From positions 1-38,738 of the forward strand of contig UYNY03000008.1 in the NCBI GenBank assembly GCA_900620265.3: a stretch of DNA of 38,738 nucleotides, given 5' to 3'. The position numbers were made by a program, and so were the translations under genes. This DNA comes from Nitrosopumilaceae archaeon (GTDB lineage: Archaea > Thermoproteota > Nitrososphaeria > Nitrososphaerales > Nitrosopumilaceae). The notes beneath the pieces were generated by a model. That model made no database searches, had not been told where the DNA came from, and saw nothing but the letters and a program-made list of their open reading frames with translations. This document shows positions 1 through 38,738 of this stretch, piece by piece (positions within the stretch are counted from its first letter, which is position 1; each line of letters starts with the position of its first letter).

Positions 1-227
1 GGGACCAGGCGTTCGCCTATCTCGTCCAGATCCAGGACGAGGACAACGTGACGGTCCACCTGGCGTGGATATCGGGCAGCGTGGCACTCGGCCAGTCCTT
101 CAGCCCGTCCGTATCCTGGACCCCGGCGGCCGCCGGCACGTACACTGCCACCACGTTCGCGTGGGAGTCCGTCTCCAACCCAGAGGCCCTCTCGCCCCCC
201 GTCTCGCTCGAGATCACGGTCGGATAG
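1..227 (+). CDS. C-terminal end of an Ig-like secreted protein (5' end outside window)
   Basis: The open frame enters from the left edge (first full codon at 3) and stops at TAG 225-227, giving about 74 residues. They form a beta-rich module ending in an Ig-like strand pattern (SVSWTPAAAGTYTATT, then PPVSLEITVG), as in CARDB/Ig-like domains of archaeal extracellular proteins. A second, frameshifted copy of this gene end lies at 24331-24722 and a third relic near 27434-27486. The first 64 bases are identical to the copy starting at 24500. In this copy the frame is intact through the last strand, so it is probably the functional one. Function beyond a likely cell-surface or secreted role cannot be told. 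Confidence 0.7.
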   Translation, partial: DQAFAYLVQIQDEDNVTVHLAWISGSVALGQSFSPSVSWTPAAAGTYTATTFAWESVSNPEALSPPVSLEITVG

Positions 228-584
228 GCATCCGGGATTGACCGGGCACACCCACATGATTTCATGCATCACGCCGGACGTCCTTGCAGCACGGCCGGAT
301 CGCATCGCTTAAGCGGCAGCCCCCTTGAGGACCCCCGCGTCATGTACGACCACGATGCCGACCACGTGCACCGGCAGGTCCGGGCGGCCGGCGGCCTTGT
401 AGTCCACACGTCCGGGGTGGCGGTCCCGGGCCGGTCCCCCGTCCCGTAGTCCCCGTCCGGCACGTGCACTGCATTCCTCTGGGGGTTTATCCCGGTGCCG
501 ATAACGGCGCCGATCTATCTTGACATACTGGCCGTCTGACCCCGCCCCGGATCCACGCGAGCCGCCCCCCGTGACCCGCGTAGG
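228..584. other. Intergenic stretch without recognisable gene
   Basis: Short overlapping frames exist on both strands but none has archaeal promoter spacing, a recognisable domain or a convincing protein pattern. I see no RNA gene or repeat here. The promoter of the next gene begins at its right end. Confidence 0.5.
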
Positions 585-585
585 A

Positions 586-593
586 TTATAAGA
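586..593 (+). promoter_or_regulatory. TATA box for the gene at 615
   Basis: TTATAAGA stands out in GC-rich surroundings and is centred 26 nt before the GTG at 615, the spacing expected for a leaderless archaeal transcript. Confidence 0.6.
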
Positions 594-614
594 CAACAGC
601 GGCCCTGACGACTC

Positions 615-845
615 GTGGCGGCCAGACGCGGCGAAAAAGTGACGGTGGACACCAATGAACCGGTGCTACAGGACGGACACTACTCGTACGACGGGCACGT
701 CGGTGGCGTCACCGGCTGCAAGGTGCCTGATGCTGCCAGGTGGGGCATGTACCTTGCAAAGGGTTCCAAGGCCCCCTGCCTGGTGACGTGCGGCCACGTC
801 GTCCGCTGGAGGTTGGATCCGCCGCAGCCCGGATCCGCCACCTGA
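615..845 (+). CDS. Small hypothetical protein (76 aa)
   Basis: A 76-residue protein beginning at GTG 615, chosen because a TATA box is centred 26 nt upstream. A second in-frame GTG at 639 is possible. The middle and end look like a compact folded protein: GHYSYDGHVGG, a cysteine in GCKVPDAARWGMYLAKG, then two cysteines flanking CLVTCGH. The Cys/His pattern (C-x3-C-G-H) could bind metal, but no named family is recognised. It stands alone on the plus strand, converging on the leftward gene that ends at 871. The last ten residues are proline-rich and may be read-through into non-conserved sequence. Confidence 0.5.
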   Translation: MAARRGEKVTVDTNEPVLQDGHYSYDGHVGGVTGCKVPDAARWGMYLAKGSKAPCLVTCGHVVRWRLDPPQPGSAT

Positions 846-870
846 TCGGGCCCCGGCCGGTCCCCCGGGA

Positions 871-1362
871 TCAGAGCCCCGAATCCTTTACCAGGCCTCT
901 TAGCATCTCCTTGGCCCTTTCTTCCACTTCCCATGGTATGGCCTTGGGCATGAACCAGCAGCCCTTCGCCGCGTCCCTTGTGATGCGCTGCAGGTAGCGG
1001 ATCTTGTCCATGTACATGGCACAGTATGCCCGCTTCCGGACCGATAAAACCATGTGGTGGACGGACATGAAGTTCTGTAGCACGTCCTCCAGCAGGTCTG
1101 ACGTGCAGGTGCCGTCCGAGTTTTCCAGCTTTGCAAGCTGTGACGCCCAGATTGCCTTCAGCCTGTTCGACGTACTGAGCCAGTTTACATATGTCCGCAC
1201 ATAATACGTGCTCATACCAATCCCAGTACTCCCCAACGCCGTGTACCCGTACACCTTTGGCACAACTCCCGTCTCTAGTGTATATATTGACATGGACGTA
1301 GCTATAATTATTATGACTGGCACTACTGTTAACCTAAACACATTCTTTACGTCACTGGGCAT
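871..1362 (-). CDS. Small membrane protein, hypothetical (163 aa)
   Basis: The frame stays open upstream to 1596, but ATG 1362 is preferred: a TATA-like TTTATATG at 1386-1393 sits about 28 nt before it, and upstream residues are arginine/proline-rich and uninformative. The protein opens with a strongly hydrophobic helix around residues 9-28 (LTVVPVIIIIATSMSIY), then a weaker apolar stretch around 36-60, followed by a soluble helical domain of about 100 residues rich in K, R, L and M. That predicts one or two N-terminal membrane segments with a cytoplasmic helical tail. The family is not recognised. The next leftward gene (1798-2337) is also a small membrane protein but has its own promoter, so they need not be an operon. 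Confidence 0.6.
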   Translation of the reverse strand: MPSDVKNVFRLTVVPVIIIIATSMSIYTLETGVVPKVYGYTALGSTGIGMSTYYVRTYVNWLSTSNRLKAIWASQLAKLENSDGTCTSDLLEDVLQNFMSVHHMVLSVRKRAYCAMYMDKIRYLQRITRDAAKGCWFMPKAIPWEVEERAKEMLRGLVKDSGL

Positions 1363-1797
1363 TCTTGTCCAAGCGCGTTTTGCGGCATATAAACCGTGAT
1401 TCCGTGTATCTCCCGCACGGCTCCGGAACCGCAGGACGGCGTTCCGCCACATCCCCGTGCGGCGGGCACGGGAGACTGCATCGATTGCGTGCGGGATCCC
1501 GTGGCGGGCCCGCGAGGCCCCGGGTGTGCCCCCGGACACCAGCGGCGGCCCGGACATGACCGCTCCACGACTCATGCAGATCCCACGCCGCGGCACCGGG
1601 GATCCAACTGCCTCTTGCCCGCCCGGGACGCAGGGAAAGCACTCATCTCCTTCTCACCACCCGGGGCATCAAAGAGGTGGTGGGATGGCCAGTGGTGGGT
1701 CGACCTGCGGGCGCGTCACGGACGGTCCCCAGATGTCCCCGTCCTAGCAGTCTCAAACCATGCAGTATTTGATCACGCCTGCCCCGTGTATCTAAAT
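1363..1797. other. Intergenic stretch, 435 bp, promoter plus featureless sequence
   Basis: The only clear signal is the TATA box for the leftward gene starting at 1362 (TTTATATG on the minus strand at 1386-1393). The remainder is GC-rich with overlapping frames on both strands that lack protein character. Confidence 0.5.
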
Positions 1798-2337
1798 TCA
1801 CACAGGCATTTGCTGGCTGGCCATCTTTACGGAATATTGAAATGATATTATTACTATATAGAAAATTATACTGGCAATAAAAAACCCTGTTGCGGCATTA
1901 AAATACCTAATAAATTTTTTATTATCAATTTTCTCGTTTTCAATAGATTCCAAATATTTGTTGGATATTTTAGTATAAAATTTAGCTAGATCTGTATCGA
2001 AGATGCTGTCACATATGTTACTCAACACGGACCTAGAGATACGTTCATCGGGCAATTCATAATGATGAATGATGTGTGCCATCCTCTTTGTTCTAATTAG
2101 ATCAAAATATAGCCACAGCGCCGGGACCATTATAAGCAATGCCGCAACAGCAAGTAGCAGTAGATCACTTCCGATAGAATCCAACAGGCCAAATCCTGTA
2201 ACGACTGCCATGATGATGCCTATGAAGGACATCATCTGTATGGCGCGTTGTTTGATGTTGTCGTTATCTTTGCATATTGCACTGTACTCAAGTCTCAGCT
2301 CTTCCAAGTACGCCCTGTATCGGTCTGCCCCCACCAT
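1798..2337 (-). CDS. Multi-pass membrane protein, possibly effector-like (179 aa)
   Basis: ATG 2337 is chosen because TTATATAT on the minus strand (2366-2373) lies about 32 nt upstream; the longer frame to 2505 runs through that box. Layout: an amphipathic helix (residues 1-30), two adjacent membrane helices (about 32-52 and 56-78), a charged cytosolic helical region (80-140) with ELPDERISRS, and a last membrane helix (about 146-168). A helical N-terminus followed by a paired membrane hairpin recalls SLATT-type pore-forming effectors, but I cannot assign the family. The DNA is clearly more AT-rich than its flanks, especially at the 3' end, which suggests transfer. Confidence 0.65.
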   Translation of the reverse strand: MVGADRYRAYLEELRLEYSAICKDNDNIKQRAIQMMSFIGIIMAVVTGFGLLDSIGSDLLLLAVAALLIMVPALWLYFDLIRTKRMAHIIHHYELPDERISRSVLSNICDSIFDTDLAKFYTKISNKYLESIENEKIDNKKFIRYFNAATGFFIASIIFYIVIISFQYSVKMASQQMPV

Positions 2338-2365
2338 GTTATTTCGGGCTTGGTAGGGGCACGTC

Positions 2366-2373
2366 ATATATAA
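2366..2373 (-). promoter_or_regulatory. TATA box for the gene at 2337
   Basis: On the minus strand this reads TTATATAT, centred about 32 nt before ATG 2337, within a local AT-rich patch. Confidence 0.55.
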
Positions 2374-2425
2374 GTATTTAATGTATGATTTAACTCCAAA
2401 ATCAGGCATGGGCGGCCCGGATTCA

Positions 2426-2791
2426 TCAAATCCCCAGAGGCAGTGATGCCAAAATTGAATAGATCGCCATCGGGCATTTATCAGCTTCATAATATGCAGC
2501 ATCACGGGATCTGCACAGATCGGAGGTTGTTGGCAGTCGCCCCGTACTGAAAACCCGGATGCCGAGCCACGGGTATGGTTTCGGATTTATGCGCGGACGG
2601 GCGGGGTGTACGGGCACGACGGTCTCCATACACGTGCCGTCCATCCCGGCGCGCCAGCCTGTTACAAAGTCGGCAAGCTTGGCCCTCGTCCTGACGGCGA
2701 CGATCATCCCGCCCACCATATTTGGGTCGGGGAATATCCCGTACTCGATCCCTCCATAAGGATGAGCGAGGCCTAGCGCGCGCCGCGGCAT
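2426..2791 (-). CDS. Hypothetical protein (121 aa)
   Basis: The frame starts at ATG 2791 with a weak TATA-like CCATAGGC about 24 nt upstream; an internal ATG at 2719 is an alternative. Codon choice (AGG, GCC, GTC, ATC) fits the genuine genes, and residues 20-85 look protein-like: a hydrophobic strand MIVAVRTRAKLADFVTGW, then a proline-rich run. It ends about 90 nt before the start of the next leftward gene and does not overlap it. The last third may be non-conserved extension. No family is recognised, so this is a moderate-to-low confidence gene. Confidence 0.4.
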   Translation of the reverse strand: MPRRALGLAHPYGGIEYGIFPDPNMVGGMIVAVRTRAKLADFVTGWRAGMDGTCMETVVPVHPARPRINPKPYPWLGIRVFSTGRLPTTSDLCRSRDAAYYEADKCPMAIYSILASLPLGI

Positions 2792-2824
2792 CTGGCCAAA
2801 GCACGATCCCGCCTATGGGGCCCG

Positions 2825-3235
2825 TCATCGGCCGACATACTCAAAGCCGACATCCCCGTGGGCTGTGGTGCCCGCGCGGCAGTCCGGCCTGTATCCGAGA
2901 GGGATGTCCAGTGGCACCAGCACGGCAACCGGGCCGTCGCCGGCGGCCATGTTCTCGACGCGTTCCAAGCCGTGGCTTTGATCGCCAGAGCACCCCCTGA
3001 CGTGTATGCTGCCACGGACGCGGACCGAGTAACCGCCGGGGGGCGCCGCCGTCCGGCCGGGGACCCTGACTGTGACGCGCAACACACGGCCATGTTCGTC
3101 CGTGGGGATGATCTCGGCCCCGTGCACGGTGCAGCCGTCCAGCCGGAGGTTCGCGTTAACCTGGCCCGAGGGCATGCTGCCGCCCAGGTCATATGAGACG
3201 ACGCTGCCGCTCCGGCCCATCTCCCTTACGTCCAT
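2825..3235 (-). CDS. Hypothetical beta-rich protein (136 aa)
   Basis: ATG 3235 is taken as the start because TTATATCC on the minus strand (3256-3263) is centred 25 nt upstream; the frame is open to 3499 but the upstream part is proline/glycine-rich and lies beyond the promoter. The protein alternates short hydrophobic strands with turns (VNANLRLDGCTVHGAEI, VLRVTVRVPG, YSVRVRGSIHVRGC) and ends near YRPDCRAG and VGFEYVGR, which suggests a single beta-sandwich with three or four cysteines. There is no signal peptide. It is divergent from the zinc-ribbon gene at 3460. Function unknown. Confidence 0.55.
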   Translation of the reverse strand: MDVREMGRSGSVVSYDLGGSMPSGQVNANLRLDGCTVHGAEIIPTDEHGRVLRVTVRVPGRTAAPPGGYSVRVRGSIHVRGCSGDQSHGLERVENMAAGDGPVAVLVPLDIPLGYRPDCRAGTTAHGDVGFEYVGR

Positions 3236-3255
3236 GGACCTGGCACGTATCCACG

Positions 3256-3263
3256 GGATATAA
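3256..3263 (-). promoter_or_regulatory. TATA box for the gene at 3235
   Basis: TTATATCC on the minus strand, centred 25 nt before ATG 3235, fixes that start as leaderless. Confidence 0.55.
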
Positions 3264-3429
3264 CTGCACCCTGGGCCGCATGGCCCCCCATCCGGGGCCC
3301 GTTCCGGCACACTGGCCGCTCCGGGCGGGCCCAGGATCAAGGTGGGACCGGGAATGGATCGGCCGCGCAGGTACGTGGCGGGGCCGTCCTGAATCCCCCG
3401 CCCTTTTGTGGGGCCACGGTCGTGAATGA

Positions 3430-3437
3430 TTAAATTA
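3430..3437 (+). promoter_or_regulatory. TATA box for the zinc-ribbon gene
   Basis: TTAAATTA in a GC-rich setting, about 26 nt before ATG 3460. Confidence 0.55.
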
Positions 3438-3459
3438 TCACGGGCGGACTGGGGCCGTG

Positions 3460-3630
3460 ATGACTGACAAAAGTAATGCGGGGGAGCGGGCCTGTCCAAG
3501 ATGCGGCGTGAGGCTCATGATATCGGGAAGCAGGACCGCCACGAGCGAACACGATGGGAGGACGCACATGGACGAGATCCTACTGAGGTGCCCTAGCTGC
3601 GGGATCCGTGGCTGGGTAGACGCGGGCTAG
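3460..3630 (+). CDS. 56-aa zinc-ribbon protein
   Basis: A short gene starting at ATG 3460 and ending at TAG 3628-3630. It has two cysteine pairs, CPRCG near residues 12-16 and CPSCG near 44-48, about 28 residues apart, which is a classic four-cysteine zinc ribbon. The intervening segment contains SRTATSEHDGR and a predicted strand EILLRC. A TATA-like TTAAATTA (3430-3437) sits about 26 nt upstream, so a leaderless transcript is expected, and a T-rich run follows 20 nt after the stop. Small zinc ribbons of this kind are common in archaea as nucleic-acid or protein-binding accessories; no specific role can be assigned. Confidence 0.75.
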   Translation: MTDKSNAGERACPRCGVRLMISGSRTATSEHDGRTHMDEILLRCPSCGIRGWVDAG

Positions 3631-3648
3631 AAACGGGGCATGCCAATG

Positions 3649-3656
3649 TTATTTTT
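3649..3656 (+). terminator. Oligo-T terminator after the zinc-ribbon gene
   Basis: TTATTTTT lies 20 nt after the stop at 3630. Archaeal terminators are typically short T-runs on the coding strand. Confidence 0.4.
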
Positions 3657-3895
3657 CAGGGCACCGTGTGTAGGCGGCGGGTTCACCCGCCCGTCGCGTG
3701 CAGAGAGCCGGATTCAGATCACCGACCGGTTTCGGTGGAACACCGCCGTGCGGCGCGCCCGGGGGTACACCCGGCTCCCCCGACAGGTGGTCCGAGCTGC
3801 ATAAACGCGTATCTGGAGTCATAACGACGGGGCCACGCATAGAGCCGCCCTCACGGTAGTGATCCGGGTGCCTTGAGGGGGGATCCGCGGCCCCG

Positions 3896-6800
3896 CTAGC
3901 TTGGCCTCAAGGCCATCCTCTCACGGATTCTCTTGAGGGTGCCGGCCACCCCGTCATGCTTCTCCAGGATTCCGAGCACGTCGCATATGTCGTCTGGAAT
4001 GTACCCGTTTAGCGGGCGGCCCACCATGTAAAAGATGCAGTCTGCCACCTTGGACGGAAACGCGTCGGCCATAGCCTCGAGCTCGGCAATCGTGTCGTCC
4101 AGAAGGTTGAACTTTCCGCGGTATTTCTTGGCATACGCCAAGTACAGGGATATCTTGGTCTCCCCGTCCACCTTGCTGCCGACGAACCAGTCCGTCAGGT
4201 CCTGCTTTGAAAAGACGGGGTGGGTCCACAGCCCCTTGAACCGGCCCACGTCGAACCCCGAATCCTTTTGGATCTCCCTTGCCGCTATGCCGATCTCGAA
4301 AACGCAATAATCCACGAGATCCCTCGAGTATTTTTTCTCATCAAGCGAGTCAAGAAAGCCCCCGAAGATGCGCTCGGAGCCGTCCAGACTGTACAGGTAT
4401 GCCAGAAGGACATGGACGAAGGTGTGTTTGTACATGGCGGACCGTCTCAGTTTCTTGGATATCCCCTTGTTGAGCATGGACTCGTACCAGTCATACAGAT
4501 CGTAGAATATGCCCTCGTGCAGCCTCTCTGCGTCTCTGTACCCGTCCCAGAACGCGATCTTTGACATCTTTGACTTTTTAAATCCGCGGGTCATCTCAAC
4601 GGCCCACTCTGGTTCCATTCTGTGCAGCCATGGAAAGTGCGCGCCGATCGCGGAGTGTCTTGACACGGTATGAATCATGGGATTGCGCGCATATTCGTCA
4701 AGGATCTCCCGCACCTCCGGGGCAAGGGCTTCCTTCCCGCTCACACCGCAGAGCCACCGCGCATACAGGATCAGCGCGTGGAAAGACAGTCCGTCGTGGC
4801 TGTTGATGGACTTGGTTATGGAGTCCATACTTTTTTCCAATGCCTTCCACTCGGCCTCGTCCCTTCTTTCCGGGCGGGCCAGGGCCCGGACGACCTCCCA
4901 CAGGTCGTCCCTGAACTCCGCGCCGGGCGGCATGTTCAGAAACGCGCCCCTCAGCACGTGGGACATCAGCGCGGTCATCTCCGGCGCCAGCCCGTCGCCT
5001 GCCCCCGGCAGGTCCTCCAGGACGCGCCGCATGAGGGACAGGATGGGGCCCCAGCAGATCCCCCTCTTGTCTGATACGGCGTCGTCGATCCTCCTAAAGA
5101 ACGCCATCTGCACGCGCGGGTCCGCGCCGGCAAGGCGCATGGCGAGCGCGGATGATTCGGCGGGGCGGGCGCGCACCAGGTACGAGAACCCGTGCAGCGC
5201 CTCGTCGGGGGATCTGGCGTCCGGCACGTGCTTTTCCATGATCTTGAACGCCTCCTCGGGCGACTTGCCCTCCAGCGGGCCCGGGGCGCGCGCGGGCCCG
5301 GTGATGCGGGTGCCGCCCCACCTCAGATACCCAGGATGCGGAACCGGCCTTCCGTCTCTTGCGAGCCTCTGGTAGACGGCCAGCGGCTCGCCGTCAAGCC
5401 CGTCCCTTATGCATTCGAGGCTGCGCAGTAGCCATTCATCACGCAGCCTTTCCGGTACTTTGTACTCCATGATCTTTGTGGTTATGGCCCTCTTGACGGG
5501 CTCTGGCATGGAGGTAAAATGACTCTTGAGCATCACATAGTGCTCGTGGTACACCTCCCCCTTGCCCACGTACCGCACGGCGTACTCTTCCATCTCGTCC
5601 CTGAAGCGGTCGGGGAACGTGTAATACGCGAACATTTCAAGCCTCCTGTATATCAGCAGGTCCTTTCTGCCGATTACCTCCATGGCGGAGCGGAGCCTGT
5701 CCGGGTCGTTCATTCCGACGTGGGCCAGGCAGTTCCTCATGTGCGTGACCAGCGACCTCTCAAGGTTGTCAGACAGGTTTTGACCAGATGCCTCTATCGA
5801 CGGGCGCATGATGCACATGCTCGAGTCGGTTTCATCCACCCTCCCGTCGGAGCCGGCCTTGGCCTTGATGATCCGCTCAAGCAGGTCTGCCAGCAGCCCG
5901 AGCAGCGGCAGCAGGTCCTCCCCCATCAGGGCGCCGACAAAGTCCCTGACCGGTATGTTCAGCCAGTCGCCGCCCGGATATTTGTCATAGCTGATGCTGT
6001 CGAGGGAGAGGCCGCGGCCGGCGAGATCCGCCGCCAGATCGCGCCGGCCCCCCAGGTAGAGCTTTTCTGCGACGCCGAGATACCACGCCGGGTGGTGTAC
6101 GAACAGGTCGTGCAGGCCCTCGTGCAGCACAAACTTTGATATTTTTGCCGCATCCTGGACGCGCAGTCTCTTTGCACACCGCAGAAACTCGACGAATATG
6201 AGCGGGTCGTCGCGGAGGGTTCTGGGCTTGTACGAGAGGATCACCTCAGTCACCTTGTCGGGATAATGGTCTATGCACTTGTACAGGTACAGGTGGGCCA
6301 TCCAGTGCTTTTTGCTCTTCGGTCTTGTAAAGAACTTTGCCCTTGCCATGTCGTGCAGCCAGGTATGTGGCAGGTTTTTGACCACGTATGCCTGCGTGGC
6401 CCCGCTGGTCATCAGGCCGACAAGCTTTTCAGCGCCGGCCTCGGATGACGGTTCCGATATGATCCTGTCAATCTCCCTGTTGATCATGATCTGTGGAACT
6501 GTAATCTTGTGGAGCGCGCCCTCGATATCGGACAGGTGGGCGCAAAGCTCGCTGCTGGAGCCGAACTTCCTCGGATGGGCGATTTTACTGAGCACGGAAT
6601 ACGACTTTGAAAGTAGATCATACTCTGCATCGCGCCCGTAGGACTGTTTGGTGGACGGATCGATGGTATCCAAGAGGAGCTGCCTCCTCCTCTCGGGCTT
6701 GAGGCCCTCCTCTGCCTCGTCCGGGCCCTGTGATTCCCTTGCTAGGTGGTCGGTCACGTCCCTGAGGCTGTACGCAAAGTGGCTCGCCCTGTCCGGATAG

Positions 6801-6976
6801 TCGCTGCTATAATACACGCACAGCGCCCCAAGGTACGCCTCGGCGGCCGTGTCGCTATAGTTGGGGAGCCGGCTTATCAGGTCCCTTTGGATCTGCGTCA
6901 GCGGGAGGCCCATCCCGTCGACTGACTGCGGGCCGCCAAAGGGCTCGTGCCGCCTCACGCCGGGTTTCCCGGTCAC
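3896..6976 (-). CDS. Giant helical-repeat protein with HEPN-like N-terminus (1026 aa), copy A
   Basis: A 1026-residue protein starting at GTG 6976, which overlaps the TGA of the upstream gene (GTGA), so translation is probably coupled. Residues 40-140 contain a pattern seen in HEPN-like N-terminal domains of large defence proteins: AYLGALCVYY, HFAYSLRDV (66-74) and SKIAHPRK around His134. The rest is almost entirely helical and reads like HEAT/TPR-type repeats; near the end is DLTDWFVGSK. No P-loop, protease or nuclease signature was found. It is a diverged paralogue of the gene at 10048-13191 and shares both N- and C-terminal motifs. Together with the HEPN protein upstream it suggests a toxin-, sensor- or scaffold-type defence module; that role is inferred. 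Confidence 0.85.
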   Translation of the reverse strand: MTGKPGVRRHEPFGGPQSVDGMGLPLTQIQRDLISRLPNYSDTAAEAYLGALCVYYSSDYPDRASHFAYSLRDVTDHLARESQGPDEAEEGLKPERRRQLLLDTIDPSTKQSYGRDAEYDLLSKSYSVLSKIAHPRKFGSSSELCAHLSDIEGALHKITVPQIMINREIDRIISEPSSEAGAEKLVGLMTSGATQAYVVKNLPHTWLHDMARAKFFTRPKSKKHWMAHLYLYKCIDHYPDKVTEVILSYKPRTLRDDPLIFVEFLRCAKRLRVQDAAKISKFVLHEGLHDLFVHHPAWYLGVAEKLYLGGRRDLAADLAGRGLSLDSISYDKYPGGDWLNIPVRDFVGALMGEDLLPLLGLLADLLERIIKAKAGSDGRVDETDSSMCIMRPSIEASGQNLSDNLERSLVTHMRNCLAHVGMNDPDRLRSAMEVIGRKDLLIYRRLEMFAYYTFPDRFRDEMEEYAVRYVGKGEVYHEHYVMLKSHFTSMPEPVKRAITTKIMEYKVPERLRDEWLLRSLECIRDGLDGEPLAVYQRLARDGRPVPHPGYLRWGGTRITGPARAPGPLEGKSPEEAFKIMEKHVPDARSPDEALHGFSYLVRARPAESSALAMRLAGADPRVQMAFFRRIDDAVSDKRGICWGPILSLMRRVLEDLPGAGDGLAPEMTALMSHVLRGAFLNMPPGAEFRDDLWEVVRALARPERRDEAEWKALEKSMDSITKSINSHDGLSFHALILYARWLCGVSGKEALAPEVREILDEYARNPMIHTVSRHSAIGAHFPWLHRMEPEWAVEMTRGFKKSKMSKIAFWDGYRDAERLHEGIFYDLYDWYESMLNKGISKKLRRSAMYKHTFVHVLLAYLYSLDGSERIFGGFLDSLDEKKYSRDLVDYCVFEIGIAAREIQKDSGFDVGRFKGLWTHPVFSKQDLTDWFVGSKVDGETKISLYLAYAKKYRGKFNLLDDTIAELEAMADAFPSKVADCIFYMVGRPLNGYIPDDICDVLGILEKHDGVAGTLKRIRERMALRPS

Positions 6977-7737
6977 GCAGCCACCTCTATCCTGAACCCG
7001 GGGCTCGACGCGTACGGCGCGCCGGGGGCGGTGCGCGCGTTCTCACCCGAGAGCAGGAGGAACTGGTACCGCTCGCAGGTCTCGATGCACGCGGGTCCTC
7101 CCGCCGCGCCCGCGACGCGGCGGCTTGATACTGGCCCCTGGAAGCGCATGGCGGATGCTGAGTCCACGGCGTACGCGGTGCATGGCGAGTCGCGCTCGGC
7201 TAGGTGGCTGGGCACGATCCGCGTCGCCCCGAGCCTGTACGCCACCGCGTTACCCGCCGCGCGGCCGCCCCCGGACCTGCGGAGGGTCGTTATCGACCGG
7301 GTGTACGCGTCATGCATGCCGGTCGGCATCAGCAGGTGGGTGGTCCCGGAGCCAAGCAGGACGTCATGCAGGCCGTGGACAAGTGACGCGGCCGCCGCGG
7401 GATCGTCCCGGACGGCGCCGGGCCGGGTCACGCGGACGGTCCTTGCATCCCCCAGTGTGCGCAGCGCCGCGAGCGCGTCCGCCCCGCGCATCTCCCGCAA
7501 CCTGCTGCCGATCAGTGCCTCCGTGGGTCCTGGGGACGACCCGCAGAGGGCTGCATCGTGCTCAATGTGGTGCGGCCCGGCGTCGACCCACACCTCGAGG
7601 CTGTCGGTGGCCGGGCGCCCCCTCCTGCCGGGAACGCGCCTCCACCCGGCGCACGCGGACGTATTGCACGTGTCATCGATCCGGATCTCATCAAAGATAT
7701 CCTCGATCTCAAAGCGACCTGCCCGGTTCTGTGGCAC
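6973..7737 (-). CDS. Capsid-like-pattern family protein (254 aa), member 1
   Basis: GTG 7737 is the start: TTTAATAG on the minus strand (7759-7766) is centred 26 nt upstream. The last 140 residues match two genes at 32650 and 33306: THLLMPTGMHDAY, RLGATRIVPSHLAERDS, TAYAVDSASAMRFQG, ERYQFLLLSGENARTAP and PGFRIEV. The order (MP...Y, then a strand pair ending in S-x-L, then T-x-Y with A-x-x-x-Q, then a late ERYQ/GFRI pair) resembles the C-terminal half of HK97-type capsid or encapsulin proteins, but the match is a pattern only. It is first in a coupled pair with giant protein A. The family may equally be an unrelated beta-rich protein. Confidence 0.7.
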   Translation of the reverse strand: MPQNRAGRFEIEDIFDEIRIDDTCNTSACAGWRRVPGRRGRPATDSLEVWVDAGPHHIEHDAALCGSSPGPTEALIGSRLREMRGADALAALRTLGDARTVRVTRPGAVRDDPAAAASLVHGLHDVLLGSGTTHLLMPTGMHDAYTRSITTLRRSGGGRAAGNAVAYRLGATRIVPSHLAERDSPCTAYAVDSASAMRFQGPVSSRRVAGAAGGPACIETCERYQFLLLSGENARTAPGAPYASSPGFRIEVAA

Positions 7738-7758
7738 GGGGGCAGGACGGGTCGGGGC

Positions 7759-7766
7759 CTATTAAA
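7759..7766 (-). promoter_or_regulatory. TATA box for the two-gene unit at 7737
   Basis: TTTAATAG on the minus strand, 26 nt before GTG 7737. It probably drives both the 254-aa gene and giant protein A. Confidence 0.55.
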
Positions 7767-7823
7767 GTTATTTGCCTGATCATTCGATACATTACGGTAC
7801 TGGATCGACGTGCCGCGTGTGGA

Positions 7824-8462
7824 CTAGGACGGATCGCGCGCGGGATCGGGCAAGAAGCTGGCGTGCAGCCGGTTCCTGCACCAAACAACGAGGGCCGCGA
7901 TCACCTCGCGGATGATCCTCGACTCGGCGACAAGATCCCGCATGGTGAGCCCGCCGTCCGGGGCGCCGTCGTATACGAGCCTCCGGCCGGACGGGTCCCT
8001 TTCGATCCAATAGTCGCCGTGGGCCAGGGCGTTCCGGAGGCGGTTGTTCATCAGGGACGCAAACTCACCACACTCGATGGTCTTATCAAGCCTCTTCAGG
8101 ATGTCGGATATCACTGGAGGCCTCGTCATGCCGAGCCTGGCCGGATCCAGGACCTCGACGAATATCTTTGCGACGAACTCGTACGACTGGATGATATGGT
8201 AGAAGATCATGCAGCTTGTCATCTCTTCCCAGTCCGACTCTGACAGCCGGGGGAACGTGTCAGCCATTAGCGTCTTGTATTTGGCGGCATTGTCCCGTGT
8301 GATACTGATGTTGAGGAACGTAAAGTTTGTGAGGCACAGTCTGGTGAATATCCTTTCGGCCTTCCGGGAGATGACAGGCGCCTCGCGGAACCATCCATTC
8401 TCCTCCAGGTCGTGCATAAGGGACCTTACGATGCGGTCGATCCTGTCTGCCTCGGGATCCAT
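7824..8462 (-). CDS. HEPN-domain protein, probable RNase or toxin (212 aa)
   Basis: ATG 8462 is chosen because TTTATAGC on the minus strand (8482-8489) lies 23-27 nt upstream; the frame is open to 8561 but the extra N-terminus is proline/arginine-rich. The protein is all-helical and carries MNNRLRNALAHGDYWIE, where Arg143-x4-His148 with Asn after Arg is the R-[NDH]-x3-H signature of HEPN RNases, at the expected place before the last helices. HEPN proteins act as metal-independent RNases in abortive-infection, toxin-antitoxin and CRISPR systems. The downstream neighbour (7737) and giant protein A follow on the same strand, so this may be the toxic arm of that module. No nucleotidyltransferase antitoxin is seen beside it. 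Confidence 0.75.
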   Translation of the reverse strand: MDPEADRIDRIVRSLMHDLEENGWFREAPVISRKAERIFTRLCLTNFTFLNISITRDNAAKYKTLMADTFPRLSESDWEEMTSCMIFYHIIQSYEFVAKIFVEVLDPARLGMTRPPVISDILKRLDKTIECGEFASLMNNRLRNALAHGDYWIERDPSGRRLVYDGAPDGGLTMRDLVAESRIIREVIAALVVWCRNRLHASFLPDPARDPS

Positions 8463-8609
8463 GCGGGCGGGCGGCGGATCCCCCGCTATAAACGCCCGTC
8501 CGGACGGGGGCTGCCGGGCGGGACGGACCTTGTGGAAGGCCCCGGAGTGCTCTAGGCCCACACCGGTGCCGTTACGCTAACGCCCATGTGCTCAGGATCC
8601 CCGGCGGAT

Positions 8610-8838
8610 CTAGTAGTACGGCACGTAAAAGTACGCCATCTCGTCCCTGTAGATGGGGCCCACGGGTGCAATGCCGCGGCCCTTGGAGGCCTGGTGCCTC
8701 TCGAGCGCCTCCCTTATCTCGGGCGTGTCCTGGACGACCTTTACGGCCAGCATCCCGGTGCCCGGATCCCAGAACGTCTCGCACCTGAACGGGAACTTTT
8801 CGCTCAGATCCCTTTGGATCTCGACGGCCGCGGCCCTT
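8610..8838 (-). pseudogene. 3' gene fragment, left arm of a coding palindrome
   Basis: About 75 codons ending at TAG 8610-8612, with residues AAVEIQRDLSEKFPF, RCETFWDPGTGMLAVKVV, ALERHQASKGRG and a C-terminus YFYVPYY. The right arm (8842-9063, opposite strand) encodes the same segment with many conservative changes. No start codon lies at the homology edge, and the frame continues only into antisense of the other copy. It therefore looks like the 3' end of a gene whose 5' part was lost in an inverted duplication. The changes are mostly conservative, so both copies may have been expressed for some time. Confidence 0.55.
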
Positions 8839-8841
8839 GCA

Positions 8842-9063
8842 GTGGCCGTCGAGCTCCAGGGAAAGCTGAGCAAGTCGTTCCCGTTCAGGTGCGAGGTATT
8901 CTGGGATCCGGGCACAAGGATGCTGGCAGTAAGGGTCGTCCACGACGCGTCCGGGGTAATGGACGCGCTAAAGGAGCACCAGGCCGCAAAGAACCGCGGC
9001 ATGGACCCCGTGGGCCCCCTCCTCGAGGGGGATATGATGTATTATTACGTGCCGTACTACTAG
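8842..9063 (+). pseudogene. 3' gene fragment, right arm of a coding palindrome
   Basis: From GTG 8842 the frame gives 73 residues: VAVELQGKLSKSFPF, RCEVFWDPGTRMLAVRVV, ALKEHQAAKNRG and MYYYVPYY, ending with TAG at 9061-9063. It is the partner of the 8610-8838 fragment. A GTG at the homology boundary could in principle start translation, but no TATA-like sequence lies before it because that region is GC-rich coding sequence of the other arm. The protein family is not recognised; a small alpha/beta fold is likely. Confidence 0.5.
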
Positions 9064-9216
9064 GAGGACCATCCGGGGATCCCTCCTTGGAACCCTTCTA
9101 GATGGATCCGGACGATCGCCTGGATTTGCATCGTGCTTGGCGTGACCCCGCACAGCTGGAATCTTATGAAAGTATATTAGGGACCATTGAGGTGGGGTTC
9201 CCGTGGTGGATCTCGG

Positions 9217-9636
9217 GTGACGGGGGTAGTACTCAACAGTTTTGGCGGTACCGTCAATTCGAATGCCCCGTATACGCCAATACGTTGTAAGATATGTGCA
9301 AGCCTAAACAATGAAAACGGAGGCTCAATGCATCTCAGGTGGACCGGTGATGACTATGAGGGTGATGCAGACACGCTCCACAACGCGTTTCATCTAATCC
9401 ATTATTTTCTTAATTGCAACGAGTATAATGTTAACGGTTGGCAGGACGCAGAAGGCACAGTATTCTTCGAGTTTCTTACGCTAGCTGACGCAAAAATTGA
9501 AGACTTTTTACGCGATGATCTACTCACTACGTCGCTCCACACATCTGCGATCCGTATTGTATCAATAAATCCATTCTGCGAGGGATCGTTATATCACATT
9601 GTCAAGCTAAAAATACCCGGCGGCGCCCGCCAATAG
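9217..9636 (+). CDS. Hypothetical acidic protein (about 139 aa)
   Basis: The frame is open from TTG 9187; GTG 9217 is preferred because an AT box (AGTATATTA, 9169-9177) should start transcription near 9200. A further ATG at 9328 has a good GGAGG 5 nt upstream and is a credible alternative giving about 102 residues. The protein is acidic and mixed alpha/beta, with HLRWTGDDYEGDADTLHNAF, FLNCNEYNVNGW and VFFEFLTLADAKIEDFL. A cysteine pair C-x2-C precedes (RCKICAS). Base composition is less GC-rich than neighbours, which suggests separate origin. A second frame (9102-9290) with its own plausible start overlaps the 5' end; one of them may be a frameshifted 5' part. No family recognised. Confidence 0.5.
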   Translation: MTGVVLNSFGGTVNSNAPYTPIRCKICASLNNENGGSMHLRWTGDDYEGDADTLHNAFHLIHYFLNCNEYNVNGWQDAEGTVFFEFLTLADAKIEDFLRDDLLTTSLHTSAIRIVSINPFCEGSLYHIVKLKIPGGARQ

Positions 9637-10017
9637 CCAGCTCGTACGCTCGATGACACCTTTAGGCCCATCGGAACAGCCATGGGTGGCCCACTGCCTC
9701 AAGGTCACGCATCGTGCCAAGGCTCGCTCCGGATCTCAACGACGATCCATGCAGTGACGTGCCCCCGGATCCAATCCTGACCGGCTTGCAGAGGCGCCGC
9801 TCCTAGAGCTAGACGGGACCTGCGGGCAGCCGGGCCGGCCGCACGGCAGGGGCCCGCTTATGCGCACCGCGGAGGATACCCCGGCATCCCGCTACCATGA
9901 ACTTTCTGCCTGACGCAATCCGGATCGCCGGGGGCCCGGATTCCCCGTGGTGGTTTTTTGCGGATCATGGCTGCGGCCGTGCAAGACACCTAGAAGATCC
10001 CCCTGCCCCCCGTAAAG
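9637..10017. other. Intergenic stretch before giant protein B
   Basis: About 380 bp of GC-rich sequence. A run of six T (around 9954-9959, plus strand) could end transcription of the upstream gene. A short plus frame from ATG 9897 runs into the next gene in another frame and has no promoter or recognisable motif. Nothing else was seen. Confidence 0.4.
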
Positions 10018-10029
10018 GCACAAATACAC
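10018..10029 (+). promoter_or_regulatory. Putative promoter of giant protein B
   Basis: AGGCACAAATACAC is the most AT-rich patch before ATG 10048 and lies about 24 nt upstream. It is a weak box compared with others in the window. Confidence 0.35.
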
Positions 10030-10047
10030 AGGAACCGGCAAGCGCCC

Positions 10048-13000
10048 ATGGACGAAGGGGCCGGCAAACTGTGGATAGATCGGAGGATCACGCAGTCCCA
10101 AATCGAACTCTTTGACAGGCTGTCAGGATACAGCCATGCCGCCGCGGTCTCATACAAGGGGGCCCTGTACGCGTACCACCGCAGGGACGACCCGGATCGC
10201 GGCAGCCACTTTGCATACAGTCTGAGGGACGTCATAGACCTGCTGGCAAAGACGGGGTGGGAGAAGATCAAAACCGGGCATGTGTCCGGAAATGATCGCG
10301 GCAGGACCAGGACAAACCCGGGCAAGTCCAAGGGCTGGCGCTGGGGCAGGGATACCCGGCTGGCGGGGCTCGCGGCGCTGTTTGACCCGCTTACAAGGCA
10401 GCAATACGGGTATGGCACCGAATACCGCGTGCTGGTGGATAAATTCGCCCAGCTAAGCGAGATCGGCCACAAAAAACTAGGTATTGATACAGAGAAGATG
10501 GACGAGATACTGGCCCAGATCGAGAACATACTCCACCTGCTGACCAGACGCCAGTCAGAGATCAACGACGAGATAAAGCAGATACTGCAGAACCCGTCCG
10601 CGGAGGGTGCAAAGAGGCTGATGGCCGTGCAGACGAACGGCGCCACCCACATCCGCATAGCAAGATCCCTCACGCCCGACTGGCTCCGCCACATGGCCGA
10701 CGAGGGCTATTTCAGGGATCCAAGGAAGGGCGAGTACTGGATAGCCCACAAGTACCTGGCAAGATGCGCCAAAAGCCACCCTGAAAAGGTGGCCGAAATC
10801 ATCACGTCGTCGTACAGCACGGAGGCCCTGGAGAGGGACACCTCTATCTATATCGACCTCATAAGGTGCGTCCCGGACCTGCCCCCGGAGCACGCGGCAA
10901 AGGTGGCCCGCCATATCATAGGCAACAAGTGGTACGAGAGGTTCTGGGCCGACGAGGAGTCATACCTGGGGATCGCCAGATACATGTACCTGGAAGGCAT
11001 GCACGATGTCGCGTCCGACCTGCTTCTCCGCGCCTTTTCGGTGCCCGCCCCGGATCCTAGCGGGCTGGGCCTGCCGGACACAGAGTTTGCCATGACGGAC
11101 ATGGGCAATCTCGTCGACGGCGTTCTGGAAAAGGCGGGCAAGATTGACCTGCTCCCGATGCTCGGCACCCTGGCGGACCTGCTTGATCAGGCCATCAGAT
11201 CAGACTCGGGCCCGGGCGACATTGGCGACGCCGAGTCCAGCATGTCTGTGTGGCGGCCCACCATAGAGGACTCTGGGGAGAACTGGACCCGCGACCTAAA
11301 GTCGTCCTTCGTGGGCCACGTCAGGGACTGCCTGCTGGCGATCGGGACGAAGGATCGCGGAAACTTGAAGAGGGCCATGGATGTCATAAAGCGGAGAAAG
11401 TACCTCGTGTGGCGGCGCATCGAGATGTTCATGTACGGCAGCTTTCCGGACAGGTTCGTAAACGAGGCCGAGATCTATGCCATCAGGTACCTCGGGGACG
11501 CGGATCTGGGCCGTGCGAACCAGGCCATGCTCGGAAGGTGCTTTGCCTGGCTGCCGGCGCCCGTCAAGAGGGAGGTGCTGGCGAGGATAGACGGGGGGCT
11601 TGATCACGAAGAATTCGAGAGGATCAGCCGTCAGGCTGGCAGGGAGAGGGCGGAGATCGTCCAAGACAAGTGGGTTCTCCGGTACCTTGAGACGCTCAGT
11701 GACAACCTTGACGCAAAGCACAGGGAGAAGTACATCGGGCTGGTAGGGAGGTACGGCAGGGCGGAGGACCCGGAGCGGAGCTCTACGGATTATGAAGAGG
11801 ACGTGCCAGATCACAAGCCGGCAAGGACGGAGTTCAAGGGCATTGACGACGCGTTCGGGTACGTGGCAGGATACGTCCCTGACAACGTCGTGCCGCCGGA
11901 CTATACGATAAGGGGGTTCTCCAATATCGTCTCAAGGCACCCGCTCGAGGCGTCAAGGAGGGCCCCCAAGCTCAAGGAGGCCCACCAGCAGGTGCTGTCG
12001 GGGTTCTTTGAGGGGCTCGGCAACGCCAGGCGCGGAGATGAAGGGATGGACTGGGAGGCGCTGGTGCCCCTGATGCGCGACGTCAGCTCGCGGGTGTCAA
12101 AGGGTGAGGTTGACGGTGATGGAGTTGGGCGCATGATCTGCAGGATGCTAAGAAGCGAGTTTTCAAAGGACATGCCCGGCATCGAGCACAGGGCCCCCCT
12201 GTGGGAGATCGTCGAGTCGCTGGAGCGCGCCGGCAGGGAGGACAAGGACTATTGCAGGAGGGACTTTGAGGAGCGGGGGGACGGGCATACCATCTCCATC
12301 AACAACCTTGAGGGCCTCTCGTTCCACGCCCTGGTCCTCTATGCCATATGGGCCGCCAGAAAGGGCGACGACACTGGCCTGGACCCGGGAGTGCGCAAGG
12401 TCCTTGACGGGTACGTAGACGACCCGGGCCGCCACACGGTGTCGCGCAGCTCCGCGCTCGGGCGGTACCTGCCAAGCCTCTACGGCCTTGACAAGGAGTG
12501 GATGGTGCTGACTGCCAAGAGGATGCGCGGGAGCGAGACGGCAAATGCGTTCTGGGAGGGGTACGTAAGGTGGAACCGGCTATATGCGGACGTCTTTTCT
12601 GACCTGGGCGACCTGTACGGCCAGTTCCTCATCGGTGAGAGATCGCCGGGGATTAGAAAGACGGAGATGTTCAAGTCGACGTTTGATCACGTCCTGCTGA
12701 CATACCTGTACGGGGAGGGGGCGGGAACCATGTTCGAGGACTTTTTACGCACGGTGGACGAGGAGTCGCCGGACGAGCTGGTCGACCACTGCATATTCCG
12801 GGTGGGCATGGTGATCAGGGGCGAGCACGGGGATCCTGATTTCGACCCCGGCATGCTGGACCCCCTGTGGCTCCACCCGGTCCTGCTGGAGAGGGACCTG
12901 ACAAGCTGGTTCGTGGGCAGCAAGATGGACAGGAGGGCGTCCATATCCATGTACTCAAGGTACGTGCATGGACATACGGGCAGGTTCAGGCTGACGTACC

Positions 13001-13191
13001 GACTGATGGACGAGCTTGCGTCGTACGCCCCCGAGTTCCCGGACGAGGTATACGGGTGCCTGGACCGCCTCGTGGTCAGCGCCGTCGACGAGTTCGTCCC
13101 GGATACGGTCTGCAGGGTCGTTGAAGAGCTCGAAAAGGCCGGGAAGGACTGCAGGATGATCGTGGAAAAGATCAAGTCCCGGGCCTACTAG
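10048..13191 (+). CDS. Giant helical-repeat protein with HEPN-like N-terminus (1047 aa), copy B
   Basis: Paralogue of the 1026-residue protein at 3896-6976, on the opposite strand. Shared features: YKGALYAY then HFAYSLRDV (residues 54-62), LSEIGHKK around His141, GLSFHALVLYA in the last third, and DLTSWFVGSK near the C-terminus. The N-terminal 145 residues follow a HEPN-like layout; an insert rich in K, R, G and T (about 70-100) is absent from copy A. The remainder is helical, HEAT/TPR-like, with no catalytic motif that I can see. ATG 10048 has a weak AT box upstream. It is followed after 2 nt by a DUF3800 gene, so the two are almost certainly co-transcribed. A sensor or scaffold role in a defence module is inference. 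Confidence 0.85.
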   Translation: MDEGAGKLWIDRRITQSQIELFDRLSGYSHAAAVSYKGALYAYHRRDDPDRGSHFAYSLRDVIDLLAKTGWEKIKTGHVSGNDRGRTRTNPGKSKGWRWGRDTRLAGLAALFDPLTRQQYGYGTEYRVLVDKFAQLSEIGHKKLGIDTEKMDEILAQIENILHLLTRRQSEINDEIKQILQNPSAEGAKRLMAVQTNGATHIRIARSLTPDWLRHMADEGYFRDPRKGEYWIAHKYLARCAKSHPEKVAEIITSSYSTEALERDTSIYIDLIRCVPDLPPEHAAKVARHIIGNKWYERFWADEESYLGIARYMYLEGMHDVASDLLLRAFSVPAPDPSGLGLPDTEFAMTDMGNLVDGVLEKAGKIDLLPMLGTLADLLDQAIRSDSGPGDIGDAESSMSVWRPTIEDSGENWTRDLKSSFVGHVRDCLLAIGTKDRGNLKRAMDVIKRRKYLVWRRIEMFMYGSFPDRFVNEAEIYAIRYLGDADLGRANQAMLGRCFAWLPAPVKREVLARIDGGLDHEEFERISRQAGRERAEIVQDKWVLRYLETLSDNLDAKHREKYIGLVGRYGRAEDPERSSTDYEEDVPDHKPARTEFKGIDDAFGYVAGYVPDNVVPPDYTIRGFSNIVSRHPLEASRRAPKLKEAHQQVLSGFFEGLGNARRGDEGMDWEALVPLMRDVSSRVSKGEVDGDGVGRMICRMLRSEFSKDMPGIEHRAPLWEIVESLERAGREDKDYCRRDFEERGDGHTISINNLEGLSFHALVLYAIWAARKGDDTGLDPGVRKVLDGYVDDPGRHTVSRSSALGRYLPSLYGLDKEWMVLTAKRMRGSETANAFWEGYVRWNRLYADVFSDLGDLYGQFLIGERSPGIRKTEMFKSTFDHVLLTYLYGEGAGTMFEDFLRTVDEESPDELVDHCIFRVGMVIRGEHGDPDFDPGMLDPLWLHPVLLERDLTSWFVGSKMDRRASISMYSRYVHGHTGRFRLTYRLMDELASYAPEFPDEVYGCLDRLVVSAVDEFVPDTVCRVVEELEKAGKDCRMIVEKIKSRAY

Positions 13192-13193
13192 GA

Positions 13194-14102
13194 ATGCGGC
13201 GCCAGGTGCACTCCGGCGGCCGGCCCGTACGTGCCCGCGGCACAGAACGGCGGGGGGCCGAGCCCGGCACGCGGCCAGGGCATTCGCACCTCGGGGACGA
13301 CGGGATCGAGCTGACCGAGGACAGGTACGCCCTCTACATCGACGAGTCGGGCAGGACATGGAGCAGGGGCAACCGAGGAGGCGGGTACTATGTCGTGGCC
13401 GGCATCCTGGCCCACCAGGACAGGATAAACGACGTCTATGCCAGATGCAGGGACGTGCTGACAAGATACACGGGATTGGACCCGGTGCCAGAGCTAAAGT
13501 TTGGGGATGTTATGCGCGGAATCAATGATTTTTCCGGCATCGGAGAGAAAAAGCATCAGCTGGCATATGATATCCTTGACATCATCAGGGACGAGGGTAT
13601 GCCGATCTTCCCCATGGTCGTGGGCAAGATAGGATACAACAGGATCCCCGTATCCGGCTATAAAAACGAGAACCACTATGCCACCGTCGGCGTGATCGAG
13701 GCCGCCCTCGGCTATGCAAGCAGGTTTGAGGCGCGCCTGTGGGCGGTCAGGGACGATGGCTGCCGCAACGTAAACTTGGAGATAAAGGCCATGGTGGACG
13801 ATCCCAATACAAAGCAGGACAAGCCCGACTATGAGTATCTCTTGGGATTCGAGCCCGGCGACTCTGTGTTCAGCTTCGGCCTGCAGCTGGCCGACTTTTG
13901 CGCGGGGGCCGTGTGGCGTGCTATGAACTGTGGCAGGTGGGACTGCTATGACCGGATAGCATCCCTGAAACGCACGTTCCTGAACCCGTCCGTGAACACG
14001 ATGTTTTACCCGCTGATCGAGGACGACGTGCTCGGCGATGACAAGTGGTATGTGGAACCGGGTCACAGAGGCTGGATCGGGCGTGTTTACCGCCGGACGT
14101 AA
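13194..14102 (+). CDS. DUF3800 family protein (302 aa)
   Basis: The start ATG 13194 lies 2 nt after the stop of giant protein B, so the genes form an operon. The family hallmark YALYIDESG occurs near residues 45-53, followed by GGYYVVAGILAH, and the second hallmark LQLADFCAGAVWRA is in the last third. DUF3800 proteins are predicted to have an RNase H-like fold with acidic residues at the ends of these motifs, and are often found in mobile or defence contexts; no activity is established that I know of. The first 40 residues are arginine/glycine-rich and may not belong to the domain, so a later start is possible. An oligo-T run about 90 nt after the stop may terminate the unit. Confidence 0.85.
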   Translation: MRRQVHSGGRPVRARGTERRGAEPGTRPGHSHLGDDGIELTEDRYALYIDESGRTWSRGNRGGGYYVVAGILAHQDRINDVYARCRDVLTRYTGLDPVPELKFGDVMRGINDFSGIGEKKHQLAYDILDIIRDEGMPIFPMVVGKIGYNRIPVSGYKNENHYATVGVIEAALGYASRFEARLWAVRDDGCRNVNLEIKAMVDDPNTKQDKPDYEYLLGFEPGDSVFSFGLQLADFCAGAVWRAMNCGRWDCYDRIASLKRTFLNPSVNTMFYPLIEDDVLGDDKWYVEPGHRGWIGRVYRRT

Positions 14103-14188
14103 TCCGGGTATCATGGCAATTCGCCCGCGGGGGCCGCATGCTGGGCGGTCTCTGGAATACATCTCGAACACTGCACTCCTACTGCGGG

Positions 14189-14198
14189 TTTTAGTTTT
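14189..14198 (+). terminator. Oligo-T terminator after the DUF3800 gene
   Basis: TTTTAGTTTT lies about 90 nt beyond the stop at 14102 in otherwise GC-rich sequence. Confidence 0.4.
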
Positions 14199-14314
14199 AC
14201 ACAATACTGGCCCTGCTGGGGAATTCGCGGCATGGCCGCGGGGCGGCGCGTCCGGCTCACAGAACCCGTGACCATGCCATACGGGGGAGGGCCGGTGGCG
14301 CCGTCGGCCGGATC

Positions 14315-16375
14315 CTACGGGCCCACCACATGCACGGTCCTGTACGCGATCGAGGTGGCCCCGCGCCCCTCGCACGAGTACTCAATATGGTACAGCCCCG
14401 GCCTGCCGGTGTCGAGCCCCGACGCGTCGGCCTCTGCGTCCCACGCCCCGTCAGGATCGACGCAGGTGACGCCGGGCTCGACATACTCTGCCAAGACCGG
14501 GTGGTCCACCTCGACGGGCCCGGTAAAGTTGATCGACGGGGCGAACGCCGTGCCGCCGGCCTGCCCGTGGACGACCATGCGCGGCTCCGGCCTGATGCCA
14601 AGATCATCAGACGAGCCCCCCCGGTATTGCCGCAGATCCTCTGGCTCGCCGATGAAAAAGTTGTCAAACCAGAACTCGAACTCCCTGTCGGGGGCGTCGC
14701 GCAGCACAAAGCCGACCCCCACCGTTACAGAGTCCGAGATAGTGATGCTGGGCGATACCCCGCTGCCCAGCCCCGACCACGAGTTTGCCGTGTACGACTG
14801 GCCGTATCCCGGATCAAAGGTGCCTGGTCGCGATATGAACACCCTTATCGCGGGAAACTCGTAGCTGATGCTCCCCGTACTGTATTCCACCGGGTATTTG
14901 GATCCTCCCAGGCCGTCAAAGCCCGCGTAGAGGCCCCCCGTCACGGCTGACTCGAGCTCGAACGTCTTCTCGATGTATCCATACACGTTGTCCCCGTGCC
15001 CCGCCAGCCTGGCCGACGGGGCGGGGTTCCCGACGCCCTGGTCGAGGGACAGGGTAAAGTTCTCCCGGTACTCGCCCCACGGCACGTACCACCCGTAGGA
15101 CGTATACCGCAGCGACCTGTACTCCCATCCCCCCAGGTCCTCAAAGCCGTCCGTTATAGGCAGCTCGTACACCTTCCGCTGCACCTCCACCACGAACCTG
15201 TGCTCGGCGGTGTTCCCGGAGGCGTCGGTCGCGTTAAAGACCACCGTGGTGTTGCCGACGGGGAAGACATCCCCCGGATCATGGGTGCTCAAGACCGCCA
15301 CGTCAGGATCCGCCACATCCGAGGCTGCCGGCGCGGTAAAGTTCACCGCCGCCCCATCCTTTGACGTGGCCCGGTGGCTTGAGGACCCGGGGGGATCCAG
15401 GAATGCGGGCGGGGTCGTGTCCGTGATCGTCACAAGCTGCGTCCCCGAGATCGTTACCGTCCCGTCAGTCGCCGTCCACGTCACCGTGGTATCGCCGACG
15501 GGGAACGCGTCGGGGGCGTCGTTTGATATGGACGGGGCCGGATCCCACGCCTCCGGCGTCAGCAGCCCCCCGAGGAACACCCTGGTCAGCGGGGCGGCGG
15601 CCTCCCGCACGATATCATCAGGCACGGTTATGTACAGCTCCGGGGGTTGCGGCGTCACGGCCGATGCCTCTGCCAGGGTGGACCTCCTGCCGGCCTCTGC
15701 CACCGACACGACGTATTCCGTATTGGCATCAAGCCCCGCAAAGATCTGCAATGTCTCTGGCGTCCTTGATATCTCGAGCACGTCACCGCCCGGCCCTGCC
15801 AGCGACACCCTGTACGTCGGATCACCGGAGAGCGGGTCCCACGATGCCCGTATCTCGTCATGCATCACCTCCAGCACCAGCCCCCTTATCCGCCGCTCCT
15901 CCACCCGGACCACCATCTCATGGACGGCGGTGTTGCCAGAGTCGTCCGTCGCGGTAAACACCACGGTGGTATCCCCGGGGCGGAACTTTGAGCCCTGTTT
16001 GTGCGATGATACAACATCCACGTCAAGATCCACCGCGTCAACCGCGACAGGAACCGGGAAATCCACCTGCGTCCTCTTGCCGGTCCTCTCCGCCACGTGC
16101 ACGGCCGGGGCGTCCACAAAGAACGGCGGGTCCACATCCCGGGCCGTGACTATCTGCCTGTACGACTCGTACTTGCCGTCATCATGGGTGACCAGCCACA
16201 GCACCACGGTATCACCGATCACGACCATCCCCGGGGCGTTGTGCAGGATCTTGTACGAGCCATCCACGGGCGGGACGGCCAGCAGCCCGTGGTCCAGCGG
16301 GGTGAGCGGGCCCGTCGCGTTGATGTACAGGGTGGGAAGGTCCTCGAGGGCGTGGGCGGGCAGGGCGAGGCCCGG
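14315..16375 (-). repeat. Left arm of ~2 kb inverted repeat
   Basis: Coding copy 1 read on the minus strand matches 17866-19923 on the plus strand. The arms are very similar in the first ~1.1 kb of the gene and in the last ~250 bp, and weak in the variable segment. Confidence 0.8.
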
Positions 16376-16429
16376 CAGGACGAGGCCCAGCAGGCAAAGA
16401 CACGCGGCAGCCACGAGCACCCCCGACAT
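14315..16429 (-). CDS. Secreted multi-domain HYR/FN3 surface protein (704 aa), inverted copy 1
   Basis: Start ATG 16429 is set by the AT box at 16452-16458, 26 nt upstream; the frame is open further up without signal-peptide character. Residues 1-28 form a signal peptide (hydrophobic core, ending LPAHA). Then come an Ig-like region, a HYR domain (DTTVVFTATDDSGNTA), a fibronectin III-like domain, two more HYR domains (DTTVTWTATDG, NTTVVFNATDASGNTAEH), a jelly-roll-like variable segment (PITDGFEDLGGW to FWFDNFF) and a C-terminal DUF5011-like domain (YVEPGVTC, GRPGLYHIEYSC, RTVHVV). No membrane anchor is visible at the end. A role in adhesion or surface coat is likely. It pairs with the copy at 17809-19923. 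Confidence 0.85.
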   Translation of the reverse strand: MSGVLVAAACLCLLGLVLPGLALPAHALEDLPTLYINATGPLTPLDHGLLAVPPVDGSYKILHNAPGMVVIGDTVVLWLVTHDDGKYESYRQIVTARDVDPPFFVDAPAVHVAERTGKRTQVDFPVPVAVDAVDLDVDVVSSHKQGSKFRPGDTTVVFTATDDSGNTAVHEMVVRVEERRIRGLVLEVMHDEIRASWDPLSGDPTYRVSLAGPGGDVLEISRTPETLQIFAGLDANTEYVVSVAEAGRRSTLAEASAVTPQPPELYITVPDDIVREAAAPLTRVFLGGLLTPEAWDPAPSISNDAPDAFPVGDTTVTWTATDGTVTISGTQLVTITDTTPPAFLDPPGSSSHRATSKDGAAVNFTAPAASDVADPDVAVLSTHDPGDVFPVGNTTVVFNATDASGNTAEHRFVVEVQRKVYELPITDGFEDLGGWEYRSLRYTSYGWYVPWGEYRENFTLSLDQGVGNPAPSARLAGHGDNVYGYIEKTFELESAVTGGLYAGFDGLGGSKYPVEYSTGSISYEFPAIRVFISRPGTFDPGYGQSYTANSWSGLGSGVSPSITISDSVTVGVGFVLRDAPDREFEFWFDNFFIGEPEDLRQYRGGSSDDLGIRPEPRMVVHGQAGGTAFAPSINFTGPVEVDHPVLAEYVEPGVTCVDPDGAWDAEADASGLDTGRPGLYHIEYSCEGRGATSIAYRTVHVVGP

Positions 16430-16451
16430 CCCCCGGACGGTGAGGACAAGG

Positions 16452-16458
16452 TTAATTA
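16452..16458. promoter_or_regulatory. Shared bidirectional TATA element
   Basis: TTAATTA at 16452-16458 is the only AT-rich patch between divergent starts at 16429 and 16483. It is centred 26 nt from one and 28 nt from the other, so it can serve as a TATA box in both directions. Confidence 0.55.
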
Positions 16459-16482
16459 GCGTACCCTCCGTGGAACCTGTCC

Positions 16483-17808
16483 GTGGACGCCCGGATCTAC
16501 GCCCTCCTCGCCGCGTCTGCAGTCCTGCTGGTCCCCGCCGCATACGCGGCCCCCTCCATCACGGCTCCGCCCGATATCACCATGGAGGCCGAGTTCTTCT
16601 TTACCCGGGTGGAGATCGGCGTCCCGGCAGCCGATCCCGGGCACCGGATATCCAGCAACGCCCCGCCGTTCTTTCCCGTCGGCAGCACCATCATAACGTG
16701 GATGGCAGACGACGGGCACGGGGGACGGACGCTTGACACCCAGAACGTCACGATAACCGACTCGTACCCGCCCGCATGCCAAAAGGACGCCGTCAGCGGC
16801 CCGCACCGCTCGGAGACCGGCAGGAGGATCGCGGTCGACGTCGAGCCGCCCCGCGTAAGGGACGTCGCCGACATCAGCCCGGAGGTGGTCCTCGTCGACG
16901 GGAGGGACCGGTACCCGGTCGGCAACACGACCGTCACGTTCGCGGCGACGGACGCCAGCGGCAACACGGCAGAGTGCCCGGTCACCGTCATGGTGGCCAT
17001 ACCGGATATCAACCTGGTGCTGCACCCGTCACCTGACTCCATCCGCGCATCATGGGACGGCGGCGGGCAAAAGTACAAGATCGTGCTGTATCTTGCGGGG
17101 GAGGAGATAAGGAGCGCGAGCACCGGCCGGCCGGGGCACGTCTTCTCCGGGCTGGAGCCGGGAACAGGGTATACGGTAAAGGTCTCGCTCTCAAAGCACC
17201 CAAGGGTGCACGCCGAGGCGTCGGCCACGACCCCGCGGCTGCTTGACATACGGGACGGCCTTGTGGACGGGTGGACGCACCACGCGACGACGCTCGAGCC
17301 GGGGTTCAACAGGTACGTCTTTACGGTAAACCAGTCGGTCGGCAACCCCGCCCCGTCGGCCATGATATCGGGCGACGGGGAGAATACCAGCTCGAGGATC
17401 GAAAAGTGGCTTGATACCTCCCCGTATGCCGGCGGCCCGCTGTACCTCGGCATCGACTACATGTCGGGGGGAAGGACGCTCGTCCAGTTCGTGGTGGACG
17501 CCGGGGACGGCACTGCAAGGTACGTAAAGTCGGCGTGGGCCGACGGTACGTGGAGGTCGCACGCGGCCGACATCTCAGGGGCGTTCACGCCCGGCGGGAC
17601 GGCCCGCGTCCAAATATACCTGTATGATACGGGACCCGGGGGGCATACCATCCACCTTGACAACCTCGTCCTGTCCGGCAGGGATCCTGGCAGGGATCCG
17701 GGCGTTCGCGGCGGGTCGGCGGGAGGCCCGCTGGATGACCTTGACGCGTCGCTGCCCGGGACGGGCGACCCGACCGCGGCGGTGCTGGCGTGGATGGGTG
17801 GCAGGTAG
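16483..17808 (+). CDS. Secreted HYR/FN3 protein (441 aa) between the inverted copies
   Basis: GTG 16483 is 28 nt from the shared TATA element and opens a signal peptide (IYALLAASAVLLVPAAYA, cleavage near residue 22). Two HYR domains follow (GSTIITWMADDGHGG and NTTVTFAATDASGNTAE), a fibronectin III-like domain (about 178-250), then a jelly-roll-like domain (DGLVDGWTHH, SVGNPAPSAMISGDGE, HTIHLDNLVLSG) equivalent to the variable segment of the flanking proteins. It lacks the terminal DUF5011-like domain and ends in a short Gly/Asp-rich tail. The next gene starts immediately after its stop codon with no spacer, so both are likely co-transcribed. Probable extracellular or surface component. Confidence 0.85.
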   Translation: MDARIYALLAASAVLLVPAAYAAPSITAPPDITMEAEFFFTRVEIGVPAADPGHRISSNAPPFFPVGSTIITWMADDGHGGRTLDTQNVTITDSYPPACQKDAVSGPHRSETGRRIAVDVEPPRVRDVADISPEVVLVDGRDRYPVGNTTVTFAATDASGNTAECPVTVMVAIPDINLVLHPSPDSIRASWDGGGQKYKIVLYLAGEEIRSASTGRPGHVFSGLEPGTGYTVKVSLSKHPRVHAEASATTPRLLDIRDGLVDGWTHHATTLEPGFNRYVFTVNQSVGNPAPSAMISGDGENTSSRIEKWLDTSPYAGGPLYLGIDYMSGGRTLVQFVVDAGDGTARYVKSAWADGTWRSHAADISGAFTPGGTARVQIYLYDTGPGGHTIHLDNLVLSGRDPGRDPGVRGGSAGGPLDDLDASLPGTGDPTAAVLAWMGGR

Positions 17809-19923
17809 ATGAGGATCCCGGGCACGGTACTGGCCGCATGCATGGCCGTGGCATGCCTTGGTCTGGCCCTGCCCGCCCACGCCCTCGAGGACCTTCCCAC
17901 CCTGTACATCAACGCGACGGGCCCGCTCACCCCGCTGGACCACGGGCTGCTGGCCGTCCCGCCCGTGGATGGCTCGTACAAGATCCTGCACAACGCCCCG
18001 GGGATGGTCGTGGTCGGTGATACCGTGGTGCTGTGGCTGGTCACCCATGATGACGGCAGGCTGGAATCGTACAGGCAGATAGTCACGGCCCGGGACGTGG
18101 ACCCGCCGTTCTTTGTGGACGCCCCGGCCGTGCACGTGACGGAGAGGACGGGCAAGAGGACTCAGGTAGAGTTCCCGGTGCCCGTCGCGGTTGACGCGGT
18201 GGATCTTGACGTGGATGTTGTATCATCGCACAAACAGAACTCAAAGTTCCGCCCCGGGGATACCACCGTGGTGTTTACCGCGACGGATGACTCTGGCAAC
18301 ACTGCCACCCATGAGATGGTGGTCCGTGTAGAGGAGCGGCGGATAAGGGGGCTGGTGCTGGAGGTAACACATGATGAGATACGGGCATCGTGGGACCCGC
18401 TCCCCGGTGATCCGACGTACAGGGTGTCGCTGGCAGGGCCGGGCGGTGACGTGCTCGAGATATCAAGGACGCCAGAGACATTGCAGATCTTTGCGGGGCT
18501 TGATGCCGATACGGAATACGTGGTTGCAGTGGCGGAGGCGGGAAAGAGGTCGACGCAGGCAGAGGCCGCCGTCACGACGCCCTCGCCGCCAGAGCTGTAC
18601 GTGGTCGTCCCCGAGGACATAGTGCAGGAGGCCGCCGCCCCGCTGACGAGGGTGTTCCTTGGGGGGCTGCTGACGCCGGAGGCGTGGGATCCTGCCCCGT
18701 CCATATCAAACGACGCCCCCGACGCGTTCCCCGTGGGCGATACCACGGTGACGTGGACGGCCACCGATGGCACGACGACGATCTCGGGGACGCAGCTGGT
18801 CACCATCACGGACACGACCCCACCCGTATTCTCCAACCTGCCAGAGTCGTCCACGCATGTGGCGACATCAAAGCAGGGGATAAGGGTGAACTTTACCCTG
18901 CCCGCGGCCTCAGACAAGGTGGACTTGGACGTGGCGGTCTCTAGCACGCATGATCCGGGGGACCTCTTCCCGGTCGGCAACACCACGGTGGTGCTCACAG
19001 CGGTTGACGCCTCGGGGAACACCGCCGAGCACAGGTTCGTGGTGGGGGTGGACCACAGGGTGCTCGAGTTCCCCATAACGGACGACTTTTCAAGCCTGGA
19101 CGGGTGGGAGTTCAAGACGATGCGGTTTGCCTATGCCGAGAGCTTTGAGGGGAGGACGTACTTTAGCAACCTTACCCTGTCCCTTGATCCCGATGTCGGG
19201 AGGCCAAAGCCGTCGGCCAAGATATCCGGGGACGGGGAGCTCGTCTTTGCGTACATCCAAAAGACGTTCGAGCTCGGGTTTCCCGTGGACTATCAGCTAA
19301 GCGTGGGCTTTGAGAGCATGTTCGGGCACGATCACGCGGTGGAGCGCCGTCCCGGGTATGTCGGACACGACTTTCCGGTTCCGAGGATATTCGCGTACGT
19401 CCCGGGCACGTTCCACCCGGGGTTTACATATTCATACACCACAAACACGTGGGCAACCCCCTCCATTAGCGAGCCCCGGCTGATGGGCTCTGACACCGTC
19501 GTGGTGGGAATCGGCGTCATCCTGCTAGACGCGTCGGACCGGCAGCTCGAGTTCTGGTTTGACAGCTTCGCCCTCAGCGACAAGGGGGAGGACCTGCGGC
19601 GGTATTATGCCGGCTCGTCGGACGACCTCGGCGTCAGGCCCGAGCCGCGCATGGTCGTCCACGTGCCGGCCAACGACCCCACATTCGTGCCGTACGCCCC
19701 GTCGATCAACTTTACCGGGCCCGTCGAGGTGGACCACCCGGTCTCGACCGTGTACGTCGAGCCCGGCGTCACCTGCGTCAGCCCGGAGGGGGCGTGGGAT
19801 GCAGAGGCCGACGCGTCGGGGCTCGACACCGGCAGGCCGGGGCTGTACCATATCGAGTACTCGTGCGAGGGGCGCGGGGCCACCTCGATCGTGTACAGGA
19901 CCGTGCACGTGGTGGATGGGTAG
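17809..19923 (+). CDS. Secreted multi-domain HYR/FN3 surface protein (704 aa), copy 2
   Basis: ATG 17809 directly follows the previous stop. Signal peptide residues 1-25 (VLAACMAVACLGLALPAHA). Domain order equals the inverted copy: Ig-like, HYR (DTTVVFTATDDSGNTA), FN3-like (about 188-265), HYR, HYR (NTTVVLTAVDASGNTAEH), variable jelly-roll-like segment (PITDDFSSLDGW to FWFDSFAL, about 420-600), DUF5011-like C-terminus (VDHPVSTVYVEPGVTC, RTVHVVDG). The N-terminal two thirds are almost identical to copy 1 at DNA level, including 147 identical bases (17866-18012), while the variable segment has diverged strongly. This mosaic suggests gene conversion plus selection for diversity. Likely exported to the cell surface. 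Confidence 0.85.
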   Translation: MRIPGTVLAACMAVACLGLALPAHALEDLPTLYINATGPLTPLDHGLLAVPPVDGSYKILHNAPGMVVVGDTVVLWLVTHDDGRLESYRQIVTARDVDPPFFVDAPAVHVTERTGKRTQVEFPVPVAVDAVDLDVDVVSSHKQNSKFRPGDTTVVFTATDDSGNTATHEMVVRVEERRIRGLVLEVTHDEIRASWDPLPGDPTYRVSLAGPGGDVLEISRTPETLQIFAGLDADTEYVVAVAEAGKRSTQAEAAVTTPSPPELYVVVPEDIVQEAAAPLTRVFLGGLLTPEAWDPAPSISNDAPDAFPVGDTTVTWTATDGTTTISGTQLVTITDTTPPVFSNLPESSTHVATSKQGIRVNFTLPAASDKVDLDVAVSSTHDPGDLFPVGNTTVVLTAVDASGNTAEHRFVVGVDHRVLEFPITDDFSSLDGWEFKTMRFAYAESFEGRTYFSNLTLSLDPDVGRPKPSAKISGDGELVFAYIQKTFELGFPVDYQLSVGFESMFGHDHAVERRPGYVGHDFPVPRIFAYVPGTFHPGFTYSYTTNTWATPSISEPRLMGSDTVVVGIGVILLDASDRQLEFWFDSFALSDKGEDLRRYYAGSSDDLGVRPEPRMVVHVPANDPTFVPYAPSINFTGPVEVDHPVSTVYVEPGVTCVSPEGAWDAEADASGLDTGRPGLYHIEYSCEGRGATSIVYRTVHVVDG
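17866..19923 (+). repeat. Right arm of ~2 kb inverted repeat
   Basis: Counterpart of 14315-16375. The spacer between the arms (about 1.5 kb) holds the shared promoter and the 441-aa gene, so recombination between arms would invert them. Confidence 0.8.
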
Positions 19924-20073
19924 GGCCGCGTCCCCGGCAGCCGCCACGATCCCGTACAGCCCCGCATCGTACCTCCCCGGCAGGCCCACGACGTCCACGT
20001 ACTCTGCCCCGGCCCGCGCGTCCCCCTTCCACGGCAGGCGTATCCCCAGCTCTTGGCCGCCGTCCCCCTCCAT
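19920..20073 (-). pseudogene. Possible 5' gene remnant cut by the surface-protein copy
   Basis: On the minus strand an ATG at 20073 opens about 50 codons with coding-like character (EYVDVVGLPGRYDAGLYGIV) that then runs into antisense of the 17809-19923 gene. A TATA-like box (GTTTATAAT, minus strand) lies about 48 nt upstream. It may be the surviving 5' end of a gene truncated when the surface gene was duplicated; it could also be chance. Confidence 0.25.
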
Positions 20074-20117
20074 GGCGGCCCCCTCGGACGCTCCTCTGAT
20101 GAATCCACAAGGATCAG

Positions 20118-20125
20118 ATTATAAA
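20118..20125 (+). promoter_or_regulatory. TATA box and leader of the AT-rich membrane gene
   Basis: GATTATAAAC at 20117-20126 lies about 29 nt before ATG 20150. Between them CCTCTCCTGAGAGG (20129-20142) is a near-perfect hairpin, and GGAGGGTG just before the ATG can act as a ribosome-binding site. Confidence 0.5.
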
Positions 20126-20149
20126 CCCCTCTCCTGAGAGGAGGGTGCT

Positions 20150-22057
20150 ATGGAAGAAGCGAAAGTTACCAATAACTCCACTGCAAAAAAGAACAAGTCA
20201 ACGTATGAGAAGCCTGTATTTGTATTTCGAAAGTGGTTCCTCATTATTTGGATTCCGAGTATAGTGTTAACTGCTCTCATGGTGTCGCCACTTCCAATTA
20301 CATCTGATCCTAATGATACTCTTAATCCGTTTCATATCGTTGCGGAGATTCATAATACCATATTTGACTTAACACTTGGAATTACATCTGATTCTGATAA
20401 TATACAAGATTTGTTGTATATAATTGCAGAAATTCATGCAATGGTGTTAACTGTGACACTTGGAATTACATTGCTAGGTCTGCAATTTAGAGCACAATCA
20501 TATACTATGGTTGGTATGATAGAATATGTAAATGACAAAGTGGTATATGGATTTATCACAACATTTGTACTAATGACAATCATCAGTATTGGCCTAGCAA
20601 TGTCATATGACAAAATAGAGGATCTACAAATAATTATCAAGATTATGCTTGTTGGCACATTTGCATCGTTGTGCTATCATGCCGGTTATGTATATCATAT
20701 GATCTATAAATTACAGCTTTCACAAATGTTTGATGATACTATTAAAAAAATAGAAAAAAACATTGGCAATATTGAAGAATTTACTGGAAAAGACGATGAA
20801 TTTATCAAACCATTTCAAATATGGCAGGGAATAATGATCAAGGCATCGGAGACTCATAACCTCCCAGAATTTAAAAATGGATTAAAAGAGATCTTTAAAG
20901 TAATTGAAGAGAAACAAGAGAAAAGTAGAAATAAACAGGATCAATATGTAAAAGATCGACGGGCTAAAATTGTAGACTGTATAGAAGATGTGCGCCAAAC
21001 TTGCATGACGGAAAAACAATATTTATTTTTAAATGAATTTATCTGTAAATTTGAATCAATATATAAAAATTTCATCGACAAATATGATGATACAGAATAT
21101 GGAAGCAGAGGTGAAATAATTAAAAAATTCGAGGAAATGATTTGCAGAACCATCGATGATAATGAGTATGGTTATTCTGAAGATTACTTAAATAGATTAT
21201 TTAAAATGTACTGGGATGAAAAGTTGAGTGACAGTGAACGTTATGATTTACAGAATAATATGATATTTACTGTAAACAACATTGTTAATTATGCAATAGC
21301 CAATAAGAGTAAAACCACATCAATATTTATAAATTTATTAATAAATAACAAGGAGAATAATATACCAACTGTAGATAATGCTATGTCAAATAATAATAAT
21401 TTTAGAGGAGATACTGTTAAATTCAATGATCCAGATCAAGCTACCCTTTGGCCAGATTTTCCTAAAAATCCCCATCGCGATGATACTAAGAGCTGGATTA
21501 TACGTGTGCGCTGGTCTATCACATTGACTAGATGTTTGCAGCGAATGACATTAGAGATTATAAGTTCCGGAAAATTGTATGAACTTTACACTATTTTTCG
21601 TGTGATGGAAGATTTAATCGAGAATTACTATATGAGCACTTATAAAATAATATCTACTAATCCAGATCTTGATAAAAATTTACATTATGCATTAATCGAA
21701 GAATTTAACAAATATATAAAAAGCAAATTATCTAATTCAATATACGATCATGATTATAGAATTCTTGATATAATTATATCCTATGTTGTTGGTGTATCAA
21801 AATATCTAGATATAAAAATATCCAAGACTGTTGATGCCTTCGATCCCAATATATTAGCACAAATTAAATATAAAGAAAAATGTTTTGAAATATATTCGGA
21901 AATTATTAAATATAGTTTAGAGAAGGCCCGAAATTTAGGCGATGTTGAGGCTGAGAAACTTATTTCAGATCTCATCAATAGCATCCAGTGTGTGGAAATA
22001 TTGCCTAATATGTATGCCTGGTCGCGAGTGGATCATACGGCCGGCAACTCTGACTAG
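20150..22057 (+). CDS. AT-rich membrane protein with large cytoplasmic domain (635 aa)
   Basis: The gene starts at ATG 20150, just after a Shine-Dalgarno-like GGAGGG and a TATA box. After a charged N-terminus come membrane helices at about residues 28-46, 94-112, 128-148 and 160-180, then about 450 residues of charged, helical soluble domain. The segment HAMVLTVTLGITLLGLQFRA followed by another helix recalls DUF2254-type membrane proteins, but the match is weak. Residues 50-105 contain a 28-residue tandem duplication (see repeat). Codons are overwhelmingly A/T-ending (AAT, ATA, AAA), unlike all neighbours, so recent acquisition from an AT-rich genome is likely. Function unknown. Confidence 0.8.
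   Translation: MEEAKVTNNSTAKKNKSTYEKPVFVFRKWFLIIWIPSIVLTALMVSPLPITSDPNDTLNPFHIVAEIHNTIFDLTLGITSDSDNIQDLLYIIAEIHAMVLTVTLGITLLGLQFRAQSYTMVGMIEYVNDKVVYGFITTFVLMTIISIGLAMSYDKIEDLQIIIKIMLVGTFASLCYHAGYVYHMIYKLQLSQMFDDTIKKIEKNIGNIEEFTGKDDEFIKPFQIWQGIMIKASETHNLPEFKNGLKEIFKVIEEKQEKSRNKQDQYVKDRRAKIVDCIEDVRQTCMTEKQYLFLNEFICKFESIYKNFIDKYDDTEYGSRGEIIKKFEEMICRTIDDNEYGYSEDYLNRLFKMYWDEKLSDSERYDLQNNMIFTVNNIVNYAIANKSKTTSIFINLLINNKENNIPTVDNAMSNNNNFRGDTVKFNDPDQATLWPDFPKNPHRDDTKSWIIRVRWSITLTRCLQRMTLEIISSGKLYELYTIFRVMEDLIENYYMSTYKIISTNPDLDKNLHYALIEEFNKYIKSKLSNSIYDHDYRILDIIISYVVGVSKYLDIKISKTVDAFDPNILAQIKYKEKCFEIYSEIIKYSLEKARNLGDVEAEKLISDLINSIQCVEILPNMYAWSRVDHTAGNSD
20297..20464 (+). repeat. Two 84-bp in-frame tandem repeats
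   Basis: 20297-20380 and 20381-20464 encode 28-residue units that begin ITSD and end TLG, each with [IV]AEIH in the middle. The DNA copies have diverged but keep blocks such as ATTACATCTGAT. Confidence 0.7.
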
Positions 22058-22643
22058 CTAGAAGATCCGATCAAATCACACAAGACGAGGTGCGAAAAAG
22101 GTGGCACGCACGGGCGTGGCCAGATGCGACATCTACATGACACGCGCTCCTGAGGCAGGACAGAGCCGACCATCTGTCTGCCACGGGCGGGATCTGACGG
22201 CTGGTGCCACGCGGCATGCCTGGAGGATCCTGTTGGACGGGTCCCGGGCACGGGGGTGCAACGAAAAGAGCAGTGCCGTCGAGTCCCGCTCCTCGGATCT
22301 ACTCTAAGCCGGCCCACGTCCGGAATGCCCAAAGCGCCTTCTCTTTCGGTCATCTCTCTGGGCCGCATGCCCTCCCGCCCGGCCATGAACGGCAACCGGG
22401 GCGAATCCCCGCCGCAAGGCCCGGGGCTCCCTCGCTTATGTATGAGTTCATCCATGTGAACCCCTTTTAAGCATATGGCGGGTTTTTCAGGCGGCGGGGC
22501 GCAGCCGACGCTAGGCTCCGTCCTCCCGTGCAAGGATGGTCGGACAGTCATCCATCCGGGGTCCGTGCCCCATCTCCGTGCTTCATCCTTTCGTCAGGAC
22601 CCGCGCGCCGCAGTTAAGTATCGAGGTTGCGACGTGTCGCACC
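22058..22643. other. Spacer between AT-rich gene and IS110 transposase
   Basis: About 590 bp. It presumably contains the downstream end of the IS110-type element, whose boundary I cannot place because these elements lack inverted repeats. A CTTTTAAG-like AT patch lies near 22463-22471. Frames on both strands are arginine/proline-rich and unconvincing. The GGGGCGAATCCCC hairpin near 22400 is not part of a tRNA. Confidence 0.4.
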
Positions 22644-23747
22644 TCATGAATTCAGTCGCGGTCTGGGGTTCTGACCATGATGTGGGGCGTACTCCCGCCC
22701 GTCCGCCAGCATGCGGAAGACCGCCCGGAGTATCTTGGCCCCGGTGGCCACCCTCGCCTTTGGCATCCCTCTGCCCTCGGCGAGCCTCTCATAGAACCGG
22801 GTGAACGCCGTGTCCCTCGCCACCCTGACGTGGGTCATGGCCACCTGCACCGCCGCGTGCCGGAGCAGCGAGTCGCCCCTCTTGGTTATGCCGCCCCCGC
22901 CGCGTACCTTGCCCGCCGAGCCGCGCACCGACGGGGCCAGTCCCGCGAACGAGACCAGCTGCCCGGGGTGCCGGAACCTCGTGATGTCGCCGATCTCCGA
23001 GACGAACACGAGGGCCCAAAAGTACCCCACGCCCGGGATCTTCTTGAGCCGCATGGCGTCGTCAATCTCCGACGCCCTCGCGGCTATCCTGATGTCCAGC
23101 ACGCCCGCCATCCCGTCCAGCGTCCGGATCATGTCAAGATAGTTGTCAATCCTGTAGTCCTTCAGCCTGCGCAGGTTGTCGACGAACTCCTCGCTCCAGG
23201 CGTGCCCCTTTACCTTCGTGCCCGCCTGCAGCAGTATGGACCGTATCTTGATCTTGTACGTCGTGCGGCTGCGTGACACGGACTGCCTGTGCCTCACGAG
23301 CTCCCTGTCCTCGGCCGTCTGCCTGTCCGGCACGTACGAGGATATGATGGCGTCGTCCCTCAGCATGGCGGCGAGCACCCGGGCGTCCACCTTGTCGGTC
23401 TTCTTTGACATCGCTATTACCTTGTTGTGGAACGGGCCGGACACGACCAAATCCAGGCCGAGGTCGTCCAGCATGAACTCGGTGACGCCCTGCGAGACGG
23501 AGGATGCCTCGAGCACGTACCTCGTCCTCTTCGGGAACCTGGCCAGGAACCTCCTTATCTTGTTCCTGTCGTTGGCGACCTTCTCCTCCAGCAGGATCTT
23601 TCCAGACTTGTCTATGGCCGCCACCTGTAGGAACGCCTTGTGCAGGTCTATCCCCACGTAGACGTCCGCCTCCTTCCTGACGCGGCAGTCCACTGCCGTG
23701 CCCGCCGCCCTGACCACCCGGATCCGGCTGGCCGTCCTCGCCCTCAT
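22644..23747 (-). CDS. IS110-family transposase (about 367 aa)
   Basis: IS110 recombinases are DEDD enzymes with a RuvC-like N-terminus and a C-terminal domain carrying a catalytic serine. Visible here: YVGIDLHK (first Asp), VLEASSVSQG (Glu), KKTDKVDARVLAAML (two Asp), then the C-terminal part with IPGVGYFWALVFVSEIGD, FAGLAPSVRGSAGK and KRGDSLLRHAAVQVA, where the serine region is intact. The frame is open to 23894, but residues before ATG 23747 are low in complexity, so this start is preferred; GTG or a later start near the YVGID motif is possible. Length fits the family. The gene appears complete, so the element may be active. Insertion near other duplicated DNA fits a mobile region. Confidence 0.9.
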   Translation of the reverse strand: MRARTASRIRVVRAAGTAVDCRVRKEADVYVGIDLHKAFLQVAAIDKSGKILLEEKVANDRNKIRRFLARFPKRTRYVLEASSVSQGVTEFMLDDLGLDLVVSGPFHNKVIAMSKKTDKVDARVLAAMLRDDAIISSYVPDRQTAEDRELVRHRQSVSRSRTTYKIKIRSILLQAGTKVKGHAWSEEFVDNLRRLKDYRIDNYLDMIRTLDGMAGVLDIRIAARASEIDDAMRLKKIPGVGYFWALVFVSEIGDITRFRHPGQLVSFAGLAPSVRGSAGKVRGGGGITKRGDSLLRHAAVQVAMTHVRVARDTAFTRFYERLAEGRGMPKARVATGAKILRAVFRMLADGREYAPHHGQNPRPRLNS

Positions 23748-23890
23748 GCCGGCCCCCCCACCCGTGGTAATCTGTCTCTTTGGAATCCTGCGGTTATCGT
23801 ACCCCGCCCGCTTGCGTGCCGGTGCCTTCCCGGCCGTCCTCCCGGCCGGCCCCCCATCCCCCCCGTCTGGGGTCCCCGCTCGCGATGCCT
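23748..23890 (-). ncRNA. Candidate bridge-RNA end of the IS110 element
   Basis: In the IS110 group the non-coding end upstream of the transposase encodes the bridge RNA that pairs with target and donor DNA. The only non-coding space upstream of this transposase before the next gene is these ~140 bp. It contains GC-rich self-complementary pieces (CCGGCCGTCC, CCCGGCCGGC). No specific fold was demonstrated, so this is a position-based suggestion. Confidence 0.25.
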
Positions 23891-24223
23891 TCACATACGG
23901 TTAAGGTCGTACCCACGCGGGTCGCCCCGGGATCTGCCCGTCTCGTCGAATCGCCAGAACCTGATGAGCAGCCCGGATCCGAACGCCAGTTCTCCGATGT
24001 TCATAGCATCGGCCGGTACCGCCCGGATCTTCCAAATTTTACAAATAGAGCCGTCGCAATTCTCAAAACGGGAATCCTCGGCGGCATGCCCAAGGCACCT
24101 CATGGGAGTCCCGTTCAGGGGGGTGCCGTCCCCCATCCGGTTATGTACGATGAACCGCGTGCCGTTTATCATGGACGACATGGGCTCCCTGGCCGGCCCC
24201 GTCCCCGACGGCCCGCCAGGCAT
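23891..24223 (-). CDS. Hypothetical protein (110 aa)
   Basis: ATG 24223 is chosen because an ACATATCC patch (minus strand, near 24249-24256) lies about 30 nt upstream; the frame is open to 24403 without protein character. Residues from about 15 on look genuine: MSSMINGTRFIVHNRMGDG, FENCDGSICKIWKIRAV and LLIRFWRFDETGRSRG. Two cysteines in NCDGSIC are close enough to pair or bind metal. It ends about 140 nt before the IS110 transposase start, on the same strand, so it could be cargo or a flanking gene. Family unknown. Confidence 0.45.
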   Translation of the reverse strand: MPGGPSGTGPAREPMSSMINGTRFIVHNRMGDGTPLNGTPMRCLGHAAEDSRFENCDGSICKIWKIRAVPADAMNIGELAFGSGLLIRFWRFDETGRSRGDPRGYDLNRM

Positions 24224-24330
24224 GGGAAGGGTTGCCGGCCTGCTACCGGATATGTGTTTGCATGTGCCGACCTGCCGGCTAGGCACGACCGGGGACGGTG
24301 GTATCACAGGCCGGCGGCCCTTGACCCCTT

Positions 24331-24722
24331 TTGGACCTGACCGGGGCCACGGCCACTCCCATAGGGACCATCGTCCCGCCGCTCGAGAGGGTCCCGGTAT
24401 CAAACCTGCGCGTCGTGGATAACTTTGGCTCCACGCTTGATACGGTCCAGGTGGACCAGCAGGTCCAGGTCACCGCGGATCTTACCAACGGCCAGACGAG
24501 GGACCAGGCGTTCGCCTATCTCGTCCAGATCCAGGACGAGGACAACGTGACGGTCCACCTGGCATGGATATCAGGCAGCGTCGCCGAGGGCCAGTCATTC
24601 AGCCCGTCAGTCTCGTGGACCCCGGCCGCCTCCGGCACGTACACTGCCACCACGTGTGGGAGTCCGTATCGAACCCCGAGGCCCTCTCGCCCCCGGTATC
24701 GCTTGAGATCACGGTCAGCTAG
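24331..24722 (+). pseudogene. Frameshifted copy of the Ig-like secreted protein gene end
   Basis: From TTG 24331 the frame reads ERVPVSNLRVVDNFGSTLD, then TADLTNGQTRDQAFAYLVQI, matching the CARDB/Ig-like module of the gene at the left edge. At about 24654 four bases are missing relative to that copy (ACCACGTGTGGGAG against ACCACGTTCGCGTGGGAG), which shifts the frame. The original end is still readable in the shifted frame up to TAG 24720-24722. No upstream signal peptide or promoter is visible, so the 5' part is also missing. After the shift the open frame runs for over 2 kb through the GC-rich block only because stop codons are rare there. Confidence 0.75.
24500..24722 (+). repeat. Direct repeat of window positions 1-227
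   Basis: The first 64 bases are identical to 1-64, and the rest agrees apart from scattered substitutions and the 4-nt gap, on the same strand 24.5 kb away. Confidence 0.8.
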
Positions 24723-27433
24723 GCAGCCGCTACCCCTGGCGTACCACGACCTGTTGTTGATCACGTCCGGCGGCGCGACCCCGGATCACGGACTGGCCGC
24801 CAGACGTGGACCGGCCCGTCGTGGTGCCGATCCCCCGGATGGCAGGCACCCCCCCAGGATCCCCTCCTGCCGCAGCTCCCCCGGGCGGTCCGGATCCTGC
24901 GGCCGGCCCCCCCTGGATGCCGTTTCACGGGCCCAATCCTGGCGCCAGCCGGGGCACAGATCCCGGGACCGCGCCGGGACTGGAGGACCTCCGCGCGGCA
25001 CCGGCCCCTGCCCGTACGGGCATGATCCGGTGCACACAAGCGCCTCCGCGGACCGCCCCCGGTGCCGCGGAACCCCGTCCCCGGATCCAAAAGCCGCCTC
25101 CACGCGCCGCGTCCGGCATCCCTTCCATCCCATACGGCCCTGCGCGCGTATTCAATACTCCCGTCACCGCCTGTTATGGGGCTGCAAGGATCCCGGCCCC
25201 CCCCGGGCCGTCATCGGACCCGTCAAAGTCGTCGGATTCATGCAACCCCGCGGTTCTTCCTCCCGCCGCCACCGTGCCATCGTCCGGCCGGTGGCGCCAT
25301 CCCCGGATCCCCCCCGATCTCACGCGGGGCGCCGCCGGAATGCCCGCCAGGGTGGTTACCCCCCCGGGATCGCCGGGATTCTTGATGATATATCCGGCAG
25401 GATCCACATCCGGGATCAAGCCGTCCCCCCGCAGCCGCATATGAAAAGACGCCTGCCACGCAGCACGCGCGGCCCCGGTCTCCCGGGGGATCCCGTTCCC
25501 GCCGGATTGCCGGGCATGGCAGCTCACGGCCCGTCCCCGGCGTCCGCACCCGCCCCCCCGTTCCCGCCGGGGGCCGGCCCCCTGCGGCCGCCCCGGCCCC
25601 CCGTCCTGCGGGCGCCCGTGGACACTCGTACAATCCCGGGGACATCTGCGGGTATCCGATCCTGCCGCCGCGGGACCGGGCGCGATACGCCGGACCCCCG
25701 CGGGCCGCCATCGCGGCAATCCCCCGCGGGGACCGCGCCCCCCCGGTGCCGCCGCGCCCGCCTCCCGCGCGATCCCGGCGCCGCCGCCCGCAGGCCCCCC
25801 GCAGGATCCCAGGTGCCCCCCGGGCCCCCCGCGGACGCCCCGCCAAGGGGGCCGGCAGCCCCCCGGGGATCCCGCGCGCGCCGGACGGGACCCCCGCGGG
25901 TCTTTCAGGGTGCCGGCGGCCCCCGGCCCGTGCACGCCGGGGCCGCCGCGCCCGGGCCCATGATCCCCCAAAAGCGCCCAGGGGGCGCCCGGCCCGTGCC
26001 GCCGGACGCATGGCATGCATGGCAGGGATCGCGGCAGGCCGCAACCGGGCATGCCCGGGGGCGCCGGCCCCGGAACCGGCCCCGGCCCGGGGACGGTGCG
26101 GGAGCCCGCAACGGTGCAAGGGCCCGCGGGGCCGGCCATGTCCGGGACGGCCCGGATCCCGGCCGGCTCCTGCGCGGTGGACGCGGACGGACGGGGGATG
26201 CCCGTGGCGCCCCGGCGGCATGGCAGGCGGGGGTCCCTGGCGGGGTTGGCGCCGCGCCATGCCCCGCGTCGATCGCCTGCCCCCCGGGCGGCACGGGCGC
26301 ATCCCCCCCGGCCGCGCGACAAGGGCCGGCCCCCGCGTCCCGGCCCTGCCGCAGGGACCGCCGCAGGGACCGCCGCGTCCGCAGCGGCGATCCCCTGCCC
26401 GTGGCCCTGGGGATCAACCGGGGCCGTCAACGGCAGGCCGGCCCGTGCCGGCGGGGGCCGGCCCGGGGGATATGGCCGGGGATCAGGGGCGCGCACCCGG
26501 GGGCCGTTCACCGGCACGGGCCGGCCGGCACGGCCCCGGTAACCCCCCCGCGGGGCCGGACAACGGGGGGCGGCAGGCTGCGCATTCCCCGGATGCCGGG
26601 GATCGCCCCTGGGTGCCAAGCCCCGTGGATGGCGCCGGGCGGGCCGCGCCCCCGTCCGCGCCCGCCAGAAAGCACCCCGGCCGCGCCCCCCGCCGGCAGG
26701 GGGGGACCGCATGCGGCCGGCCGCCGTGCGGGGGAGCGCCCGCCAGAGGCCGGGCCCCCCATGTGGGACGCGGGGCCGTCCATGACGCGCCCCGTGACGC
26801 GGCACCGGGGGGCGGCAGGACGCGGGCGCCCGGGTCCCGAGGGGGGGGACCAGGCACCTGGTGGCCGCCGCGGGGGCATAAACGGCGATGGAATGCCGCA
26901 GGATGCGCGATCAGGGGCCGTGGCGGCAGTCGTGGTTGTCCTGCCGCCATCCGGCGGGCCGCCCGGCCCCGGGACCGCCGCACGATCCGCCCCTGCAGTG
27001 ACCGCCCGGGTATCGTCCCTGATGCGGGGCGGGCCCGGTCCCCGCCGGCGCCCCGTGCGCGCATGCGGCAATACGGGGATGGGATCCGCGGGCCGCGGCC
27101 TGGTCCGCTGCCTGGTCCGCGGCCTGATCCCCGCAACCCCCCCGCGGATGCCGCGGTGATGACGCCCCCCATGGCCACGCCCGCGGCGCACGGGCCTGCC
27201 ATGCCGGGGCCCTGCCCCCCGTCCGGCCGGCGCGCGCCCCGGATCCTGCCACGGTTCCTGCCGGATATGCCGGCGCCGGATGCCGCAGCGGCCCCTGCCG
27301 GAACCGGCCACGCGGGCGCCGGTACCGGGGCGGGCCCGCGCGGGGGACGGCCGGCCGCCGGATCCGGGGCGCGGCGCCCGGCAGGTCCCCCTGGCCCGCC
27401 GGTATCATCCCGGCGGCACCGCGGCCGCGTGCC
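24723..27433. other. 2.7 kb extremely GC-rich block without convincing genes
   Basis: By eye well over 70% G+C, with many runs of C or G, CGG/CCG/GGATCC words and almost no AT patches. Very long frames are open on both strands and in several registers at once, but all translate into Pro/Arg/Gly/Ala-rich low complexity, which is what a stop-poor GC-rich sequence produces by chance. No TATA-like box, RNA gene or tandem repeat was found. It lies between a frameshifted copy of the Ig-like gene end and a further relic of it, so it may be decayed DNA driven by GC-biased change. Confidence 0.6.
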
Positions 27434-27486
27434 GGTATCAGACCCGGGGGCCCTCTCGCCGTCCGTATCCATCGAGATCACGGCCG
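27434..27486 (+). pseudogene. Third relic of the Ig-like gene end
   Basis: GGTATCAGACCCGGGGGCCC followed by TCTCGCC, then CGAGATCACGG, aligns with the last 50 bases of the copies at 1-227 and 24331-24722. Most differences are toward G or C. Confidence 0.5.
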
Positions 27487-27727
27487 GCCAGGCGGTACCA
27501 TTCTGTCCGGACGGCCCCCGGCCCCGATAACTTTACAGAACCCCCCTACCCGGCCCGTGCATGGCAAGGCAGAGGAACGGCCCCGGCGCCGCCCCCCAGG
27601 CTGGAGGCCGGCCGCACGGGCTCCGCGGCAAGGCGGTCGTTCCCGCGGGCGGCGCATGCGCCGCAGCACCTGGCAGGGGAGGGATCCCGGACGGGTAGCG
27701 GCACGACGGCGGCTCCCGAACCCCTGA
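27487..27727. other. Spacer upstream of the restriction-modification gene
   Basis: About 240 bp, GC-rich; contains the short AT patch TAACTTTACAG near 27528-27538. No gene is supported. Confidence 0.35.
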
Positions 27728-27738
27728 GGGGGGGGGGG
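27728..27738 (+). repeat. Run of 11 G upstream of the restriction-modification gene
   Basis: An uninterrupted G11 tract ends 22 nt before GTG 27761. Such homopolymers slip during replication and can alter promoter spacing or the frame of an upstream start. Confidence 0.7.
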
Positions 27739-27760
27739 TGGACGCGCGGCAAGCCAGGCC

Positions 27761-30541
27761 GTGGTCCGGCTCCGGGCAGAAAAGTTTGCCAGGGACTGGA
27801 AGGGCCAGGACGTAATCGAGGCGGCCGAGTCGCACACCTTTTGGGACGAGTTCTTCCACATATTCGGCATGAAGAGGCGCGACTTTGCAAAGTTCGAGTA
27901 CAACGTCCGCCTGCTGCCGAGGCCCGGCAAGGGCCTCTCGGGGCGCATCGACCTGTTCTGGCAGCGAAAGCTCCTCGTGGAGCACAAGAGCCCCGGCAGG
28001 GACCTTGACGAGGCCGACAGGCAGGCCCTGAGGTACTATGAGGGCCTGGACGCGGACATCAGGCCCCAGTACGTCATATCGTGCGACTTTAACTGGTTCC
28101 GGCTGCGGGACCTAAAGTCCGGGGGCGACACGGTATTCGAGCTAGAGCACCTCCCATCGATGCTCGGGCACCTTGGCTTCATGTCGGCCGGCGCGGACAG
28201 CGAGACATACGACGAGGAGATCAACCAAAAGGCCGCCTACAAGATGGACGCCATATACGACCTGCTCAGCAAGGAGGACTATGGGGAGGACCTGCTGGGC
28301 ATGTGGCTGGTCCGGATAGCGTACTGCCTCTTTGCCGAGGACTCTGGGATCTTTGAAAAGAACCAGTTCCGCGAGTATATCGAGAGGTATACGCGCCGCG
28401 ACGGCGGGGACCTTGGCTCCGAGCTCAACCGGATCTTCACCGTCCTTGATACCCCGCCCGGCAAGAGGCGCAGCATGCCGGCCGACCTCGGGGCCTTCCG
28501 GTACATCGACGGCGGCCTCTTCAGCGACCGGCTCGAGGAGGTGTTCTGCAGCAGGGAGATCCGCGAGGCGATCCTGGCAGCCGCCGACTTTGCCTGGGAC
28601 GGCGTATCCCCCTCCATATTCGGCAGCATGTTCGAGGGCATGATGTCCGGGACGGAGCGCCGCAGGTACGGGGCCCACTATACCACCACCAGGAACGTCC
28701 ACAGGGTCATAGACCCGCTCTTCATGGACGGCCTGTACCGCGAGTACGGCCAGATAGTGGGGTCCGACGGGACGCGCAACGAGAAGAGGTCGGGGCTCCT
28801 CCGCCTGCAGGACCGGCTCCGCTCCCTCCGGTTCCTGGATCCCGCCTGCGGGTCGGGCAGCTTTCTGATAACCTCCTACCAGGACCTCCGGACGCTGGAG
28901 CTTGACATCATCCGGTTCTGCCACCGGGAGGCCGTCATCCGGGACTCGACCGTCCTCTCAAAGGTCAACGTGGACCAGTTCTACGGGATCGAGCTAAAGC
29001 CCTATGCCGCCAAGATAACCGAGGCGGCCATGTGGATGGTGGACCACATCGAGAACCTCAAGATCGCCAACCACTTCGAGGGGGCAGAGCTCCGCATACC
29101 CCTGAGGGAGCACGCCACCATCCGCGTGGGCGACGCCCTGGAGGTCGACTGGAACGACGTGCTGCCCGGCAGGGACTGCTCCTACATCATCGGCAACCCC
29201 CCGTTCGGGGGCGGCAACCAGGGGGGCGGCGGGCCCGATCAGACAAAGCGGATAACGGGGCACGGGGACCTTGACTATGTCTCCAACTGGTTTGTAAAGT
29301 CGGCAGAGTACTGCAATGAGAGGTGCAGGGTCGGCCTCGTATCCACCAACAGCATAATCCAGGGGGAGCAGGTGGGGGACCTCTGGCCCACGATCCTTGA
29401 CAAGCACGGCATGCGGATAATATTCGGGTATACGCCGTTTCCATGGATGACCGACGCCAGGGACGCGGCACGCGTGCACGTGGTGATACTCGGGCTCTCA
29501 AAGACCCATGCGACAACCAACCATATCTATGATGCCGGCGGCGGCAGGACCGCCCACAGGTACATCTCGCCGTACCTCAGGGGGTTCTCAAAGAGGGTGC
29601 CCCTGGTGACGGCCTCGCCCGTCCCCGTGAACGGCCTCGGCAGGATCAGGCAGGGATCCACGCCGATAGACGACGGCATGTACATATTCACAGACGAGGA
29701 AAGGGAGGCGTTCCTAAAGAAAGAGCCGGGGGCCGAAAGATACCTGAGGCCGTACATAACGGGAAGGAGCTTTCTCAACGGGGGCGACCGCTGGATTCTG
29801 GAGCTGCGAAACATCAGGCCGAGCGAGCTGGCAGGGCTCGTGCACGTAAAAAAACTAACGGACGAGGTCTCCCGCTACCGCGCCGGCAGGAAGAGGAAAA
29901 ACACCATAAAGCTGGCAAGGACGCCCACCGTCTGGAACACAACGGTCATACCGGAGAGGCCGTTCCTCATACTCCCAAAGGTGAGCAGCCGGGCCCGGAG
30001 ATACATACCGGTGGGGTTCCGGAGCCCCCCCGCAATCCCAAGCGACAAGGCCTTCATAGTCGAGAACGCCACGGCTGACCTCTTCGGGCTGCTCTCGTCA
30101 AGGATGCACATGGCCTGGGTCGAGCTGGTGGCGGGCCGTATGAAGTCGGACTATTCGTATTCCTCCAGCGTGGTCTATAACACATTCCCCCTGCCGGATG
30201 GCGATCTCGGGCCCCTGGCAAGGCACGCCGAAGAGATCCTCCGGATCCGCGGCATGCACGGCGGCCAGAGCCTGGCGGACCTGTACGGCACCCCCATGCA
30301 GCCGGACCTGCTCAGGGCCCACGAGAGGCTGGACGCGGCAGTGGACCGCCTCTACCGCGAGGAGCCCTTTGGCGGCGACCTTGAGAGGTGGGAGTTCCTG
30401 CTGGGCAGGTACGAGGCCATGAGGCTGGGCGGGCTGAGGCGGTTCCGGCCCCCGAGGAAGATCAAGAAGAGGATCCCGCGGCAGCCCGGGCCCGCACCGC
30501 GCCGGCGCGCGGCCGGATCGCCATCCCGAAGGCGATCATAG
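27761..30541 (+). CDS. MmeI-type (type IIL) restriction-modification enzyme (926 aa)
   Basis: A single-chain enzyme expected to methylate and cut DNA. The N-terminal nuclease has GRIDLFWQRKLLVEHKS, where Asp64-x9-Glu74-x-Lys76 fits the PD-(D/E)xK spacing of MmeI. A helical spacer follows, then the N6-adenine methyltransferase with DPACGSGSF (SAM site, from residue 360) and NPPF (catalytic, from 479). The target-recognition region and the family-typical YNTFPLPDG come near residue 810. Length is almost that of MmeI (919 aa). All key motifs are intact, so activity is plausible. GTG 27761 is the first start in frame; no TATA box was found and a G11 run lies just before it. The C-terminal ~40 residues are Arg/Pro-rich. 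It heads a defence-like island. Confidence 0.92.
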   Translation: MVRLRAEKFARDWKGQDVIEAAESHTFWDEFFHIFGMKRRDFAKFEYNVRLLPRPGKGLSGRIDLFWQRKLLVEHKSPGRDLDEADRQALRYYEGLDADIRPQYVISCDFNWFRLRDLKSGGDTVFELEHLPSMLGHLGFMSAGADSETYDEEINQKAAYKMDAIYDLLSKEDYGEDLLGMWLVRIAYCLFAEDSGIFEKNQFREYIERYTRRDGGDLGSELNRIFTVLDTPPGKRRSMPADLGAFRYIDGGLFSDRLEEVFCSREIREAILAAADFAWDGVSPSIFGSMFEGMMSGTERRRYGAHYTTTRNVHRVIDPLFMDGLYREYGQIVGSDGTRNEKRSGLLRLQDRLRSLRFLDPACGSGSFLITSYQDLRTLELDIIRFCHREAVIRDSTVLSKVNVDQFYGIELKPYAAKITEAAMWMVDHIENLKIANHFEGAELRIPLREHATIRVGDALEVDWNDVLPGRDCSYIIGNPPFGGGNQGGGGPDQTKRITGHGDLDYVSNWFVKSAEYCNERCRVGLVSTNSIIQGEQVGDLWPTILDKHGMRIIFGYTPFPWMTDARDAARVHVVILGLSKTHATTNHIYDAGGGRTAHRYISPYLRGFSKRVPLVTASPVPVNGLGRIRQGSTPIDDGMYIFTDEEREAFLKKEPGAERYLRPYITGRSFLNGGDRWILELRNIRPSELAGLVHVKKLTDEVSRYRAGRKRKNTIKLARTPTVWNTTVIPERPFLILPKVSSRARRYIPVGFRSPPAIPSDKAFIVENATADLFGLLSSRMHMAWVELVAGRMKSDYSYSSSVVYNTFPLPDGDLGPLARHAEEILRIRGMHGGQSLADLYGTPMQPDLLRAHERLDAAVDRLYREEPFGGDLERWEFLLGRYEAMRLGGLRRFRPPRKIKKRIPRQPGPAPRRRAAGSPSRRRS

Positions 30542-30805
30542 GTCCGGCCCCCGGGCGGCGCCAGTCCGCCACTGCCGTGCCACGGGAACCGTACACCACG
30601 ACGCCCCCGATCCCGGCGCTTGCCGGGTCTGCGCGCCCATGATATGGGACGGCACGCCCCCGGTGGATCCAAGGGTGGTACCTGCGGCACTACATAGAAT
30701 CTGCCATCATGCGGCCTGTTCTTTATCTTGACGCGCATATTGGCGCAGAATCTTGGCGCGTGCCGGCAGCACATGATCCCGCTACGCACAACCGGGCGAA
30801 AAATT
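30542..30805. other. Spacer with candidate operator before the TIR-transposase fusion
   Basis: Holds a 7-bp direct repeat TTGGCGC (30740-30746 and 30753-30759, period 13) about 50 nt upstream of the TATA box, and CCCATGATATGGG (near 30637), a short inverted repeat. Both could bind a regulator. No gene seen. Confidence 0.35.
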
Positions 30806-30813
30806 TATAAGCT
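30806..30813 (+). promoter_or_regulatory. TATA box of the TIR-transposase fusion gene
   Basis: AAAAATTTATAAG gives a strong TATA box (TTTATAAG, centred 25 nt before GTG 30834). Confidence 0.65.
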
Positions 30814-30833
30814 ACCCCTAATGACGTTCCTTC

Positions 30834-32534
30834 GTGGATCAGATCTTCATCAGTTGCCCGACATCGAAGCCCATGATCACGTGCGGAAGAAATCTTCGCG
30901 GCGAGCTTGAAAGATGCGGGTATGGGGGCTATATCGCATCGGATAACCCAATGTACGGGTATAGCCTCCTTGACAAGGTAAAGTACGAGATTAGGGCGTC
31001 CAACCTATTGATCGCCCTCCTGTTCAAAAAGCCCTCGTCATTCGTGTTTCAAGAGATTGGATATGCCGAGAATTACATCCCCGTCGTGTATATGGTGGAA
31101 AGGGGCGTCACTGATGTCGGAGGGTTCATGCAGGACAGGGAGTACGAGCCGTTCACCGTCGATGACTTTTCCTCCAGCGCAGAGCGGATATCCTCCCGGA
31201 TCCCGGATATCCTTGCCAGATATGCCGCCGAAAATCGCCCCGTCGGCACGTCCGGCCACCCCGTGCCCGGCCCCCCAAGTTATCCCCCCCCCCAGCTCCG
31301 CCATAGCCCGCATGGACGTCCAACTCCATATCGGGCCGGATCTGCGGGCGTGATGGGCACTTCACACGATGACGCCGGGCGCCTGCTGCCCCTGAAGGAC
31401 TATATCGCCAACTCCCCGCCCGTCCCCGACTGGTACGCCTCGATCTCCCGGTCCGTCAGGATGGAGACTGACGACCTGAGCCGCACCATGCGCTTTGGCA
31501 GTACCTGGGGGTTCTGCCAGGTGATGATCCGCGTGGGAGGGAGGACGCTGTGGCTTACGGCGATAATAGACACGAAGACCAGCTACATACTGTCGTACCT
31601 GCTGTCACTGGACAAGCCGGACAATCCAAAGACAGCTCAGATCCTGCAGGAGGCCCAGATCTCCGCCGGGATCCCCTCGGTGGTGGAGGGGACTATCCCC
31701 CACTGGGAGACTGGGCAGCTCAGGGATACCCTCGAGTTCACGATGGGAGACAGCCTGCTGGGCTGCCCGCGATACATGGAAAGCGGCAGCGGCCTGATAC
31801 GGTTCATGAAATTCCTGGAGGCGGTTCTCAAAAAAGCGTGCACGGACTCCCCCTGGCTGGATATGACGGAGATGAACCGTAGCGTCGAATACAGCGTCAT
31901 CAACCATAACTTCTTCCCCCGGCCGTACGAGCCCGGAATCCCGGCCGACAACGCCAATTTCAAGACAAAGTTCAGAAGCACGGTCGAAATACACAACCGT
32001 GCAATGTCGGGGGACAAGGGCTTTCTGATCAAGCTCGGCGGCAACACGAGGCACGTAAAAATCGTCCAGTCCCCCGAGTACGGCATGATCTATCTCTACA
32101 TAAAGCCCGGTGCAAACAGGATGGTGCGCGGCGAGATAGAATCGACCCTTGCGGGCTGCGGGTTTGAACTCGAGGGAAAGTCATGGCGCCGCCAGTTCCA
32201 GTTCCTGCACACACAGGGCGTCATGGGTGAGAGCGCCCTTCCAAGGCAGACGTTCAGCATATGCAACAAGTGCGGCATCGCCTCCCTCTCGCTGCAGGAG
32301 GCGTCAAGGGTCAACGGGTTCCTGGACGACTCTGGCCGCGTCAGGATCCAGCCCACGTGCAGGGTGTGCAAGCACGGCTCGGATCACCCCCGGAGGCGGT
32401 TCCGCAGGCGTCCCGCCCGTCCCCAGCTCCGCCCACTGGCCCTGACGCTAGACGCGTTTGCGGGAGGCCCCGAGCCCGCCGCCCACGCCGTGGTACAGCC
32501 CGAGCCGCGGCATATTGAAGGCGTGGGGGCTTAG
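30834..32534 (+). CDS. TIR domain fused to a catalytically dead DDE transposase-like domain and zinc ribbon (566 aa)
   Basis: GTG 30834 follows a strong TATA box. Residues 1-130 are a TIR domain: IFISCPTS, ASDNPMYGYSLLDKVKYEIR, NLLIALLF, and VFQEIGYAE with Glu74 at the NADase position. A Pro-rich linker (135-180, over a C9 run) follows. Residues 195-385 resemble the IS6/IS240 DDE core: W225 to D246 aligns without gap to the family pattern WxxDET...VD, but the catalytic Asp is Cys228, the next Glu is Gln229, and the second catalytic Asp position is Glu285 (VVEG). NFFPRPYEPGIPAD matches the usual transposase end. Residues 390-460 are unassigned; a C4 zinc ribbon (CNKC...CRVC, 477-512) follows. 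Likely a domesticated DNA-binding module coupled to an NAD-cleaving effector; this role is inferred. Confidence 0.75.
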   Translation: MDQIFISCPTSKPMITCGRNLRGELERCGYGGYIASDNPMYGYSLLDKVKYEIRASNLLIALLFKKPSSFVFQEIGYAENYIPVVYMVERGVTDVGGFMQDREYEPFTVDDFSSSAERISSRIPDILARYAAENRPVGTSGHPVPGPPSYPPPQLRHSPHGRPTPYRAGSAGVMGTSHDDAGRLLPLKDYIANSPPVPDWYASISRSVRMETDDLSRTMRFGSTWGFCQVMIRVGGRTLWLTAIIDTKTSYILSYLLSLDKPDNPKTAQILQEAQISAGIPSVVEGTIPHWETGQLRDTLEFTMGDSLLGCPRYMESGSGLIRFMKFLEAVLKKACTDSPWLDMTEMNRSVEYSVINHNFFPRPYEPGIPADNANFKTKFRSTVEIHNRAMSGDKGFLIKLGGNTRHVKIVQSPEYGMIYLYIKPGANRMVRGEIESTLAGCGFELEGKSWRRQFQFLHTQGVMGESALPRQTFSICNKCGIASLSLQEASRVNGFLDDSGRVRIQPTCRVCKHGSDHPRRRFRRRPARPQLRPLALTLDAFAGGPEPAAHAVVQPEPRHIEGVGA

Positions 32535-32649
32535 GGAGGCAGGACTTTGACAACCCAAAGTACGCGAGCGGCTAGGACGGCGGGGGTCCCCTTATCTGGG
32601 AGGGTGGAGACCTGTCAATCTCAGGGGGCACCCAGATGGACTTGAGGTC

Positions 32650-33282
32650 ATGATAGACGCCAGACCGTATCACGTGACCCACCATGAGACCATGACCGCC
32701 GGGTGGTCCCCCGAGTCCGTCTCGGCCCGGATCGCCCAAAAGGCGGGCGCCCTGCGTGGCAGATCCGCATACAAGGTAATACGTACTATAAAGGACACGA
32801 GGCCGATTCACGGGATCGGATACTGCTCAGACCTGACGGAATATGTCCATCAGGCGTCGTTCTTCATACGAGATTTGTACTATATCCTCCACGAATCCGG
32901 CAGGATGACCCATGTACTGATGCCAATCCACATGCACAACACATACTGCCAGGCCATAGACTTCCTCCGCAGGACGGCCGCTTGGCACGAGTATGTGACA
33001 CAGAACGCGTCTCCCTCTAGACTTGGCAACATCCAGATCATTCCAAGCGAACTCGCCGGTCTGGACTCGGACAGCACCGCCTATGCGGTCGACGCGTCCT
33101 GCGCACTGTGCTTCCAAGGGCACGAGTCGTGCCACTATCGCTCCAACATGTCCGGGTGCGCGACCATTGAGACCCGTGGCAGGTATCAGTTTTTGCTATT
33201 GTCGGAGGAGAACGCTCGCACGGCTCCAGATACGCCATACCGAACATGGCCCGGGTTCAGGATAGAGGTGAGGTCTGAATGA
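32650..33282 (+). CDS. Capsid-like-pattern family protein (210 aa), member 2
   Basis: ATG 32650 opens a 210-residue protein whose last 120 residues closely match the 254-aa protein at 6973-7737: HVLMPIHMHNTY, FLRRTAAW, RLGNIQIIPSELAGLDS, TAYAVDASCALCFQG, ETRGRYQFLLLSEENARTAP, PGFRIEV. The N-terminal 90 residues are helical (VSARIAQKAGALRG, YVHQASFFIRDLYYIL). The arrangement is reminiscent of HK97-fold shell proteins, though much of a full capsid would be missing. The next gene (33306) starts 24 nt later and is another member, so they form an operon. Base composition is less GC-rich than the flanks. Function uncertain. Confidence 0.7.
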   Translation: MIDARPYHVTHHETMTAGWSPESVSARIAQKAGALRGRSAYKVIRTIKDTRPIHGIGYCSDLTEYVHQASFFIRDLYYILHESGRMTHVLMPIHMHNTYCQAIDFLRRTAAWHEYVTQNASPSRLGNIQIIPSELAGLDSDSTAYAVDASCALCFQGHESCHYRSNMSGCATIETRGRYQFLLLSEENARTAPDTPYRTWPGFRIEVRSE

Positions 33283-33305
33283 CGACAGGTTCCCGTCATA
33301 CATAG

Positions 33306-34109
33306 ATGCATAGGTATACAAGTCCGAAGCTCACTAGGAGGATCGAGCCATACGATATATACAAGATGCACACACTGCTGCCAGAGCCCTGCATGGAGGT
33401 GATGCCGTACATGCATCAGATGCTCCCTCTTGACGAATCAAGACGTGTCCGTGGTAGGGATATAACATTCGTCAACGAGAGGCTTGATCCTGTCCGGTAC
33501 TACGCAACGTATGTGACACCGTATGAAACCAATCTGCGCCTGAAAAGAATGCAGATGTTTTGGCACAACTGGAAGCGAAACCATATAGAGGAATCCATAA
33601 AGCCCCTTGAAGATCTTCCCTGTAAGAACATGGGCCCCGTGAGATATGCCGCAGGTAGCTTGGACCTTCCATATGCACGATCTATCTTGGACGAGATTGA
33701 TGGCTATATATCCGAATACAATGACTCCCACGAGGATCAGATCGCGTACCTTATGATGCCAAGGAGCCTGTATAGGAGGTATGTTAGCAACGCGCTTCTT
33801 GCAAGGCCTAATGCCTGCAAGAACGCTCCCCGGGAGACGGGCACTGGAATCCTGGTGGATCTTGGCGGCATCAGGTTGGTCGTGAGTCTTGAGCTAAACA
33901 ACATCTCTCAGAACACCATCTATCTGACAACCGGGGAGCATGCCTTCCGGGCCCAGAGCCCCGTATCCATGGTCACGGACTTTGACTATTTTGACAGTAC
34001 TGGGCGTGTATCATACGTCGAGAGGTACCAGTACTTTTGCGACCCCGACTCGGGGTTCCGGATACAGGTGGAGCCAGAGCTGCACCCTGATCTCCTGTGG
34101 CTTTGTTGA
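33306..34109 (+). CDS. Capsid-like-pattern family protein (267 aa), member 3
   Basis: ATG 33306 lies 24 nt after the previous stop. N-terminal 130 residues are helical with many Arg, Met and Tyr. Then come IAYLMMPRSLYRRYVSNALL, GTGILVDLGGIRLVVSLELN, TIYLTTGEHAFRAQSP and VERYQYFCDPDSGFRIQVEP. These occupy the same order as in the two other family members, and the run MPRS-Y, G-G-I-x-x-V-V-S, then T-x-Y-L is what HK97-type capsid or encapsulin C-termini look like. Length (267) is near that of encapsulins. It is more diverged from members 1 and 2 than they are from each other. A shell-forming role is a hypothesis only; no portal, terminase or protease gene is seen nearby. Confidence 0.7.
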   Translation: MHRYTSPKLTRRIEPYDIYKMHTLLPEPCMEVMPYMHQMLPLDESRRVRGRDITFVNERLDPVRYYATYVTPYETNLRLKRMQMFWHNWKRNHIEESIKPLEDLPCKNMGPVRYAAGSLDLPYARSILDEIDGYISEYNDSHEDQIAYLMMPRSLYRRYVSNALLARPNACKNAPRETGTGILVDLGGIRLVVSLELNNISQNTIYLTTGEHAFRAQSPVSMVTDFDYFDSTGRVSYVERYQYFCDPDSGFRIQVEPELHPDLLWLC

Positions 34110-34216
34110 ATGTAGCGTACTTGGCTCGTAGTAATCATGGTACAATATATCACAATCGTTTGAGTATGATTTCTGTTGCTCAAATTTGTATTATTCGGTT
34201 GCCATTGATGCCATTC

Positions 34217-34477
34217 CTAAAGCACCATGTCTATCTGACATGATATTACAAACTTGTCTTCTGACTGCTTGATTCCGAGTATCTCGATCCCTTGTACCCC
34301 CATGGCCTTTAGTTGTTCTTCCGGTGGATAATAGCGGGCAAATAGAGTAAATTTGCATTTTTTTATTACAGGATCATACGTGATCTCTCCTATATCGTCA
34401 GATTCGACCTCTCCAATCAACTCGCCCAAGCACTTTATCAGGAATTCTCGACTGTCTAGATCTTCAGAACTCGTCAT
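34217..34477 (-). CDS. Small acidic hypothetical protein (86 aa)
   Basis: ATG 34477 overlaps the TGA of the upstream 43-codon gene by the bases ATGA, and a CCATATTG patch (minus strand, near 34500-34507) lies 26 nt upstream, so it could also be transcribed alone; the frame is open to an ATG at 34501. The protein has an acidic N-terminus (SSEDLDSREFLIKCLGEL) and a beta-rich second half (KCKFTLFARYYPPEEQL, KFVISCQIDMVL). Possible small ferredoxin-like fold; no family recognised. The pair size and overlap resemble toxin-antitoxin or anti-defence gene pairs, which is a guess. Confidence 0.5.
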   Translation of the reverse strand: MTSSEDLDSREFLIKCLGELIGEVESDDIGEITYDPVIKKCKFTLFARYYPPEEQLKAMGVQGIEILGIKQSEDKFVISCQIDMVL

Positions 34478-34605
34478 ATATGACACCTCAACTTTCCACA
34501 ATATGGGCGTGTGGCATCCTCGGGTCTTTCAAACTGACCTCCTGTATAACGCATGCCCATTATAGCTCCTAATGCCCCAAGATCTATTTTTATTTGTTTC
34601 GTCAT
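34474..34605 (-). CDS. 43-aa small protein coupled to the downstream gene
   Basis: ATG 34605 opens a short frame beginning MTKQIKIDLGALGAIMGMRY, ending with YCGKLRCHI and TGA at 34474-34476, which overlaps the next ATG. The first half is an amphipathic or hydrophobic helix, and two cysteines lie at the end. No clear TATA box was found. Too short to assign; the four-base overlap with the next gene is the main support. Confidence 0.35.
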   Translation of the reverse strand: MTKQIKIDLGALGAIMGMRYTGGQFERPEDATRPYCGKLRCHI

Positions 34606-34853
34606 TATCTGGCACGAATCTGGATCTATCGCCGAGATCGCCTCCCTGCATCTCCTAGGTTCGAGGGCAAAATCTCCTGTTTGTGAATATCGTGGCAGAC
34701 GCCCGTCGCGTTTACCGGTGCAGAGCCCGGTAGGATCCCCTGGTGGGAGCCGGCAGTCATGCAACGTGCGGCAGCAAATACTGTAGATCCCTCGGCCTAC
34801 TCTGGAACCTCCTGGATTGATAGGGCTTGCATCTGACGCCTCTTCCGTACTTG

Positions 34854-34863
34854 GATTTTTAAG
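34854..34863 (+). promoter_or_regulatory. TATA box for the DUF262-HNH gene
   Basis: GATTTTTAAG is centred 26 nt before GTG 34885, favouring that start over GTG 34876. Confidence 0.55.
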
Positions 34864-34884
34864 AGGCGGCCTCCGGTGCCCCCC

Positions 34885-36150
34885 GTGTACGATGCCATAG
34901 ACGAGCGGAAGATATTCACCGAGGCCTCCGACCGGCAGATAGGTAGCCTGTGTGACAGCATTGACAAGGGCCGGCTTGACGTCCAAGCCGACTTTCAGAG
35001 AAAGTACGTCTGGGACAACAGGCCAGAGCTAAAGAGCCGGCTCATCGAGTCCGTCCTACTAAAGGTCCCGATTCCTGTCGTATACGTGGCCGAAGACGAC
35101 AAGGGGATGGAGGTGGTCGTTGACGGCCAGCAACGGCTCAGGACCTTCCACGGGTTCCGCAGGAAGGGTGGGTTCAAGCTGAAAAAGCTGCAGATCCTGC
35201 ATGTTCTCAACGGAAAGGGATACGACGAGCTCCCCAATGAAATACAGTCCAGGATCGACGAGTATCCTATAAGGGTCATAAAGATCCAGAAAGAATCGCA
35301 CCGGGATATAAAGTTCGACGTATTCGAGCGCCTCAACAAAGGATCTGTAAAGTTGAACAACCAGGAACTGCGCAACTGCATGTACCGTGGCAGCCTCAAC
35401 TTGTTGCTCATGGATCTTGTGAGCAACCCAGATTTTATGGAAATACAGAACCTACGAAAACCAGATCCTCGAATGCGCGACGCTGAACGGATACTGCGAT
35501 TCTTTGCGTTCTCGGATCGCGGCATCCAGAACTACAAGTCCCCATCGAAGGAGTTCCTGAATCTCTACATGGAGAGGAACAGGGAGATAACGGCCGATGA
35601 GAGAGTAGAAAAGTCCAACCTATTCAAGAAGTGTAGCAGCTTGTGCCGCTCTGTCTTCGGGAATCTAGCTGCACATAGGTGGGTAAAGATGGAAGGCAGT
35701 AACGGCGGATATGTGGCCTCCAAATTCAACGACGGCATACTTGACATGCAGATGCTGGGGTTCAAGGAATATGCCAAGCGAGACATAATGCCCCGCCTCC
35801 AGGTGATCAGAGATGCCTATATCGACCTTGCGTGCACAGACGAATTTGTGGATACAGTGCAGATCGGTACCTATGGGACGAGCCAGACCAAGAGGCGTAT
35901 GGAGATGTGGCTGAACAGGCTTCGTGAGGTGGCTGGTTATCCGTCCGACGACTCCCGATTCTACACGTCATCCGACAAGGATATCCTGTTCAGAAAAGAA
36001 GGAGCCAGTTTGTGCGCCATATGTGGCAACCTTATACTGGACGCGGATGATGCTCACGTGGATCACATAGAGCGCCACTCCGACGGTGGCAAGACGGACA
36101 TTTCAAACGCGCAGCTGACCCACCGCTACTGCAACCTTGGGAAGGGGTAG
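34885..36150 (+). CDS. DUF262-HNH nuclease, GmrSD-like (421 aa)
   Basis: GTG 34885 is preferred on promoter spacing. The N-terminal DUF262 domain shows DFQRKYVW, then VVDGQQRLRTF (DGQQR near residues 80-84), the ParB/Srx-like nucleotide-binding signature, and FERLNKGSVKLNNQELRN further on. A helical middle follows. The last 50 residues are an HNH nuclease with a zinc-binding CAICG, HVDHIERHSDGG and LTHRYCN. DUF262 with HNH is the layout of GmrSD-type restriction enzymes and of phosphorothioate-linked SspE-like nucleases, which cut modified or foreign DNA using nucleotide hydrolysis. All key residues are present, so it is probably functional. It sits between TIR and restriction-modification genes, which fits an anti-phage role. 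Confidence 0.9.
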   Translation: MYDAIDERKIFTEASDRQIGSLCDSIDKGRLDVQADFQRKYVWDNRPELKSRLIESVLLKVPIPVVYVAEDDKGMEVVVDGQQRLRTFHGFRRKGGFKLKKLQILHVLNGKGYDELPNEIQSRIDEYPIRVIKIQKESHRDIKFDVFERLNKGSVKLNNQELRNCMYRGSLNLLLMDLVSNPDFMEIQNLRKPDPRMRDAERILRFFAFSDRGIQNYKSPSKEFLNLYMERNREITADERVEKSNLFKKCSSLCRSVFGNLAAHRWVKMEGSNGGYVASKFNDGILDMQMLGFKEYAKRDIMPRLQVIRDAYIDLACTDEFVDTVQIGTYGTSQTKRRMEMWLNRLREVAGYPSDDSRFYTSSDKDILFRKEGASLCAICGNLILDADDAHVDHIERHSDGGKTDISNAQLTHRYCNLGKG

Positions 36151-36397
36151 ATTCCTACGAACACCATATCCGTACTCATAGAAGGAAAGATAGCGTCCAA
36201 GATTGCGTCCTTTGATCCTCATCTGCAGGAGTGCCTGCTAGTGAAGATACGTGGCCTATACGACCACTCCCCCACGCACGTCCCCGGGCTTCCCGGAAGT
36301 CGGGACGGTTCAAGTACCTGAGTGCTTGAATTCCTGCCGTCGTGCAGAATATCACAACTGCCATGATTGGGGGACACCGGCAATAATGGATGTGTAT
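36151..36397. other. Spacer with in-frame coding-like sequence after the HNH stop
   Basis: After TAG 36148-36150 the same frame continues for about 55 codons with protein-like character (SVLIEGKIASKIASFDP, LLVKIRGLYDH) to TGA. It has no own start or promoter. It may be a relic or chance. Confidence 0.3.
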
Positions 36398-36838
36398 CTA
36401 CACCATAATGACATCCACGTCGCCGCCGGCCTGTACCGCGGACATCCTCCCCCCGACCTGCGTGTTTCCCCTGACGCTTGCCACCCATAGGCCCGCGTCT
36501 TCCCCGTCCCCCATGGGGGCTACCGTGCCCCCCTTCCACGCCTTTAGCCTCGTCTGATCCGTTCTGATGTCCGCACCCGCCCTCACGCAGATGACCGTCC
36601 CGGATCCGAGTACCTCGACCTCCCTGTCGCCGTCCCCGCCTCCTCTGTTGTCGCTGCCGTTCTCCAGCACGCCCACGCCGCCCCTTACGGCGCCGGGACC
36701 CGCCGGTACGGCAGGCCCGTCCAGGGTCACAAGCATGCCCCTTTCAAGAATCTGGCCCGCCGCGACCCCGACCATCCGGCCGTTCATCCTGACCGTGGCG
36801 TTGCCAAGGCGGGACTCGTATTCCGGGCCTGGATCCAT
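36398..36838 (-). CDS. Beta-rich protein, possibly DUF2190/capsid-decoration-like (146 aa)
   Basis: ATG 36838 has CCCATAAAG on the minus strand (near 36862-36870), 28 nt upstream. The protein is Gly/Val-rich: VGVAAGQILERGMLVTLDG, GGVGVLENGSDN, GSGTVICVRAGADIRTD, KAWKGGTVAPMGDGED, VRGNTQVGGRMSAVQAGGD, DVIMV. Repeating short strands and a final A-x-A-G-G-D-x-[IV] resemble phage capsid-decorating DUF2190 proteins (typical end: AAAGG-D-VVVL), but I cannot confirm membership. It stands alone on the minus strand between the HNH gene and the second TIR gene. Alternative: a generic extracellular beta-sandwich without signal peptide. Confidence 0.55.
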   Translation of the reverse strand: MDPGPEYESRLGNATVRMNGRMVGVAAGQILERGMLVTLDGPAVPAGPGAVRGGVGVLENGSDNRGGGDGDREVEVLGSGTVICVRAGADIRTDQTRLKAWKGGTVAPMGDGEDAGLWVASVRGNTQVGGRMSAVQAGGDVDVIMV

Positions 36839-37140
36839 CCCGATCCCCCCGGACGGGCGGCTTTATGGGTTTGGCCAGCAGGTGCGCCACGTACAGGGGC
36901 AGGCGGTGCGATCAGGGGATCCGGGCCGTCCCAATATCAAAACCGGGTGTTATGGCGGTTTTCACGCCATATGGGCTGTCTGTAGATAACCCCGTCCCTG
37001 AACTCCGCTAGCACGGGAGCCCTGCACCGGGTGAAAAGATGCAGGTTTCCCGGTGCCGCGATCTGGAGGTGGATATGGTACAAATACAGGAGTGCTGGGG
37101 CTGGACGGAAGCTGCATACTCCCCCCGATCGTACCGCTCT
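36839..37140. other. Spacer with a 7-bp hairpin
   Basis: A perfect hairpin, TATGGCG and CGCCATA with a 7-nt loop, lies at 36951-36971 and could be a small RNA stem or terminator. Frames on either strand lack promoters or convincing protein character. Promoter of the gene at 36838 lies near 36866. Confidence 0.4.
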
Positions 37141-37162
37141 GATGTTGCGCAACCGCAACATC
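37141..37162. promoter_or_regulatory. Perfect 9-bp inverted repeat, candidate operator of the second TIR gene
   Basis: GATGTTGCG and CGCAACATC are exact reverse complements, separated by CAAC. The site ends 10 nt before the TATA box of the TIR gene, where a dimeric regulator could block or assist TBP/TFB. Confidence 0.55.
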
Positions 37163-37171
37163 GAAATAGTT

Positions 37172-37180
37172 CTTAAATAC
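37172..37180 (+). promoter_or_regulatory. TATA box for the second TIR gene
   Basis: CTTAAATAC is centred 25 nt before GTG 37201. A nearer TTTATAC (about 10 nt before the start) is too close to be the box. Confidence 0.5.
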
Positions 37181-37200
37181 TAGGACTTTATACCCTACCT

Positions 37201-38577
37201 GTGAAAGGCCGGATATTCATAAGCTGCATCAACAAGGCGGCGATCAGGTATGCCCGGGTGCTTGAAGCCATGCTTAGGGAGGCCGGATATGACCCCTATC
37301 TCTCAGCAGATAACCCCGAATACGGGAGGTATCTCCTTGACAAGATAAAGACCAAGATACGCCGATCCGACCTCGTGATCGGCATCATATCCAACGAGTT
37401 GTCGGTATTCGTGTACGAGGAGCTGGCCTATGCGGAGGACCGGGTGCCCGTAATCCGGATGGTCGAGGCCGGGACACGGGTGGACGCAAGCGGGTTCACC
37501 CATGGCAGGGAGTACGAGCCGTTCGAGGCGGACGGGTTTGAAGCCAGCACCCTCCGGGTGCTCCGGTATATAGAAGAGCGCGGCATCAGGAACCTTCCCA
37601 AGCACCCGGTGCTTACTGATCCGCCTGAGCGAGTCCCCCTGCATGAGCCCGGCTTCAGAGAGTACCCTGCGGGATGGGCCCCCGACCATGTGATGTTCCA
37701 GGTCGGGACGAGGAGGATCCTCCCTGTGGCGGGTAGCGCCCAAAGGCGCCTCTGGCCCCGCCGCCTGTTACGCGGTGCTAGGGCCACGCAGGAACCTAAC
37801 CTGGGAGGAATAGGGGGTGCCGTCCCGGCGCCCGCAGTTGATGTGCAGCGGCGCGCCGGACGACCCCGGGGTCGCCTGCGCGGAGTGGGACGCCCAAAAT
37901 CCGCAGGTACCTGGCCAGATCCTCGTAAAACCGGTTCAAGAAAGCAGACGCTGGTATACGCGAGGATCTCAAAGTCCCTGTATTCTGCAAAGGACACGGC
38001 CGAGAAGTTACTGCTTGAATACAAGGCACGCGACAACCGCAGAGACGGCGAACTGGCCCTACACAGGGCAAAGATCCTGGTACTACAGGATGACCTGTCT
38101 GACCTGTCCGAGGCGTTTGACAGGATAATGAGGACTAGCGGTGATTACCTGCACGACGAAACGCGTTGCCGCATTGAGATGATCTCAAGGCTGTGCAGGA
38201 TCGGACCTGGCCTTTCAAGCAGAAAACCGTCGACAGGCCCCTCGTTCTACGCCGATCTGTTATATGAGATCTCTGACGCCGCTGCAAACCTCATGGACGT
38301 CTTTCCCAAATACCCAGAGGAGCGCATGTTCACAGTATCCTGCGACCGATCGGCATATCCGGTAGGTGGCAAGATCCACGCGTGGGCATGCGCGCCCGAT
38401 GCCGAACACTGGGCCCCCATGAAATTCGAGATATTCGACGGCAAGATGGATATGATAGACGTAAAGATTACCAGCTCCCGGCACAGTCGGCCACCCGGCC
38501 AAAGCATCGCGACCCACGGCGTCAGCTTTAGAATGGATAAAGACCTGTATAGTTACGTGCAAAAGTTTCTGAACTAG
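37201..38577 (+). CDS. TIR-domain protein with C-terminal Ig-like domain (458 aa)
   Basis: GTG 37201 follows a TATA box and a perfect inverted repeat. Residues 1-125 form a TIR domain closely like the one at 30834: RIFISCINK, SADNPEYGRYLLDKIKTKIR, DLVIGIIS, VFVYEELAYAE with Glu74 at the NADase position, VPVIRMVE, HGREYEPFEADGF. Residues 180-245 are Arg/Gly/Pro-rich and look frameshifted or inserted. A helical region (250-345, TAEKLLLEYK, SDLSEAFDRIM) and an Ig/MG2-like beta domain follow (FTVSCDRSAYPVGGKIHAWA, KFEIFDGKMDMID). TIR proteins of this kind hydrolyse NAD or make signalling nucleotides in anti-phage defence. The downstream regions could recognise a trigger. Role inferred. Confidence 0.8.
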   Translation: MKGRIFISCINKAAIRYARVLEAMLREAGYDPYLSADNPEYGRYLLDKIKTKIRRSDLVIGIISNELSVFVYEELAYAEDRVPVIRMVEAGTRVDASGFTHGREYEPFEADGFEASTLRVLRYIEERGIRNLPKHPVLTDPPERVPLHEPGFREYPAGWAPDHVMFQVGTRRILPVAGSAQRRLWPRRLLRGARATQEPNLGGIGGAVPAPAVDVQRRAGRPRGRLRGVGRPKSAGTWPDPRKTGSRKQTLVYARISKSLYSAKDTAEKLLLEYKARDNRRDGELALHRAKILVLQDDLSDLSEAFDRIMRTSGDYLHDETRCRIEMISRLCRIGPGLSSRKPSTGPSFYADLLYEISDAAANLMDVFPKYPEERMFTVSCDRSAYPVGGKIHAWACAPDAEHWAPMKFEIFDGKMDMIDVKITSSRHSRPPGQSIATHGVSFRMDKDLYSYVQKFLN

Positions 38578-38595
38578 ATCCAATCGTCCATAACA

Positions 38596-38602
38596 GTTAT
38601 TG
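38596..38602 (+). promoter_or_regulatory. TATA-like box for the partial gene at 38625
   Basis: CAGTTATTGATC carries an AT-rich patch (GTTATTG), centred about 26 nt before ATG 38625. Confidence 0.35.
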
Positions 38603-38624
38603 ATCGCGCCTCCCGTGTAACGGC

Positions 38625-38738
38625 ATGCACCAGTTGGACAAGGAGGAGTTCAGGAGGGCGTACAAGGCAGAGCGCGACCCGAACATGTGCAGGAGGCTGG
38701 CGGCGGTATGGCACTTCGTGTATCTTTGCAAGGACATA
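38625..38738 (+). CDS. N-terminus of a probable IS630-like transposase (runs off the window)
   Basis: From ATG 38625 38 codons are visible before the edge: MHQLDKEEFRRAYKAERDPN, then MCRRLAAVWHFVYLCKDI. The layout K-E-E-x-x-x-A-Y-K-x-E-x-D-P followed by R-x-x-A-V is what the helix-turn-helix start of IS630-type (Tc1-like) transposases in archaea looks like. With only the first helices present, any regulator with a similar HTH is possible. The 3' end and catalytic DDE residues are outside the window. Confidence 0.45.
   Translation, partial: MHQLDKEEFRRAYKAERDPNMCRRLAAVWHFVYLCKDI

Follow-up and report, generated by a model that had tools for sequence, protein, structure and literature searches.

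High GC content has been noted repeatedly in many sponge-associated Thaumarchaeota, lying at 47–67% in 7 of 11 genomes (PMC7848895), and two reports call for further investigation of its cause (PMC6697440, PMC7848895). Directional mutational pressure toward G and C has been proposed for GC-rich symbionts, e.g., Hodgkinia, and has also been raised for sponge Thaumarchaeota (PMC6697440). GC-biased gene conversion was described in bacteria and archaea by Lassalle et al. 2015 (PMC4450053); both are thus already known ideas. Known genome averages reach an upper limit of ~75% GC (PMC4450053). As for the genes that border the locus described below, PDB 8c8k is the solved S-layer protein of N. maritimus, NmSLP (Nmar_1547) (PMC11153153).

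The window, by which we mean the whole 38,738-nucleotide stretch of DNA that was analysed, is contig C8 of a Nitrosopumilaceae assembly (GCA_900620265.3; 2.0 Mb, 113 contigs, 96% complete). The host, a GC-rich archaeon that oxidises ammonia, belongs to a type frequently encountered in sponges, and this genome, too, probably originates from a sponge. We note three comparisons between a hyper-GC block in this window (Table 1) and the systems above. First, as with directional mutational pressure, a lineage-wide push toward G/C is seen at silent sites, with GC contents in the genus here spanning about 32% to 64%; compared with the portion of that report used here (PMC6697440), the present case differs in being a 3-kb non-coding stretch of 82% GC in which ApT is spared. 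Second, GC-biased gene conversion (PMC4450053) likewise lifts the GC content of unselected DNA, intergenic regions included, whereas the ApT sparing seen here is not expected of it. Third, the relics on both flanks of the block are 3′ ends of the NmSLP family (PMC11153153), but the present genome has multiple paralogues and the copies in the window are broken. Relative to the cited literature, what is new is an archaeal case of long non-coding DNA that has 82% GC and spares ApT; as the direct polarised evidence is limited in size and mixed, we present it as a lead.

Table 1. Features in and around the hyper-GC block (positions are those of the window)
Feature	Position	Strand	Evidence
IS110-family transposase, adjoining the truncated S-layer relic	22644..23894	-	PF01548 E 1.2e-22, PF02371 E 6.6e-22
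Left relic, S-layer gene 3′ end	24337..24722	+	91-99% protein identity to S-layer 3′ ends of the same genome, in two frames
Hyper-GC non-coding block	24723..27433	.	GC profile, no period 3, no called gene, ApT excess
Right relic, final 77 bp of the 3′ end of another S-layer gene	27417..27493	+	Comparison with other copies
GC-rich tail of the same domain, reaching the MmeI-like gene	27494..27760	.	71-80% GC, no called gene
MmeI-like restriction-modification gene, right boundary	27761..30541	+	MmeI N, spacer, methyltransferase, TRD and C domains

The block has a GC content of 79.3%, whereas its surroundings lie at ~61–64%. GC measured in windows showed 67–76% over the first 700 bases, to ~25450, and mostly 79–86% in the core at 25451–27400 (75% at 26851); the stretch is summarised as about 82% GC, and its composition is graded on the left, with no sharp edge. 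Together with the tail, after which the next gene begins at 27761, the GC-rich domain extends over ~3 kb. The called genes of the window have 53–71% GC, none exceeding about 71%, so that an earlier reading made from the sequence alone (the sequence-only reading) was right in calling the block richer in GC than any gene here, and the windowed profile confirms the block as such. Across the first 488 kb examined of the genome, the block is the sole non-coding spacer of at least 200 bp with more than 75% GC, and the other GC-rich runs are nearly all coding, with a clear three-base periodicity. Smaller non-coding islands of 250–300 bp and 79–82% GC occur on contigs C106, C41, C52 and C21, and the block is the largest seen example of these recurring hyper-GC islands. 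A 44-bp stretch just 5′ of the right relic (27333–27376) recurs with 93% identity on C106 (L002 244–287), where a second contig end of this genome is hyper-GC.

The block is non-coding. The range of GC over the three codon phases is 0.03–0.07 in 600-bp windows of the block, compared with a minimum of 0.19 and a median of 0.32 in 20 coding windows of at least 74% GC. A codon model trained on the own genome called no gene in the block, Pfam gave no match in seven frames within or reaching into it, and a search of 94 other genomes of the genus found no homologue except one 44-bp match of 82%. The open frames that had been described as lying everywhere are present, yet they mostly follow from base composition: six frames hold 36 stop triplets, compared with 37.7 ± 6.8 under a dinucleotide model. 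At 811 codons, the longest run without a stop is only slightly long (model mean 529, 95th percentile 760), and the frame at 24331–27159 stays open for 942 codons, which is what one would point to in proposing an unrecognised protein-coding gene in a long open frame. However, with period 3 absent from every 600-bp part, no coding score, no family match in the tested frames and no homologue, we give that proposal almost no credence. The earlier statement that the block lacks gene signals thus stands, and no homologous protein emerged for its frames, either from Pfam on the frames tested or in the 94 genomes.

A functional non-coding element, i.e., a structured RNA, structural DNA or a recombination spacer, could explain why ~3 kb has persisted in a genome of 2 Mb and why the 44-bp stretch recurs at 93% on C106. 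However, Rfam found no match anywhere in the window, RNA folding is ordinary (mean z −0.26 over 44 windows), quadruplex motifs are slightly below expectation (5 vs. 7.6 ± 2.5), tandem repeats are limited to two short stretches, and the block is not conserved in the genus, all of which make such an element very unlikely. The quadruplex and folding results likewise lend no support to the structural spacer that the sequence-only reading had offered as an alternative. Its description of the block as full of C/G runs holds, and the 23 runs of at least 6 compare with 20 ± 3.7 expected and are accounted for by composition.

Judged by sequence similarity, the flanking relics come from the 3′ ends of S-layer genes of the Nitrosopumilus type (PDB 8c8k family). 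The left relic matches PDB 8c8k with an E value of 3.7e-52 over residues 1609–1734 of the 1734-aa chain, i.e., the C-terminus of NmSLP; its upstream part is lost, and a 4-bp deletion near 24657 shifts its frame. The right relic has CAG in place of its stop codon, and its changes are mainly from A/T to G/C. Matching gene-end segments were confirmed at 24648–24724 and 27417–27493, showing that the relics of one gene end that had been noticed on both sides are real, but that the gene is an S-layer gene rather than simply an Ig-like one. Homology 5′ of the right relic ends abruptly, though ~80% identity would remain detectable, which argues that the block is not simply the decayed body of that gene. 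In a comparison of S-layer sequences, the named relatives belong to Nitrosopumilales, and Nitrosotalea is more distant. S-layer paralogues are many and partly in tandem (contigs C8:3, C11:3, C48, C59, C70, C95 and C34).

Several contigs end in S-layer copies (C8:3, C11:3, C59, C70 and C95), and misjoins are liable to arise at such places, which would fit with the block being an assembly or sequencing artefact, e.g., a misjoin at repeated S-layer ends. In a relative, G091, long G/C runs that adjoin N gaps do look artefactual. However, the sequence of the block is complex, its context signature is found on other contigs, the 44-bp match lies on C106, and a misjoin would alter the neighbours of the block rather than its composition, so that we see little chance of an artefact. 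Across the genus, all-G/C 36-mers occur only in four GC-rich genomes; as counterparts of the block they were rejected, since most of the matches listed in relatives are simple repeats or runs next to N gaps. The long G and C runs of G091 (L082 1267–1466) resemble scaffolding artefacts, which account for at least part of its all-G/C 36-mers.

The A/T pairs that survive in the block have a distinct context. Observed/expected ratios of dinucleotides in the core are 3.7 for ApT, 0.48 for ApG, 0.78 for TpA and 1.19 for ApA; such values of TpA and ApA beside the high ApT indicate that the residual A/T is not made of leftover AT-rich patches. The ApT excess is ~2 at the left of the block and rises to 3.4–4.9 in the GC-rich part. 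In other non-coding DNA of the genome it rises with GC content (1.19, 1.24, 1.34, 1.61, 1.97 and 2.19), and it reaches 3.0–3.6 in the hyper-GC islands of C106, C41, C52 and C21; coding DNA of equal GC shows 1.15–1.50, sister genomes of 55–61% GC ~1.25, and low-GC relatives 0.90–1.07. Retention of A/T by context is correlated between the block and four-fold sites (Pearson 0.68, p = 0.0003; Spearman 0.47, p = 0.02). The signature is thus common to the block and to other unselected DNA of this genome, while being strongest in the block, and it links the block with a process acting across the genome and not with a foreign donor. Import from a very high-GC virus, plasmid or bacterium would fit with other foreign-looking DNA in the window (a stretch of 28–30% GC at 20501–22000 and the IS110 element), but blastn against phages and plasmids gave no match for the block, coding periodicity is absent, the ApT signature matches that of the non-coding DNA of the own genome, and the composition at the left is graded; we regard import as improbable. 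Among 65 isolated AT pairs at 25001–27400, 27 lie in GATC and 17 in CATG, compared with roughly 22 and 12 expected with independent flanking bases, pointing to extra palindromes.

The genome, sampled in stretches of about 0.6 Mb in total, with a few short contigs consisting of N, has ~64% GC in those stretches and is the most GC-rich among the samples of the genus, the others of which range from about 32% to 61%, with most of the genus at ~32%. Its four-fold sites have 87% GC genome-wide (per-gene median 89%), close to the composition of the block core (mostly 79–86%). The composition of the block suggests that unselected DNA in this lineage is driven well beyond the 64% average of the genome. 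Counting against this, ordinary spacers of the genome average just about 60–66% GC, indicating that most of its non-coding DNA is off equilibrium and must be younger, constrained or imported. We consider it likely that the block is unselected DNA at the GC-rich, ApT-sparing substitution equilibrium of the lineage. According to this proposal, DNA with no detectable function, situated among broken S-layer gene copies, would have been freed of selection and would then have shifted to the composition favoured by the substitution process of the lineage, about 82–87% GC. That process would convert A/T to G/C in most contexts while sparing A before T, which would concentrate the surviving A/T in ApT, as in GATC and CATG. 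Time and the absence of selection would then be the probable cause of the block's composition.

The direction of substitutions was examined in the right relic at columns that are invariant in seven other S-layer copies. A/T changed to G/C at 7 of 22 A/T sites and G/C to A/T at 2 of 37 (Fisher p = 0.01), bearing out the earlier remark that this relic differs mostly toward G/C; the implied equilibrium is 85% GC, with an interval of 61–97% from nine changes in all. In contrast, the young S-layer 3′ ends, the left relic included, show 12 changes from G/C to A/T vs. 4 from A/T to G/C, so that GC-ward substitution holds for the right relic but not for the young copies. Parsimony over-counts changes from G/C to A/T where sites are mostly G/C; this bias notwithstanding, the AT-ward changes are a real limit on the claim of GC drift. 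The duplicated S-layer spacer on C59 and C70 was rejected as a further polarised test, as its implied equilibria (0.39–0.83) vary with the segment and the outgroup, and decay of the IS110 element was dropped as a test since the element has one copy in the genome.

The same counts bear on whether GC-biased gene conversion, acting on the same dead DNA while mutation itself is AT-biased, drives the composition. This reading differs from the preferred one in the driver only, and confidence in the two overlaps. Recent changes in S-layer 3′ ends that are AT-ward (12 to 4) beside a GC-rich long-term composition are the kind of disequilibrium discussed for biased conversion in bacteria (PMC4450053), and the flanks of the block are repeats in many copies, between whose recombining ends conversion is perhaps intense. 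However, the AT-ward count is inflated by the parsimony bias, and neither ApT sparing nor ApG depletion is expected from context-blind mismatch repair; as the main driver, conversion is possible but rather doubtful. From the neighbour dependence we infer that mutation or repair has a part, and that such context-dependent mutation or repair outweighs context-blind conversion; the AT-ward lean of recent changes speaks for a degree of biased fixation, and mutation pressure and biased fixation may both be acting. The drift under a GC-biased process that the sequence-only reading had suggested is supported by the lack of periodicity, the four-fold GC of 87%, the shared A/T context and the GC-ward right relic.

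More tentatively, the neutral equilibrium of this lineage could itself lie at about 82–87% GC with ApT spared, the block being a natural read-out of the process. If so, this equilibrium would exceed the ~75% limit of genome averages (PMC4450053), and the process alone would explain the rise from ~32% to ~64% GC, e.g., by way of a changed enzyme of DNA repair or replication. Long dead DNA offers a direct view of the fate of unselected sequence, apart from codon use and protein constraint; in the present case, the equilibrium it points to lies well beyond the average of the genome and has a specific context that can be searched for in mutation spectra.

The window also has a stretch rich in defence genes: besides the MmeI-like gene, there are a GmrSD/HNH gene at 34876–36150 and a weak TIR-domain gene at 37201–38577. 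A stretch of ~28–30% GC at 20150–22057, which carries a weak DUF2254-like membrane protein frame, was probably imported from an AT-rich relative. Three HYR/Ig-like domain genes at 14315–19923 may encode surface or host-interaction proteins.

Follow-up and report, generated by a model that had tools for sequence, protein, structure and literature searches.

A gene joining a TIR domain to a catalytically incomplete IS240-type transposase core in a Nitrosopumilaceae archaeon, a candidate single-chain effector gated by nucleic acid

The stretch of DNA analysed here (38,738 nucleotides, called the window below) carries on its forward strand an open reading frame of 566 codons with a GTG start (30834..32534), which was read in the sequence as one intact gene; all features of this gene mentioned below lie on the same strand. 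The encoded protein (the fusion protein) consists, in this order, of a TIR domain, a Pro-rich linker, an IS240-type DDE core, a small alpha/beta domain, a C4 zinc ribbon, and an Arg-rich basic tail. By eye, and with the spacing rule for archaeal TATA boxes in mind, a candidate box (TTTATA; 30804..30809) was found about 27 bases 5' of the GTG; it is possibly the gene's own promoter, with a leaderless mRNA. The 2.0-Mb genome to which the window belongs has an archaeal amoA gene (PF12942, 392 bits), and the host was therefore regarded as an ammonia-oxidising archaeon. Proteins with HYR domains and with a bacterial-surface Ig-like domain, the model of which is presumably the former DUF5011, are also encoded in the window. 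TIR-like, HYR and Ig-like (DUF5011) proteins are described for an Ianthella basta symbiont in PMC6790972, and that the present host lives in a sponge is only a guess.

The fusion protein matched no Pfam family at E <= 1, the TIR part included, no PADLOC model (Thoeris and other systems) at E <= 1, and no NCBIfam family, and a sequence search of the PDB gave nothing better than E 0.41. The TIR domain (residues 1-130; 30834..31223) was aligned with TIR sequences from the window, from a second copy of the gene (L004; see below) and from related genomes (ten sequences in total); in this alignment, the L004 sequence is 95% identical to the fusion protein, and the remaining eight are 25-42% identical to it. 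Pfam TIR_2 was matched by eight of the ten aligned TIRs, the fusion protein's own TIR matching no family. When the profile of the ten TIRs was compared with the PDB, TIR NADases were matched (best, 2.7e-7), and CMP hydrolases and deoxyribosyltransferases, which belong to the wider fold, matched more weakly (1.5e-4 and worse). By alignment and profile, the assignment of residues 1-130 to the TIR superfamily (PF13676/PF01582) holds. TIR domains often destroy the NAD of the cell, and Glu74 of the fusion protein (31053..31055, in VFQEIGYA) occupies what we take to be the catalytic position of TIR NADases; it is invariant in 10 of 10 rows. The initial annotation, which had read the N-terminal 130 residues as a TIR domain with this glutamate, was borne out here.

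Residues about 198-385 (31425..31988), comprising the last helix of a helix-turn-helix and the DDE core, were assigned to the transposase-derived part with HMM searches, hhalign and alignments. The HMM was built from 29 archaeal IS240 transposases, taken from 30 loci (L018-L047, of which L025 dropped out) after a survey that found PF13610 matches at E <= 1e-10 in 59 of 151 genomes. With this HMM the window ORF scored 15.9 bits, its strongest match lying in residues 218-276, and none of 10,000 shuffles of the ORF exceeded 7.7 bits; L004 scored only 6.8 bits, which is unconvincing by itself. The fusion protein does not reach the PF13610 cut-off, and PF13610 had no match at E <= 0.001 in the fusion protein's own genome. 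Within the core, the stretch from W225 to D246 matches the WxxDE...(V/I)D core of archaeal IS240 transposases in a gapless alignment, and the motif NFFPRP...IPAD sits where IS240 proteins have HN(Y/F)xRPH...TPA; both correspondences had been proposed in the initial annotation, the second as a retained end motif.

A search of 250 family genomes with the DDE-to-ribbon alignment matched seven, own genome included, one match (L049) covering 56 positions in a 58-aa frame with a stop. This search led to L053, an intact IS240-type protein of 536 aa in a related genome (G233), in which D160, D277 and E315 are present; all 14 rows of an alignment with other IS240 proteins agree in these three residues. 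L053 scores 33.1 bits with PF13610 (cut-off, 27), and in its DDE core a charged insertion of ~55 residues (residues about 172-226) separates the first strand from the second. By hhalign (score 44.8, P 2e-5), the fusion protein and L053 were co-linear over 286 columns, which run from the DDE core through the small alpha/beta domain and reach the zinc ribbon. The alpha/beta domain (residues 386-470; 31989..32243) is common to L053 and to L079, a fragment of 140 aa from the same genome as L053, which covers the end of the core and this domain; its secondary structure was taken from a low-confidence model. The fragment came from a phylum-wide search with the three-row alignment, in which 7 of 398 genomes matched, own genome included, at full length only with the window and L053; the partial matches were five rows in five other genomes (80-190 positions, ORFs of 385-468 aa).

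For the control of these scores, a two-row model of residues 181-518 was run against L053 (22.9 bits; maximum in 5,000 shuffles of L053, 11.7), and real ORFs were scored as well (388 ORFs of at least 150 aa, including 44 transposases; 193 others of at least 200 aa were used). Over the DDE part, the best of the 193 non-transposase ORFs scored 24.7, and this ORF lies opposite a transposase gene (L059); at least 12 of the 44 transposase ORFs scored 26.0 or more. Note that many of the loci had been fetched as transposases or as matches to the DDE-to-ribbon alignment, so that the ranking against non-transposases is informative and that among transposases is not. Scores of 41-50 were reached by five non-transposase ORFs (L007, L017, L050, L051 and L052), but their matches start at about residue 427 and cover the ribbon end alone. 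That residues 190-520 are an unrelated domain resembling a transposase by chance is hardly credible in view of the shuffle and real-ORF controls and of the co-linearity with L053 over three successive domains, even though the resemblance stays under every curated cut-off and no confident fold was obtained. We conclude from these comparisons that the common descent of the DDE-to-ribbon part with IS240-type transposases holds.

Structure prediction was performed with AlphaFold2 from a two-row alignment (mean pLDDT 29.4) and from a four-row alignment with two true IS240 transposases (mean pLDDT 39.7). The four-row model, though of low confidence, has the beta-beta-beta-alpha order in the core (block means 45-56). 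When this low-confidence model was compared with the PDB by Foldseek, no match at E <= 0.001 was obtained; TnsB/transpososome chains, interspersed with unrelated ones, took ranks 1-5, 8 and 10, none with an E below 0.64. The transposase names are not significant, and they are partly circular because transposases were among the alignment rows. The profile of the three-row alignment had no PDB match better than 0.57. Since both structure models are of low confidence (mean pLDDT 29 and 40), we infer the RNase H fold of the core from its homology.

The catalytic D-D-E triad of IS240-type transposases is incomplete in the fusion protein, at least two of the three residues being lost in both copies. 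The first Asp is replaced by Cys228 (31515..31517), read letter by letter in WGFCQVM; the alignment is gapless (WGFCQV in the window and WGLCQA in L004, against WGMDET), so that this substitution stands as first annotated. The second Asp is absent from both copies (PSVVEGTIPH in the window, PAVVEGNLPH in L004). Its replacement by Glu285 (31686..31688, in SVVEGTI), as proposed in the initial annotation, is right in that no Asp is found there, and is uncertain in register by 1-2 residues, because E285, G286 or residue 287 (T287 in the window) faces the Asp, depending on the aligner. As for the third residue, MAFFT with IS240 proteins pointed to Glu316 (31779..31781; YMESGSG against KMERLNG), and hhalign and the three-row alignment with L053 pointed to Glu329 (31818..31820; FLEAV against HIEAL). 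Both are Glu in L004, and the catalytic Glu may thus be retained as one or the other. The wider claim, that the TIR domain is fused to a DDE core without its catalytic residues, therefore needs narrowing, to the loss of at least two with the third perhaps in place. As E285 lies at the second position or next to it, and the third may be filled by E316 or E329, one could imagine the core to be an atypical nuclease that still cuts, through a C-E-E or some other site, in concert with the TIR domain. We regard it as very improbable, since the first Asp, present in all 14 IS240 rows, is Cys in both copies. Loss of the first Asp in DDE enzymes abolishes cutting, and from this and the missing Asp residues, DNA cutting by the fusion protein appears very unlikely.

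Where L053 has its N-terminal zinc ribbon and all but the final helix of the helix-turn-helix, the fusion protein has the TIR domain and the Pro-rich linker; that final helix is retained, as are the DDE core, the alpha/beta domain and the ribbon with its four Cys. The parts that were replaced are, we assume, those with which the parent transposase bound its ends, so that the sensing of transposons is just one reading of what remains among several. The C4 zinc ribbon (C477/C480/C509/C512; 32262..32369), already annotated as kept, was read in the sequence, with the same residues in L004. A ribbon of this type (CxxC...FGF...G..R.QSWCRxC) also ends several large proteins with frames of 691-958 aa (L007/L051, which are one place in genome G019, and L017, L050 and L052). 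"Helicase-nuclease" is a weak label for these proteins, since L007 was the sole one scanned, and its helicase and TnsA-like matches were all under the Pfam cut-offs. No inverted repeats of at least 12 bases flank the fusion gene in 30500-32800; two 12-base inverted-repeat pairs were found in this interval, with all arms within the gene.

A full-length homologue of the fusion gene was found at L004:3474-5177 (contig JALCBY010000055.1; 76% identity over 568 columns). The contig is labelled as belonging to a Hyphomicrobiaceae MAG. The MmeI-like gene upstream of the fusion gene is entire in both the window and L004, with 98-100% DNA identity per 200-base bin, and this near-identity suggests that the contig was mis-binned and belongs to an organism closely related to the window's archaeon. 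The 60 bases 5' of the GTG differ at one base between the two, the TTTATA box being identical. Because two diverged copies on separate contigs have the identical TIR-DDE order, a join of separate TIR and DDE genes by assembly error, which the initial annotation had named as a possible refutation, is unlikely; the homologue in this order for which it had proposed to search is this one further copy. These are the two copies found in the searched data, and no third full-length fusion was found among 100 relatives or 400 genomes of the order searched with the fusion protein. Five of the 100 relatives matched, own genome included, the other four with one TIR, one zinc ribbon, a weak DDE match (L009) and a chance match (L008); nine of the 400 genomes matched, own genome included, the other eight with seven TIRs and one ribbon. 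L005 and L008 were considered as relatives and rejected as chance, their short similarities following neither the domain nor its cysteines. A tblastn search of plasmids and phages gave no match. Scans of viral contigs gave no relative with the fusion protein, none with L053, and none with other transposases; one further scan of viral contigs gave L070 and L071.

Between the window and L004, dN/dS was 0.44 for the whole gene, 0.23 for the TIR part (dS 0.10), 0.40 for residues 183-518 (dS 0.38), and about 1 for the Pro-rich linker (residues 131-182; 31224..31379; 62% identity). The Arg-rich C-terminal tail (residues 519-566; 32388..32531) is 69% identical. In residues 183-518, the sensor part of the reading given below, differences occur at 71 of 240 synonymous sites but at 105 of 768 nonsynonymous ones (Fisher P 6e-8); by this measure the sensor part is under purifying selection. 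A decaying fusion, in which a transposase had inserted in a TIR gene and the DDE part was drifting without function, would agree with the lost catalytic residues, with a sensor part diverged beyond the TIR, with the linker value and with a dN/dS of 0.40 that is only moderate. It is nevertheless improbable, because the frame is open over 566 and 568 codons in two copies at a dS of 0.38 in the sensor part, nonsynonymous change is significantly rarer than synonymous, Cys228 and the C4 ribbon are common to both copies, and flanking inverted repeats of at least 12 bases are absent from 30500-32800.

The DNA identity of the window to L004 was 98-100% per bin through the MmeI-like gene and 96.5% in two TIR bins, and was 75-86% thereafter, the drop starting about 31160, near the domain boundary. 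The sensor part has thus diverged further than the TIR part, and the two also differ significantly in synonymous change (P 9e-5). As far as two sequences can tell, the step resembles the outcome of recombination or of a swap of the sensor half, a pattern of an arms race. The long DNA match between the window and L004 stops just past the fusion gene (window 32544).

The fusion gene is, as judged from family matches, among defence-type neighbours. In the window, an MmeI-like type IIG enzyme (27761-30541; PADLOC, 866 bits) lies upstream, a GmrSD/HNH protein is encoded at 34876-36150, and a second TIR gene (37201-38577), 44% identical to the fusion protein and in the TIR only, belongs to the same island. 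In L004, a Schlafen-AlbA_2 protein (5495-7006), the C-terminal part of which matches pAgo-associated PADLOC models (91 bits), and a short pAgo (6993-8528; PADLOC pAgo_I, 469 bits), the start of which is overlapped by the Schlafen-AlbA_2 gene, lie directly downstream of the TIR-DDE gene. Because the DNA match between the two regions ends just after the fusion gene, no downstream gene is a shared partner.

Taken together, we consider it somewhat the likelier reading that the gene encodes a stand-alone TIR effector gated by nucleic-acid binding of a domesticated, dead IS240-type transposase part. What was read from the sequence is the fusion, the homologies, the losses, the selection, the neighbours and the divergence; the defence role, nucleic-acid binding, oligomerisation and NADase activity are proposed. 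In this mechanism, the TIR domain would have replaced the N-terminal zinc ribbon and most of the helix-turn-helix of a transposase, the DDE core of which would have lost at least two of three metal-binding residues while selection retained the core, the alpha/beta domain and the C4 ribbon. The transposase-derived part would then bind invading nucleic acid, or a DNA-protein complex of the invader, with no cutting. Binding would gather several copies so that the TIR domains assemble, and the assembled TIRs would hydrolyse NAD+, by which the infected cell would be stopped.

As for the trigger, the proposal that the dead IS240 core senses transposon DNA or intermediates and so triggers NAD+ loss by the TIR domain, with the sensor half exchanged or diversified in an arms race and the TIR kept constant, seems to us a possible but doubtful one. 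Transposon DNA in particular is a conceivable trigger; that the core and ribbon which remain sense nucleic acid in general, or serve for oligomerisation, is no less likely. Transposases oligomerise, and the transposase part might also be taken for a scaffold for dimerisation or protein binding, the trigger of the TIR being a viral protein or a partner gene and not nucleic acid; the missing N-terminal zinc ribbon and most of the helix-turn-helix fit such a scaffold. A precedent is the staphylococcal Thoeris TIR system, which is reported to sense phage capsids (PMC12578639). On the other side, the C4 ribbon has lost none of its four Cys, and ribbons of its type end large proteins that look like helicase-nucleases, from which nucleic-acid contact is suggested, and no downstream partner gene is common to the window and L004. 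We hold a scaffold role or protein trigger to be rather unlikely, though the likeliest of the alternatives to gating by nucleic acid.

Among known systems, SPARTA is the nearest, in which a TIR domain works with an RNase H-fold PIWI domain without its acidic residues, and guide and target binding brings about the formation of tetramers and the hydrolysis of NAD(P) (PMC11156904). That PIWI domains which have lost their activity go together with a separate effector is a general pattern (PMC6299218, PMC2743648). The fusion protein resembles SPARTA in that a TIR domain is linked to an RNase H-fold domain (the fold being inferred) without the catalytic acids. However, the dead domain of SPARTA is a PIWI domain in a second protein with MID and APAZ, whereas that of the fusion protein is a DDE core in the same chain, with an alpha/beta domain and a zinc ribbon. 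APAZ and pAgo models had no match in the fusion protein or in six other window ORFs scanned, and the short pAgo adjoining the L004 copy has its own Schlafen-AlbA_2 partner. By this analogy, the fusion protein is perhaps best read as a one-chain analogue of SPARTA with a dead DDE core as the sensor. IS6/IS240 transposases (PF13610) share with it the co-linear core, and L053 also the alpha/beta domain and the C-terminal C4 ribbon; the fusion protein differs from them in having the TIR domain instead of the N-terminal ribbon and most of the helix-turn-helix, in the D-to-C change at 228 and the absent second Asp, and in its gene being free of flanking inverted repeats of at least 12 bases. Other TIR proteins of the family (L010-L016, and window 37201-38577) have a homologous TIR domain with the invariant Glu, but the genomes of L010-L016 are absent from the seven DDE-to-ribbon matches among 250, so that at that sensitivity their other regions are unlike that of the fusion protein. 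The conversion of mobile-element enzymes into defence components is described for the Cas1, Cas9 and Cas12 lineages in PMC8987985; these are nucleases or integrases in CRISPR-Cas, not sensors for TIR domains.

No description of a TIR domain fused to a DDE transposase core was found by full-text searches of open-licence papers, including those on sponge thaumarchaea. TIR effectors are already known with many sensors. If the proposed reading is true, the logic of SPARTA, by which a dead RNase H-fold nuclease senses nucleic acid for a TIR domain, would extend to another branch of the superfamily, and a mobile-element enzyme would have become an immune receptor by giving up catalysis while still binding. 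Because one gene encodes the whole construct, it is open to direct test.

Several further observations were made on the surroundings of L053 and of the fusion gene. L053 follows a type IIG/DrmMI-like methylase and a PLD-SNF2 helicase (L066:7753-16642, genome G233). The pair of methylase and helicase recurs in other genomes, where the DDE gene was not seen. This position had pointed to an earlier recruitment of the module to defence, with L053 as the third gene of a defence operon; the idea was rejected, because none of 11 other contexts of helicase relatives (nine genomes) holds an L053-like gene, and its position was taken as an insertion for the same reason. Two of the 11 (L101 and L095) are weak negatives, their contigs ending about 0.3 kb and 1.6 kb downstream of the helicase, and one (L093) holds an IS240 fragment with no match to the three-row alignment model. 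In the window, the two ORFs after the fusion gene (32650-33282 and 33306-34109), which lie past the end of the DNA match to L004, belong to no Pfam or PADLOC family, and a single weak NCBIfam row for one of them was judged to be chance. The C-terminal part of the second TIR gene (37201-38577) is without a family, and its TIR weakly matches DUF4062 (16.6 bits, below the cut-off). Two ORFs of more than 1000 aa (10048-13191 and 3896-6976) gave weak matches to PADLOC Dsr1 (28.6 and 26.4 bits, respectively), which suggests that the window may hold further defence genes.
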